Shown piece by piece: positions 1-64,000 of a stretch of 64,000 nt of DNA (position 1 is its first letter; every line of letters starts with the position of its first letter). A program made the translations under genes and the position numbers. Below the pieces are notes generated by a model that saw nothing but the letters and a program-made list of their open reading frames with translations, did not search any database and had not been told where the DNA came from. The stretch comes from Closterium sp. NIES-65 (taxonomy: Eukaryota; Streptophyta; Zygnematophyceae; Desmidiales; Closteriaceae): assembly GCA_948144175.1 (NCBI GenBank), contig CANXME010002131.1:372001-436000 (forward strand). The letters are read 5' to 3'.

Positions 1-204
1 CTACCCCATTTCTCTCCCCCCATCTCCCTTCCCCCGACCCCATTTCTCTCCCCTCATCTCCCTTCCCCCTACCCCATTTCTCTCCCCCCATCTCCCTTCC
101 CCCTATCCCATTTCTCTCCCCCCATCTCCCTTCCCCCTACCCCATTTCTCTCCCCCCATCTCCCTTCCCCCTACCCCATTTCTCTCCCCCCATCTCCCTT
201 CCCC
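1..204. repeat. 34-bp pyrimidine-rich tandem repeat, six copies
   Basis: Units begin at 1, 35, 69, 103, 137 and 171 with exact 34-bp spacing and only one or two substitutions each. The array is almost pure C/T on the plus strand and is cut by the window edge. It lies upstream of the dehydratase exon at 446, so it is probably intronic in that gene. Confidence 0.95.
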
Positions 205-288
205 GTACAGCCAAGGGTAAATATCGAATGCCCGGTTCAAATCTCGAGTAGTCATCGAGTACCTCCCAACTCGTTTTTCACCCTTAGC

Positions 289-346
289 TACAGCATGTTC
301 CACGTGCTCTACAGCATGTTCCACGTGCTGTACCCTTCAGGCACCA
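289..346 (+). pseudogene. Partial duplicate of the dehydratase exon
   Basis: This stretch follows a TTAG acceptor-like end and repeats the start of the genuine exon at 446 (encoding YSMF-VLYPSG). The first 21-22 bases are themselves present twice. The copy stops after the codons for PSG and runs into unrelated sequence, so it cannot replace the full exon. It looks like a local partial exon duplication left in the upstream intron. Confidence 0.7.
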
Positions 347-445
347 GCCCTCACTCTCCTCCATGCTGATGTGCACCCCTTCCCCCCTCCCCCCCTCTCC
401 CTCCTCCACCGTGTCTCTCATGGCCCATGGCCGTGCGCACACCAG

Positions 446-1452
446 GTACAGCATGTTCTACGTGCTCTACCCGTCGGGCATCACCAGTGAAGTGGGGCTC
501 GCCCTCCTCGCGCTGCCCTACCTCAAGGTTTGCCTCGCTCTCTCTCTCTCGCTCGCCCTGCTCCATGTGTCTCCTACTCACTGTCCCTGCACTGTCCCTC
601 GCGGTATCTCCACACACTCTCCCTGTGTTTATGCCCTCAAAGTATCTTCACTCACTTTCGCTGTGTCTATACTCGCATCACAAGGTATCTCCCCTCAGTC
701 CGCCAAGGTATATTCCCCCCCTCACCATACGCAATCCCAAGCCCTCCTGCTCTCACTCCATTCGGCATCTGTTTTTGCATCCGCACCTCAGATGTTGGCA
801 TGGTGTCCGGGGCGTGGCATGTTGGGACACTTTGCCTTATCAACTCTTTCCCTCATTGCCAACTCTTTCCCTCATTGCCAACTCTTTCCCTCATTGCCAA
901 CTCTTTCCCTCATTGCCAACTCTTTCCTTGGGCTGTTTTAACTGTATTTAGCCCTAACTTCCAGTCGGAATAAACAAAGTACCAGCTCGTTCTATGTGGT
1001 CCACTAGCCTGTTTTTAGCCCCTTTTTTTAGACAGTTTTTTCTTCACTTCAAACCTTACCGTACCACATATTGTTTCACTCATCACAGTGTTGAGCTGTT
1101 CCCCCCCCCCTTCCACCCTGCCAGGCATCCCACGTGTTCTCGTTTGACATGCCCAATAAGGCCAACTTTGCTGTTGACTATTACCTCGTCTGCATCCTCA
1201 TTCTCCTCACCTACATCCCCGGTACGTTGTACTTGGCACACAAGTTGTTCCTGACGGTTGAAACGAACCCACTCGTAATTGTGTCGGAATCCATCGTTAT
1301 TCCCTTGAGTTTCTGCTTGGGGACCCAAAGGCTGCGTCCATTACTTGTCGCTAACATACAGTGTGTCTGGCATGGCAGGGAGCCCATACATGTACACATA
1401 CATGATGGGGCAGAGGAAGAAGGCCCTGGGAAAGAAGGACAAGACTGCATAA
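446..1452 (+). CDS. PAS2: 3' end of very-long-chain 3-hydroxyacyl-CoA dehydratase (PASTICCINO2/HACD family), three exons
   Basis: Members of this family are ER membrane enzymes that dehydrate 3-hydroxyacyl-CoA in very-long-chain fatty acid elongation. Three exons are visible. 446-527 encodes YSMFYVLYPSGITSEVGL and onward to LPYLK. 1125-1221 encodes ASHVFSFDMPNK and ends TYIPG. 1379-1452 encodes GSPYMYTYMMGQRKKAL and ends TAA. Borders are AG/exon/GT throughout (528 GT, 1123 AG, 1222 GT, 1377 AG) and the phases join. The order YPxGITSE, MPN, YxPGSPxMYxYMxGQRKxAL is the conserved C-terminus of plant PAS2 and animal HACD proteins, and the basic tail resembles their ER-retention tail. The proposed catalytic Tyr and Glu (the Glu lies in GITSE) fall in or just before this region. 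Earlier exons are off the window. It converges on the minus-strand host gene to its right. Confidence 0.9.
842..927. repeat. 19-bp tandem repeat, four and a half copies
   Basis: The unit AACTCTTTCCCTCATTGCC is repeated without change, then broken off. It sits inside the intron between dehydratase exons at 527 and 1125. Confidence 0.95.
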
Positions 1453-2483
1453 CATTCCCTTTTCACTACCATGTGGTTAGACTGACAAATGCTTGCCAAG
1501 GTTAAGATTCTCTCATAAGCAGTATGGCGTAAGGTGTATGCTTGAAGCCAGGATCTCATGTAGTTCAATGATTTTGCAGTTTATGAGTAGAGTTAGGCTG
1601 GGTTAGGTTGGCAAGGTACAGAAGTTGACATGGCGCACGCTTTAAAGCCCGAGGTCAGCATGGTAAATTTTCAAGTTATGTGGATATGAAATAGGCTATA
1701 CATGAGGCTCTGCGAAACCTATTTCGGTTATGTGCCTTTGGCGAGAACTACTTTCCTCCGCGAACGAGTGAACATCTCGCGGACACCAAAAATGCGAATC
1801 CCACCAAATCAAAGCGGAAAATGTGTCGCACGAAGAGACACTCTAGCCAAACCGAAAGTTTCGCACACTTGGCGTCTCTTACGACGAGCATCGAAAGTGT
1901 GGCTGCATGAGTAGTCTCCTCACCACTGCTATTGGAAAATAGATAAACAGAGCGACGCATCTGCTACTTACAACGCCACCTACTAAGAGAGCGCCGCGCA
2001 GCGTAAAATACGCAGAATTTAGGATCGATACAAGCGCATACACAAAGTCGTTGTGCTCGCGAGGGTGAGTGAAGCCACCTCACCACGCCTGTTCACGCAC
2101 CTCCCTTAGTGGCTCAAGAAGTCGCGCATCCCCTTCCCTCATCGAGCTTCTCCCCTCATCGCGCTTCCCATTGTCGCGTTCCCCCGCCCATCGCGCCACC
2201 CCCCTTCGCGCCACCCATCCTTCCGTCGCGCAGCCTCTCGTGCCTCGTCTCCCGTCGTCGCGTCTCCCCTCGCCGCGCCTCCTGTCCCATCCTCACGCCT
2301 CCCCTCGTTTCCGGGAGCCTCCCCACGTCGCGCCTCCGCTCGTCTCGCCGCGCCTCCGCAGGCCGCGCCGCGCCTCCGCTCGTTGCGCCGCGCCTCCGCT
2401 CACCTCGCCGCGCCTCTGCTCGTCTCGCCGCGCCTCCGCAGGCCGCGCCGCGCCTCCGCTCGCTGCACCGCGCCTCCGCTCAC
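1453..2483. other. Intergenic stretch between convergent host genes
   Basis: No open frame here resembles a protein. 1453-2060 is of ordinary composition and should hold the dehydratase 3' UTR. 2120-2500 is GC-rich with imperfect copies of a roughly 120-bp block of CGCCGCGCCTCCG-type units. No poly(A) signal was convincing by eye. Confidence 0.6.
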
Positions 2484-5400
2484 CTCGCCGCGGCGCCTCC
2501 CCTGCACACCAGCTCCACCCGCATGGCCTTGCACACCAGCTCCACCCGCATGGCCTTGCACACCAGCTCCACCCGCATGGCCTTGCACACCAGCTCCACC
2601 CGCATGGCCTTGCACACCAGCTCCACCCGCATGGCCTTGCACACCAGCTCCACCCGCATGGCCTTGCACACCAGCTCCACCCGCATGGCCTTGCACACCA
2701 GCTCCACCCGCATGGCCTTGCACACCAGCTCCACCCGCATGGCCTTGCACACCAGCTCCACCCGCATGGCCTTGCACACCAGCTCCACCCGCATGGCCTT
2801 GCACACCAGCTCCACCCGCATGGCCTTGCACACCAGCTCCACCCGCATGGCCTTGCACACCAGCTCCACCCGCATGGCCTTGCACACCAGCTCCACCCGC
2901 ATGGCCTTGCACACCAGCTCCACCCGCATGGCCTTGCACACCAGCTCCACCCGCATGGCCTTGCACACCAGCTCCACCCGCATGGCCTTGCACACCAGCT
3001 CCACCCGCATGGCCTTGCACACCAGCTCCACCCGCATGGCCTTGCACACCAGCTCCACCCGCATGGCCTTGCACACCAGCTCCACCCGCATGGCCTTGCA
3101 CACCAGCTCCACCCGCATGGCCTTGCACACCAGCTCCACCCGCATGGCCTTGCACACCAGCTCCACCCGCATGGCCTTGCACACCAGCTCCACCCGCATG
3201 GCCTTGCACACCAGCTCCACCCGCATGGCCTTGCACACCAGCTCCACCCGCATGGCCTTGCACACCAGCTCCACCCGCATGGCCTTGCACACCAGCTCCA
3301 CCCGCATGGCCTTGCACACCAGCTCCACCCGCATGGCCTTGCACACCAGCTCCACCCGCATGGCCTTGCACACCAGCTCCACCCGCATGGCCTTGCACAC
3401 CAGCTCCACCCGCATGGCCTTGCACACCAGCTCCACCCGCATGGCCTTGCACACCAGCTCCACCCGCATGGCCTTGCACACCAGCTCCACCCGCATGGCC
3501 TTGCACACCAGCTCAGCTCCACCCGCATGGCCTTGCACACCAGCTCCACCCGCATGGCCTTGCACACCAGCTCCACCCGCATGGCCTTGCACACCAGCTC
3601 CACCCGCATGGCCTTGCACACCAGCTCCACCCGCATGGCCCTGCACACCAGCTCCACCCGCATGGCCTTGCACACCAGCTCCACCCGCATGGCCTTGCAC
3701 ACCAGCTCCACCCGCATGGCCTTGCACACCAGCTCCACCCGCATGGCCTTGCACACCAGCTCCACCCGCATGGCCTTGCACACCAGCTCCACCCGCATGG
3801 CCTTGCACACCAGCTCCACCCGCATGGCCTTGCACACCAGCTCCACCCGCATGGCCTTGCACACCAGCTCCACCCGCATGGCCTTGCACACCAGCTCCAC
3901 CCGCATGGCCTTGCACACCAGCTCCACCCGCATGGCCTTGCACACCAGCTCCACCCGCATGGCCTTGCACACCAGCTCCACCCGCATGGCCTTGCACACC
4001 AGCTCCACCCGCATGGCCTTGCACACCAGCTCCACCCGCATGGCCTTGCACACCAGCTCCACCCGCATGGCCTTGCACACCAGCTCCACCCGCATGGCCT
4101 TGCACACCAGCTCCACCCGCATGGCCTTGCACACCAGCTCCACCCGCATGGCCTTGCACACCAGCTCCACCCGCATGGCCTTGCACACCAGCTCCACCCG
4201 CATGGCCTTGCACACCAGCTCCACCCGCATGGCCTTGCACACCAGCTCCACCCGCATGGCCTTGCACACCAGCTCCACCCGCATGGCCTTGCACACCAGC
4301 TCCACCCGCATGGCCTTGCACACCAGCTCCACCCGCATGGCCTTGCACACCAGCTCCACCCGCATGGCCTTGCACACCAGCTCCACCCGCATGGCCTTGC
4401 ACACCAGCTCCACCCGCATGGCCTTGCACACCAGCTCCACCCGCATGGCCTTGCACACCAGCTCCACCCGCATGGCCTTGCACACCAGCTCCACCCGCAT
4501 GGCCTTGCACACCAGCTCCACCCGCATGGCCTTGCACACCAGCTCCACCCGCATGGCCTTGCACACCAGCTCCACCCGCATGGCCTTGCACACCAGCTCC
4601 ACCCGCATGGCCTTGCACACCAGCTCCACCCGCATGGCCTTGCACACCAGCTCCACCCGCATGGCCTTGCACACCAGCTCCACCCGCATGGCCTTGCACA
4701 CCAGCTCCACCCGCATGGCCTTGCACACCAGCTCCACCCGCATGGCCTTGCACACCAGCTCCACCCGCATGGCCTTGCACACCAGCTCCACCCGCATGGC
4801 CTTGCACACCAGCTCCACCCGCATGGCCTTGCACACCAGCTCCACCCGCATGGCCTTGCACACCAGCTCCACCCGCATGGCCTTGCACACCAGCTCCACC
4901 CGCATGGCCTTGCACACCAGCTCCACCCGCATGGCCTTGCACACCAGCTCCACCCGCATGGCCTTGCACACCAGCTCCACCCGCATGGCCTTGCACACCA
5001 GCTCCACCCGCATGGCCTTGCACACCAGCTCCACCCGCATGGCCTTGCACACCAGCTCCACCCGCATGGCCTTGCACACCAGCTCCACCCGCATGGCCTT
5101 GCACACCAGCTCCACCCGCATGGCCTTGCACACCAGCTCCACCCGCATGGCCTTGCACACCAGCTCCACCCGCATGGCCTTGCACACCAGCTCCACCCGC
5201 ATGGCCTTGCACACCAGCTCCACCCGCATGGCCTTGCACACCAGCTCCACCCGCATGGCCTTGCACACCAGCTCCACCCGCATGGCCTTGCACACCAGCT
5301 CCACCCGCATGGCCTTGCACACCAGCTCCACCCGCATGGCCTTGCACACCAGCTCCACCCGCATGGCCTTGCACACCAGCTCCACCCGCATGGCCTTGCA

Positions 5401-5676
5401 CACCAGCTCCACCCGCATGGCCTTGCACACCAGCTCCACCCGCATGGCCTTGCACACCAGCTCCACCCGCATGGCCTTGCACACCAGCTCCACCCGCATG
5501 GCCTTGCACACCAGCTCCACCCGCATGGCCTTGCACACCAGCTCCACCCGCATGGCCTTGCACACCAGCTCCACCCGCATGGCCTTGCACACCAGCTCCA
5601 CCCGCATGGCCTTGCACACCAGCTCCACCCGCATGGCCTTGCACACGAGCTCCTCCATCTCCTCCTCGCTCACCGC
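2484..5676 (-). CDS. Candidate coiled-coil exon of the TBC host gene, expanded by the 27-bp array
   Basis: On the minus strand a CCAG acceptor at 5677-5680 is followed by codons AVSEEEMEELVCKAMRVELV, which run straight into the minisatellite and repeat its 9-residue peptide. At the far end the sequence leaves the array and meets a GTGAGC donor-like site (2482-2483). A Glu/Leu-rich segment after a TBC domain would fit the coiled-coil tail of RABGAP1/EVI5-type proteins; that assignment is inference. The 5-bp insertion near 3511 shifts the frame, so translation through the whole array would change peptide (to ARPCGWSWC-type repeats) about two thirds of the way along. It could also be an intronic array that captured the exon end. 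Confidence 0.4.
2505..5646. repeat. 27-bp minisatellite, about 116 near-perfect copies
   Basis: The unit (CACACCAGCTCCACCCGCAT plus GGCCTTG) repeats for 3.1 kb. I saw only two clear differences: a 5-bp insertion near 3511 (AGCTC doubled) and a T-to-C change near 3640. Because 27 is divisible by three, the array stays open in several frames on both strands. On the minus strand it reads (CKAMRVELV)n. The near identity indicates recent expansion, or an assembly limited by read length. Confidence 0.97.
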
Positions 5677-6141
5677 CTGGTACCATGCATGCACACATGC
5701 ACGTCAGAGGAGACACATGCACGCACTCACACATACGCACGCACGCACGCGCGCACACACAAACAAAAACACAACCACAGATACATACACAAACATGCAC
5801 ATGGACACACACAGAAATGCATGGACACATACAAACAGGAGACAGGAGTGCAGGCAGAGCTGAAGGAAGGCTCTTAGGCACTGAAGAGCGTGAGAGAGAG
5901 GTGAGGTGAGGTGAGGTGCGAGGAGAGAACATGTGTGACCGTGGAATGGGTGGATGCGATTTCAAATACAAAAGTAAAATCATGTTGCATATTTGAAGCA
6001 TTCCATATCTGACGAGCCAAAGAGACCTACAATCTCCAACCAGCTTGCACGCTTGAAAACTCGTGAGGCACTTTGAGGGAATGTGGGGTACCATGATGTA
6101 CAGAGAGGGGCTGTGTGGTATGAGGTGGTGAAGTGAGGCAC
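5677..6141. other. Intron-like stretch with CA-rich microsatellite
   Basis: 5690-5830 is rich in CACACA/CATGCA dinucleotides, and 5890-5910 has GAGGT repeats. The rest shows no coding signal. It lies between two minus-strand exon candidates and is probably intronic. Confidence 0.5.
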
Positions 6142-6211
6142 TTTTAGTTGTGCGCAGTAGGCACATGGCGTGCTCCATCTCCGGGCACTGCTGCAGCTGC
6201 CGCCGGCCCAC
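6142..6211 (-). CDS. Candidate host exon, minus strand, downstream of the TBC domain
   Basis: On the minus strand an ACCAG acceptor precedes codons for VGRRQLQQCPEMEHAMCLLR and a few more residues, followed by a GTGCCT donor-like site (6140-6141). The peptide is charged and helix-prone and lies between the TBC exon at 7843-8290 and the coiled-coil exon at 5676, on the same strand. Only 70 bp long, so support comes from splice signals and context. Confidence 0.4.
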
Positions 6212-7267
6212 CTGGTGTGGGAGGGGATGTGGGAAGTTGAAAGGGGGAGGGGACCGGGGGAGGGGTCGGGGGGAGGGGACAGGGGGGGGGAACTGGGAGG
6301 AAGAGCAGGGGAAAGGGACGGGGGGAGGAGAATGGGAAGTATGAGGGGATTTGTGGGAGGAGAGGAGAGGTGGGTGATGGGAAGTGGGTGAGAGATGCAT
6401 GGCAAGAGATGGTAGGAGGTGGGATGAGGTGCGAGGTGCGAGGAGGTAAGAGGGAAGATACCTGTAGGAGAACGATGGCGAGCTTGAAGACAATTGGCGT
6501 GGCCTGCTCCAATGCCGTGATGCGAGATGAGAGACGAGAGATGAGACTTGAGAGATGAGAGATGAGAAATGAGAGATGAGAGATGAGAAATGAGAGATGA
6601 GAAATGAGAGATGAGAGGCACCAAGGGGGCGGAAGAAAGGGGGTGGATGAAAGTGAGGGAAGCACACGGAGGCAAGAGGATAGAGGCAAGCACAGGGACA
6701 CGAGGATAGAGGCAAGCACAGGGACACGAGGATAGAGGCAAGCACAGGGACACGAGGATAGAGGCAAGCACAGGGACACGAGGATAGAGGCAAGCACAGG
6801 GACACGAGGATAGAGGCAAGCACAGGGACACGAGGATAGAGGCAAGCACAGGGACACGAGGATAGAGGCAAGCACAGGGACACGAGGATAGAGGCAAGCA
6901 CAGGGACACGAGGATAGAGGCAAGCACAGGGACACGAGATTGGCACTGACGGAGTGAGAGACACCAAGAGAGTGGAGGAAGCGGGTTGGATGGGGAAAAG
7001 GGATGCAAGTTTCTGGAGCCCACTGAGGTGGCAGAGAATGGCAAGCAAGTGAGCGGAGGGGAAGGGGTGGATTGGAGGTGGTAAGGTGATGTTGGGGTGG
7101 GCCGTGGCGGGGGGTGGAGTGCATGGGGTGAGGGGAGAGGGGAACAACGATGAAAAGAATAGTGGTTGCTGTAGTGTTGGGATGCCGTGTCAAAGCTGAA
7201 GAGAGCATGGTGTTGTGAGGCATGGTGATTGAACACAATAGCTGAGACACATCAGAAGAACAGGTAT
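6212..7267. other. Intron-like stretch with purine-rich tandem arrays
   Basis: 6220-6400 is G-rich (GGGGGAGGGGA), and 6527-6613 has imperfect AGATGAGAGATGAG repeats. The 26-bp array is listed separately. The remaining 300 bp before 7268 hold nothing I recognise. The missing part of the TBC domain that should follow the exon ending at 7843 was not found here. Confidence 0.5.
6677..6936. repeat. 26-bp tandem repeat, ten exact copies
   Basis: The unit AGGATAGAGGCAAGCACAGG plus GACACG occurs exactly ten times in 260 bp without visible variation. It lies in a presumed intron. Confidence 0.95.
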
Positions 7268-7826
7268 GGCATGGCCCGGCGTCGGCTAGCATAGCATGGC
7301 ATGACATGGCATGGCGTGGCATGGCATAGCGTGGGCCGCGGCATGGCATAGCCTGGCATGGCATAGCGTGGCATAGAATGGCGTGGCATGGCATAGTGTG
7401 GCATGGCATAGCGTGGCATGGCATAGCGTGGCATGGCATAGAGTGGCATGGCATAGCATGGCATGGCATAGCGTGGCATGGCATAGAGTGGCATGGCATA
7501 GCATGGCATGGCATAGCGTGGCATGGCATAGCAGGGCATGGCATAGAGTGGCATGGCATAGCGTGGCATGGCATAGCGTGGCATGGCATAGTGTGGCACA
7601 TGGCATAACGTGGCATGACATAGAGTGGCATGGCATAACATGGCATGGCATAGCGTGGCATGGCATAGTGTGGCACATGGCATAACGTGGCATGACATAG
7701 AGTGGCATGGCATAACATGGCATGGCATAGCGTGGCATGGCATAGCGTGGCATGGCATAGCGTGGTATGGCATAGCGTGGCATGGCATAGCGTGGCATGG
7801 CATAGCGTGGCATGGCATAGCGTGGC
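7268..7826. repeat. 15-bp ATGGCATAGCGTGGC minisatellite
   Basis: About 37 units of (ATGGCATAGCGTGGC), with variants AGAGTGGC, AACATGGC and AGTGTGGC, and one larger duplicated block (around 7597-7640 and 7670-7712). It directly follows (minus sense) the donor of the TBC exon ending at 7843. Confidence 0.95.
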
Positions 7827-7842
7827 ATTGGGTGTGTCATAC

Positions 7843-8290
7843 GGGTTTGATGTCGAGGTGTTCGAAGAAGGCACGCACGCGTGGCAGAGTGTGGATGAGT
7901 GGTGGGTGAGCTGGTACATGCGCACTTGCAGCTGGGTGAGCTGGTACATGCGCACTTGCAGCTGGGTGAGCTGGTACATGCGCACTTGCAGCTGGGTGAG
8001 CTGGTACATGCGCACTTGCAGCTGGGTGAGCTGGTACATGCGCAATTGCAGCTGGGTGAGCTGGTACATGCGCACTTGCAGCTGGGTGAGCTGGTACATG
8101 CGCACTTGCAGCTGGGTGAGCTGGTACATGCGCACTTGCAGGTGGGTGAGCTGGTACATGCGCACTTGCAGGTGGGTGAGCTGATACATGCGCACTTGCA
8201 GGTGGGTGAGCTGGTACATGCGCACTTGCAGGTGGGTGAGCTGGTACATGCGCACTGCAGGTGGGTGAGCTGGTACATGCGCACTTGCAG
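7843..8290 (-). CDS. TBC-domain (RabGAP) exon expanded by a 30-bp array
   Basis: TBC proteins activate GTP hydrolysis by Rab GTPases at membranes. On the minus strand a CACAG acceptor (8291-8292) opens an exon reading LQVRMYQLTH. This 10-residue unit repeats about 13 times, and then the sequence encodes TLPRVRAFFEHLDIKPV before a GTATGA donor-like site. In RABGAP1-type TBC domains a segment of the form F-Y-Q-L-x-x-L followed by LPxxxxHFxxxxI lies about 40 residues after the GYCQG motif, and these two pieces match that order. The array has replaced the linker between them, and a one- or two-base shift separates the repeat frame from the PRVRAFF frame, so this copy may not be translatable. Partner exons: 18276-18305 and 34173-34271. 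Confidence 0.55.
7900..8290. repeat. 30-bp minisatellite in an exon, about 13 copies
   Basis: The unit GCTGGGTGAGCTGGTACATG plus CGCACTTGCA shows scattered C/G and A/C changes; one unit near 8255 lacks a T. The minus strand encodes LQVRMYQLT(Q/H) per unit, so the array preserves reading frame apart from that deletion. Confidence 0.95.
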
Positions 8291-8319
8291 CTGTGTGTGT
8301 GGGGGCTACAGGGGCACAC

Positions 8320-8472
8320 ATCGTCAATCATACGAACGGGCATTCACACGAACGGGCATTCACACAAACGGGCATTCACACATAGGGGAAGTCACACACA
8401 CGGGCATTCACAGGCATTCTCACACATGAATGCACATGACATATGCAAGCACATGCACATTGATATAAACGC
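8320..8472. repeat. Degenerate ACGGGCATTCACAC repeats and CA-rich tract
   Basis: Four or five 14-bp units around 8335-8415 precede, and grade into, CACATGCACA-type sequence before the long 14-bp array. No coding signal. Confidence 0.7.
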
Positions 8473-9615
8473 ATGCACACATGGTGATGCACACACGGTG
8501 ATGCACACACGGGGATGCACACATGGTGATGCACACACGGTGATGCACACACTGTGATGCACACACGGTGATGCACACACGGGGATGCACATACGGGGAT
8601 GCACACACGGTGATGCACACACGGGGATGCACACACGGTGATGCACACCCGGGATGCACACACGGGGATGCACACACGGGGATGCACACACGGTGATGCA
8701 CACACGGGGATGCACACACGGTGATGCACACACGGTGATGCACACACGATGATGCACACACGGTGATGCACACACGGTGATGCACACACGGTGATGCACA
8801 CACGGTGATGCACACACCGTGATGCACACACGGTGATGCACACACGGTGATGCATACACGGTGATGCACACACGTTGATGCACACACGGTGATGCACACA
8901 CGGTGATGCACACACGGGGATGCACACACGGGGATGCACACACGGATGCACACACTGATGCACACACGGATGCACACACGGTGATGAACACACGGTGATG
9001 CACACACGGGGATGCACACACGGGGATGCACACACGGGGATGCACACACGGGGATGCACACACGGGGATGCGCACACGGGGATGCGCACACGGGGATGCG
9101 CACACGGGGATGCGCACACGGGGATGCGCACACGGGGATGCGCACACGGGGATGCGCACACGGGGATGCGCACACAGGCGTGCACACACGGGGGTGCACA
9201 CACGGGGGTGCACACACGGGGGTGCACACACGGGGGTGCACACACGGTGATGCACACACTCGGATGCACACACGGTGATGCACACACGGGGATGCACACA
9301 CGGTGATGCACACACGGGGATGCACACACGGGGATGCACACACGGTGATGCACACATGGTGATGCACACACGGTGATGCACACACGGTTCTGCACAAACA
9401 GTGATGCACACACGGTGATGCATACACGGTGATGCACACACGGTGATGCACACACGGTGATGCACACACGGGGATGCACACACGGGGATGCACACACGGT
9501 GATGCACATACGGGGATGCACACACGGTGATGGACAAACGGTGATGCACACACGGTGATGCACGCACGGGGATGCACCCACGGGGATGCACGCACGGGGA
9601 TGCACGTACGGAGAT
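8473..9615. repeat. 14-bp GATGCACACACGGT minisatellite
   Basis: About 80 units over 1.14 kb, with GGGG/GGTG variants and a sub-block of GATGCGCACACGGG units (9060-9175). All minus-strand frames through it are long but are only repeat translations. The same motif resumes at 17589-17645 on the far side of the gypsy element, so the element inserted into this array. Confidence 0.95.
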
Positions 9616-9619
9616 GCAC

Positions 9620-10260
9620 TGTCGTGGTATTATGTAGACCATGGAGGGCAACATTATGCCGAGACAGCAGCTGTGGCATAAGGCGTGTGCATGACAAATC
9701 AGTGAGATGAGTTTCATTGGGGCAAGTGTAAGCGGAACAAGGAGCAGCAGACGAACGGGCTGCGGTGTACATATTTTGTACCATAGCGAGGACGAGCCTT
9801 GAGCAAGTGAATGTCGGGAGAGGGTTTTGGGGGGGGGGTTTGCGTGTTTTCTTTGTATGAATGCTATTCTGTGCTGTGGCAGGGCGAGCGCTGCTAACGA
9901 GGATACGAGCAGCACGGCCGACAGGTGGCGAGGGCTGCAAGTGCACATGCGAGACAACCGGGCAGCTGGCACAGTTTCTGGTGCCAAACCACATGCAGCC
10001 CCAAACCGCCAGCGGCTTGTACATACGACTCGGGAAGCCCGAGCCTCGCTCACGCATGATCTTTGTCTGTCCTTTCCGCTGAAGCACTAGGCTAGGGCAG
10101 TCAATCTCATCTTGTACATAGAGCTACTGAGCCCTAGTGCTAGGTGCTTCGTCGTATGTTTCCTGCTTTTTCTCAATGTAAACCTTTTAAACCAACACGG
10201 GTAGAATCAAGAATACCAGGAGCCAGCTAGTCGGCCTAGATGGGTTAGTGAGGTTTTCTG
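9620..10260 (+). repeat. 5' LTR body of the gypsy element
   Basis: 641 bp matching 16767-17406 at about 98 percent by eye. It starts TGTCGTGG and homology ends at GGTTTTCTG. Unlike the 3' copy it is not followed by the 178-bp tail but by ACATACGACGAAGG, and no TGG-type primer binding site is evident just after it. Confidence 0.9.
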
Positions 10261-10357
10261 ACATACGACGAAGGAAATCTCACCACAAGATAGGACGCAT
10301 CGGTGAATGCAGCTACGCTCTGGAAGATGATACGAATTGCCTCCGGATCCGCCGGTG

Positions 10358-11002
10358 ATGGCGACTCCAGGATGGCGAGCAGGAGACGCGGTGGGAGAGA
10401 CCGTCGGCACGCAAGCAGGAGGATCTGGAGGCGCGCCGACGAGAGAAGCGTACACGGCGCCGCATCGGAGGCACAGCATGAGTGACCTGCCGACCGGGGG
10501 GCTTGACGCCTTTCACAGCTCGTCCGGTAGACCCCTCGCAGAAGTGGGTGAGACCGTTGAGCCGCCGCGGAGCGGAGATGCCGCACAAGGCACGAGTGCG
10601 GAAGGCGAGCTGCTCCGACAGACCAGGAGATTCTCCCTGTCAGAACATCACAACACCGAGGTCATGCGCCCGCCTGTGCGGTATGCGGCGCTGCCAAAGA
10701 TCGAGGTGCCGGAACGGTTTGCAGGCACTCCGGGCGTGGGAAGCAGCCTTAAGAACTACATGATGCAGATCCGCAACGCGCAATACCGCTGGATGAAGGA
10801 TGGGCTGGAGCCCGAAGACTTTTTCCGAGGACTTTCAAACACGGTCACGGGAGAAGCGGAGACGGCGTACGGCATGGAATTGGAGCGCATGCTCAGCGAA
10901 TCGGCAGCTGGGGTCACGTGGGAAGTGGTGACGCAGTTCTTCGCGACGCTTTGCCGACACTTCCCAGTGCAGACACCTGAGCGGATGAAAGAGTTCGCAT
11001 AA
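10358..11002 (+). CDS. gag: gypsy gag, N-terminal part, ending at an in-frame TAA
   Basis: Starts at the ATG encoding MATPGWRAGD; the frame is open slightly further upstream without another ATG. Residues rich in Ser/Gly/Pro precede a retrotransposon-gag-like region (PKIEVPERFAG ... NYMMQIRNAQYRWM ... WEVVTQFFATLCRHF). The frame stops with TAA at 11000-11002 and continues immediately with FRKKPGESLLATYGRL, the conserved gag segment that usually follows without interruption. The stop is therefore probably an inactivating point mutation; programmed read-through cannot be excluded. Confidence 0.85.
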   Translation: MATPGWRAGDAVGETVGTQAGGSGGAPTREAYTAPHRRHSMSDLPTGGLDAFHSSSGRPLAEVGETVEPPRSGDAAQGTSAEGELLRQTRRFSLSEHHNTEVMRPPVRYAALPKIEVPERFAGTPGVGSSLKNYMMQIRNAQYRWMKDGLEPEDFFRGLSNTVTGEAETAYGMELERMLSESAAGVTWEVVTQFFATLCRHFPVQTPERMKEFA

Positions 11003-13573
11003 TTTCGGAAGAAGCCTGGAGAGTCCTTGCTGGCAACCTATGGCCGACTGCGGGAGCTAGCCTCAGACATGGAGTGTCGCGACGAATGGAGGCTCGTGAC
11101 GAAATTCCTAAACAGCTTGGACGAAAGGGTGGCAAGTGAAGTACGAGGGAGAGTCTTCGAGATGGGACCGGCGGCCACACTGGAACACGCGTACGAGCTG
11201 GCCAAGAAGCAAGAGATGGGTCTGCGGCTGTACGAAATGGAGAGGGGAGGGATGCAACCGGAGGAGCGGCGCAGGCCCGCGTGGTCGGCCGTTTCAACGG
11301 GGGAAATTCCCGGCAGGAGGACGGGGCGCGAGACCGAGACGCGCAAGTGTCACCGGTGTGGCCAGGAGGGGCATCTGCAGAGGGACTCCAGCAGGCCACC
11401 GAAGTGCGATCACTGCCAAGAGGAGGGACACCTCCGCCGAGACTGCCCCGAAATCCCTAGCTGCGGGAACCGCGGGAGACGCGGGCATCGCACACAGGAT
11501 TGCTACAGTCGCCGGCCCGGCTCGGCAGGACCGAGGAGCAAGGAAGTTCTGGAGAATCCGCTTCAGCAGCTACAGGTAAGGATTCGAGAGCTGGAGGGCG
11601 GTGCACGGAGAGAGCCGGCTATGCTCGCGAAGGAAGAAGAGGGAGAAGGGAGCGAAGCCGAGTTCGTGCTGATGGTGCAAGCACCGCGACAGAGGGAGGA
11701 GATCCGGCTCCGCAGCGATGGGCAGGGACGCGCAGATCGGCCAGACCGAGTCATAAGAAGGTTCCGGGGTTACGCGGCAGAACCAGAGCAGGAGATGACG
11801 TCTGAACGACACCCAAAGGAAAGGATGGTTTGTCAGCCGTCGGTACTGACCATAGAGAAGGGAGGCATCACGGTGGGCGAGCTAGCTGTGGCGCAAGCCA
11901 TCATCGACACCGGAGCAAACCATATCCTGCTTGGGAAAGACCTGGCCAAAAGGCTCGAGCTGGATCATCCGAACAGGCTCATAACGAGAGGCATACTGGT
12001 AATGACGGCAGAAGGCGGAGAGCCGAAATGGATGCCGTGCACGCGCATGCCGGTGGAAGTGATCCTTCGGCCAGGATCGAAAGACGAATGCCGAATCCGG
12101 ATGCGCTGCGGGATCTCGCCCTCAGAAGATTACGATCTGCTCATCGGCATGGAGCTGCTGTACCGTATCGGCGCCACCATCTGCACCTGGCAGGAGAAAG
12201 TGTTATACCGTGCGCAGTACTGGCGAGATGACGGTCCGGTGGGTACTCTGCCGGTGCACTTCGTGAAAAGAGAGCCCCGAGGAGCCTTCCAAGCCCGCAT
12301 GGCAGAGATGGACGAGCAACTAGAGGACTGGTCCTGGAGGCAGTACGTGCTGGAGCAGGAGACTCGAAGGGCAGAGGCAGAGAATGCAGAGAGGCCCCTC
12401 GCTCTGCCTCCACGGATGACGGATCTGGAGAGGCTACAGAAGCCCCTAACCATCGTGGAATTGTTCCGAGGCGTCGGGACCGGACTGGCGGCGGCGCTCA
12501 AGGCAGGGTGCAGAGTGAAGAAATGGGTGCTCGTGGAACTCGACCCAGTGGTGAGGCGCATGGCCATGCACCACGCGAAGAGGCTGAGAGGAATCTACCC
12601 CACGCAAATGATGGCAGGAGTGGAGGCGGAAGCTGAGGAAGATATGACACACGACATCAGGGAGGTGGCGCCGGAGGATGTGAAGCGATGGGGGACAGTA
12701 GACCTTCTGGTGGCCGAGTGGGAATGCCAAGGGGTCTCGAGAGCCGGAAAGGGCAAGGGGCTGGATGACCCCAGGTCAACCTTGTTTTTGGAGCTGCTGT
12801 GGGTGATGAAGCTGGTCTATCAGCAGCACGGAGAGTACCTGTACATCCTAGAGAATCCCGACTTCTCCACGGACTGCAGGGAGCCAGTGCGACGCATGCA
12901 GGATGTGGTGGCAGCTGCACTGGGGCCAGGGGTGGCATGGGACGCGGTCCAGCAAAAATCTTACTCACACCGAGTGAGACGCTACTGGCAAAACGGGGTG
13001 TCGGAAGGAAAGCTGAGGTGGGAGCTCATACAAACTGAGAGGCCAGCGCCGCGCCCGCTGGAAGACATCCTGGAACCTCACCGCCTGGCAGCCCCCGTGC
13101 TCAAGCCGGACCACCCCAGTCAGTTCCAGTGTAACGAGCCAGGGCTACCTCGAGAAGCGTGGCCTACGTTGGTGGCACGCCCAGAGGCACATGGATTCAT
13201 CTGGAGCAAGGGTCTGCCAGGGCCCGGGATGGTGTATGACCGCATGAAGGATCTATGGGAGGAGCCGACGGTAAGGGAACGTGAGCTGGCGATGGGCTTT
13301 CTCCCAGACGCAACAGCAGCCGCAGGGGTGGGAGAGACGCCGAGGCGTGAAGCCCTGGGGAGGGCAATGGATGCGGAGGCAATGCACTGGCTGGTGCATG
13401 TGATTCAGATGCATTTGGCATCCAAGCAGTTGGAAATGGAGGCAGAAGTGGGTGGCACAGGGGGCGACACAGAGGAGAAGGTGGGTGCCAGCCAGCGCAG
13501 GGCAGAGCAGATCCTGTCGGAACTTCAGATGGAGCGGCCACAGCGGAGGAGCCCTCGCAGCAGACGCGGCTAG
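11003..13573 (+). CDS. gypsy gag C-terminus, CCHC knuckles, aspartic protease and C5-methyltransferase
   Basis: Same frame as gag. Three CCHC-type motifs lie at 11348-11503: the second (CDHCQEEGHLRRDC) is intact, while the first lacks its last Cys and the third lacks its second. The retropepsin signature IIDTGANHILLG has its DTGA at 11906-11917, followed by DYDLLIGMELLYRIGA, typical of gypsy proteases. From 12443 to about 13420 follows a C5-methyltransferase domain, described separately. The frame ends with TAG at 13571-13573. The polymerase continues in another frame that overlaps from 13452, so a frameshift is needed to make one polyprotein. Whether that shift is programmed or a mutation is unknown. 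Confidence 0.85.
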   Translation, partial: FRKKPGESLLATYGRLRELASDMECRDEWRLVTKFLNSLDERVASEVRGRVFEMGPAATLEHAYELAKKQEMGLRLYEMERGGMQPEERRRPAWSAVSTGEIPGRRTGRETETRKCHRCGQEGHLQRDSSRPPKCDHCQEEGHLRRDCPEIPSCGNRGRRGHRTQDCYSRRPGSAGPRSKEVLENPLQQLQVRIRELEGGARREPAMLAKEEEGEGSEAEFVLMVQAPRQREEIRLRSDGQGRADRPDRVIRRFRGYAAEPEQEMTSERHPKERMVCQPSVLTIEKGGITVGELAVAQAIIDTGANHILLGKDLAKRLELDHPNRLITRGILVMTAEGGEPKWMPCTRMPVEVILRPGSKDECRIRMRCGISPSEDYDLLIGMELLYRIGATICTWQEKVLYRAQYWRDDGPVGTLPVHFVKREPRGAFQARMAEMDEQLEDWSWRQYVLEQETRRAEAENAERPLALPPRMTDLERLQKPLTIVELFRGVGTGLAAALKAGCRVKKWVLVELDPVVRRMAMHHAKRLRGIYPTQMMAGVEAEAEEDMTHDIREVAPEDVKRWGTVDLLVAEWECQGVSRAGKGKGLDDPRSTLFLELLWVMKLVYQQHGEYLYILENPDFSTDCREPVRRMQDVVAAALGPGVAWDAVQQKSYSHRVRRYWQNGVSEGKLRWELIQTERPAPRPLEDILEPHRLAAPVLKPDHPSQFQCNEPGLPREAWPTLVARPEAHGFIWSKGLPGPGMVYDRMKDLWEEPTVRERELAMGFLPDATAAAGVGETPRREALGRAMDAEAMHWLVHVIQMHLASKQLEMEAEVGGTGGDTEEKVGASQRRAEQILSELQMERPQRRSPRSRRG
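12443..13420 (+). other. DNA cytosine-5 methyltransferase domain inside the gypsy polyprotein
   Basis: Motifs appear in canonical C5-MTase order. Motif I is VELFRGVGTGLAAAL (Phe at 12464). Motif II is VLVELDP. Motif IV is EWECQGVSRAGKGKGLDD with the catalytic Cys at 12725-12727. Motif VI is ILENPD (Glu at 12851). Motif VIII is SHRVRRYW, IX is VRERELAMGF, and X is ALGRAMDAEAMHW. The acidic-loop wording (FRGVGTG, SRAGKGKGL) looks closer to DNMT3-like enzymes than to DNMT1. The Pro that normally precedes the catalytic Cys is Glu here. No chromodomain or other reader domain is visible. The domain of about 325 residues is uninterrupted by stops, unlike gag and RT. Role is inferred: methylating element or host DNA, or regulating silencing. 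Confidence 0.88.
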
Positions 13574-16559
13574 CAGCGGAGGAGCCCTCGCAGGAGAAAG
13601 CTGGACCGAACCACCAGAAGAAGAGATGCAGCAAGGAACGGCAGGAGAAGAACCAGCGGCGGAGGGAGCAACCAGGAGGGCGCAGGCTGAGACATCCGAA
13701 GCGGCCAGGAAGGAAATAGCGCGGGGACCAGAGCACAACCCTATCCCAGCCGAAGCACCGAGAGAGCGGCAGATGGAGCAAGAGGTACACTGGGAGGTGG
13801 ACGAAGGCCTCACGGGGGAGCTGAAGGAGCAGATGAGGGTGGTACTGAAAGAAAACAGACAGGCATTTGCTTTCACCCTACTTGAGCTAGGCAAGTACAG
13901 GGGAGGAGAGATGGAGATAAGGCTGACGGAAGAGATACCGGTGTACCAGCGCAAGCCGAGGATGAGCCCGAGGGATTTGGAGGTGTGCATGGAGAAGTGC
14001 CGTGAGCTACTGGAGGCGGGCCTCATCAGGCCCTCAGAGTGAGAGTACGCAGCCGCAACCGTGGTGGCGGCAAGGAAGGAGCTCACCGGAGGAATCCTGT
14101 CGCGCCGGATGTGTGGAGACTATCGAGACCTCAACAAACTGACCGTGGCCAACCGCTACCCCATGCCGACGCCAGAAGAAATCTTTGACAAGCTGCAGGG
14201 GGCACTGGTGTTCAGCACGCTAGATCTTCGACAGGGCTTTAACCAGATACGCATTGCGGAGGCTGACGTGAAGGAAACCGCATTCCACGGGCCAGATGGG
14301 TTGTACGAATGGCTCTTCATGCCATTCGGCCTGAAGAACGCCTCTGCAGTCTTCCAGAAAGCCATGGACCGGGTGCTGAGGAATTTGCAGCACTGCGCAG
14401 CCTGTTATATCGATGACGTGGTGGTGTACAGCTCATCCGCGGAGGAGCACGTAAAGGACGTCGGGCAGGTGCTTGAGGTGATCAAAGCAGCAGGACTAAC
14501 CTGCCACCCCAAAAAGTGCAGGTTCGGGACACTGACGGTGCAATACCTCGGGTTTGAGGTGTGCAGAGGGCAGATGACGATCCAGCAGGCGAAGGTGGCA
14601 GTGCTAGACAAGCTGGCGGTGCCCGAGAGCCGGACGGCGCTCAGGGCCATCCTGAGCTTTCTGAACTACTACCGCAAATTCGTGCCCAACTTCAGCAAGC
14701 GGGCCGCCAGCTTGAATCAGCTCTTAAGGGAAGATGTGGCGTGGAAATGGGGGGCAACGGAGCAGGGGGCATTACAGGATCTGCTGGACGCGGTAAAGTC
14801 AGGGCCTGTGCTGCTGCTGCCGAAACCAGAGGGTAGGTTCACTCTCTACTTGGACTGGAGCAGCGCAGGCATGGGGGCAGTGCTCTGCGAGCAAGGGGAG
14901 GAAGGAGAAAGGGTGGTGGCGTTCGCCAGCCGCAGCTGCAACGCGGCAGAAGCAAACTACAGCTCTTACAAAGGCGAGGGGCTAGCGGCGGTGTGGGTAG
15001 TGACGCATTTCCGAGTCTACCTGCAAGGACGCGAGTTCACACTGGTTACTGACCACCAGCCCCTTCTATGGCTCATGACCAACCACACCCTGACCGGGCG
15101 GAATGCACGATGGGCAATGAGGCTCCAGGAGTCCGACTTCGTGGTCAAACAGAGGCCAGGCCGTACGCTGCAGCACGTCGACGGGCTGTCTCGCAACCCT
15201 CCACCCGCAGAGCCGGTGGCGAGCCTGGTGGCGTTGACGAGAGAGGCAGAGAGGCAAGGGGAGCGCCAGGAGGAGCAGCGGGGGGCGCCAGACATCTGGC
15301 TGGACGAGGAGACGCTCAGGTGGCTCAGAGGGGAGACCAAAGCGGAAGAACCAGCCTCAGAGAGAGCACGAGCACGAGGGCAGCACTACAGGTGGTACGC
15401 GGGGCAGGTCCAGCTGAGAACGAGGGAGGGATGGAAGCTAGTTCCGCCGCCAGCAGAGCGCGAGGGCATCATTCGCCGAGTGCATCAGCAGTTGGGCCAC
15501 TTCGGGCATGTCAGGACTACCCAGCTGGTCAACACAGGGTGGTGGTGGGCAGGCATGGCGCGGCAGATTCGGGAGCATGTGGGGCAGTGTGAGGCTTGTG
15601 ACCGCAACCGAGCCCAGCTGGAGCGCAGCCAGCAGCAGCTGCAATCCCTACCCATCCGCGGACTAGGATACAGATGGTCCCTCGACATGGCGGGGGAGCT
15701 ACCCTTGAGCCGCCGTGGCAAGAAGTACATACTGGTAATGATCGAGCACGTCAGCAAGTGGGTGGAGGTACGGGCCCTCAGCAGTAAGAGCGCGGCCCTG
15801 GTGACAGAGGCGTTCACAGAGCAGGTCCTCACTCGGATGGGAGCATGTGGGGAGGTGCTCACCGATCAAGGCACAGAGTTCCGCGGAGAATTCGACAGAG
15901 CCTTGACCGCAATTGGGATCACGAGTCGCAGGACCTCCCGCTACCATCCTCAGGCTGACGGGCTCACCAAACGGATGGTGCAGACCCTCAAGCGCGGCCT
16001 GAGGGCATATGGGGAGGCCCACCGGCGCACATGGGACGAGGATCTGCACTGGGTGGCGGCTGGGTACCGTTTCAGCAAGCAAGCGGCACTACGAGACGCC
16101 TCCCCCTATTACCTGTTGTATGGGCGGGAGCCCATACTGCCAGTGGGAGCTCCAAGGGTGCTCACTGACGTCGTGACAGCAGGTGCACCCGAGCTGTGGG
16201 CCGCTCTGGCGAAGGTGCGAGGGGACTATCTGCGGGCACTCCTGCCATCGGCCATGGAAAATCTCCACGTGGCACAGCTGCGCGATGCACACAGGTACCA
16301 GGAGCGGTTGGGGGGACAACGCACGCCCGGGGCAGAGCAGTTGCAGCAGGGGCAAGAGGTGTATCGTCGCACGGCGTGGCAGACTGTCCTGGACCGCGGT
16401 CTCAGCGAAGAACGGTGGAAGGTGGTGGAAGCCAAGGAGTCTGGAGTCGTAGTGCTGGAGAATCAGCAAGGGCGACGGGTCAGGGATCACGCCACGAACA
16501 CCGCCCGAGCTCGCACCAGGAGCTCTGGAAGTCTGGAGCTGGGCATGCAGGAGCCGTAG
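13452..16559 (+). CDS. pol: gypsy reverse transcriptase, RNase H and integrase
   Basis: The frame is open from 13452, with a single TGA at 14040-14042 just after EAGLIRPSE, where gypsy RTs normally continue. RT motifs follow: CGDYRDLNKLT, LDLRQGFNQI, FMPFGLKNA, and the catalytic YIDD at 14406-14417. RNase H begins near LYLDWSSAGMGAVL and includes TDHQPLLWL. The integrase has an H-H-C-C zinc motif (VHQQLGHFGH ... CEACD) and catalytic Asp at 15684 and 15864. The third catalytic position (YHPQADGLTKRM) is Lys, codon AAA at 15969-15971, instead of Glu. No chromodomain is evident in the C-terminal tail. The frame ends with TAG at 16557-16559, and a purine-rich tract lies at 16568-16583. Confidence 0.92.
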
Positions 16560-16586
16560 CCAGCTCCAGAGGGGGCAAGTGAGTGG

Positions 16587-16764
16587 CCATGCTGGATCAA
16601 GCAGAGCCCCGCACAAGGAGGCAAGGCAAGCATGAGCCAGAAGAGGGGCAGAGAAAGCATCAGCACCGTGTCCAGAACAGACAGGAGCACTGCAGAGCAA
16701 CAGAGCAAGATGAGCATGGCAGAGTGGGTAACAGAGAGGCAGGGGAGCCAAGAGATTTCCGACA
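16587..16764 (+). repeat. 178-bp tail, copy 1, before the 3' LTR body
   Basis: Nearly identical to 17411-17588 (two or three differences). It begins just after the purine-rich tract AGAGGGGGCAAGTGAG and ends CGACA. Its junction with the LTR body (16760-16771) is the perfect palindrome CGACAGCTGTCG. Confidence 0.9.
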
Positions 16765-16766
16765 GC

Positions 16767-17406
16767 TGTCGCGGTATTATGTAGACCATGGAGGGCAACA
16801 TTATGCCGAGACAGCAGCTGTGGCTTTAGGCGTGTGCATGACAAATCAGTGAGATGGGTTTCATTGGGGCAAGTGTAAGCGGAACAAGGAGCAGCACACG
16901 AACGGGCTGCGGTGTACATATTTTGTACCATAGCGAGGACGAGCCTTGAGCAAGTGAATGTCGGGAGAGGGTTTTGGGGGGGGTTTTGCGTGTTTTCTTT
17001 GTATGAATGCTATTCTGTGCTGTGGCAGGGCGAGCGCTGCTAACGAGGATACGAGCAGCACGGCCGACAGGTGGCGAGGGCTGCAAGTGCACATGCGAGA
17101 AAACCGGGCAGCTGGCACAGTTTCTGGTGCCAAACCACATGCAGCCCCAAACCGCCAGCGGCTTGTACATACGACTCGGGAAGCCCGAGCCTCGCTCACG
17201 CATGATCTCTGTCTGTCCTTTCCGCTGAAGCACTAGGCTAGGGCAGTCAATCTCATCTTGTACATAGAGCTACTGAGCCCTAGTGCTAGGTGCTTCGTTG
17301 TATGTTTCCTGCTTTTTCTCAATGTAATCCTTTTAAACCAACACGGGTAGAATCAAGAATAGCAGGAGCCAGCTAGTCGGCCTAGATGGGTTAGTGAGGT
17401 TTTCTG
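16767..17406 (+). repeat. 3' LTR body of the gypsy element
   Basis: 640 bp matching 9620-10260. Starts TGTCGCGG; homology ends at GGTTTTCTG, after which GATG joins it to the second copy of the 178-bp tail. Confidence 0.9.
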
Positions 17407-17410
17407 GATG

Positions 17411-17588
17411 CCATGCTGGATCAAGCAGAGCCCCGAACAAGGAGGCAAGGCAAGCATGAGCCAGAAGAGGGGCAGAGAAAGCATCAGCACCGTGTCCAGA
17501 ACAGACAGGAGCACTGCAGAGCAACAGAGCAAGACGAGCATGGCAGAGTGGGTAACAGAGAGGCAGGGGAGCCAAGAGATTTCCGACA
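17411..17588 (+). repeat. 178-bp tail, copy 2, at the right end of the element
   Basis: Copy of 16587-16764. It ends CGACA and is followed by GCAC and the 14-bp minisatellite. Together with the start TGTCG at 9620 this gives inverted termini and a 4-bp TSD, which suggests the true LTR may be body plus tail (16767-17588, 822 bp). Confidence 0.85.
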
Positions 17589-17660
17589 GCACGCACGATG
17601 ATGCACGCACGGTGATGCACACACGGTGATGCACACACGGTGATACACACTGCTGAAGGT

Positions 17661-17740
17661 AAGCTAACACCCCAGGCGACGGGTAGCCGTAGGTCTCTAC
17701 AGCTAGAGCGTGGAAACCCACCTGCCTGGGGTGTTAGCTT
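17661..17740. repeat. Inverted repeat (hairpin), 17-bp arms
   Basis: AAGCTAACACCCCAGGC at 17661-17677 is complemented by GCCTGGGGTGTTAGCTT at 17724-17740, leaving a 46-base loop. Further copies of GGGGTGTTAGCTTCCACAC occur at 17741-17759 and 17791-17809. Function unknown. Confidence 0.8.
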
Positions 17741-17849
17741 GGGGTGTTAGCTTCCACACTGCGTGCCATGCCATGCCATGCACTTGCCTGGGGTGTTAGC
17801 TTCCACACTCACACCGTGTGTGCACAAGAGGGCATGGGATGCACACAAG

Positions 17850-18267
17850 GGGAGGGGGCGAGGGCAAAGGGGGGGAGAGGGCAAGGGGAGGGGGAGAGGG
17901 CAAGGGGAGGCGGAGAGGTCAAGGAGAGGCGGAGAGGGCAAGGGGAGGCAGAGAGGGCAAGGGGAGGCGGAGAGGGCAAAGGGAGGCGGAGAGGGCAAGG
18001 GGAGGCGGAGAGGGCAAAGGGAGGCGGAGAGGGCAAGGGGAGGCGGAGAGGGCAAAGGGAGGCGGAGAGGGAGAGGGGAGGCAGAGAGGGCAAAGGGAGG
18101 CGGAGAGGGCAAGGGGAGGCGGAGAGAGCAAAGGGAGGCGGAGAGGGCAAGGGGAGGCGGAGACGGCAAGGGGAGGCGGAGAGGGCAAGGGGAGGCGGAG
18201 AGGGCAAGGGGAGGCGGAGAGGGCAAGGGGAGGCGGAGAGGGCAAGGGGAGGCGGAGAGGGCAAGGG
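17850..18267. repeat. 19-bp GAGGGCAAGGGGAGGCGGA minisatellite
   Basis: About 21 units, purine-only on the plus strand, with GGCAAAGG variants. The array abuts the short TBC exon at 18276-18305, within 8 bp of its 3' (minus-strand) edge. Confidence 0.95.
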
Positions 18268-18275
18268 GAACAAGC

Positions 18276-18305
18276 CTGGCAGTAGCCGACCTCCTTGTCC
18301 AACAC
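18276..18305 (-). CDS. Short TBC-domain exon encoding VLDKEVGYCQ
   Basis: On the minus strand a CCCACCAG acceptor is followed by ten codons for VLDKEVGYCQ, which match the invariant TBC motif (Y/L)DxEVGYCQG. The previous TBC exon in sequence order (34173-34271) ends in phase 0 with AYS and a GTGCGC donor, so the two would join as AYS-VLDKEVGYCQ, exactly as in known RabGAPs. That exon is now 16 kb away on the opposite strand. The 3' border is TGCCAG followed by GC, immediately before the 19-bp array, so the donor is non-canonical or damaged. Confidence 0.6.
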
Positions 18306-18349
18306 CTGGTGGGCGCCATGGGCAGGGGAGGGGCGCCCCGGTTGTAGCG

Positions 18350-18849
18350 ATGAGCAGCATCTCGTCGCCGTCGCCCTGTAGCTGCACTCCGCTCTCCTTC
18401 AGTTGGCCAGCTAACAACAGGTTCGCCTGTACGCCCGGAACATAGAGCACGTCGGAGATGAGGACCTGCTTCCCGGCCTCCCTTGCAAAGCGACGGTTCC
18501 GCGACCCTCGAAAGGCTGCAATGCCCCGTTGAACCCACGCACGTACTTCACCCCATAGCTCGGCCCCATGTCGACGAAGACCGACTTCGTCCCCATCAGG
18601 TGGTGGGAGCACCTGCTGTCGAGCAGCACCGCCATCGGGTTGGCCTGCACACCTGGAATGGCTTGGTGTGACGTATCTGGCTGCTCCCCAACGCTTGCCC
18701 AAGTAGGAGGTAGCCTTGTGCGCTCTTCCGCACCAACGGGCTCTTCTCCGGGTCGTTTTCGGGGCACTTCTCTGTTCCTTCCATCACCTCCAGCAGGTCA
18801 TAGTGGTCAAATACGTTCTCCATTCTGAAGGACCACTCAGCAAAGTTAT
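18350..18849 (-). pseudogene. Copia gag/protease fragment of element A
   Basis: Minus-strand codons give NFAEWSFRMENVFDHYDLLE, EGTEKCPENDPE and SAQGYLLLGQAL, a copia gag N-terminus almost identical to that of element E (45650-45920). After KPFQ the sequence jumps to NPMAVLLDSRCSHHLMGTK, a copia protease like that of element B. The protease triad DSG is DSR here. The rest of gag, including the zinc knuckle, is missing. Frameshifts separate the pieces. It looks like a deletion or a recombinant between two families. Confidence 0.8.
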
Positions 18850-19920
18850 TGCGGGGAGTCACTCTACAACGGTAGTGAGCTAGACTATGGGGGTTGGCAC
18901 GAACTACTAGAGGTGATCCTAGCTTTGCTTGGTTCCTTAGTGCTTGCACATTCACGGGAGAAATCGGCAAGAGTTTTCACTAGCCAAAGTCGAAATTACA
19001 GAACTGATTGAACAAGCAATGTCAGAATGACTACATCCGGCACGTAGCAACCCTGCAGCTAGCCTGGTCGACCGCTAGCACAGCTCGGTCGACCGCCTGC
19101 CAGCGTTGCGTAGAGGGGCCGCGCCAGCACTGCGGAAAGGCGACCTGCCAACAGAGCAGGTCGACGGCGTGCCAACGCTGCAGCAGAGCGGCTGTCCAGC
19201 GTTGCCCCGTAGAACACAGCAGTGCGCACGCTCGCAGGTGCGCGCAGACAATTGGCCCGACTTGCCTCGTTGGGCATCTGTCGGCTGTTGTCTGCGCCTG
19301 ACGAGCCACATCGACTTCTGGATACCAGCCGGCAGTCGCCTTCGCCATCGCGACCTCGACGACGTTCGCGTGCCTCCGCAGAACTCGTCGAGTAGGTTGC
19401 CCGGTCGACCCGGACGACCACCAGGTGCTTCCGGTCGACCACCACTGCTTCTGGTCGACCCCCAGGTCCCTATGGTCGACCACAACTCCCGTCGAGCTAC
19501 CCCCTGGTCGACGGACCCCTTCCGTCGACCAGAACCGTCAGCGGTTGTCGCCGAGCTCCCCTCGTCGACTTCTGCTCACTTGTCAGGTCGACGGACTCCT
19601 CAGTCGACCTCCCGGTCGAACTGTAGGTCGACGGGATGCTCCGGAGACCTCCAGCTCGAACGGCAGGTCGACGGGATGCTTCGGAGACGTCCTGGTCGAG
19701 CTGTAGGTCCTGGTCGACGTCCCACCTGTCGCCCAGACCAGTTTGTTTCAGCTGTCAAGCTTCCTGGTCGACAGCAACACCACAGCGGTCCCCTGCAGCT
19801 CGACAAAGTCTGTCGAGCAGCTCTCCCACTGTGAACGGTCGGCTGCTACTCCTGTACATCCGACCAAGTCGTCGTCGTTGCCCAAGCGAGGGCGGGCCCA
19901 ACACTCCATTCCTGTGAACA
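18850..19920 (-). repeat. LTR of copia element A (5', 1071 bp)
   Basis: Inverted copy of 38055-39125, with identical length. In its own sense it starts TGTTCACAGGAATGG and ends CTCCCCGCA (TG...CA). The interior (19380-19720) is crowded with GTCGAC hexamers. It is joined at 19920 to element B pol. Confidence 0.88.
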
Positions 19921-22900
19921 GAATCAAGCCTCGTAAGGAGAAGCAGTCGACCAAGTCGACCTCGACAAAGGACGCCGACTCTTTTGCTGGCGGCAAGGGG
20001 CGAGACAGCAAGGAGGCGTCGTGCTCGCTGGTCGGGGTCGTGGAGCCGACAGTCTTGTTGGCGCCGGAAGCCAGCGAGGACTTCCAGGCGATGGCGGCAG
20101 CTGTGCAGGGGAACCCGGCAGTAGTCCTGCTCGACAGCGGCTGCTGGCATCACCTGATGGGGACGAAGGAGGTCTTCGTCAACCTGTAGCCGAGCGGCGA
20201 CATCAAGCACGTGTGCGACTTCAATGGGGCGCTACAGGACGTCCAGGGCTGCGGCACTGTCGTTCTGCAAGGGGAGGCCGGGAAGCAGGTCCTTATCCCT
20301 GACGTGCTCTACGTCCCGGGCGTGCGAGCGAACCTGTTTTCGGCCGACTAGCTGAAGGAGAACGGCGTGAAACTGCAGGAGGACGGCAACGAGATGTTGC
20401 TCGTCTCGGCGGTGGGCGACGTCCTTGGTCGGGTGTCCTACACCAGCCGAGTCCTTTGCACTGACCTGCGCCCCTGCTCGACGAAATCGACATCGCCAAC
20501 CACGGAGGTCGTGGCCCTGTGGGCGATAGTCTCGGCGACAAAGTCGACCGCGGACAGGCTGCACGCGAGGCTTGCGCATGTATGCATGGACACCATACGA
20601 AGCTCGGTGAAGCACGAGATCGCCACTGGGCTAGACCTCAAGTCGGCGTTGGGCGCCGACTCGCCGTGTATCTCGTGCATCGGCGGGAAGCTGACACAAC
20701 ACACCTTCCCCGACCAAGGCTCCGACGCTGACGACGTGCTGGCCGCTGTGCACATAGACCTATGCGGGCCATTCCGAGTGGCTGCCAAGGATAGCAGCCT
20801 GTACTTCTTATTGCTGAACGATTGCAAGATCCGCTATATGTGGGTGAGGCCGGTCGCCAAGAAGTCGGATGCGCTGCAGGAGTTTGTGCAATGGCTGGCG
20901 GTGGCTGAGCGACACACAAAGAAATCGGTGTTGATGCCGCGCTCTGATTGAGGAGGGGAGTTCCTCTGGAAGCAGTTCACCGACTTCGTGAACGGAAAGG
21001 GGATCGTTCACGACCTGACCTGCCTGTACACCCCGCAGCAGAACGGCATGGCGGAGCGAAAGATGAGAACGGTGGTGGAGTTGGTGTTGATGATGCTGCT
21101 GCACATGGGCGTGCTGCACATGGATGATGCTAGTGGCACCTCGCTCTGCGGCAGGCCGTCTGGGTCCGCAACTGCCTGGAGAGGTCGACGCTGTTGCCAG
21201 GGACGACGCCATACCTGCTGCTGACTGGGAAGAAGCCCGACTTGTCGCTGGCACGAGTGTGGAGCTGCATGGCGCAGTTCCTCGTCCCCGAGTAGCAGCG
21301 ACGTGGGAAGCTAAAGCCGAAGGCCAGGTGGGGCCTTCACCTCGGCGTGTCAGAGGAGAGCAAGGGCTGGGAGCTCCTCAACATTGTTGACAACAGGGTG
21401 GTCACCACGTCGGACGTGGGGTTTTACAAGGACATGTCACTAGAGGTGTAGAAGTCAGAGCACGAGCCGGCGTCGGGACGGACACCTCGACGGCGACACT
21501 CCCTCTACTCGCCAAGGTCTGTGATCCTGCTCTTGAGGACGTCAAGGATGACCCCTCCCCTTCCCCTCCTGCTCCTCCCCTGATGGCCGACCTGCGTGGG
21601 CTGACTCCGGTGTCGGCCTCCGGCGATGAGGGGAGAATTGAGGCATCGCCTGTGGCGCTGGCCAAGCGCATCGCCGGTGGCCGACGTGACGTCCAGGAAG
21701 TCAACGTGAGGCTGAAGTCGACGCCAGCAGGAGAAGAGCAGTCCGAGGTAAAGACAACAGTGGTGAAGTCGGCGTCATTGGCAGGGCAGCAGCCCACAGG
21801 GGTGCAGGCAGCATCGAAGCCGACCAAGGAGCAGTCGGCGACCGAGAAGTCGGCCGGGGAGCTGACTACAGGGGAGAAGTCCGCAGAGGTGCCGGCCGTG
21901 GTGCAGCAGGATGCTGAGGGCAGCGACGCCAGTGATGATGGAGAGGACGCCGGGGAGTCCACCAACAGCAACGTGGTGGAAGTCCCGTGTGGACCACGGC
22001 GTACAGGCCGGATTCGGGGGCCGCCTGACTTCTTCTTTCCTGCTGCCTTCACCACGGTGTACGACGTGGACGATGACGATCTGGCGTATGACGACGCTGA
22101 GGACGATGAGGACCTGCCAGAGCTGGACCTTGATATGCACGCAGATCCCGAGCACCGCTGGGATATTTCTACGATGACGGTGAAGGAGGCGCTGTCGAGC
22201 TGGAAGGGCCAGGCCGTGAAGGCCGCCATGGAGGAAGAGATCCGCAGCCTCATCAACATGGGCACGTGGGAGCTAGTCGAACGGGCGCCGGGGGTGATTA
22301 TCATGAAGAACCGGTGGGTGCTGACGACGAAGTACTGCATCGACGACACCGTCGAGCACGAGAAGGCGAGGCTGGTCGTGAAGGGCTTCACCCAGGTGTA
22401 TGGCGCCGACTACGACGAGAAGTATGCGCCAGTGAGCAGCTACGTCATGCTGAGGATCTTCCTCGGCATCGTCACCGTCCTCAACCTCAACTTGATGCAG
22501 CTCGACATGAAGCACGCCTTCCTACAGAGCAAGCTCGACCGGGTTGCTGTACATGTACCAACTAGACTACTTCAACGACAGAACCGGCCGGGTGTGCAAG
22601 CTGCTGAACAACCTTTACGGGCTGAAGCAGTCGCCGCTGCTATGGTACAAGGCTCTCAGCGACGTGCTGGTCAGCGCCAGCTGGAAGAAGAGCCAGGTCG
22701 ACACGGCCCTCTACTTCAAGGTCGGCAACAACAAGGTGGCCTGCTAGGTGCTGGTCTACGTCGATGACCAACTCGCCACCAGCAGTAGTGCCGAGATGCT
22801 GAAGGAGCTGAAGGAGCTGCTGGAGTCCGCCTTTGAGCTGCGTAAGATCTCGCCGGTTTAGAAGTACCTCGGGCTGGAAATCGTGCGTGACATGCTGGCG

Positions 22901-23801
22901 TGGCGAGGAAGCTGTGGCTGCTTCAGCAGGGCTACGCGGACAAGCTGCGTAGGCGCTTCATCAACGAGGAGCAAACTGGGCGCACTTTGAAGACGCCGGT
23001 CTCGGTCGACGCCTACGCCAAGCTCACCTTCGACGAAGAGGAGGCGCAGGAGCGCGAGGAGGAAGAGTACCGGCAGAAGGTCGGCTCGCTACAGTTCGAG
23101 GCGACGACGAGACGGACATCGCCTTCGCCTGCAGCAAGCTGGGAAGCGGCCTCACGGTAAGGAGCGACCAGCACTAGCGTGAGTCGACCGCTGCCTCGCC
23201 TACCTCTCCAACACACGTGACACTGCCCTGGAGTTTGCCGATGAGCCTGAATCGCTAGAGCTGGTCGGCTACGTGGACGCCGACGATGCCGGCGACAAGC
23301 AGGAGCGGACGAGCACGGGAGGCTACGTGTTCGTCTTTAGAGGAGCCGCGGTCTCCTGGTCGAGCCGGCGCATCAAGTGCGCGATGCTGTCGTCGGCCGA
23401 GTTGGAGTACTTGGCAGCCACTGAAGCTGGCAAGGAGGGACGCCGCCTTTGCTTCCTCCTCGCAGAGTTCCGGTAGCTGGATGCCGGGGAGCCGACCGTC
23501 CTTCGGGTGGACAACAAGTCGGCAATCACAGTCGCAGAGGGCATGGGGTTGACGGGAAACCTCAAGCACATGGAGTGGCGACAAGCTTGGCTGCAGCACA
23601 TGGTGAAGCGCGGGAAGTTTTTGCTGAAGTACATCCCTACCGCTGAGTAGCCGGCCGACTTCCTGACGAAGGCGCTGCACTATCCGGCTTTCAACTGGTG
23701 CTCCGTCGCAATCGGCCAGGTCCGCCTGGCCGATGTGGGAGTCGGTGACAACGACGTGCAGCGGTATGTGCCATGCCCTCTTGCATGGCTGGTGCGGTGA
23801 C
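19921..23801 (+). pseudogene. Copia element B, 3' part of gag-pol (protease, integrase, RT, RNase H), decayed
   Basis: Continuous copia homology in order. Linker KPRKEKQSTKS. Protease VVLLDSGCWHHLMGTK (20125 onward). GAG-pre-integrase (HARLAHVCMDTI ... CISCIGGK). Integrase core (HIDLCGPF; RSD-stop-GGEF; PQQNGMAERKM). Acidic linker from about 21500. RT (KARLVVKGFTQVYGADYDEK; VLVYVDDQLAT intact). RNase H (GYVDADDAGDKQERTSTGGY), ending LAWLVR-stop at 23801. At least nine stops and several frameshifts break it (for example 20187, 20349, 20949, 22745, 22859). It begins in mid-gag at 19921; its 5' half is on the opposite strand at 39126-39208 and 49846-53862. Confidence 0.9.
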
Positions 23802-23896
23802 CGGCGTGCTGTGTGTTGGGTGCACGCCGACGAGCTATTCTCCGAGTGGTACTCCCGTGTTGGCTGGGGGGGCCAAGCGTGAACACCGCAGGGGAG

Positions 23897-25736
23897 TGTC
23901 AACGGGAGTTGTTGTTAGGCCCCATCCTCGCTTAGGCAGAGCCGTTCTCGTGGTCGGGTGTACGGGGAAGTGCAATCGACCTGTAGTAGTGGGCGGACTC
24001 GTCGGCGAGGAGGCTGACTTGCGCGGGGGCCACTGCGATGGGCGTCAACTTCTGGGCGCCTAGTGTGGGGTGGTCGACTGTTGGTGCAACTCTACGGTTT
24101 GCACTCGGCTTGTTGTCCGTGTGCGTGCATGTGTGTGTGTATGGAATGGTATGAGGGCATGGGATAATATATATTTCATGCTTATAATTGTGTGTGAATG
24201 CTGAGTCATGATGTCGAGTGTGTGTGTCGAGTCAATAGCGAGTTATCGCTAGACGCGTGTTACGCGGTCGTTTGTGTCTAGCGCGCGGTTTCTATTTTGT
24301 CGTGCGCGGTTTCTATTATGTCCTGTGTTGAACGTTCGGCGTGTCGCAGGTGTGTGCAGAAGACCCATCAAGAACTCAAGGATGAGTTTGTGATGAAGAG
24401 CCCGAGCCTTGGTGTCAAGCCTCAAGTGATTTCGAAGCTCGCCAAAAGGGTACACCTCAAGATATTGAAGATAGTTACATTACTTTGTGTAGTGTAACAT
24501 TTCACTTGGTGTAGGCCCTAATGAAGGGTAGTTTCGAGACCCTTCGTGGTTGGGGACAGTGTGGCACTGTTCCACATTACTGTACCTCGGCTCTTGGGGT
24601 TTGTAGGAGCTGGGAGTCATTCCCAACTCGTAACTCTTCATATCTCTTCCTATTTTGTGTTCTAAGACTATAGTGGCTGCCATAGTGCCGTTCGTTCAAA
24701 CCGACACTGTGTCGTCAATACTTGGTGAAATCGTGCGATCTAAATTTCCTATTGTAGGCGACGTTAAGACGCTCCAGATCCAAGTTGAATCAGGTCATTT
24801 GAAGTTGTGACCAGAACGCTATGAACGTTTGAAGCCGCTGTGCAGAAATCCGGCTGTGCACTCTATCTTTCGTTTTAGGCACATTGGAGCCTATTGTGAC
24901 TATAACATCGACCAGGAGGTCGACCGAACCTGGTGGTCGACGAAGGAGGGGCCAACGTCGACCTCGACAGGGAAGGCTGGGGACGTCGAGCTGGAGGGCG
25001 TCGAGTAGCAGGACGCCGAGCAGCTGGGCGTCGACTAGCAGGGCGTCGGGGTGGAGGGCGCCGACCTTGGGTGGCCGACGACTTGGCGAAGTCGGTGGCC
25101 TAGTCCCGAAGTGGTCGATGATGGGACACCGACCAAGGAGGACGCCGACCCGACGACGTCGACCTGGCTGCCCGGTCGACCGGGATACCCAGGCGACGTG
25201 TGCGACAGTCGCCGAGGTGGCTTCTACGAGGCCGACCTCGGGGGTGGGATCCCAAGATCAATGTGGCTGGTGGGCGCAATCGCTGGCGTGGAGTCTGCCA
25301 GGCGTCTGCGCTATGCTCGTGACAAGGAATGGTGCACCAACCAGCTGCGCGCATTTGCGAAGCAGATGCTTTGTTGTCCTGCAGGTACAACGTTGTGCGG
25401 CCGACTTGCTGCAGCGTTGGCACACTGTGGACTTGCAACGTTGGCAAGCCGCGACCATGCTCTGCTGGAGCGCGGTCGACCAAGTCGTGCTGGCATGCGG
25501 TCGACCGTGCTGCGCTGGAGGTCGACCATCAGCTTTGCTAGGCCTGATGTAGTCTTGCATGCCAATGTTGTTGCTATTATTGTTGTGAACTTTTGCTAGT
25601 GGAACTCTTGCCAACATTCCCCATGAACCAGCAAGTAGTGCAAGCACAAGTGAACGACTAAGGAACGAACGCAGAGATCACCCTTGCCTCGTGCCTAGCC
25701 CGTAGCCTAGCTCCCATTGTACTAGTTATCTCCGCA
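23897..25736 (+). repeat. 3' LTR of copia element B, interrupted by a solo E LTR
   Basis: Begins TGTCAACGGG after a CGCAGGGGAG purine tract and ends TTATCTCCGCA. Removing the nested 829-bp insertion and one 5-bp TSD leaves 1006 bp, the same length as the inverted LTR at 52857-53862, which it matches along its length. Rich in GGTCGACC motifs. Host sequence follows at 25737. Confidence 0.88.
24079..24907 (+). mobile_element. Solo LTR of copia family E
   Basis: 829 bp, TGTTGGTGCAACTC ... GACTATAACA, flanked by TCGAC on both sides (24074-24078, 24908-24912). It is homologous in inverted orientation to the LTRs at 39214-40011 and 45977-49845. No internal region remains, so it is the product of LTR-LTR recombination. 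Confidence 0.9.
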
Positions 25737-25761
25737 AGTGAGTTGCTGCGCTCAAGCACAG

Positions 25762-25804
25762 CGAGTGGCTGCGCGGCCTGCGAGAGGAGCTCATGCTGCT
25801 CAGG
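25762..25804 (+). CDS. Candidate host exon EWLRGLREELMLLR
   Basis: Codons for EWLRGLREELMLLR lie between a CACAG acceptor-like site and a GTGAGA donor (25805). The phase would join the minus-strand exon 53878-53972, whose last codon would be completed by the C at 25762, if element B were removed and the inversion reversed. The resulting intron would be only about 40 bp plus the insertion. Identity of the protein is not recognised. Confidence 0.35.
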
Positions 25805-26252
25805 GTGAGATGGGGAGATGGCATTGCAGCACCTCATGCTCATTCTGCTGCGGGTGAGATGGCATGGCAGCACCTCATGCCACGGCAGCAGCGCTGCTCG
25901 CATTCTTCTCGCCATTCGCACCCTCCCCTCCTGGCACCTCCCCCGTCCTCCCATCCCCCTTCCCTTGTCTCCTTTGTCCCCACTCCTCTGCCCCCCTTCC
26001 TCCAACTCCCATATCCACCCCCACCGTCTCCCCCCTCCTCTCCCAACCCCACAGATGGAGCGGCAGAACTGCATGCTGGACCACACGCCCTCCCCCCGCC
26101 CCTCTTGCTTGAACTCCCATTCCACCCAAGGACGGCAGCAGTAGTAGTAGCAACAGCACCTGCAACAACAGCGTCAGCACAAGCAGCAGAAGCGGGAGTT
26201 ATACCACGTGCCTCCGAGAGCCCCCTGCTCGCGGGCAGGCGCACCCATTGGT

Positions 26253-26256
<4 letters not shown>

Positions 26257-26298
<42 letters not shown>

Positions 26299-26312
26299 CA
26301 ACAACAACAACA
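26257..26312. repeat. CAG/CAA trinucleotide repeat
   Basis: A run of GCAGCAGCAG units followed by CAACAACAACAA. In one frame it would encode polyglutamine, but flanking frames hold stops, so coding status is open. Confidence 0.9.
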
Positions 26313-26647
26313 GAAGCAGTTGACTCCTTGCCAGCCCTGCTCGCCCACTGGCCGCGCCGCCGCCACCACCACCGCCGCAACACCACCATTGGTGCGGGGT
26401 GAAAGTTGGGGAATGGGAGGGGAGGGCAAGGGCGAGGTTGCGGGAGGGGGGGAGGGAGATAGAGAGGGAGAGTTCGAGGAGGAGCAACAAGGGAGGAGAG
26501 GAAAATTAGGAGAAGTAAAGGAGGAGAGGAGGTAGTTAAAAAAAAAAACCTTGTATTCTCTTTACCCTCTCTCTCGCCGCTTTCCATACCAACTCCCATT
26601 GCCGTCGTCCTTCTTGCCATCTTTCTCCCCCGTTCCCGCCCCCCCAG

Positions 26648-26844
26648 GGTCGCTCACTGACTTGGACCGCAAAGCGGGTGGCAGCGGGTGGCATGCAGCA
26701 ATGGTGGCGATAGAGGTGGTAGCAACGGGCGGGCAGCGCATGGTGCGCATGTGGGAGCGCTTGAAACGCATCATTCCGCCGCCCATAGGCTCCAACCTTG
26801 AGGCCTTTCTGATATGCAAACAACGAACACTTGGTGTGCATTTG
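26648..26844 (+). CDS. Candidate host exon (SLTDLDRKAGGSGWHAAM...)
   Basis: A C-rich tract ending CCCCCAG precedes an open segment of 66 codons: SLTDLDRKAGG, AAMVAIEVVATGGQRMVRMW, LKRIIPPPIGSNLEAFLICK. It closes with TTG followed by the consensus-like donor GTAAGC (26845). Composition and splice signals look genuine, but I do not recognise the family. It lies between the B and intact-copia insertions, on the same strand as the TBC exon at 34173. Confidence 0.45.
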
Positions 26845-26903
26845 GTAAGCGTTATTTGTTTTTGAAGTGTTTGCTGGGACCATTCGAGAGAGGTGCTAGC
26901 TGC

Positions 26904-27025
26904 TGAGAAAACTGAAACGAGGATGGAATGACTATGGAATGAGAGTGATACAAATATGCAACCCTAGAAATGTGTACCCCATATGGGCTACCCCACTAAA
27001 GCCTAGACAACATTATAATTTGACA
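26904..27025 (-). repeat. 3' LTR of intact copia
   Basis: 122 bp, TG...CA ends (plus sense TGAGAAAACTG ... ATTTGACA), identical to 33065-33186. Confidence 0.95.
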
Positions 27026-27178
27026 CACCCCCATAGGCAAAGTGGGGGAGAACAAGGGGTCACAAGACCAGTCAAGCAAAGCAAAGCAAAGCTCAGGGTG
27101 GATCACAAAGTCACCACACATTCCGAGCACAAGTTCAAGGCCAAAAGGCCAGTTCACATGCAGGAGCACATATATATA

Positions 27179-30100
27179 TTAGAGGCTAAGCAAGCAAGAG
27201 CAGGAGTATATATATGTGACAGTACAAGCAAGGTCAAGAAGTGAGCAAGTGAGGCAAGACACGCACAAGACCAAGCTGAGTAGAGAGCGCTGATGATCAC
27301 AAGGCGCAAGTGCCTTGGTGAAAACATCAGCAGTGTTGGCCTCAGAGGCCACGTACGCAAGCCGCAAGTGACCACGCTGCTGTAGCTCACGAGCAAGGAA
27401 GTAGCGAAGAGCAATGTGCTTTGTTCTGTGCTCCAGTCGCTGCTCTCGACACAAGGCCAGCATGGCCTTGTTGTCTACGTACAGGACTGGAAGAGAACGA
27501 GGCGGCTCTCCAAGGTCAGTCAGCAGGTAGGTGAGCCAGCGAAGCTCCTGTGCAGCCATGGCCCCGGCGTAGATCTCGGCCTCACAACTGGAGCCGAGAA
27601 CAGAAGACGAGCGAGTAGCCCGCCACGAAACAGAGCCGGAACCAAGGCTGAAGGTGTAACCCTGTGACGACCGCTGCGTAGCCTGGTCGTCAGCCCAAGA
27701 AGCGTCCGCGTGCCCAGTGAGGACCACTAGACTCTGCCCTCCAAGCACTAGCCCCATGCCCGACGTACTGCACAAGTAGCGCAACACCCTCTTCGCTGCA
27801 GCCATGTGCTCTGGTCGGTGTCTCCGAGGAGCAACATAGCGTGCGAGAATGCTAAGAGGGTATGCAAGGTCAGGTCGTGTGCATGTCATCAGGTACATGA
27901 GGCAGCCAACAAGCTCTGGATACGGGCCACTCGACTCTACGGACTCATCCGAAGGCAGAGCTGAGAACGAGTGGCGAGTAGGCAGAGGAGTGGCCTGAGG
28001 CGAGGAGTACGTGAAGCCGAAGCGCTGAAGGACCTGCTGCACCATGTGTGACTGAGTCAGGGTAATGGTGCGGCGTGCTCCGTCCCGGGTGATCTGCAAG
28101 CCAAGGTAGCTGCGCAATTCACCCAGGTCTGTGCACGTGTGTCTCTTCTGCAGCTCGGACTTCACGTGGGCGAGTCCAGCAGTGTCAGCAGTGGCAAAGA
28201 CCAAGTCGTCGACGTACACGAGGATGTAGAACAGCGGCAAAGAGGTGTCGGTGCGTAGAAACAGCGACGGGTCAGCAGCAGAGGGAGCAAACGCAAGAGC
28301 CGCAAGCGTAGTCCTCAGTGTGTCGTGCCACTCGCGCGGTGCCTGGCGAAGACCGTAGACTAGCCGTCGGAGGCTCCACTGGGTGCCAGGAGGGAAAGTC
28401 CCAGTGAAGCCAGGTGGACGGCGCAGCCAGATCTCCTCGTGCAGGCTACCCTGCAGGAAAGCAGTGCTGAAGTCAAGGGAGTGAAGCTCGTAGTCACGCT
28501 GAGCGGCTATGTGTAGCAGCACCCGAAGAGTGGTCATCTTCGGGGTGGGAGAGAAGGTCTGAAAGTAGTCAACTCCCTGCCGCTGACTGAAGCCACGAGC
28601 CACGTACCACGCCTTGAAGATAGGCGGAGAGCCCGGCGGCCGCTTCACCCTGAAGATCCACATGCCACTGACGATGTTCGCCCCAGGTGGGGGAACCGCG
28701 TCAACGTAGGTGCCTGTGGACTTCCAGGAAGCCATCTCTGCATCCATAGCTGCCTGCCACTGAGAGGAGTAGGGACCCTCTACGGCCTCCGCGTAAGAGC
28801 GCGGAGTCGGGATGTCAAGTGCATCCGGGTCTCCCTCAGGGGTAAGCAGTACGGACACGAGATGAGGTGAAGCAGCAGCCAGACACTGGAACTCCTCCTG
28901 CCTGTCCTCAAGGACGTCCGTGCCAAGAGCACACTCACCTCCGACGGACAGAGGACAGACAGACGCAGACTCAGCAACGAGACTAGCAGCGTAGTCTAGG
29001 CGACAGCGAGCAGCAAAGTCGACGAGCTCAGCAACAAGAGCAGACGCAGCAGTGGAATCAAAGGAGAGGTCAGTGACGACAGTAGCAAGAAGACGCGTGA
29101 CAGTAGGACTGGCAGCACGAAGAGAGTCCGACTCCGGGTCGGCAAGGGCAGGAAGAGAGGACTCAGGAGGAGAAGGCAAAGGGGCACGCAGAGGAGCAGT
29201 GGACGGACGCAGAGACATCCGGTGCGTGCCAGGGACAGGAGGAGGACGCTGACCCGAACCGCGACCACTAGCGCGAGCAGCACGAACAGGCGACGCAGGA
29301 CGAGACGCAGGCTCACGACGCTCAGCAAGACCTCCTGTAGGACCAGTGTAGGGAGAAGGAGCAGGCAGTGGGGAGGCCGGCTGTAACTGTAACTGTGACG
29401 GGACAGGCTGTGGACACTCTAAGGGAGGAGGACCAGTAGAAGGCGGGAGACCAAGAACCTGCTGAAGGAGCGTAACGAAGTACGGTCGAGGCCGCACAGC
29501 GACTCCAGACACAGCAGGGACAGCACCAGGACCCCCAGTGGCAGCACCAGCACCAGCAGCACCTCCAGCTCCAGTACCTCCAGCAGCACAAGTAGCACCC
29601 TCAGCAGCAGCAGAACCTCCAGTACCCGCAGCACCTCCAGCTCTAGCAGCTCGCCTCCAGCGCTGGGCAAACCACTCACGCAGCTCCTGTGGAGAGAGTG
29701 GCTCCCGGCGAGACGAAGCACCCGGAAAACCGCCAGGCTCAGCACCGCAAGACGCCCCACAAGCAGGCTCAGCTCCCTCAGGCTCAGCACCTCCAGGCGT
29801 AGCACCCCCAGGCTCAGTACCCCCAGGCTCAGCACCCCCAGGCGTAGCACCCCTAGGCTCAGCACCCCCAGACTCAGCACCCCCAGGCTCAGCACCCCTA
29901 GTCGTAGTACCCACACGCTCAGCACCCCCAGAGTCAGCACCCTCAGAGTCAGCACCCCCAGGCTCAGCACCCTCAGCAGCACCAGAGTCACCAGCGACCT
30001 CGACAGGCTCGACAGCGTCTACCTGGGACACACCTGAAGGGGCAGGACCCTGAGGGGGGAGGGGGTCTACCGGGGGGGGACCTGGCACAAGGAAGAGCGG

Positions 30101-32032
30101 TGGCGGGGGGAGGGACGGAGTGCGGTAGGGGAAGAGACGGTAGTAGGGGACCGACTCGTCGAACGTGACGTCCTGGGAGGACAGAACACGGCGAGAGGTG
30201 GGGTGGTAGAACTGCCACCCTGGCGCGTCAGGGGGGAAACCCAGGAAGACGCAAGGAGCAGCACGAGGGGACAGCTTGTCCGCAGACAAGCCGCGAACAA
30301 ACGTCCGAGATCCCCAGACACGGAACACAGACGCATCGCCGATCTTCCCCGTCCACAGCAAGGCTAGGGAGGTCTCCGGCATGGAGACCCTGGGCTGAAG
30401 GTTGATCTGATGCGCCGCGTACCGGACCGCAAACGGCCACAGAAAATGGGGGGCAGCCGCATGCATCATGGACGTACGGGCGACGTCCATGACCATGCCA
30501 ATGCGGCGCTCAGCAATCCCATTTTGCTGTGGAGAGTTCGGAAGCGTGAAGGTCTGGCGGATGCCTCGTGCACGACAGTAGGCTCGCAGAAGGCCAGAGG
30601 AGAACTCTCCGCCTCTGTCAGAGTGCAGACGCAGAACAGGAAAGTCCGAGCCGAAGCTCCGCCTGAGCTGGAGACGAGCTGCGCGGATCCAGTCGATCAA
30701 CACCTCAGTGACATCACCCTTGCTGCGCAAGGGGAAGACTGTGGTGTAACGCGAGTAGTCGTCAACCACCAACAGGAAGTAGCGCTCGTGACCGTGTCCA
30801 CGGACGCGGGCCGGGCCCCACACGTCCATGTGAAGCGTCTGCAGCGGGGCCTCTGTCAGAGGAAACTGGGAGGAGTGAGGGGCAGCCCGCTGCCGCCCCT
30901 CGACACAGGGGACGCAGGTAGGGCCAGGCCCCGGAGGAAGGGGAGGGAGGGACCGCGGAAGACCAGAGACAAGGACACCGGAGGCCATGCTTCGGAGACG
31001 AAGCAGGGAGGGGTAACCAAGGCGGTGGTGCCAGAGGAGAGTCTCGTGAGACAGGAGGCGACACGAGCAGGGGGCAGACTCAGGACCAGACCTAGACGTT
31101 GTAGCTAACACCTGACCCGACGCAGCTACCTGACCAGACGCAGGGACTGGAGGAGACGCAGTGGTCAGTGTGTTCAGGCTTGACCCCGGCCGACGTGTAA
31201 ACGTGGCCAGGTGTCGGCCTGTCCGAGCGTCCGTGCGGTGGGTCACCCGCTGACTCGCAGGAGTGAACTGGTGAACCCCCGCATCCTGCAGGTCAGCACC
31301 ACTCACCAAGTTCGTAGAGAACGAGGGGAGGTAAAGACCAGACAGGGTGCCAGAGGGGGCCGCCGGACACGGGAGGACAGTGGAGAAGTGAGCAAGGACA
31401 GGGCCCCTAGAGGGGTCTGTTAGAGAGACTGCAACTGGCCGACCAAGCGGCGTGAGTGTGGTGCGGTCTCGAAAGAAGGAGCGGGAAGCCCCCGAGTCAA
31501 GGGTGAAGGTGTGAGAGGCCGGAGCCGACGCGGTACCTGAGAGAGCAGACTCACCCGCACCTGAGGAAGCAGACTCACTAGCACCTAGAGCAGCAGCCGC
31601 ACCTGTACCTGGAGCAGGAGACATACTAGCACCCAGAGCAGCAGCCTCACCAGCAGCTAGAGCAGCAGGCTCGATACCCGGGTCAGGCGGTACGCAGAGG
31701 TGACCGGCACGGTCAGCACTAGTAGGCAATGCATACATGGCAGTGAGAATAGCATCATAGTCAGGAGCAAATATATCTACCCTCTGCCTAAGCAACTCCA
31801 CCCAGTCGGGGAGCTCAGCCTCGTCGCCAAACTCGGTACGCCAAGCGTCGCTCAAACGGGCGAAGCAGCGGGACTGTGTGTGACTAGGCGTCCCACAAGG
31901 CTGACCAGTCCGAGCACCAGTGCGAATCACGTAAGAGCAGCGAACAGAACTGAGAGACCCTCCACTCTGAGCGTACCACTCACGAAGCTGCTGGGGCGTG
32001 AGAGACGTGCGTGGGGGTCGCTGGAGCTGCAT
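27179..32032 (-). CDS. Intact copia pol polyprotein, 1617 residues
   Basis: Starts MQLQRPPRTSLTPQQL at 32032 and ends with a stop at 27179. In order: a Cys-containing N-terminus; protease FTLDSGASRSFFRD (about residue 175); GAG-pre-integrase LLWHHRLGYPSL ... CVPCVEG; integrase with LHMDVWGPA, LHSDRGGEFS and NSPQQNGIAERR (D, D, E all present); an acidic linker with GGAEPGGA-type repeats; RT with LHSLDFSTAFLQG and catalytic YVDD; RNase H with GHADASWADD and GSSCEAEIYAG. No UBN2 gag domain precedes the protease. A 78-bp direct repeat (around 31960-32037 and 32083-32160) duplicates the start region, and the upstream copy has a TAG. All catalytic residues I can check are intact. Confidence 0.95.
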   Translation of the reverse strand: MQLQRPPRTSLTPQQLREWYAQSGGSLSSVRCSYVIRTGARTGQPCGTPSHTQSRCFARLSDAWRTEFGDEAELPDWVELLRQRVDIFAPDYDAILTAMYALPTSADRAGHLCVPPDPGIEPAALAAGEAAALGASMSPAPGTGAAAALGASESASSGAGESALSGTASAPASHTFTLDSGASRSFFRDRTTLTPLGRPVAVSLTDPSRGPVLAHFSTVLPCPAAPSGTLSGLYLPSFSTNLVSGADLQDAGVHQFTPASQRVTHRTDARTGRHLATFTRRPGSSLNTLTTASPPVPASGQVAASGQVLATTSRSGPESAPCSCRLLSHETLLWHHRLGYPSLLRLRSMASGVLVSGLPRSLPPLPPGPGPTCVPCVEGRQRAAPHSSQFPLTEAPLQTLHMDVWGPARVRGHGHERYFLLVVDDYSRYTTVFPLRSKGDVTEVLIDWIRAARLQLRRSFGSDFPVLRLHSDRGGEFSSGLLRAYCRARGIRQTFTLPNSPQQNGIAERRIGMVMDVARTSMMHAAAPHFLWPFAVRYAAHQINLQPRVSMPETSLALLWTGKIGDASVFRVWGSRTFVRGLSADKLSPRAAPCVFLGFPPDAPGWQFYHPTSRRVLSSQDVTFDESVPYYRLFPYRTPSLPPPPLFLVPGPPPVDPLPPQGPAPSGVSQVDAVEPVEVAGDSGAAEGAEPGGADSEGADSGGAERVGTTTRGAEPGGAESGGAEPRGATPGGAEPGGTEPGGATPGGAEPEGAEPACGASCGAEPGGFPGASSRREPLSPQELREWFAQRWRRAARAGGAAGTGGSAAAEGATCAAGGTGAGGAAGAGAATGGPGAVPAVSGVAVRPRPYFVTLLQQVLGLPPSTGPPPLECPQPVPSQLQLQPASPLPAPSPYTGPTGGLAERREPASRPASPVRAARASGRGSGQRPPPVPGTHRMSLRPSTAPLRAPLPSPPESSLPALADPESDSLRAASPTVTRLLATVVTDLSFDSTAASALVAELVDFAARCRLDYAASLVAESASVCPLSVGGECALGTDVLEDRQEEFQCLAAASPHLVSVLLTPEGDPDALDIPTPRSYAEAVEGPYSSQWQAAMDAEMASWKSTGTYVDAVPPPGANIVSGMWIFRVKRPPGSPPIFKAWYVARGFSQRQGVDYFQTFSPTPKMTTLRVLLHIAAQRDYELHSLDFSTAFLQGSLHEEIWLRRPPGFTGTFPPGTQWSLRRLVYGLRQAPREWHDTLRTTLAALAFAPSAADPSLFLRTDTSLPLFYILVYVDDLVFATADTAGLAHVKSELQKRHTCTDLGELRSYLGLQITRDGARRTITLTQSHMVQQVLQRFGFTYSSPQATPLPTRHSFSALPSDESVESSGPYPELVGCLMYLMTCTRPDLAYPLSILARYVAPRRHRPEHMAAAKRVLRYLCSTSGMGLVLGGQSLVVLTGHADASWADDQATQRSSQGYTFSLGSGSVSWRATRSSSVLGSSCEAEIYAGAMAAQELRWLTYLLTDLGEPPRSLPVLYVDNKAMLALCREQRLEHRTKHIALRYFLARELQQRGHLRLAYVASEANTADVFTKALAPCDHQRSLLSLVLCVSCLTCSLLDLACTVTYIYSCSCLLSL
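29760..29990 (-). repeat. 15-bp-based repeats in the copia linker
   Basis: GGTGCTGAGCCTGGG-type units encode (GGAEPGGAT/ESGG)n between integrase and RT. They keep frame and mark a low-complexity hinge. Confidence 0.85.
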
Positions 32033-33064
32033 CTGGACGCCGCCAGTAGTAGTAGCACTAGTAGCGCCGCCACCCCTACAACCCCAACCAGCGTACCACT
32101 CACGCAGCTGCTGGGGCGTGAGGGACTCGCGCGGACGTCGCTAGGGCTGCATCTGGCTCCGCCAGTAGAAGCAGGAGCAGGAGTAGCCGCAGTAAGGCAG
32201 GCAGCCAAGCAAGCGGCAAGCAGCGCGCTAGTAAGGCAGAGGCTCACCAGTGGTGGGAAGAGCAGGCTCGACGACTCGGCGACTCGGCGGTGCGGGCGGC
32301 TCGGGCGGCTCGGGCGGCTTGGCGGCACGGCGGCACTGCAGCAACTGCGGCTCGGCGGCTCGGGCGACTCGGGCGACTCAGCGGTACGGTGGCTCGGCAG
32401 CAACTGCAGCGCGGCGGCTCGGCGACTCGGCGGCTCGGGCGGCTGAGGTGGCGCTGCGGCTCGGGCGGCTCGGGTGACTCGGGTGGCTCGGCACTAGCTC
32501 GGCGGCGCCGGCGGCTCGGTGGTGACGGCGGGGCCGCTTGGGGACGGCGGCGGGGCCGGGTGGAGCGGCGACGGGGCCAGTTGAGGTGGCGCCGGGGCCG
32601 CAGGGTAGGCGTCTGGGCCAGCAGAGGCGGCGCCGGGGCCAGCAGAGGTGGCGCCGGGGCCGGGAAGGGCAGCGCCGGGGCCGCAGGGGTAGGCGACGGG
32701 GCCAGTAGAGGCGGGGCCGGGTCGGGAAGAGCGGCGTTGGGGTCGCCGGGGTAGGCGACGGGGCCAGCCGAGGTGGCGCCGGGGCCTGGAAGGGCGGAGC
32801 CGGGGCCGGGAAGGGCGGCGCTGAGGCCGCAGAGGTAGGTGACGAGGCCACTAGGGCGGCAGATCGGGGCCGCGAGGGCGGCGCGACGCGGCCGCTAGGG
32901 CGGCGCGACGGGGTAGCGGGGCCGCGCGCCTCGGGGCGCGCTCCAGAAAGAAAATCGAGATGAAAATAGGTCGCACGCCACGGGGCGTGCGACAAATCGA
33001 GTAGCAGCGGAAGCAGTAGTAGGGCCCTATGAACATTTCCCACGAGGGAACCTGCTCGATACCA

Positions 33065-33186
33065 TGAGAAAACTGAAACGAGGATGGAATGACTATGGAA
33101 TGAGAGTGATACAAATATGCAACCCTAGAAATGTGTACCCCATATGGGCTACCCCACTAAAGCCTAGACAACATTATAATTTGACA
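33065..33186 (-). repeat. 5' LTR of intact copia
   Basis: Identical to 26904-27025 and followed on the right by the TSD GCTGC. It lies next to the primer binding site (minus strand, 33064 leftward). Confidence 0.95.
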
Positions 33187-33191
33187 GCTGC

Positions 33192-34172
33192 TTCATGCAC
33201 GGCTGGCATCAGCCTCTGAGCATTCCAACTTGCTCCGCCCCTCATCGCCGTTGAATTTCCACCCACCACGTTTTCCCGCATCCTCTTCTCTCAGCAGGAC
33301 GCTTTTCCACGCCTCTCTCTTCTCTCGCCTCGCTGCCCCACGCACAGCATCTCAACGACAGCGCCAGCTTGGGGGCAAGCATGGGCACGAGCATGGGCAC
33401 GAGTATGTGCACGGGCATGGGCATGGGCATGAGCATAGGCATGGGCATGGGCATGAGCATAGACATGTGCATGGGCATTGGTAAGGGCATGAGTGGAGGG
33501 GGGAGTGTGATTCAGCTGCCAGCGGGGATGACGCTGGTGTAGGCGGGCCGTGTGGTAGAGGCGGTGCTGGCGGGCCATGTGGTGGAGGCGGTGCTGGCAG
33601 GCCGTGTGGTGGAGGTGTTGCTGGCGGGCCGTGTGGTGGAGGCGGTGCTGGCGGGCCGTGTGGTGGAGGTGTTGCTGGTGGGAAGCGTGCCGCGCAACCA
33701 GAGGGGCGCTGCCTGGGTCGCCATCGCCACCGCCCAACCCGGGTGCACGTGCTGATGCTGTTGCCTTGCCTGCTCTGCCACAACATGCACCTCTGCTTGG
33801 TTCTGCCTCAATGCACATGACACCTACCACACCTCAACCTCTCCCCCTCACCCTCTCCCACTCACCGTCCCCCCCTCACGCTCTCCCTCACCCTCGCACC
33901 CTCTCCTTCCCCTTCTCCTCATACCGCCAAGACACCTTGGCGGATCGCAGCAGTTACGCCGCTGCAGGTGAGCTCCCCGCCCCCACACACACACGCCAAG
34001 TGAGCTTCCCGCCCCTACACACGCTTGTGGCAGGCCACACACACGCTCGTGGTAGGCCAGACAAACAGTTCTCTTGCCCCCCCTCCACCTTTTTGCCCTC
34101 TCTTATCACTGCATACCCCATCCCTCCCATTCATCCTGGTCCCCCCAACCCCTTCCCCCGCCCTGCTGGCAG
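33192..34172 (+). other. Host intron-like DNA with two short tandem arrays
   Basis: 33373-33490 carries GGGCATGGGCATGAGCAT repeats. 33543-33690 carries five units of a 27-bp block (GTGTGGTGGAGGCGGTGCTG plus GCGGGCC). 33830-34170 is pyrimidine-rich. A short open piece at 33925-33967 precedes a GTGAGC donor, but I could not assign it. Confidence 0.55.
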
Positions 34173-34271
34173 GAATATAGAGCGGGACATCAACAGCACC
34201 TTCCTCAACCACCGTCTTTTGAGGAGGAGAGGGGCGCCTACCAGCAGTCGAACGTCATCAACGCCTACTCC
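34173..34271 (+). CDS. TBC-domain (RabGAP) exon with a one-base deletion
   Basis: After a CTGGCAG acceptor the codons read NIERDINSTFLNHRL, matching the TBC signature I-x-R-D-I-x-R-T-F-P-x-H-x-L-F. In the next frame they read EEERGAYQQSNVINAYS, matching the following G-Q-x-S-L-Y-N-V-L-x-A-Y-S. One base is missing between the two halves (near 34222), and two residues (LF) are absent before NVINAYS. It ends with TCC and a GTGCGC donor in phase 0. The exon encoding VLDKEVGYCQ (18276-18305, minus) is the expected next exon. The family is well known: the Arg and Gln finger motifs are IxxDxxR and YxQ. The deletion may be a mutation or a base-call error. Confidence 0.65.
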
Positions 34272-34380
34272 GTGCGCCCCCCCGCCCCCACCCCCCTTCC
34301 CCTGCCCTGCCCTGCTATGTGCTCTTTGCTGCTGCTCCCTGCTGCTCCCTGCCTTGTTGCTTCCATCTCTCACCAGCCAG

Positions 34381-34413
34381 CACTCGCTCTTCAACGTCAT
34401 CAAGGCATACTCC
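34381..34413 (+). pseudogene. Partial duplicate of the TBC exon end
   Basis: CACTCGCTCTTCAACGTCAT and the following bases encode HSLFNVIKAYS, a second version of the exon end at 34240-34271. This copy keeps the LF that the other lacks, but the base pair after AYS is AT, not a GT donor. It lies 110 bp downstream in the intron. Confidence 0.65.
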
Positions 34414-34639
34414 ATACTGCACCCATGCCCTGCTCTGGCCTGCCCCGCCCTGACCTGCCCTTCCCTGCTATGTGCTCTCTAATGTTCCCCTCTTCTCTGC
34501 TGCACCCTTCTGTTTTTCGGTGCCCTGTTTTGTGCCATGCCATGCCCACCCTGTCGTTCTCTTGCATTCTGGTCCTTACTCTGTTCCTGCCTTATTTCTT
34601 CCCTCCTCGTCTCTCGCCCCTACCCTGCGGTCTAGCACG

Positions 34640-37600
34640 CTACACCGGACGAGTCCTCTGCACCGACCTTCGCCCCTGCTCGACGTGGTCCCCGTCGACT
34701 GAGGTGGTGGCTCTGCGGATAATTGTCTCAGCGACGAAGACAACCCCTGCCCTGGTGCATGCGAGGCTCGCGCACGTCGGCGTCGACACGATCAAGAGCT
34801 CGGCAAAGCATGAAGTTGCCGTTGGGCTCGACATCACGCCGTCGACCGGAGCAGATCCGCCGTGTGTCTCGTGCGTCGGAGGGAAGATGGCGTGGCACAC
34901 CTTCCCCGACAAGGGCTCGGACGCCGAGGAGGCACTTGCTGTCGTGCACATTGACTTGTGCGGGCCATTTTGGGTGGCTGCCAAGGATGGCAGCTTGTAT
35001 TTCCTGCTGCTGAAGGATCGCTACACTCGGTTTGTGTGGGTGATACCGGTCGCTAAGAAGAGCGACGTGCTGCGGAAGTTCTAGAAGTGGCTGGTGCTGG
35101 TGGAACGACAGACAAAGAAGTCGGTACTGTCGCTTCGCTCCGATCGAGGAGGGGAGTTAGTCGGAAAATTGTTCACTGAATTCGTCGACGGGAAGGGCAT
35201 CGTCAACGACCTGACGTGCCCGTATACTCCGCAGAAGAACGGCATGGCGGAGCGGGAGATGCGCACGGTCATCGAGTCCGTGTGGAAGATACTGCTAGAC
35301 ATGGGCGTGCAGCATCACTGGTGGCACCTTGCTCTTCGACAGGCTGTCTGGGTGCGCAACTGCTTGGAGCGGTCGACGACACTGTCGGGGACAACTCCAT
35401 ACCAGCTGCTGACCGGGACGAAGCCCGATCTCACGCTGGCGCAGGTGTGGGGCTGCATGGTGGAGTTCATGGTTCCTGAGCAGCAGCGCGGTGGGAAACT
35501 GGCGCCGAAGGCTCGCTGGGGACTTCACATGGGTGTGTCCCCGGAGAGCAAGGGCTGGGAGGTGCTCGACCTGACCGACAACAAGGTGGTCAGGTCGGTC
35601 GAGGTGATCTTCTACGAGACGCACGCGCACCCGCCGACGGACACCTCGACGGCGACGATTCCGTTGCTCGTCGAAGTCGACGAGCCTACTGTTGAGGATG
35701 TTGTGGAGGTTCTTTCCCCTCCCCTTGTCCTTGCTCCTCCATTCCCCGTCGCAGATCGGCCTGGGTCGGCACCTGTGTCGACCACCGACGATGAGGGGAG
35801 CCTTGAGGCGTCGCCTGTGGCGCCGGCCCATGGCATCGCCGGCGGTCGACAAGGCGTCAAGCTCGTCGACCAGGATGGGAAGCCGTCGGCAATAGAGGAG
35901 CAGCAGACAGGGGAGCTGGTCGAACAGGAGGCAACAGTAGTGGTGCAGTTGACAGGGGAGCAGCAGGCGGGGCGGTCGACAGGGGAGCTGTCGAAGTCAG
36001 AAGCAGACGAGCAGCCTGTCGAAGGGTCGAAGCAGGTGGTCGACGACGAGGACGTCGATGAGGAAAGGGAGCAGTCGGCGGGTGAGGAGTCAACCGAAAG
36101 CGACGTGGAAGAAGTGCCGATCACGAAGCCTGAGCTGCGACGCACAGGTCGAGCTCGACGGCCACCGGAGCGGCTGAGCTTCCACGCCTGCCTACCGCCA
36201 GTTGCCTTCACCATGGTGATCGACGAGGTCGACGACGCCCTGTTGTACGACGACGCCGAGGAGGATGACGACCTGCCAGAGCTCGACCTCGACATGCATG
36301 CCGACTCCGAACACCGCTAGGACATCGCCACGATGACGGTGAAGGAGGAACTGTCGAGCTGGAAGAGCGAGGCGGTGAAGGCCGCAATGGAAGAAGAGAT
36401 TCGCAGCCTCATCGGCATGGGAACTGGGGAGCTTGTCGAACGCCCACGTGGGGTGAACATCATGAAGAACCGGTGGGTGCTGACGACCAAGTACCGCATT
36501 GACGACACCGTCGAGAGCGAGAAGGCGAGGCTGGTCGTCAAGGGCTTCACGCAGGTGTACGGTGCCGACTACGACGAGACGTACTCGTCGGTGAGCAGCT
36601 ACGTCACGCTGAGGATCTTCCTCAGCATCGTCGCCGTCCTCGACCTCAACCTGATGCACCTCGACATGAAGAACGCTTTCCTGCAGAGCAAGCTCGACAG
36701 GGTGCTCTACATGTACCAGCCGGACTACTTCGACGACGGGACCGGCCGGGTGTGTAAGCTGCTGAAGAGCCTCTACGAGCTGAAGCAGTCGTCGCCGCTG
36801 TGGTACAGGGCTCTCGACAGTGTGTTGCTGGGCGCTGGCTGGAAGAAGAGCTAGGTCGACGAGGCGCTCTACTTCAAGGCCGGCGATGACGGAGTGACCT
36901 GCTGGGTGCTGGTCCACGTCGACAACCTGCTCGCCGCCAGCAACAGCACCGAGGTGCTGAAGGAGCTGAAAGAGCTGCTGGAGGCCGCCTTCGAGCTGCG
37001 TGAGATCTCGCCGGTGGTGAAGTACTATGGGCTGGAGATCGTGTGCGACAGGGCGGCTAGGAAGCGGTGGATGCACCAGCAGGGCTACACCGACAAGCTG
37101 CGCATGCGCTTCATCGACGAGGAGCAGGACGGTTGAGTCCCGAAGACGCCGGTCTCGGTCGACGCCTACGCTCAGCTGACGTTCGACGACGAGGAGGCTC
37201 AGGAGCGCGAAGAGGAGGAGTACTGGCAGAAGGTCGGCTCGCTGCAGTTCGCGGCGACGACGACGAGGCCGGACATCGCGTTCGCCTGCAGCAAGCTGGG
37301 GAGCGGCCTCACGATGAGGAGCGACCAGCATTGGCGCGAGGTCGACCGCTGCCTCGCCTACCTTGCCGATACCCACGACACCGCCCTGGAGTTCAACGGT
37401 GGACCAGAATCGTTGGAGCTGATCGGCTACGTGGATGCCGACGATGCGGGCGACAAGCAGAACTGGACGAGCACGGGAGGCTACGTGTTCGTCTATGGAG
37501 GGGCCGCCGTCTCCTGGTCGAGCTCGCGCATCAAGTGCTCAACATTGTCATCGACCGAGTCGGAGTACGTGGCGGCCACGGATGCCGGCATGGAGGGGCG

Positions 37601-37958
37601 TCGACTTTGCTTCCTCCTTGCGGAATTCAAGCTGCTCGACGCTGGGAAGCCGACCATCCTCCGCGTCGACAACAAGTCGGCAATCACGGTCGCTGAGGGC
37701 TTGGGGCTGACGGGCAACCTCAAGCACATGGAGCGACGCTACGCCTGGCTGCAGCACATGGTGAGGCACGGGAAATTTATGCTGAAGTATATCCCAACCA
37801 TCGAGCAGCCGGCGGACTTCCTGACGAAGGCGCTGCATTTTCCGGCTTTCAACCGGTGCTCTGTCGCCATCGGCCAAGTTCATCTGGCCAACGTCGGCGA
37901 CGGCGACGACGAGGTGCAGCAGGAGGTGCCGTGCCCTTCTGCACGGCTGGTGCGGTAA
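34640..37958 (+). pseudogene. Copia element A pol (integrase, RT, RNase H), lightly decayed
   Basis: Reads YTGRVLCTDLRPCST, GAG-pre-integrase HARLAHVGVDTI ... CVSCVGGK, integrase HIDLCGPFW ... RSDRGGELVGK ... PQKNGMAEREM, an acidic Val/Asp-rich linker, RT (KARLVVKGFTQVYGADYDET; the YVDD box is HVDN here), and RNase H GYVDADDAGDKQNWTSTGGY, ending SARLVR-stop. In-frame stops at about 35082, 36318, 36853 and 37134 divide an otherwise single frame. The HVDN change and stops make RT inactive. Closest relative in the window is element B. Confidence 0.92.
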
Positions 37959-38054
37959 TGGCGTGCTGTGTGTGGGGTGCACGCCGAGGACAAGTTTTCT
38001 CCGTGGAGTACTGCCGTGTGGGCTGGAGGCCCAAGCGTGAGCGCGGCAAGGGAG

Positions 38055-39125
38055 TGTTAACAGGAATGGAGTGTTGGCCCCGCCCTCGCTTGGGCAACGC
38101 CGACGACTTGGTCGGATGTACGGGAGTAGCAGCCAACTTTTCACAGTGGGAGAGCTGCTCGACAGGCTTTGTCGAGCTGCAAGGGACTGCTGTGGTGTTG
38201 CTGTCGACCAGGGAGCTCGACAGCTGCAACTGCCTGGTCTGGGCGACAGGTGGGACGTCGACCAGGACCTACAGCTCGACCGGGAGGTCTCCGGAGCATC
38301 CCGTCGACCTGCCGTTCGACCGGTAGGTCTCTGGAGCATCGCCTCGACCTACAGTTCGACCGGGAGGTCGACGGAGGAGTCCGTCGACCGGACAAGTGAG
38401 CAGCGGTCGACGAGGGGAGCTCGGCAACAACCGCTGACAGTTCTGGTCGACGGAAGGGGTCCGTCGACCAGGGGGTAGCTCGAGGGGAGTTGTGGTCAAC
38501 AAGAGGGACCTGGGGATCGACCAGAAGCAGTGGTGGTCGACCAGAAGCACCTGGTGGTCGTCTGGGTCGACCGGGTAACCTACTCGACGAGTTTCGCGGA
38601 GGCACGCGAACGTCGTCAAGGTCGCGATGGCGAAGGCGACTGCGAGCTGGTATCCCGAAGTCGATGTGGCTCGTGAGGCGTAGACAACAGCCGACAGATG
38701 CCCAACGAGGCAAGTGGGGCCAATTGTCTGCGCGCACTTGCGAGCGTGCGCACTGCTGTGTTCTACGGGGCAACGCTGGACAGCCGCTCCGCTGCAGCGT
38801 TGGCACGCCGTCGACCTACTCTGTTGGCAGGTCGCCTTTCCGTAATGCTGGCGCGGCCCCTCTACGCAACGCTGGCAGGCGGTCGACCGAGCTGTGCTGG
38901 CGGTCGACCAGGCTAGCTGCAGGGTTGCTAGGTGCCTGATGTAGTCATTCTGTCATTGCTTGTTCAATCAGTTCCGTAATTTCGACTTTGCCTAGTGAAA
39001 ACTCTTGCCGATTTCTCCCGTGAATGTGCAAGCACTAAGGAACCAAGCAAAGCTAGGATCACCTCTAGTAGTTCGTGCCAACCCCCGTAGTCTAGCTCAC
39101 TACCATTGTAGAGTGACTCTCCGCA
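38055..39125 (+). repeat. 3' LTR of copia element A (1071 bp)
   Basis: Starts TGTTAACAGGAATGG after the purine tract GCGGCAAGGGAG and ends CTCTCCGCA. It is the inverted counterpart of 18850-19920, equal in length, with dense GTCGAC motifs (38210-38580). Confidence 0.9.
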
Positions 39126-39208
39126 GTTTCCTCCTCCATGAGGACGGCAATTGCCATGCCTCCTGTCGCCCCCCTTGGCGTCATCGTTGTCGGGGTCACT
39201 CCGGTCGG
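39126..39208 (-). pseudogene. Element B gag fragment after the zinc knuckle
   Basis: Minus-strand codons PDRSDPDNDDAKGGDRRHGN continue the gag frame broken at 49846 by insertion of element E (FEC, then P DRSDP). At 39126 the frame would continue into KPRKEKQ at 19921 once element A is removed. Confidence 0.7.
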
Positions 39209-39213
39209 GGCAC

Positions 39214-40011
39214 TATTATAGTCACAATAGGCTTCAATATACATAGAACGAAACATAAAGTGCACAGTCGGATTTCTGCACAGCGGCTTTAACGTTCATA
39301 GCATTCTGGTCACATCTTCAAATGACCTGATTCAACTTGGATCTAGAGCGTTTTAATGTCGCCTACAAATAGGCAATTTAGATCGCAGGATTTCACCAAG
39401 TATTGACGACACAATGTCGGTTTGAACGAACGGCACTATGGCAACCACTGTAGTCTTAGAACACAAGATAGCAAGAGTTACGAGTTGGGAATGATTCCCA
39501 GCTCCTACAAACCCCAAGAGCCGAGGTATAGTGATGTGTAACAGTGCCACACTATCCCAAACCACGAAGAGTCTCGAAACTACCCTTCACATGGGTCTAC
39601 ACCAAGTGAAATGTTACACTACACAAAATAATGTAATTGTTTTCACTATCTAGAAGTGTACCCTTTTCGCGGACTTCGCAATCACTTGAATCTTGGAACC
39701 AAGGCTCTGGGTCTTCATCACAAACTCATCCTTGAGTTCTTGATGGGCCTGCTACACACACCTGCGACACGCCGAACGTTCCACACACGACAAAATAGAA
39801 ACCACGCACGGGACACAAACGACCGCGTGACACCCGATTAGCGATAGCTCGCCATTGACTCGACACACACATTCGACATCATAACTCAACATTCACACAC
39901 CATTATAAGCATGAAGTATATATTATCCCATGCTCTCATACCATTCCATGCACACACGCATGCACGCACATGGACAATAAGCCGACTGCAAACCGTAGGG
40001 TTGCACCAACA
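39214..40011 (-). repeat. 3' LTR of element E
   Basis: 798 bp. Plus sense starts TATTATAGTCAC (first G changed to A) and ends GGTTGCACCAACA. Homologous to 24079-24907 and to 45977-49845. Confidence 0.92.
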
Positions 40012-40019
40012 AACTCCTC

Positions 40020-43000
40020 CTCAGATTGTTGGCCTTTCGATCTGTTGCTTTCTCAATTCAGAGCCATCCCAACCAGCTTGTAGCACTTCCAATGCTGCTG
40101 CTCCACCAGCCTCTTGGTCATCATGTCAGCTGGCTACCCCATCGTCTTCACGTAGCGTAACTCAACTTCACCCGCAGCCACCATGCTCCTCGTCCAATGC
40201 CGCTTCACCCTCATATGCTTGGTGAGTCCGTGCAACAATGGCTTCTTAGCGAGAGCGATGGCACCCTTGCTGTCATAGTAGAGTGGGATAGGTCCTTGCT
40301 GCTCCTCCCCCAATTCAGCCAACAAACGCCACTGCCACACAATCTCCCGTACGGCACGGAAGAGTGCCATGTACTCGGACTCCGCCGAGCTCAATGCTTG
40401 ATCAACCTGCTTCTTGCTCTCCCAAGCAGTTGGGCCTCCACCAACACAGCATATGAAGCCTCCAACGCTTGTCATGTCCTCTAGCTCCGATGCATATTGA
40501 GCATCCGAGTAGGCGGTGAGGAAGAAACGACCGGGTTTTACACCATCCTTTCCCTTTTGGCGCCTTTGTGCCGCCGCCGAGTATTGCAGCCCAACAGTCA
40601 GTGTCTAGCCAAGGTACTTGGCCACCCTCATTCCAGCTGCTACTTGCTCCTCATTAGGGCATAGCACAACCCTAGCCAGCTGCCCGGTAGCAAAGGTTGT
40701 TGTTCAAGATCCGTCATTTTGAGAACTTACACGAGCTCATACGCAAATTAAACGTAAATCCGCTTGGTAGGATGTTGCGTCTTAGGCTTAGCTACCATCT
40801 ACAAATTGAATCACTTAAAAACATGGTCTAGAGAGTAAGAACCAAGTGAAAACGCCCAGAAGCCACATGACTATAATCGTGGAGGAAGTACAAGCATTAG
40901 GGCATAGGATAGTTGGAGTTGGGAACCTCCAAGAGAACCATGAGAGGGAAGAGGTTCTCCAAGAGCTAGGGAAGGATGGTATGAACCTTCCTAGTAGCAA
41001 GGATGCAACCCTGATCATGAGGTCATTGAGGTGTCACATGCAAAATCCAATCTAGTTGGATTTTGCCTAGGTGTTGCAACATTTGCAACCCATGCTAGAA
41101 ACTTCTAGCCACCCCAATCCAGAAGTCAAAGTTGCCTTCCAAACCACCCAACCAAAGATCCCTTCATAGCCATGTCCAAGTAATCACCCAAATTGGATAT
41201 AACCCCAAAAGGTAAAAAGAAATCCAAGTCTAGGAAATCTTGTAACGTGGGCGATCTTGGTCGGAATAAGGCGATCTTGGTATCGTTGGAAAGCTCTGGA
41301 TTTCTCCTGCATGATCAAGCATTTAAACTTGGAGAAAAACACAGAGATGATAATATCCAACAGCCATGCACAATGACATATGCTCATGCAAATGATGCAA
41401 GCATAAATAGCACGAGCATTCGGCAGGACGTTAGGATGACATGCACTTAGAATGACGTGCATCCAACAAAGGCAACGTCCGGCCGAATGTTTATTGCCGC
41501 ATACATGAGGCTACCCACCAACGAGTGAAAATGGCGCCTCTCGTCTTCACCAACGCTCTCCTCCTCTGGTTCCTTCACACACTTGAACCTAGAGGGAAAG
41601 GGTGTAGCCACATGGCCTTCACTTTGCCCAAAGTTGGCAGCCAACGCCTTCAGATACTTGCGTTGGTGCACCCGCATGCACCGCTTCTCCACATCACGTT
41701 CGATGTGGAGCCTGAGGTAGAAGTTCACGTCGCCAAGTGCCTTGCACTTGAACTTGTCCTGAAGCTTCAGCATCACCTCCTTCACAAGGTCAGAGGAGGG
41801 TGAGAAAATGAGAATGTCGTCCACATAGACCTCCATGAAGGTCCTCTGCTCCCCCTCGCTGAGCATGAACAAGGAGTGATTGACCGTTGAGGGAGTGAAG
41901 CCGATCTCCTCCAACACTTCACGCAGCTTCAAGTACCATTGCCTAGGGGCCTGCTTCAGCCCATAGAAGGCCTTCTTCAGCTTCAAAACTCCGCCACTGC
42001 CATCATCAAACCCCTCTGGCTACGCTAAGAAAATCTCTTCTTCAAGAATCCCGTTGAGGAACGCGGTTGTCACGTCCGTCTGCTTCACCACCCATCCTTT
42101 GATGGCAGCTCCCGCGAGTAGGGTCCGCAGCATTGTCGGCTTCACCACATGAACAAACAGCTCTTTGAATTCCACCTTCTCCTTCTTCTAGTACCCCTTG
42201 GCCACAAGCCTAGACTTGTAGCGCTCGATCTTGCCGTTGGCATCGGAATTGATCTTGAAGAGCCACTTGGACGTTATTGCCTTACGCCCCTCTGGTAGCT
42301 CCACCAATTCCCATGTGTCGTTCTCCTCAATGCTCTTCAGCTCACTCTCTATGGTCTTCTTCCACTCCTCAGCATCATTACTCTCCAAGGCCTCCTTGAG
42401 AGTTGCTGGTTCTCCCGGCATCTCCACCGGAGAGAAGAACACGAAGGCACACTCCTCGTACCCGCTTTCCTCGTCATCTCTGACCATCCTTGCCGCTCCG
42501 GCCAGGGCTGACTTGCCCTGCTTTCCTGGTGCATCATAGGTCAGCCTATTAGGGGCTTGAACTCTCCTCTTGCCCCTTCCTTCCTCCTCAGATGCAGGGA
42601 CTTGAAGGCCTTGGCATTGGATCTGTGGAGCACTTGTAGCGCGTGAAGGAAGTGTCGGTGCACGCTCACTCACTTGCTGCACCTCCTCCTCTTCTTCCTC
42701 TGCATCCTTGGCCTCCTCTCCCCCATTCACAAAGGAAGATTGCCTTGTGGTTGTGCTTCCACTACTCAGCTCCAAAGGCAGCTCCACATGCTCCAGGTCG
42801 GAACTCTTCACCTCCCCAAACCGTGCGCCTATCTTCACCTTGTTCTCCGCCTTCCTATGCTGGTACATCGGGTTCTCCATGAACTTGCAATCCCTGCTCA
42901 CCAAGAACTTCTTTGTGAATGGGTCCCAAAGATGCCACTCCTTGCTGTTTTGAGCCATGCCCAAGTGCACAGCCCATATCGCCTAGGCACCAAGCTTGTT

Positions 43001-44542
43001 GTGCCGAAGATGCTTAGGCACGAGCGCCATGCACATGCACCCGAACACCCGAAGCATATCCGCCTTTGGCTTCTTTCCAATCCACTCCACATAGGGCACC
43101 CATTTGTCTGCTCCCACATGAGTTATGGCTCTGTTCTTGGCCACACATGCGCTCCGGACCGCATCAGGCCAGAGATAGTCGGATAGCCACATGCCGTCTC
43201 CGTGATGGTCCGGTGCGCTCGCTCGGCGATGCCGTTCATTGCAGGGGAGTATGGCATGGTAAGGGAGTGCCTTATCCCATTCTTATTCAGCCACAATCCG
43301 AACTCTTTGCTCAGGAACGCGCCTCCTCGATCAGTGCGGATTGACTTGACTAGCCGGTCTTGTTGCCATTCCACCATCGGCAACCAATCGGTCTTCACGG
43401 TTTTAGCCACGTCGCTCTTCTTGGACAGCACATACACCCAAGTCATGCGGGTGTAGACATCTAATATGATGAGGAAATACTCAGCTCGAGCAGCTCCAAG
43501 CTTCAAGGGGCCTACCACGTCCATCACCACCTCATCAAGTGGTGCCTTAGCCCTTGCCTCCGAACTCGAGAACGGGAAACGGGTGAACTTGGCTTGCATG
43601 CACGTCGTGCAGCCAAGTACCTCATCGGGCTCCCCCTTCACACGTATGCCAGCAACCATCTCTCGCTTTACTAGCTGCTGCAAAATAGGCAGGGCCACAT
43701 GCCCCATGCGCCGATGCAAGGTGAGCCAATCACACTCCCCCGTAGCTGAAGTCGAATTGGAGAATGCCGCGCTCGCAATAGCGCCCCACATGCTCTCTCC
43801 GTAGTCCTCCTCCGCTGCTGCCTTCGGGTTCTCCTCACCCTTGTGCTGCTTCTTGGCTGCTACACCACTCTCCTCGTGTTCACAAAGCATGTTGGTCCCT
43901 CCAAGATAGCACTTCTTGGACTCAATCTCCTTAGCGCGACCGTTCGCTCCATCGCCGCTACCAATCGCTTCACCCTTGGTGCTGACGCTTGCTGCCACTT
44001 GCCTCTCCTTTGGCATGGGGACCACTGGGATCTGCCACATCTCGTTGTAGACGTCCCTATTCTCATGAAGGTCCCAAAGGATCTGCTCGCCAAGCCTTGC
44101 GGTGTAGGTCTTGGCTCCCTTCGAGCTGGTGTTCATGCCGGCCTTTTGCAACCGCCACACGAAAATCAGGTTCGCAGCAAGGTTGGGCACCCAAAGCACG
44201 TTCTTGAGGCCCACCATCTTCCCATTAGCACCCTTGAACATGGCCTTGCCCATGCCTTTCACCTCTTTGCTTCCCCAAAGCCGATGTGACATGCTTCACC
44301 GGCGACGGTTCGAGTTCGGTGAGCAAGTCCGCGCGAGGTGTCATGCTCTAGGTAGTGCCGCTATCGATCACCCAATAGTCCAAGGAGTGTAGGGTCACCT
44401 TCCCCACAGCTGCTGGTTCATTAAAGCCTTCATCCTTCTCTGGTGCAGTCGGCGCTTGCGTCGACACGAAGAAGAATTGTGAGGATCTAGGATCGAGCTC
44501 AGAAAAGAGAGTTTGAATTGAATGATCACTAGGGTACAACAC
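40020..44542 (-). pseudogene. Element E pol: protease, integrase, RT, RNase H, decayed
   Basis: Minus strand. Protease YWVIDSGTT (44348-44542). GAG-pre-integrase and integrase (43123-44292) with WLTLHRRMGHVAL, CTTCMQAKF, VMDVVGPLKLG, IRTDRGGAFLSKEF and YSPAMNGIAERAH, so D, D and E are present. RT (41473-42970) with KSRLVAKGY, DVTTAFLNG, YGLKQAPRQWY and MEVYVDDILIF. RNase H (40134-40560) with AYSDAQYASELEDM and SSAESEYMAL. Stops near 44346, 42984, 42190, 42020, 40603 and elsewhere, small frameshifts and the 770-bp insertion disable it. It belongs to the TNT1/Hopscotch-like copia group by motif wording. Confidence 0.9.
40697..41466. mobile_element. 770-bp insertion in element E RT, 6-bp TSD, class unknown
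   Basis: Copia RT homology stops after RPDVAF and resumes at TTFATGQLARVV. The interval is bounded by CAAAGG on both sides (40691-40696, 41467-41472). It is AT-richer than its surroundings, has no open frame of note and only very short terminal similarity (TTG...CAA). Possibly a non-autonomous DNA transposon or another small element. Confidence 0.65.
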
Positions 44543-44841
44543 GAGGCTATATATAGGCTCGACACAAGGCCCCGTAACCAGGTGTTACGCGAAGGTTCCG
44601 CGGGTCGCAAAGCATCCCGAACAGATCCTTCCCGAATTCGGTAGAAGGCAATTTGGTGGCAACCAAAAAGCCCAGAATTCGGTGCACGAAACCTAGCTCG
44701 GTGCTATAACTATAATATAATATAGGAAAGCACCAAGCCTAGGAAAGCAAGCAATTCATGCATGCATATAATTATCCTATGCTAGATATAGCATAATAAA
44801 GTAAAGGCAAGCAAGCATAGCTGGCATAAGCCGTCGTACTC

Positions 44842-45920
44842 TCACAAGAATTGACCCGGAAAGCGATCGTCCCTCGACTCGCTCTCGTTGTCTCCGCCTT
44901 TCATGTTTGCAGCGCCACCTCCGCGACCACCACTGCCTCCACGGCCTCTTCCTCTCCCTCCTCCTGCTCCTCTACCCTCTTGGCCTTGAGCAGGGGTCCA
45001 TCCATCAGGGAGCTTGTAGCAATCGCGCCACATGTGTCTGCTCTTGTGGCAATAGTGGCACTCGCCGTCGAATCGGCCGCGACCGCGTCCATAGCTCTTA
45101 TCGTCGCTGCCGTAACCGCCACTCCCGAGGCCTCCATTGAAGTTGTTGCTGCCAAATCTGCCTTTCCTTCGTCCTCTGCCCCTTCCACGGCCGACGCTTG
45201 CTGCTCCGGCGCCATCCGCACTCGCCGAATCCCGGCGGCAGAAATCCTCTTGAAGGATTGTTCGCTTTACGTCTTTGAGCGAGAGCTGAGGTAAGTCGCG
45301 ATTTAGGTTGATGATGAGCGAGGACCATGACTCTGGGAGTAAGGCCAGAAACTTGGTCTTCTTCTGGAGCTTACTATAGTTGAGATCCGCTCCTTCAAGC
45401 CGCGTCAACAAGTCGAAGAATTTCTGCACCCCTTCTTCCACGGGTTCATCTTCTTCAATACGTAGTGTCGCCATTTGCCGTTCCAACACCACCGCTACCG
45501 CTGCTGTTGTAGGAGCATGTACACCCTTGAGAGCAGCCCATGCCTTTGGTCCCTTCTCTGGTTCACGCTGGAAAGGCTTGATGTGACGGATTTGCCTGCT
45601 CCCCAATGCTTGCCCTAGTAGGAGGTAGCCTTGTGCGCTTTCCGCACCCACGGGCTCTTCTCCGGGTCGTTCTCGGGACGCTTCTCCGTTCCTTCCATCA
45701 CCTCCAGCAGGTCATAGTGGTCAAACACGTTTTCCATTCGAAAGGACCATTCAGCAAAATTGTCGCCGTTGAACTTGTCAAGCCCAGTTGAACTTGTCAA
45801 GCCCAAACACTTTTGGTTCATCCCTAGAAGGTCCAAGAGTAGGTTGCACGGGTGCCATTGCTGAATCACGGGGTTGACCTTGTGCTTGGGGTCCTCCACT
45901 GCCTCCAGCACCTCTATCAC
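44842..45920 (-). pseudogene. Element E gag
   Basis: Minus strand: LDKFNGDNFAEWSFRMENVF opens a copia UBN2-type gag. A small frameshift near 45640 separates it from SAQGYLLLGQALGS, and it runs on through FFDLLTRLEGADLNY to an RGRGR-rich basic region and one CCHC knuckle (CHYCHKSRHMWRDC). It ends PGQFL-stop. The frame is otherwise open for about 260 codons. Confidence 0.88.
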
Positions 45921-46398
45921 CCCTTTATTCAGGTCTAGCCATCATCCAAGCTGGTCCAAGGCGTTCTGACACCACTTGTTATAGTCACAATAGGCTTGAA
46001 TGTGCCTAGAACGAAAGATAGAGTGCACAGTTAGATTTCTGCACAGCGGCTTTGAACGTTCATAGCGTTCTGGTCACGGCTTCAAATAACCTGATTCTAA
46101 TTGGATCTAGAGCGTCTTAATGTCACACACAATAAGCATTTTAGGTCACACGATTTCACCAAATATTGACGATACAGCGTTGGTTTGAACGAACGGCACT
46201 ATGGCAGCCACTATAGTCTTAGAACATAAGATAGGAAGAGTTATGAGTTGGGAATGACTCCCAGCTCCTACAAACCCCAAGAGCCGAGGTACAGTGATGT
46301 GTAACAGTGCCACACTGTCCCCAACCACGAAGGTTCTCGAAACTACCCTTCACAAGGGCCTACACCAAGTGAAATGTTACACTATACAAAGTAATGTA

Positions 46399-49300
46399 CC
46401 GTATTACCCCGGATAAAAGCGCAGGTGCGCTAAAAATAAAACAGTGTTTTTTGGGGGGGTGCGCTTCTAATTGAGGTGTCTGTATAAGCGCATGCGCCTT
46501 TAATAAGGAAAAAATGGAAATCACTTTTAAACATACTAAACTGAAGCCCACAATAAGGCGAATCCAACGGACCATGCAACAAGTGGGATTGTGCATGGTT
46601 TTGGGGCAAAAACAGCTGCGGTTCGGTTTCTCACCGCACAAAGCTTTCTAGAACCATCGAAAGTACAGCACTGATGGGGATGTTGCCGTGCGGCCCAATC
46701 ACAGCCGCCTGCGCTGCGTGGGAGCTGCATTTCTTCTGAACCCTCTCGAAGGGTGGGGAAGATTCCCTGCCAGCGCAGCGAATATGCTGCCACGGAGGTT
46801 CCTCTACGACGGTAGGCGGGGGTTTCCTGCCTGACATCGACGAGGACCCCGAGCCGCTAGCCCGCAGGGGTCCCCGTTGTTGCCCAATTCTGCAACCTCC
46901 TCCTCAAAATTTTCATTCAGTTTCTAGTCTAGCCCGCCTGGCTAGCGAAGCCATGGCGGAATTTAGTGGTATGCACTTCCTTTTCAAGAAGAAACCAACT
47001 CGCGAGTGGCGACTAACCGACGACGGGTGGTATACCCGTGAGCCGCCAGCGCCTCCAGTGCCACCTACACCCCCTGCACTGCCTGCTCCTCCTGCACCTC
47101 CTGATCCTCCTGCTTCTCCCGCTCCTCCGAATCCTCCAAGTCTTCCTATTCCTGACGCGAATTCTCACCAAGGGCACGTGCTCCAGCTGTATTTGCCAGC
47201 CACTTTTGACGAGTGGCTGTCTGAACCAGACACACCCAAGGCTAACCGAATCGATGCTCCGCCGAATGCACCGCGGTGGGGAAATCCTGAAGCCTGCACC
47301 TGGGACGAGTCGGCTGTGGGCGCCGACGATGAAGTGGCCGCCGATAAACAACCCACATCCGACGGCGACGCTGGAGGCGACGGTGGAGTCGACGGTGAAG
47401 AGGGCGCCGAGGAGGACGTGTTCCCAGATCGTGAAGCTACAGACGCAGACGACGACGGTGTGGAATCTTGGTGGCGTGACGCACCCCGCGAGAAGATGCC
47501 GATACCAACGTATCCGCCGATTAACAAAAAATGACCCCACCCCTCCTCTGAGAACCGAGATGCCCGCCCCCCCTCTCCCAGGCACAAGCCGACTCAACAC
47601 AAACGGCAGCGCTACACCGCCCAGGAGAAACTGAAGTGGCTCGTTCGGCTGGAGCTTGCGGCATCGATAAGCGAGGTCGCGCGGGAGTCCGGCATACACC
47701 GCAAATGCCTCACGGAGTGGAAAAACCAAGCGGAGGAGCTCAAGGCTGCACACGGCGCTCGGTGTCGACTTCATGGGCGCGGACGGGCTTCCTGGTACAG
47801 ACCCATGGAGATTAAGGTGTACGCCCAACTCCTGGACTGGCGACGCTGCGGTGTGGCAGTATCAGTCGGCCGGCTGCAAGACTGGTCAAAAGAGGTGATG
47901 AAGGTGTTGTTCCCGGACGTCAAGTGGAAGGCGAGTCAGCGCTGGACGGAGTGGTTCCGCAAGCGGTGGAATCTCACCGTGCGCATGAAAACAAAGGTGG
48001 CGCAAAAGACACAGCAGCGTAAGTGCGTGTCCGTGCACTGTCATCCTATTGTGAAATTCTATGTTGTGTTTATGTATGTTCTTGCCCATGTATGTTTATC
48101 TGTAGCGGTGCTCATCCGCCCTTTTAACCGTCCCTCCCTCCCCGTGCGCAGACGTGGCGAAGCAGTGCAAGGAATTTTGGCAGTTTGTCCGCGACGCACG
48201 CCACGAGTACGACATCGACAATTGTTACATCATCAATGCTGACCAGACGCCTTTGTGGCTGGAGATGCCGGCAACTACTACGGTGCAGCAGACGGGCGTA
48301 AAGTCGGTGCCCATCCGCAGCGGTGGTTACCAGAATGAGAGAGTCACTGTGATGCTGGCGTGCACGACGACGGGCGAGATAAAGCCGTGGGTGTTTTTCA
48401 AGCGCAAGACCCTCCCAAAGGGTGACTTCCTGAACAGTAAGAACTTGCGTATGCGCGTGTTTCCGAGGGGATAAACAAAACTTAAATATAACCATCGCTT
48501 GCTTGTATGCAGATGTCGTGGTCGGCTGCCAAGCTAACGGGTGGATGGAGGCCTCGGGCGTCATCGAGTGGCTCGCCAAAGGCGTGGTGCCGTTCTTGAA
48601 ACCAAAGTTCGGAGTGCAGAGCCGGAGCGCCATGCTGGTGCTCGACTCCTACCGCAGTCACCTGACACCCGAAGTCAAGGCAAAATTTGCGGAACTCAAC
48701 ATCGTGCCGGCGGTCATCCCAGCAGGATGCACGGCACTTGCAGCTGCTCGATGTGTCGATCAACAAAAGCTTCAAGGCGAGTGTTCGGCAGCAGTACCAG
48801 ACCTGGTTCGAGGCGGATGGCATGAACATTCTGACACCCGCAGGTACGCAAAGTGTTCTCCCGTAACTGCATCGTCTGCTTGTGTGCCTGCTTGTGGACT
48901 CACGTGTTTCTCATCCCTGTGTGTGTGGTGCAGGGAACATCAAGAAACCACCTCCGGAGGTGGTGCTCAAGTGGATTTCACGGGCGTGGAAAGCTGTGCC
49001 CGCCGACCTGATTAAGAAAGTGTTCCTCATCTGCGGCATCAGCAATGCCCTTGACGGGAGTGAAGACGGACTGGTGCTGGCGCACCGCAAAGGTCAGCTG
49101 TCCCACGACGTAGAGGTAGATGATGACATCCAAGCTAGCGGGTTCTTTGGGAACAACTCTACGGAGCCAGAATCGGACGAGGAGTAGGCCTTAGGCTAGA
49201 CTATTCATGATGTAGGCTAGGATTCTACTCTGACGTATGTGACTGGAAAAAGTTAGTTGAAATTTTTAGCTAGTAAAATGTAGGTTTCAAGTTGGTAGTG

Positions 49301-49467
49301 CAAAAACTTCAATACACATTCTTGTCTATAGGGCGATGGTGCGCTTATAAAAAGTAACGATTTTTTAGAAGGTGCACTTCTAATTGAGGATCGACCATAA
49401 GCGCATTGCTCCAGATAGAAGCGCATGCGCTTAACATAGGCCTGAGGTTATATCCGGGGCGATACAG
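46399..49467 (+). mobile_element. pogo/Tigger-like DNA transposon, 3069 bp, nested in element E LTR
   Basis: Flanked by TA on both sides (46397-46398, 49468-49469); the empty site is seen in the sister LTR (AATGTAATTG near 39634). The imperfect terminal inverted repeats are CCGTATTACCCCGGATA and CTGTATCGCCCCGGATA. Subterminal direct repeats of about 40 bp (46458-46497 and 49371-49410) share GCACTTCTAATTGAGG and ATAAGCGCAT. It encodes a spliced transposase with a CENP-B-type helix-turn-helix and a DDE_1 catalytic domain. Confidence 0.92.
46953..49187 (+). CDS. pogo-like transposase gene, five exons, probably frameshifted
   Basis: Exon 1 starts MAEFSGMHFLFKKKPTREW, with Pro-rich and acidic segments. 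Its frame meets TGA at 47532, so a donor before that is needed. Exon 2 (47582-48018) has RQRYTAQEKLKWLVRLELAA and ISEVARESGIHRKCLTEW, a CENP-B/pogo DNA-binding helix-turn-helix, ending at GTAAGT. Exon 3 (48152-48436) has IINADQTPLWLEM (first Asp). Exon 4 (48513-48843) has LVLDSYRSHLTPEVK (second Asp). Exon 5 (48934-49187) has CGISNALDGSEDG and ends PESDEE. Just before the third catalytic Asp (LQLLDVSINK, near 48745) the frame shifts by two bases, so this copy probably makes no full enzyme. Splice phases agree for exons 2-5. Confidence 0.85.
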
Positions 49468-49845
49468 TAAGTATTCTCACTATCTTGAAGTGTACCCTTT
49501 TCGCGGACTTCGCGATCACTTGAAACTTGAAACCAAGGCTCTGGGTCTTCATCACAAACTCATACTTGAGTTCTTGATGGGTCTGCTGCACACACCTGCG
49601 ACACGCCGAACGTTCCACACACGACAAAATAGAAACCGCGCACGGAACACAAACGACCGCGTGACACGCGACTAGCGATAACTCGCTATTGACTCGACAC
49701 ACACATTCGACATCATGACTCAACATTCACACACTATTATAAACATGAAGTATATATTATCCCATGCCCTCATACCATTCCATGCACACACACATGCACG
49801 CACATGGACAACAAGCCGAGTGCAAACCGTTGGGTTGCACCAACA

Positions 49846-51066
49846 GGCACTCGAAGGAGAGGTGGTCGGGGTTGCGGTAGATCCAGCACTCCCGACGTCG
49901 ACTTCCTCCTCCTCGGCCGCCACCCGTGGCCGACTTCTTCTGGTCGGCGTCCTTCGCCGGCTTCCAACCGCTGCTACCACCGCCGCCAGACTGCCCACGC
50001 TGTCCCGGTCGACCACCTTGCCTCGCCGGGGCGACGTAGTTAACCTGCGCCAGCAGCTCCTTGGACCGCTCAGACTCCTGCATCGCCTCGTCCTGCAAGA
50101 TGTACGAGGTCAAGGTGTCCTTGTTTAGCGTCGCGCGCGTGCTTGGCGCCATTGACAGCCGCTTCAGTAGGTTGTAGCTGCTTGGAAGTCCCTGCATGAC
50201 GTACAACGCCGTCGAGTACTGCACGCCGGCCATCTTTATGGTGGTGAGAATTCGCCGAGCTCGGTTGCAGTAGTTGGTCGCCGTCTCCTGGTCGCCCATA
50301 CGCAGGTGTGTCAGCTACCCCTCAAGCTGGGCGATGAACAAGTCGTCGACTCGATGAAGTGCCACGCCCGGTGGCCGGCGTCGAGGTACTCCCTGCACGA
50401 CTTTAAGGCGATTTGACCGCGAGATGACCGTGAAGGTCAGCAACTGCACAGCACGAATCTCCGCACGCAAGTCAAGGTCCTCCGGCGTCGCCACGGTACC
50501 ACGGGCAAAGCCGATCAGCCCGGCCATCTTTAGCTGGGGCTCGATGGCTTCCTTCCAGGTGAGGATGTCGGGTCGACCGACTAGCAGGGGAGTGACCAAA
50601 ATCCTATCCGGCGTAAACTTGAAGTAGCCGTAGCTCGGTGCAATCTCACCTGCTGTTACGTGGGTCGCCAACATCGGCGACAATCCGCTTCGTCAACCTC
50701 CGACATAGCCTTGCGAGTAGTCTGCAGCCGCGGACAACTGCATCCCTCACCCTGAACGCCGCCGACTTCATCGGCGTGAATCACACCTCGCTGCCTCGAC
50801 GTGCCTCCCGCACTGCTGCCGAACTGATCACCGGTGTTGACCCCCACGTCGACGCCGCCCTCCGTGTTCCCCGTCCGAGGAGATGCAGGCTGGGAAGGAA
50901 GGTGCTCCATCACCCACACAGCGTGGATGCCAGCCTCGACGACCGCCCAGGGGAGGTGGCCGTACTCCTTCGCCTCATGGCGTCTCCTCGCGTTCTCCAG
51001 CCGTGCCTCTAAGGTGCGTCACCTACGGCGACTACCATGGTGACAACCGCACAGCTACAGGCCTAC
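49846..51066 (-). pseudogene. Element B gag, 5' part
   Basis: Minus strand. An N-terminal region with stops (about 50680-51030) leads to YFKFTPDRILVTPLLVGRPD and LTWKEAIEPQLKMAGLIGFA. A stop follows at 50312, then QETATNYCNRARRIL ... SYILQDEAMQESE, and a degenerate knuckle CWIYRNPDHLSFEC (second Cys is Tyr). Interrupted at 49846 by element E. Different from the gag of E. It continues at 39126-39208. Confidence 0.8.
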
Positions 51067-51208
51067 TGTCAGAATGTTATTATCTAGCCTGTAGTGGGGT
51101 GCTCTATAGCGAGTACAACCCAGTTACGGTTTGCTATATGTATCCCAACTGCTGCTAGTGAAACCCCTCTTTCGTCATTCTTCTTTTGTACTGCCTAGTG
51201 TTTTGACA
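51067..51208 (+). repeat. 5' LTR of the non-autonomous element
   Basis: 142 bp; matches 52373-52774 minus the nested insertion with one or two differences. Confidence 0.92.
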
Positions 51209-52372
51209 TGCTATCAGAGCAGGTCGACCCCCTTGGGTCGATCCTGTGGGTGGGCCCGCCACCTAACTGCTTCCGCTGCTGTTCTGCTTCTCGCGCGCCT
51301 CGGGCGCGCGCCGTCTTCTTCCTGCCGTGCGCAAAACTTTTTAGGGTTTTTCATCCCACCGTGCGCTCAGGGAGCGCGGCGAGTTTCTGCCCGCCGTGCG
51401 CCCCGAGGCGCGCGGCGGTTTTCTGCCGTGGGGGACCCGCGCGCAACACCCCGCCCTTCCCGTCGCGTCGCCCTGCAGGCCGCGCGTGGGTCTGCAGGGC
51501 GCGTGCGGCCCGTCTGCCCGTTGGGCAGCCTTGGGGAGCAGCGCGCGGCCCCCGCCCTTCCCGTCGCGTCGCCCTGCAGGTCGCGCGCGGGTCTAGAGGC
51601 CGCGCGCGGCCCGTCTACCCGCCGCGCGGCGTTGGGGAGCCGCGCGCGCCCCCCGCCCGTCCGTCGCGGCGCCCTAGGGAGCCGCGCGCGCCCCTTCGCC
51701 CGTCCGTCTTGGCGCCCTGGGTTGGAGCGCGCGGCCCCTCCTGTCCCGTCCCCTCCCCCCCCCCCCCGTGCTGCCCATTCCTCCCGTGCCGCCATGCGTT
51801 CCGCGGTGGTGGGGGGTGTGGGGTGGCAAGCATGGGGGTGCGCGGTGTGGGTGTTCCCCTCCTCCTTGTTCGTCTCCCACTGCTGCAGCTGCTGCTGAGG
51901 GGGGTGGAGGTGTGGGAGCCGCGGGGAGTGGAGCTTGGGGGGTGACGTGGGAGTGGAGCTAGGGGTGCAGCAGGGGTTGTGTGGAAAGGAGGTGAGACTG
52001 TTTGGGGAGGCTGAGAGGAGGCCGCCGTCGTGTCGTTCGCAACGCCTGTAGTACGGAGCCGTCGTGCTCTCGTAGCCCAGAGAGCCTTGCTGTGCCGGTC
52101 GCCCGTGGGTCCGTTGCTTCTGCCGCTCGTCGTAGCCGCGGGGCCTGTTACTCCCTGTAGTCCGGGGCACTTGCCGCCGGTAGCCACTGTGCCAGTCCTT
52201 TTGTTGCCCGTGTGTCTGCAGCTTCAGCCGTCGTCTCCCATCTTCTCTCCCTTCACAATTCCTCCTCCTCCTCACTTGCCCTCTGTGATCGCCTCTAGCT
52301 TTGCCTATAATTGTGAACTATTACTATGCCTGCTCATTGTGCTGATTACACCCCAGTTTGGCTATGGGGGTG

Positions 52373-52774
52373 TGTCAGAATGTTATTATCTAGCCTGTAG
52401 TGGGGTGTGTTAAAATAGTAGCTTGATAGGTAGGTAAAAAGTAGGACGGCCTAGGCTTAGTAGCCTAGGCCAACTAGATCGAGTAGTTTGTGCCAAGGTT
52501 TTGAGAGTCGAGTGCGTTGGAAGAGAGTTGGGAAGGAATGATGCTTCACTATAGTTTCGAAGTACATATAGCAAAGGAAACAAGTGAAGAGGTGCACCAC
52601 CTACAGATTTAAATAACTACACTAACTACAGCTACAGGCAGTTACAAATATAGGTTTTGACAGGGTGCTCTATAGTGAGTACAACCCAGTTAGGGTTTGC
52701 TATATGTATCCCAACTGCTGCTAGTGAAACCCGTCTTTCGTCATTCTTCTTTTGTACTGCCTAGTGTTTTGACA
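52373..52774 (+). repeat. 3' LTR of the non-autonomous element, interrupted
   Basis: 52373-52407 and 52668-52774 together make the 142-bp LTR; the rest is a solo LTR plus its TSD copy. Confidence 0.92.
52408..52662. mobile_element. 255-bp solo LTR of an unidentified family
   Basis: TGTTAAAATAGTAG ... GGTTTTGACA, flanked by GGGTG (52403-52407, 52663-52667). No matching LTR elsewhere in the window. Confidence 0.85.
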
Positions 52775-52856
52775 CCTACAACGCGCAATAGGTAAGTGAC
52801 CACTACGTCGACCTGACTGAAAGGTAAGTCGTCTGTCATCCACGCTCACCGCACCA

Positions 52857-53862
52857 TGTGGAGATAACTAGTACAACGGAAGCTAGGCTACGGGCTAGGC
52901 ACGGGGCAAGGGTGATCTTTGCTTTCGTTCCTTATTGTTCACTTGTTCTTGCACTTCTTGCTGGTTCACGGGGAAAGTTGGCAAGAGTTCCTTTAGCAAA
53001 AGTTCACAACAATGATAGCAACAACATTGGCATGCAAGACTACATCAGGCCTAGCAAAGCTACTGGTCAACCTCCAGCGCAGCACGGTCGACCGCGTGCC
53101 AGCACGACTTGGTTGACCGCGCTCCAGCAAAGCAAGGTCACAGCTTGCCAACGTTGCAAGTCCACAGTGTGCCAACGATGAAGCAAGTCGGCTGCACAGC
53201 GTTGTACCTGCAGGACAACAAAGCATCTGCTTCGCAGATGCGCGCATATGGTTGGTGCACCATTCCTTGTCACGAGCACAGCGCAGACGCCTGGCAGACT
53301 CCACGCCAGCGATTGCGCCCACCAGCCACATCGATCTTGGGATACCACCCCCGAGGTCGGCCTCGCAAAAGCCACCCCCGGCGACTGTCGCACACGTCGC
53401 CCGGGTATCCCGGTCGACTAGGCAACCAGGTCGACGCCGCCAGGTCGGCGTCCTCCGTGGTCAACGTCCCATCGTTGACCACTTCAGGAGTAGGCCACCG
53501 ACTTCGCCAAGTCGTCGGCCACCCAAGGTCGGCGCCCTCCACCCCGGTGCCCTGCTGCTCGACGCACAGCTGCTTGGCATCCTGCTACTCGACGCCCTCC
53601 AGCTCGAAGTCCCCAGCCTTCCCTATCGAGGTCGACGTCGGCCCCTCCTTCATCGACCACCAGGTTCGGTCGACCTCCTAGTCGACCACCCCAAATTAGG
53701 CGCCCAGAAGTCGACGCCCATCGCAGTGGCCCCCGCGCAAGTCGGCCTCCTCACCGACCAGTCCGCCCACTGCTGCAGGTCGGCTGCAGTTCTCCATACA
53801 CCCGACCACAAGAACAGCTCCGCCCAAGCGAGGACGGGGCCTAACAACAACTCCCGTTGACA
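52857..53862 (-). repeat. 5' LTR of copia element B (1006 bp)
   Basis: Inverted counterpart of the LTR at 23897-25736. In its own sense it begins TGTCAACGGGAGTTG at 53862 and ends CTCCACA at 52857. It is followed by TGGTGCGGTGAGCG, a possible primer binding site. Host DNA ending GCACAGCGA flanks it on the right. Confidence 0.88.
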
Positions 53863-53877
53863 TCGCTGTGCTTGAGC

Positions 53878-53972
53878 TCACAAATGCTTCTCCTCGCCCA
53901 CCCGCCCCCCCACCTCCGCCAGGTCGCGCCGCTTCACTATCTTGATGTCTCCCCTGCCAAACACGCGGCTGA
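53878..53972 (-). CDS. Candidate host exon SRVFGRGDIKIVKRRDLAEV...
   Basis: On the minus strand a CTCAG acceptor precedes codons for SRVFGRGDIKIVKRRDLAEV and GGRVGEEKHL, after which TGA lies inside a GTGAGC donor-like site. So either the protein ends here or the exon is spliced at CATTT/GTGAGC. Element B is inserted 15 bp further on. In the second reading, removing B would join it to EWLRGLREELMLLR (25762). Family not recognised. Confidence 0.45.
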
Positions 53973-54021
53973 CTGAGGGGGGGAGAGGGACGAGGAGGAG
54001 CAGAGGGGGGGAGTTGCTTAC

Positions 54022-54135
54022 GAATGCACTGCTTCTTCTCCATCTTGAACCCTTCATTGCAGCTGCGTTGGGGAGGGTTGTCCTTATCATTGTAGGAAGA
54101 GTGGGGCGGACACGCCAAGTCCTCACAGGTTAGCG
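54022..54135 (-). CDS. Candidate Cys-rich host exon, copy b
   Basis: On the minus strand, between a GTGCAG acceptor (54136) and a GTAAGC donor (54020-54021), codons read ALTCEDLACPPHSSYNDKDN, SCNEGFKMEKKQC. The 114-bp exon is duplicated at 54342-54455. Cys spacing suggests an extracellular or EGF-like repeat, but I do not recognise the family. Confidence 0.5.
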
Positions 54136-54341
54136 CTGCACTTAGCATGGGAGGAACAAGCCTGGTGCAAGAATCAGGGTTTGGTGGCCGAATGATTGAG
54201 AGCGGCACACATGAGAGGCATACTCTCCCACACAGGCAACAAGTAAAATAGTTAGTGTAATGAACTGGTGCATGGGGAAAGAACCATGAGGTTGAGAAGG
54301 ACGACGGAGAGAAGGGAGAGGGAGAGGAGCAATCGGCTTAC

Positions 54342-54455
54342 GAATGTAGTACTTGTCGCTCATCTTGAACCCCTCATTGTAGAGGCATTTGCGGGGGATG
54401 TCAGTATCATCGCACTTAGAGTTGGTCGGATATGCCAACTCCTCACAGGTCAGCG
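54342..54455 (-). pseudogene. Duplicate of the Cys-rich exon, copy a
   Basis: Same length (114 bp), 320 bp upstream in the minus sense: LTCEELAYPTNSKCDDTDIP, YNEGFKMSDKYYI. The donor GTAAGC is kept, but the acceptor AG is replaced by AAC, and two Cys are changed to Tyr. The intervening sequence (VACVGEY region) is duplicated too, so this is a tandem duplication of about 320 bp. Confidence 0.55.
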
Positions 54456-55842
54456 TTGACGATAGCAGGGGACGGACGACAGAAGCAAGCATTGGGGGCC
54501 GAATGATTGAGCGCGGCACACATGAGAGAGAGACATACTCTCCCACACAGGCAACAAAGGGAACGGCTAGCACAATGAACAGAAGCATGAGGGAAGAACT
54601 CAGAGGGCAAGAAACGGAAGGAAGAGGGAGAGGAGCAAGTGGCTCGCACATTGAGTCAACAGCTCGGATGCCATGTCACGTTCCACACATGCACCTTCCT
54701 CGTAATTTTCTCTGACTCGCCTTCCTCGTCGTACTTTTCTTGGACTCACCTTCCTTGCACCTTCCTTGGACCCATCTATCTCAAGCTCACCTTCCTTGCG
54801 CAGGGCGTGGGCGTCGGGATGGGGGAGCACCTGCCGCCTCATAAACACACTGCACACGCGACAGCAAGCCCACCCGCGCCGGCCACGCTGCTGCCGCTAC
54901 TGCTGGTGTCTGCTGCTGCTGCTGCTGTGGCTGCGGTTGAGGGTGAAGCTGCAGGGGCTGTGGCTGATGGGCAGGCGGTAGGGGCTGCAGCGGGCCTGTG
55001 GGGGGAAAGGGGGGATGTGACAGGGGGAGGGAGGGGGAGTGGGAGAGAGGGGTTGAGAGGGGTTGGTGGAGTGGAGATGCTGGGGTGGGGTGAGAGGGAC
55101 GAGGGGGTTGGGGAGATGACATGGATGATGGAAGATGATGGGGCCGAGTCGAGCGGCACATGAGGTGAGGGGCATGTGAGGGGCATGTGAGCGGAGGGGC
55201 ATGTGAGGGGAGGGAGGGGCATGTGAGGAGCATGTGAGGGGAGGAGGGGGCATGTGAGGGGTGGGCATTCGAGGGGCATATGATGTGATGGGAGGGGCAT
55301 GTGCGGGGAAGCTGATGAGTGGGGCACTGTTAAGGGCGAAGCAATGGTGATAGGCGAATGGAATGCAGGCACGGTTCAGGTAAGAAGCACAGAAGCGTTG
55401 GTTCGACAGTAGACTTGCCAGGACGAAAAGCACGTTAGCGAGGCAGTAAGGGCGGGTAGAGAGGCTTGATTGACATGGGCGGTGGAGCAGCGGGGCAGTG
55501 GGTGGGGGGGCCGCAGCGGGGGCAGCACCTGGTGTTGATGCAAGCAGCAGCAGCAGCAGCAGCGGTGAGAAGGTCGACATCCACCACCAAAGTGAGAGAG
55601 GGAGCGGTGGGAGAGAGGGGTGGGAGAGGATGTTAATAGCAAGGGGGGAAATGGGTTGGAGAGAACAAGAAGGCGAGAAAGCGCCATTTCATTGGATTGC
55701 TATACCTTCGGCTTTCAAACCTGGTAGGCGCATGTAGCAATGCCTCGACGAGCCTCACGACCCCCCAGTCCACTCACTCACACGCACCCAGCCCAGCTAG
55801 CCCACTTGCACAGGTCCCATCCCATCCCATCCCACCGCATCT
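54456..55842. other. Host intron-like DNA with CTG/CAG tracts
   Basis: 54700-54790 holds repeated CTTGGACTCACCTTCCTTG-type phrases, 54915-54940 a CTG run, 55000-55300 G-rich repeats of GGGGCATGTGAG, and 55540-55563 a CAG run. A minus-strand piece ERDMASELLTQCAS (54640-54690) is protein-like but unsupported by splice sites. Confidence 0.5.
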
Positions 55843-56140
55843 CACCTGCACGGACCCATCTCACCTGCTTGGACCCATCTCATTTGCATGGAGCCATCCC
55901 ACCTGCGCGGAGCCATCCCACCTGCGCGGAGCCATCCACCTGCGCGGAGCCATCCCACCTGCGTGGAGCCATCCCACCTGCGCGGAGCCATCCCACCTGC
56001 ACGGAGCCATCCCACCTGCGCGGAGCCATCCCACCTGCACAGAGCCATCCCACCTGCACGGAGCCATCCCACCTGCACGGAGCCATCCCACCTGCACGGA
56101 GCCATCCCATCTGCACGGAGCCATCCCACATGCGCGGAGC
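55843..56140. repeat. 19-bp CCCACCTGCACGGAGCCAT minisatellite
   Basis: About 16 units with C/A variation (GCGCGG or GCACGG) and one unit lacking a base pair near 55934. All six frames are open as a result. Confidence 0.95.
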
Positions 56141-56332
56141 CAGACGATTGCATGACGGTGAGTAGCTCGTCCTCGCCGCCCCGCTGCTGCCCCTCGCCCC
56201 ACGCCCTCGCTCCGCCGCACCCATCTCTGAGCTCGTGTTTGTGAGTGCTCTGTGAAACATATAGTCCACTCGTGCCTCCCCACTCCGCCACCTTGGTAAG
56301 GTTCTAATTGGACCAATCCATTATGGCGATTA

Positions 56333-56885
56333 CCGTTTTCTCCTGGACATAACACTCTAGGGTATTATGATAAATACAGGAAAAAAATGGGGGCTTCTTC
56401 TCATCGGAAAAGGCTACACACCACCCGGGTCTATTCATATGACATTTTTTAGTATAAGGATTTTGATAAATGGACAACGTGGGTGTTGTCAAAGTTGGTT
56501 TCGGCAGAGGCGAAAATGCAAGTTTCGGCGCCAATTACTCACCCCCTTAAAATTGCCATGTGGCACCTCTTTGGCCACTTGTTAGTGAACGATCTATCAG
56601 CCCGGCAACAGCGAAAAAAGTGGGAGGGAGGTGATTCCGGCAGATTCTTTTGAAATTACCATGTAATCTTATCGAGGAAGTGATTTCCGCGATGTTTTCC
56701 CTTAATTGCACCTACTCGTTAACAGCAGGAAAAAGAATTTTTGTAAGAAAGGGGGGTGTTATAGAATATCAGCCAAAAAAGGGGGTATAATACAACTGAG
56801 GTCGCCTATAACACCCACCCCGCACAAGCCACCTGGAGGGTGTACAATTTTGGCGGGTGTTATGTCCGGGTGATTACCAGTACGG
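56333..56885. mobile_element. pogo-like MITE, 553 bp
   Basis: TA on both sides (56331-56332, 56886-56887). The inverted termini are CCGTTTTCTCCTGGACATAA and CCGTACTGGTAATCACCCGG followed by ACATAACACC, sharing CCGT at the tip and GGACATAACAC inside. This wording resembles the termini of the pogo-like element at 46399. No coding capacity; AT-richer than its surroundings. Confidence 0.75.
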
Positions 56886-56887
56886 TA

Positions 56888-57964
56888 GTTTCTGTCCCTT
56901 TAAAGTGCATGTTGAGGTTTAGGTCACATGCATGAGCTGCTTGCTGAAGCGATACTACGCGGGTACGCAGTTCCGATTGGCGGCCCTCAACAATGGTCGT
57001 TGTTGCGAGGACCCGATTGCGAAGGACACGATTATCCAGGTTGTGTGAGCGCGCAGATGCCGCGTTAACGCGGGAATGCCACAACGAGACCTACCGTACG
57101 ATAGTGAGAGGCGATAACCGGTATCTGAAGATGGTGGCTGGAGCTGTTGTAGCTTATCGTTGCACAACTAAACCATGTTGTACTGTAGTTTAGGTACTGC
57201 ATTTTCCATTAGAATCCCGCAGTTAGTGAAGCCAAAAAGTAACTTCTAATAGCGTATAGAAAAAAACACTGTTGATATGTTTGTCTTCTTGACTGAGCTT
57301 GGAGATTGCACCCAACGAACCAAGTCTGTGCCGCCGGATTTTAGAAGTTTATCCATAGCTCTCCAGTCGAATCATGGCGAATCTGCGAATCTGCACAAAC
57401 ACACCAGTTCATTTCACGTATCCTTGTACGTATCCTTGTTGCACTCGTCTGATACTTTGTGGTAGTCACATTAAAAAAAGGTATTTGAAGGCATGAAAAT
57501 GGAAGGGAGCTCTTGAGATTTCATTCTGATCGAGAAGATGTTGCTTTTAGGCATCATAGAACCATTTACAGCAAAACTGATGATACAGTACCACTAAAAT
57601 TCGTACATGCAATCTTATTTTCCCCTTCGTATGACAAGGAAAGACATGACATGGACACATAACCATGCTTGGCATGCTGTTGGACGAGGTAGCTCCATGC
57701 TTGTACGCATGTGAGCATACCGTACATGCTGACATGCATACAACCGCTGTGAGACCACATGAGATTATGTCAATGAGAGGGTGAGGGCGTGGTTCTGAGT
57801 GCATGTGAGATTACAGGAGATTGCATGTGAGTGTGAGTAAGAAAGCAAAGCACGTGAGAGTTTGAGTGCAAATGCACTAATAGTGTGACTGAGTGTGGAC
57901 ACAGGCGAGAGCATGAGTGTGAATGCACACGATAGTGTGAATGCACATGACCTTATGAATGCAT
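56888..57964. other. Unassigned host DNA
   Basis: AT-richer than most of the window. A minus-strand open stretch at 56860-57084 (NAASARSHNLDNRVLRNRVL and on) has no recognisable motif. 57190-57780 shows nothing else. Confidence 0.5.
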
Positions 57965-58135
57965 GCGATGGCACGTGAGAGTATGTGTGTGATTGCACGT
58001 GGGAGCATGAAAGTGAATGCACGCGGGAGTATGAGAATGAATGCACGTGGAGTATGAAAGTGAATGCATGTGGGAGCATGAGAGTGATTGCACGTGGGAG
58101 CATGAGAGTGATCGCACGTGGGAGCATGAGTAGAG
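57965..58135. repeat. 24-bp degenerate tandem repeat
   Basis: Units of GCACGTGGGAGCATGAGAGTGATT with several substitutions, six to seven copies; related GTGAGAG/TGAATGCAC wording extends back to about 57790. Confidence 0.85.
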
Positions 58136-59849
58136 TATGCTTAAACATGATGGCACAGCAACGAGTGAGTGATCAGCCAAGCTGTGCTTGCATCGCGCAC
58201 ACCTACAATCGCAGTTGTGGGGACCACGGGGCACAGGGGAAGGCAAGGAGTAAGCAGACTGCCACCTGGGAGAAAAGAGGAGCAGGGGAGGTGACACGGG
58301 GCGAGGAAAGAAGAATGCGAGCACATTACGCATCCATCACCACGCATGCCATTCAAAGTAGATTTGGAGATTCTCATAAACCAGCTCACCACACATGTCA
58401 TTCAAGGTTCCTTACCATCCTCCACCACACAATGCACGCTTGGGGTTATGAGCAGTCTGGTCCCATCAAGCACAGTTCACATTATCTGTGGTCCAATCAG
58501 ATACGTTGCACACTTCATGTAGTCCAATCAGAGACATTGCACGCTTCACATGGTCCAATCAAGCACTCAATCGGACACCGTTGATGCCCTTCTTACCACC
58601 GCTGCTGCTGTGCATCCCCCTACTCCCCTCACCTGCCTCATCTGCCTCATGTGCCTACCTCACCCCTCTTCTCCTACTACTGTGACCATGCCCCACCAAG
58701 TCACCTTCTCACCCAAACTGCTCCCACTTCTCCCTCCCATCCCTTTCTGACCTGCCATGCCACACACCTCATAGCGCTCACATAACCCACCAAGCGCTTC
58801 ACCACCACTACTTCCCTTTTCACCTAAGTGCTACCCCTGCTCCCCCTCCCATCCACCCCCCTGCTCCCCCTCCCATCCCTCTCCTCACCTGTCACGCCAC
58901 GCGCCTCACAGCCCTCTCCTCATGCCCCGCCAGGCATTTCACCACCACTGCTGCCACTCGAATCCGCACCCCCTCCTTCCCCTCCTCACGCCCCCTCCAC
59001 CAGGCCAATGGGTGGGTGACACGTGGCATGTGGGAGGAGGATGTGAGAAGAGGCGCGTGTAGGGCCAGTGGTGGCAGTGTGTATGGTGGAGACAGGGAGT
59101 GGGCGAACGAGTATGGGTGCAACGGTGCATGGGCAACTGGCGAGTCATCACGCTGTTGCTGCGGCCGCTTCCCCGCCATATGCTCGTCCGCCTCTGCTTG
59201 ACTCCTGTGTGCGTTTCCTCTCACTCTAGGCTGCTTGGTTTGGCACGAGAGACATGGGTGTGAAGGACGGTGCAGATGGCATTTGAGGGAGAGGGGCAGG
59301 GGTGGCGGTGGGGAGGTAGGGAGAGCGAGGGAGAGGAGGAGGAGAGTGTGAAGGGCGAAGGGAGGAGAGACGTCACAGAGGAAGGTGAGCGCGAAGAGAG
59401 CTGCATGGCGTTGCTAGATTGGTGGGTGGGGGTTGAGGATGGGGAAGGGGTTGGTGGGAGGGAAGGGTTGGGGAGGTTGAAGAAAGGGGATTGAGGAAAA
59501 AGCGTAGACAACACGAAAGAGTGTGGAAGCAAAGAGAGGTGCGTGGGGTTTGGGATGGGAAGACCCATTCACACACGCACGCACACACAACCACGCACGA
59601 ACTCACGCACGCACACCCATTCACCCACACATCCACCCAACCACCACCTTTCTTTTCCCCCCTCCACCCACCCAACCACCCCCCTCCTTACCCCTTTTTC
59701 TCCACCAGATACACAACACACGCACACACGCATGCACGCACACATGCACACACACATGCAAACCTAAACGCACCACCCACCTCACCTCCTATTCCCCCTT
59801 ATCCCCCTCTTTCTCCCCTTCCCCCCGCTCCCCTCTCTCACCTCCTGCT
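58136..59849. other. Unassigned host DNA
   Basis: 58480-58570 contains three imperfect copies of GTCCAATCA(G/A)A-TTGCAC. 58600-58990 is pyrimidine-rich. 59569-59640 and 59705-59765 are CACGCACACAC microsatellites. No exon was convincing. Confidence 0.5.
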
Positions 59850-60270
59850 GTCCCTCGGCTTCCATTGCCGCCTGCACGACCAACTCCTGCACGTGTGCCA
59901 CGTCAGCAACCAGCAAAGCGAGGCAGCCAATCAGGCGCAGCGCGAGACAGTGGGCTTCAAGCGAGTCAATGGAGTTAAGAGCACCAGCAGCAAGTGACGA
60001 TGGGGGCGAAGGGGAGTCACTTTGCATTGCTGCTACTGCGCCTGCTGTGGCTGTGACTGTGGCTGCTGCTGCAGTGGGTGGGAGTGGAAAGGAGGAGCGA
60101 GAGAGTAGAGGGGCGATGCGGGTGATGACTTGGGTTGGGTTCAAGAGCTTCCGAGTAGTCAACACGCCTGCCCAGTCACTGCCACCGCCAGCACCACCAT
60201 CACTGCCAGCACGATCGCCACTATCGCTATCACCATCACTTGCCAGCACTCTCACTGCCATCATTGCTGC
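59850..60270 (-). CDS. Candidate host exon(s), minus strand, function unknown
   Basis: Minus-strand codons give TTRKLLNPTQVITRIAPLLS, then a low-complexity Ala/Pro/Thr stretch (possibly an intron), then NSIDSLEAHCLALRLIGCLA and LLVADVAHVQELVVQAAMEA before a GTGAGAG donor-like site (about 59847). The last piece is a hydrophobic helix followed by an amphipathic helix. I do not recognise the protein. Confidence 0.4.
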
Positions 60271-60763
60271 TAGCGCTATTCCCTCCACCATCATCACCAT
60301 CAATGTCTGCAGCACGCCTATCATTGAAAACACTCTTCTCTGCCTCCCCATAGGCGCCATCCCCACCTTCCTCTCCTTGCCTCCTCGTTCTCCCATCACA
60401 CCCCCCACTTTCTCTCTCTCCTTCCCTCATGGTGGTCACTCTATTTCCCCTTCTTCTCCCTCCCCTCCACACATCCCTCACTTGCTCTCCCTCCCTCCTC
60501 CATCGCCACTGCAGCAGGCTAACGTCCACACATGTTGCTGTCGTCAGGCATGGCGTCACCATCCGCGTCACACCTCCCAGCACCGAGAGGCGTTCTCAGG
60601 GCGGCAGGTGTGAGTGAGGGGGTAGCGGGTGCAGCTGACGTGGCATGTTGAGATGCAGGAGAGGGAGGACCAGGACGGGGAGGAGCGGGAGGAGAGGGAG
60701 GGAGGGGAGAGGCAGCAGTGGTGAGGTGGAGGAGGAAGAGCTTGAGAATGCAGAGGCGGGGTG

Positions 60764-60850
60764 GCGCTGCTGCTGCTGCTGAAAACATCAGCAAGACGCA
60801 GAACCAGCGAATTGAATCGTGCGACGTCACTTTCAGACACAATGGCTTGT
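60764..60850 (-). CDS. Candidate host exon IVSESDVARFNSLVLRLADV
   Basis: Minus-strand codons for IVSESDVARFNSLVLRLADV, then F and a run of Ser from a CTG/CAG tract. Protein-like composition, same strand as the other host exons, but the splice borders are unclear and the family is not recognised. Confidence 0.35.
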
Positions 60851-61176
60851 CGCTCCTATCCCTGCTCCTCCCACGTGCTCCCCCTCCCGCGCTCCGTCTC
60901 CCTCCCCCGCTTCCTCTTCCTCTCCGCCCCTGCGCTCCTCCCTAGTTGCTGCCCCAACGTCCATTCCACCATGGCAGGCCCCGCTGCGAGAATTCTGTGG
61001 CACTGGGTGGCTGAGAGGGGCGGGAAAAGGGATAGGTGGAGGAGGGGGAAAGATTGGAAGGCCATGGAGAGGGGAAAGAGAGGGGAGAGAGGGAGAGAGG
61101 GCAGAGAGGGGAGAGAGGGGGGAGAAAGTGGGCGAGTGGTAAGTGCAGGGCCTGATGCCGTTGCTCAGCAACAAGC
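60851..61176. other. Unassigned host DNA
   Basis: 60860-60950 is C-rich and 61010-61140 is purine-rich with GGGGAGAGAGGG repeats. Nothing else recognised. Confidence 0.5.
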
Positions 61177-61660
61177 ATGGTAGGCATGGCAGGCATGGCA
61201 GGCACGGCAGGCACGGCAGGCATGACAGGCACGGCAGGCATGGCAGGCACAGCAGGCACGGCAGGCACGGGAAGCACGACAAGCACGGCAGGCACAGCAG
61301 GCACGGCAGGTACGGCAGGCACGACAGGCACGGCAGGCACGGCAGGCACGGCAGGCATGGCAGGCACGGCATGCACAGCAGGCACAGCAGGCACGACAGG
61401 TACGGCAGGCATGGCAGGCACGCCAGGCACTCCAGGCACGGCAGGTATGGCAGGCACAGCAGGCATGGTAGGCATGGTAGGCATGGTAGGCATGGTAGGC
61501 ATGGTAGGCATGGTAGGCATGGTAGGCACGGTAGGCACGGTAGGCACGGTAGGCATGGTAGGCATGGTAGGCATGGTAGGCATGGTAGGCACGATAGGCA
61601 CGGTAGGCACGGTAGGCATGGTAGGCATGGTAGGCATGGTAGGCATGGTAGGCACGGTCG
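61177..61660. repeat. 9-bp GGCATGGTA / GGCACGGCA minisatellite
   Basis: About 54 units. The first half is mostly GGCA(C/T)GGCA, the second half GGCATGGTA. A repeating tripeptide results in every frame. Confidence 0.95.
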
Positions 61661-61874
61661 GGCAGCGACAGCAGAAACGCGGAGGCAGCAGTGTGCACAG
61701 GGTGGCAGGAAACACGCACGAAGGCAGGGAGGGACAAGGGTAGGAGGTGAGATTGAGAGGAGGTGAGTGGGGGAGCAAGGAGAGATGGGGAGATATGGAG
61801 GACGGCTCAAGCGAATTGCGGCGAGAGATGACGCGCATTCACGAAGCGGAGAAGAGCGAATTTTGAGCATGTTG

Positions 61875-62000
61875 CTTTGCAGAGACGCTGGCAGGCGATG
61901 GCGTGTGGCAAGGCACCACGGGGCATGGCGCGGTATCTGGCGAGGTATGGTGGGGTATGGCGGGGAATGGCGGAGCACGGCGGGGTAGCGAGGGGCACGA
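61875..62000. repeat. GGTATGGCGGGGA-type degenerate repeats
   Basis: Ten or so loosely repeated 9-10 bp units (GGCATGGCGC, GGTATGGCGG, GGAATGGCGG). They end about 90 bp before the copia fragment begins. Confidence 0.7.
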
Positions 62001-62090
62001 CAAATGGGAATGAAGCGGATGAGCATGTAACGGCCGACATGATGGGGAAGGAGCGAGATACGACCAGTAGAGGATACGGATTGCATCCAT

Positions 62091-63018
62091 TATTGATGCT
62101 CCGCTCAGACTGAGGAGGGGGTTCCTCGGGAAGGCGTTCACCAAACTTCGTCAATGGGAAAAAGCATCGTCCATGACTTGACGTGCCCTTACACTCCGCA
62201 GCAAAACGGCATGGCTGAGCAGGAGATGCGCACGATTGTCGAGTCCGTGCGGACAATGCTACTGCACATGGGTGTGTGGCACCTCACTCTTCGACATGCT
62301 GTCTGGGTGCGCAACTGCTTGGAGCGGTCGACGACACCGCCGGGGACGACTCCGTACCAGCTGTTGGGGAAGGAGCCCAACCTCACGCTGCCGCGGGTGT
62401 GGGGCTGCATGGTGCAGTTCACCGTTCCCGAGCAGCAGCGCGGTGGGAAGCTTGCACTGAAGGCTCGCTAGGGGCTTCACCTGGGTGTGTCGCCGGAGAA
62501 TAAGGGCTAGGAGGTGCTCGACCTGTCTGACAACAAGATGGTCACGTCGGTCGAGGTGATCTTCTACGAGACGATGTCGGTGGAGGTGTGGAAGCCGGCA
62601 CACTCGCCGACTGACACCTCGTCGGCGACGGTCCCACTGCTCGCCGAGGTCGACGGGCCTGCTGATGAGGGATGTCGTGGAGGTTCTTCCTCCTCCACCT
62701 GTTCTTGCCCCTCCCTCCCTCGTCGTAGATCGGCCTGCGTCGACACCTGTGTCAGCCACCGGCGATGAAGGGGGCCTTGAGGCATCGCTTTCGGCACCGG
62801 CCAGTGGCATTACCGGCGGTTGACAAGGCGCCAAGCTCGTCGACCAGTATGGGAAGCCATCGACGACAAGGGAGCAGCAGACGGGGGAGCCGGTTGAACA
62901 AGAGACAGCAGCAGGGGTGCAGTCGACAGGGGAGCACCAGTCGGGGCAGTCAAAAGGGGAGCGATCGAAGTCAGCAGGTGGTGAGCAGCCGCTCGAAGTA
63001 TCGAAGCAGCTGGTCGAC
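62091..63018 (+). pseudogene. Copia integrase/linker fragment, third copy of the A/B family
   Basis: Begins inside the integrase core (CTCCGCTCAGACTGAGGAGG, with TGA at the expected Arg) and continues KSIVHDLTCPYTPQQNGMAE, WVRNCLERSTTPPGTTPYQL, VWGCMVQFTVPEQQRGGKLA, EVLDLSDNKMVTSVEVIFYE and the acidic linker to KQLVD. Stops at about 62469 and 62508 and frameshifts near 62150 and 62660 break it. It resumes at 63987 (IDDED) after a solo LTR and leaves the window. Confidence 0.88.
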
Positions 63019-63986
63019 TGCGTAGATAACTATATCAACGGGAGCTAGACTACGAGCTAGGCACCGGGTAGGGGGGATTCTTGTGTTCGTTTGTTCCTTA
63101 GTCGTTTCCTTGTGTTCACACTACTTGCAAGTTCACGGGGGGAATTGGCAAGAGTTTCACTACGGAAAGTTCACAACAATGATTCAGAATTATAGCAACA
63201 ACATTGGCATACAAGACTACATCATGGTCGACTTCCAGCGCAGCACGGTCGACCACGTGCCAACACGACTTGGTCGGCCGCACTCCAGCAGAGCAAAGTC
63301 GCAGCTTGCCAAGGTTGCAAGTCCACGGTGTGCCAACGCTGCAGCAAGCCGGCTGCACAGCGTTGCACCCGTAGGACAACGAAGCATCTGCTTCGCATGT
63401 GCGTGCAGCTGGTTGGTGCGCCATTCCTCATCACGAGCACAACCGAGACGCCTAGCAGACTCCACGCCAGCGATTGCGCCCACCAGCCACGTCGACCTCG
63501 GGATAACCACCACCGAGGTCGCCCTCAGCAGAAACCACCTGGGCGACCATCGCGTGCCTCCGCAGAACCCCATCGCCCGGGGTAAACCTGGTCGAACAGG
63601 GCAAACCTCCTCGTCGACCAGCTCCTCCTTGTACCCGTCAACCACCCAGGTCGACGACCACCCTTGGTCGACCACAACAGGTCGAACCGTGGCACCTGGT
63701 CGACCAGCTCCAGGTCGACCAGCACACCCGCCGGCCAAACTACTTACGTCGGCATCCCCAGCTCGGCGTCGCCAAGTCGAAGCCCTCCGATGTCGACCTT
63801 GCCAGGTCAACCACCCGAAGTCGGCGCCCTCCCAAGTCGGTGCCCTTGCAGTGGCCCCCGTTCAGGTCGACCAGTCCCATCGACCAGCTCGCTCACTGCT
63901 GCAGGTCGGCTGCACCTCCCGCACACCCAAACACGAGGTCGGCTCTACCCAAGCAAGGACAGGGCCAACAACAACTCCCGTTGACA
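63019..63986 (-). mobile_element. Solo LTR of copia family B
   Basis: 968 bp. Plus sense TGCGTAGATAAC ... CCCGTTGACA, inverted relative to the B LTR at 23897. It is flanked by TCGAC on both sides (63014-63018, 63987-63991), interrupting the copia linker between KQLVD and DDED. Confidence 0.9.
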
Positions 63987-64000
63987 TCGACGACGAGGAC

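Follow-up and report, generated by a model that had tools for sequence, protein, structure and literature searches.

A Ty3/gypsy element with a methyltransferase domain

The window, that is, the whole stretch of 64,000 nucleotides from Closterium sp. NIES-65 analysed here, contains a Ty3/gypsy element at 9620–17588, in which a methyltransferase (MTase) domain sits between the protease and the reverse transcriptase (RT). The features of this copy are the following:

9616–9619, no strand: left copy of the 4-bp target site duplication GCAC (right copy at 17589–17592)
9620–10260, forward strand: repeat A1, LTR-like, starting with TGTC; 98.1% identity with A2 across 642 aligned columns
10147–10159, forward strand: CTTCGTCGTATGT, presumed RNA 5' end priming reverse transcription; 13-nt perfect reverse complement of 10261–10273
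10261–10273, forward strand: presumed self-primed primer binding site right after A1, pairing with 10147–10159
10478–11002, forward strand: 5' part of gag, ended by an in-frame TAA at 11000–11002; the start resembles the relative P0013
11003–12259, forward strand: remainder of gag, including the zinc knuckles, followed by the aspartic protease with DTGA near 11906 (PF00098, PF13975)
12422–13435, forward strand: putative C5-cytosine DNA methyltransferase with WECQ as motif IV (PF00145, alignments, fold)
13404–13573, forward strand: overlap of two open reading frames, at the frame change between MTase and RT
14043–15210, forward strand: RT and RNase H (PF00078, E 7.7e-32; PF17917, E 3.6e-31)
15444–16430, forward strand: DDE-type integrase (PF17921, E 3.4e-14; PF00665, E 4e-11)
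16568–16575, forward strand: purine tract AGAGGGGG, presumed plus-strand primer, adjoining B1; a G-rich tract is found in the 22 compared copies
16576–16764, forward strand: repeat B1, ending with GACA; its presumed start follows the purine tract
16767–17406, forward strand: repeat A2; the palindrome GACAGCTGTC spans the B1-GC-A2 junction
17410–17588, forward strand: repeat B2, the right end of the element, without the first bases of B1

The domain order gag-PR-RT-RNaseH-INT, with an rve (DDE-type) integrase, is that of Ty3/gypsy elements. The zinc knuckles matched Pfam with E 1.5e-5, the protease, with its DTGA motif, was matched under the Pfam cut-off (E 0.001), and the YIDD of the RT lies at 14406. 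A Pfam search of four pieces of the window element returned no phage-type integrase or tyrosine recombinase at E 0.1 or less, and at the same threshold no chromodomain was found in this copy; some relatives carry a PHD finger. Unlike in standard Ty3/gypsy elements, the ends are not two identical simple LTRs but split direct repeats, as in DIRS elements. An ordinary LTR pair (9619–10260 and 16766–17406) was ruled out by the 181-bp B repeat (B1 and B2 are 98.9% identical over 181 columns, 16586–16766) and by the same layout in other copies. The junction between A2 and B2 holds GAT at 17407–17409. The GCAC duplication is weak by itself, the flank being a GCAC-rich minisatellite.

The window copy is dead. 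The Glu presumed to belong to the active site of the integrase is replaced in it, and its coding region is interrupted, unlike that of 10 of the 20 fetched copies, which have a single uninterrupted frame.

A predicted DNMT3-like fold with an altered motif IV

The first-pass annotation had placed a C5-MTase inside a Ty3/gypsy polyprotein, between protease and RT, and this was borne out by the gypsy domains listed above, by the profile search and by the predicted fold. In the profile search proposed there, the translated frame 11003–13573 matched PF00145 with 25.5 bits (E 1.1e-5), above the curated cut-off of 22 bits, and the MTase domain searched by itself reached 27.6 bits; the profile was matched by all ten members of our first alignment, the window copy among them. 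The predicted structure (pLDDT 90.8) has the C5-MTase fold across the whole domain, so that a chance match to PF00145, already above the cut-off, could be ruled out. The nearest solved folds to the model were DNMT3A and DNMT3B (PDB structure search, E 4e-17, TM 0.71/0.81), and a profile comparison with solved structures also placed the MTase family nearest to DNMT3. The segment is thereby confirmed as a C5-cytosine methyltransferase domain with a predicted DNMT3-like fold. With the catalytic domain of human DNMT3A/DNMT3B it shares this predicted fold, the motif order and the motif VIII type AHR-R-YW, but identity over the structural alignment is about 21% and the human enzymes have PCN where this domain has WECQ.

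Of the series of seven motifs between I and X that the first-pass annotation had also reported, motifs I, IV, VI, VIII, IX and X, named as in the C5-MTase literature, could be read in order on the alignments; motif IV had to be corrected to WECQ, in place of PCQ or PCN. The Pro of PCQ is near-invariant among known C5-MTases. In the window copy it is absent, with a Glu before the catalytic Cys, and across the family alignment it is present in only 5 of 62 readable rows (WPCQ), 53 rows having WECQ, while the catalytic Cys itself is kept in 62/62 readable rows and 21/21 genome copies. Judged from these alignments, WECQ is a trait of the MTase family and not of the window copy alone. With dozens of relatives having lost the Pro beside the catalytic Cys, the family offers a natural experiment on C5-MTase chemistry.

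From the sequence we infer that the MTase methylates DNA. A different role, in which the domain was retained for methylating RNA (the element's own transcript or primer) or only for binding nucleic acid, seems to us rather unlikely. The prevalence of WECQ over WPCQ may mean an altered chemistry, and RNA methylation has been raised for another element class by de Mendoza et al. 2018 (PMC5890265), but the domain still resembles DNMT3 in its fold and in motifs VI, VIII and X, and DNMT2-type enzymes score far lower (4h0n, E 0.0044).

As to its origin, derivation from a phage or bacterial MTase, and not from a eukaryotic Dnmt3, has some weight and yet appears doubtful to us. The phage family phrog_116 matches residues 6–336 with E 5e-18, 120 phage records match (with 23–29% identity among the 30 matches listed), and five phage MTases score 52–61 bits against the family profile, DNMT3B being similar at 52.6 bits; the structural comparison, on the other hand, favours DNMT3 over viral entries, the best of which reached E 9e-15 and TM 0.63/0.53. 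A tree that joined the family with two partial Dnmt3 sequences of mammals and six sequences from phages or bacteria allowed one topology only, with long branches, and so favours neither origin.

Copies, selection and descent

A one-off insertion, with the domain absent from all other copies, was ruled out by the copy count, also proposed in the first-pass annotation: scoring among 1435 candidates gave at least 107 matches in the same genome. Relatives of the MTase element were found in other Closterium strains and in environmental contigs, with two domain orders, namely the MTase between protease and RT or, in environmental relatives, after RNase H. The environmental relatives thus extend the trait to a second domain order. 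A scan of genome contigs gave one locus, L001, in which no A or B repeats were seen (its 5' end is cut), and a scan of viral contigs with A1, P0039 and P0047 confirmed no relative. Database proteins may be short of stretches owing to predicted introns. The protease motif is altered in two young copies (L025, L026).

The median dN/dS was 0.096 for the MTase and 0.101 for the RT over the five copy pairs fit for the test (L015–L016, L015–L034, L016–L031, L016–L032 and L031–L034), pairs that have copies in common and dS values between 0.16 and 0.2, the remaining pairs being saturated or too young; protease and integrase gave similar values, near 0.1. The MTase is under purifying selection, and on these ratios the constraint on it appears to be roughly as strong as that on the copying machinery. 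Its tree follows that of the RT, the two having descended together, and its motifs are conserved at 40–55% identity. That the MTase is a passenger, an old functionless capture, is therefore very improbable: several copies do have stops in it (three of the four near copies, L017, L018 and L020, and further matched rows), but this reading is largely refuted by the dN/dS values close to those of RT, protease and integrase, by the conserved motifs and by the joint descent with the RT. The near copies L017–L020 are 95–96% identical to the window copy, and against them its MTase has a dN/dS of 0.57–0.87, which we read as decay after insertion.

The first-pass annotation had noted stops in gag and RT beside an open MTase, and had seen in this a hint that the MTase was kept longest or lost constraint last. 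The stops are real, TAA at 11000–11002 in gag and TGA at 14040–14042 just ahead of the RT, but longest retention of the MTase is not supported: the frame of the MTase also holds the zinc knuckles and the protease, RT, RNase H and integrase all lie in the frame 14043–16559, open for 838 codons, the MTase is itself broken by stops in near copies, and comparisons between older copies show equal constraint on MTase and RT. What emerges is an MTase that has long belonged to a multicopy family and been kept there by selection, in an alga closely related to land plants.

Repeats, self-priming and target site duplications

Two layouts were observed, A-coding-B-A-B and the compact A-coding-B, with TGTC/GACA ends in both. 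The presumed RNA start can pair perfectly with the primer site in 12 of 13 copies, or 11 of 12 if the duplicate L030 is set aside, L017 having one mismatch, and the pairing covaries between subfamilies; no TGG-type site, as for a tRNA primer, was seen by eye right after A1. The element is presumed to be self-priming, the presumed RNA 5' end pairing with the site after A1.

Among 29 independent insertions for which both ends could be located, 25 have an exact 4-bp duplication. A scripted pass gave 8 matches; with altered ends allowed (L020, L030) the count was 11/12, or 10/11 without L030; later sets gave 3/3 by eye and 12/16, the last including L035, whose stretch offers no left end to compare. 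The inexact cases are L017 and L040 (3 of 4 bases each), L036 and L039. The duplication GCTG of L042 is ambiguous, as the B|A junction begins with the same four bases. Compact copies have exact duplications in L016, L038, L044, L049, L022 and L031, the compact L040 being among the inexact cases.

The junctions were compared in 22 of 41 stretches. L030 was dropped because it duplicates the window locus; L019, L024, L032 and L034 were left out with a repeat that is tandem, has other boundaries or falls outside the groups, while L022, L031, L043 and L052 were excluded for unrelated repeats of low complexity or low identity, and L015, L016, L021, L033, L037, L038, L040, L044, L047 and L049 for having no B-B repeat (in L033 it spans 47 bases only; L021 and L047 have the palindrome and lack B2, L015 has A2 and lacks B2). 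Among near-identical copies, the A2-B2 junction varied, gaining or losing a few bases and retaining the purine tract once (L050), while the B1-A2 junction was constant. The edit distances were inflated by register shifts (PPT-B1, 4.62), so the junction reading rests on the strings themselves. The F3 junction differences stem in part from divergence of the A end (L041, L046).

A variable A2-B2 against a constant B1-A2 junction suggests end-joined, circle-like cDNA before integration. The A-coding-B-A-B layout might instead have arisen by template switching during reverse transcription or by recombination of tandem copies, an origin that we think unlikely. Tandem arrangements do exist in L034 and L019, three F3 copies have a junction in common, as do both F5 copies, and A-B-A-coding-B, a further form to be expected if a circle with two repeats can be opened at either palindrome, occurred in 0 of 21 full-length stretches; differing A2-B2 junctions among near-identical copies, with the purine tract kept once, and compact copies with the same ends and duplications of their own, speak against such an origin.

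Known elements and a proposed mechanism

Retrotransposons with a C5-MTase have been reported from one charophyte and dinoflagellates (de Mendoza et al. 2018, PMC5890265), as the first-pass annotation had noted. KnitGypsy-Dnmt3 of Klebsormidium nitens, compared through its published description (no K. nitens protein turned up in our searches), is likewise a charophyte gypsy element with a Dnmt3-related MTase in its Pol polyprotein and DIRS-like repeats; according to the same text its MTase is under purifying selection (Ka/Ks below 0.2), as in Closterium, and gave no methylation in yeast, a result its authors call inconclusive. Features that may set the Closterium family apart from it are the at least 107 matches, WECQ, the presumed self-priming, the 4-bp duplications, the variable A2-B2 junction, the compact copies and an MTase placed either as protease-MTase-RT or, in environmental relatives, after RNase H. 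SymbioDIRS-Dnmt3 and SymbioLINE-Dnmt of Symbiodinium are also retrotransposons bearing a C5-MTase, and the former methylates CG de novo in yeast, but they are DIRS (tyrosine recombinase) and LINE elements, whereas that of Closterium is Ty3/gypsy (PMC5890265). PAT- and Ngaro-type elements (PMC4157794) share the A1-B1-A2-B2 split direct repeats but carry a tyrosine recombinase in place of a DDE-type integrase with target duplications; the DIRS order lacks the target site duplication that is exact in 25/29 Closterium insertions. In Tf1/sushi and Tcn1 the presumed RNA 5' end is also complementary to a site after the first repeat, but these are chromoviruses (PMC6317226), while the Closterium family has split repeats and no chromodomain listed in the window copy.

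According to PMC6338049, green algae and charophytes are among the groups in which gypsy or DIRS elements encode DAM and DCM enzymes, so MTase-bearing elements are not new as a trait. Our literature search found no paper on those of Closterium, and the accessible parts of PMC10407611, PMC12477816 and PMC9033089 hold nothing on such elements. What appears to differ from the known kind is the WECQ motif, the presumed self-priming with covariation, the two layouts with duplications and the variable A2-B2 junction.

Taken as a whole, we consider it moderately probable that this Closterium Ty3/gypsy family, with its DNMT3-like C5-MTase, methylates its cDNA before integration, primes itself and inserts with joined ends. 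The protease would free the MTase inside the same particle as the RT; the MTase would methylate the new cDNA de novo, and the new copy would then bear the host's own kind of mark. Reverse transcription would be primed by the RNA's own 5' end, paired with the site after A1. Its linear product, B-A-coding-B-A, would be joined end to end, or lose one repeat as in one-repeat circles, and the integrase would open a B|A palindrome and insert either layout, A-coding-B-A-B or the compact A-coding-B, duplicating 4 bp of the target. Against the proposed activity stand the Glu in place of the Pro of PCQ and the negative yeast result for KnitGypsy-Dnmt3, and against the proposed insertion route the lack of A-B-A-coding-B among the 21 full-length stretches and the 4 of 29 insertions without an exact duplication; the altered protease motif of L025 and L026 also weighs against the model. 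The substrate could instead be RNA or host DNA, and it is possible that self-methylation moderates silencing or toxicity, as the first-pass annotation had supposed. More tentatively, an old, recently active lineage might turn its self-primed B-A-coding-B-A product into a one- or two-repeat circle, which the WECQ MTase would mark and the DDE integrase would insert from the B|A palindrome, a circle route that our literature search did not find for such integrases.

The self-priming site, split repeats, variable A2-B2 junctions and compact copies make this a checkable model of movement for gypsy elements with DIRS-like repeats, and the question why a transposon would methylate DNA can be put to the test in an alga of which several strains have been sequenced. 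CpG transitions exceeded others 1.2–2.7-fold in six old copy pairs, with no excess in L024–L026 (0.7) and L027–L028 (0.6, with few changes); host methylation would produce an equal excess.

Selective Constraint on the Methyltransferase

Sequence comparisons indicate that the element, a Ty3/gypsy retrotransposon with a C5-cytosine methyltransferase (MTase) domain, belongs to the retrotransposon-MTase kind as a real member, under selection and present in many copies; its catalytic motif is a variant, its mode of movement is apparently unusual, and the biochemical function of the enzyme is putative. dN/dS was estimated by Nei-Gojobori counts on 21 copies, and 5 of the 210 pairs had dS values of 0.15–1.2 for both MTase and reverse transcriptase (RT). 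In these pairs, which are not independent as copies occur in more than one of them, the median dN/dS was 0.096 for the MTase, 0.101 for RT, 0.081 for integrase, 0.095 for protease and 0.064 for RNase H; that of gag was 0.066 (4 pairs). The MTases of the genomic copies L028 and L033 gave 0.05, at dS 1.5. Moreover, tree distances of MTase and RT were correlated (r = 0.825, n = 18), a value equalled in 0 of 2000 permutations. The low dN/dS, together with this correlation, shows that the MTase was inherited with RT and kept.

The MTase dN/dS of 0.57–0.87 between the window copy and L017–L020 reflects decay after insertion. The window copy is dead: its gag carries an in-frame stop, the frame changes from MTase to RT, a stop codon lies immediately upstream of RT and the integrase Glu is substituted. 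The locus L030 (C2194), 99.47% identical to the window locus across 10 kb, flanks included, is its duplicate rather than a second insertion.

Copies and Hosts

In the 874,075,685-base assembly of the same genome, where the window is C1833:372001–436000, 107 matches were scored among 1435 candidates, a lower bound in which fragments, copies in decay and a single duplicated locus are counted; by hand count of the table, 36 were at least 71% identical and 71 were at 51–57%. A frame of at least 2000 codons was given for 29 rows, which is an upper figure since the value for C2061 (L026) reads through a stop. A single uninterrupted frame of 1953–2178 codons was present in 10 of the 20 fetched copies, many of them picked because of long frames. 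Such a frame does not by itself establish that a copy works: in L025 and L026 the protease motif is altered. Named Closterium, a zygnematophyte, accounted for 22 of 22, 40 of 44 and 17 of 28 hits in three protein searches; the remainder include metagenomic ones.

Catalytic Motif and Relatives

Motif IV, which holds the catalytic Cys, was readable in 62 of 83 family rows and spelled WECQ in 53, WPCQ in 5, and WDCQ, WSCQ, WECK and WEC- in 1 each; WECQ occurred in 21 of 21 genome copies. To our knowledge, the Pro of PCQ is near-invariant among C5-MTases; PCQ or PCN was found in five phage enzymes, P0062 and DNMT3A/3B. All five WPCQ rows are environmental (L001, from a separate scan of genome contigs, and the related proteins P0065, P0066, P0071 and P0080), so that Pro may have been replaced by Glu inside the family.

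The MTase lies upstream of RT in the Closterium polyproteins, L001, P0065 and P0066, and the protease precedes it in L001, P0071 and P0072; it is downstream of RNase H in P0070, P0074, P0076, P0078 and P0080. Integrase and a PHD finger follow further on in P0070, P0073, P0074, P0078 and P0079. In these environmental relatives the PHD finger (PF00628) occupies the chromodomain position of chromoviruses, and is possibly a chromatin reader next to a DNA methylase. The contig of L001 is labelled as a Synechococcales cyanobacterium MAG, yet what it carries is a gypsy element whose gag-PR-MTase and RT-RH-INT-PHD-like frames share one register and are separated by a single stop; the label therefore probably reflects contamination with algal DNA.

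In the MTase tree, 41 retroelement MTases fell on one side of a branch (support 100/100) and the 27 Closterium rows formed one group (98/99); the other members were phage/bacterial enzymes and DNMT3 only, which makes the tree uninformative on the origin of the family. The gene model P0025 fuses a PF14223 domain, which we take to be a copia-type gag, to a family MTase, as a nested insertion or a swapped domain.

Repeats, Ends and Possible Mode of Movement

The window element contains two repeats, A and B, each present twice:
9620–10260, repeat A1
16576–16764, repeat B1 (presumed start)
16767–17406, repeat A2
17410–17588, repeat B2

In this A1-coding-B1-A2-B2 layout the A repeats are 98.1% and the B repeats 98.9% identical. 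The same layout is described in PMC5890265 for KnitGypsy-Dnmt3 of Klebsormidium nitens. A-coding-B-A-B with both repeats was found in 11 of 21 fully read stretches, window and duplicate counted. In nine fetched copies the A repeats were 99.6–100% identical to each other, so these insertions are recent. The termini are TGTC (left) and GACA (right), and an exact 4-bp target duplication flanked 25 of 29 independent insertions with both ends found (10/11, 3/3 and 12/15 by batch; in the third, 1 of 16, without left end, was left out). Seven further copies are compact, A-coding-B, terminating at B1 without A2 and B2: six had the exact 4-bp duplication (L016, L022, L031, L038, L044 and L049; for the last three, the right-hand sequence was already known when the left end was retrieved), and L040 had 3 of 4 bases.

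The sequence directly 3' of A1 is a perfect reverse complement (12–15 nt) of a site within A in 12 of 13 copies, or 11 of 12 without the duplicate L030; L017 has one mismatch. Shuffled segments gave a mean complement of about 7, with maxima of 9–14 (200 shuffles), and the pair exists in four versions that covary between subfamilies. A G-rich tract lies 5' of B1 in the 22 copies compared. From a priming site after A1 and this tract before B1, the expected linear product would be B-A-coding-B-A, of which the integrated A-coding-B-A-B is a permutation. The B1-A2 junction is invariant, GACAGCTGTC, in the 22 copies compared; the A2-B2 junction showed 3 versions in 4 copies of group F1, 4 in 5 of F2, 5 in 6 of F4, 3 in 5 of F3 and 1 in 2 of F5, and L050 retains the purine tract there.

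We infer that circle intermediates could explain both kinds of copy: opening a one-repeat circle at B|A would leave the compact A-coding-B copy, and opening a two-repeat circle the long A-coding-B-A-B copy. Under this model, compact copies could not yield a full transcript again. Counting against it, no A-B-A-coding-B copy was seen, though a two-repeat circle has two B|A palindromes.

Two further arrangements were observed. L034 (G000:C382) has two MTase copies 7088 bases apart with A and B repeats in common, a head-to-tail tandem of the sort expected from joined ends or from recombination. The right end of L019 has an additional repeat unit, 7571–8588 recurring at 8402–9419 (99.6%).

Possible Function of the Enzyme

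Judging from its position in the polyprotein, release by the protease would place the MTase in the same particle as RT, where it would most simply methylate new cDNA. CpG transitions were 1.2–2.7 times commoner than other transitions in six pairs drawn from the subfamily to which the window copy belongs; the excess was 2.1 in L025–L026 and 1.3 in L024–L025, and the ratio was 0.7 in L024–L026 and 0.6 in L027–L028 (few changes). Such an excess would equally be expected from host methylation. In yeast, according to PMC5890265, DIRS-borne enzymes gave CG methylation, and the result for the gypsy-borne enzyme was negative and inconclusive.

Surroundings in the Window

A minisatellite of GATGCACACACGGG-like units flanks the retrotransposon on both sides (about 8400–9615 and 17589–17640). 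In self-comparison, 2500–5656 is a long array of near-identical repeats offset by 54 bases (about 99.5% over 3 kb), and 18349–25740, 34640–39125 and 45568–63990 hold related repeats, at most 94% identical and in both orientations. The latter are likely Ty1/copia elements; frames near 18.4–19.0 kb look copia-like by eye.
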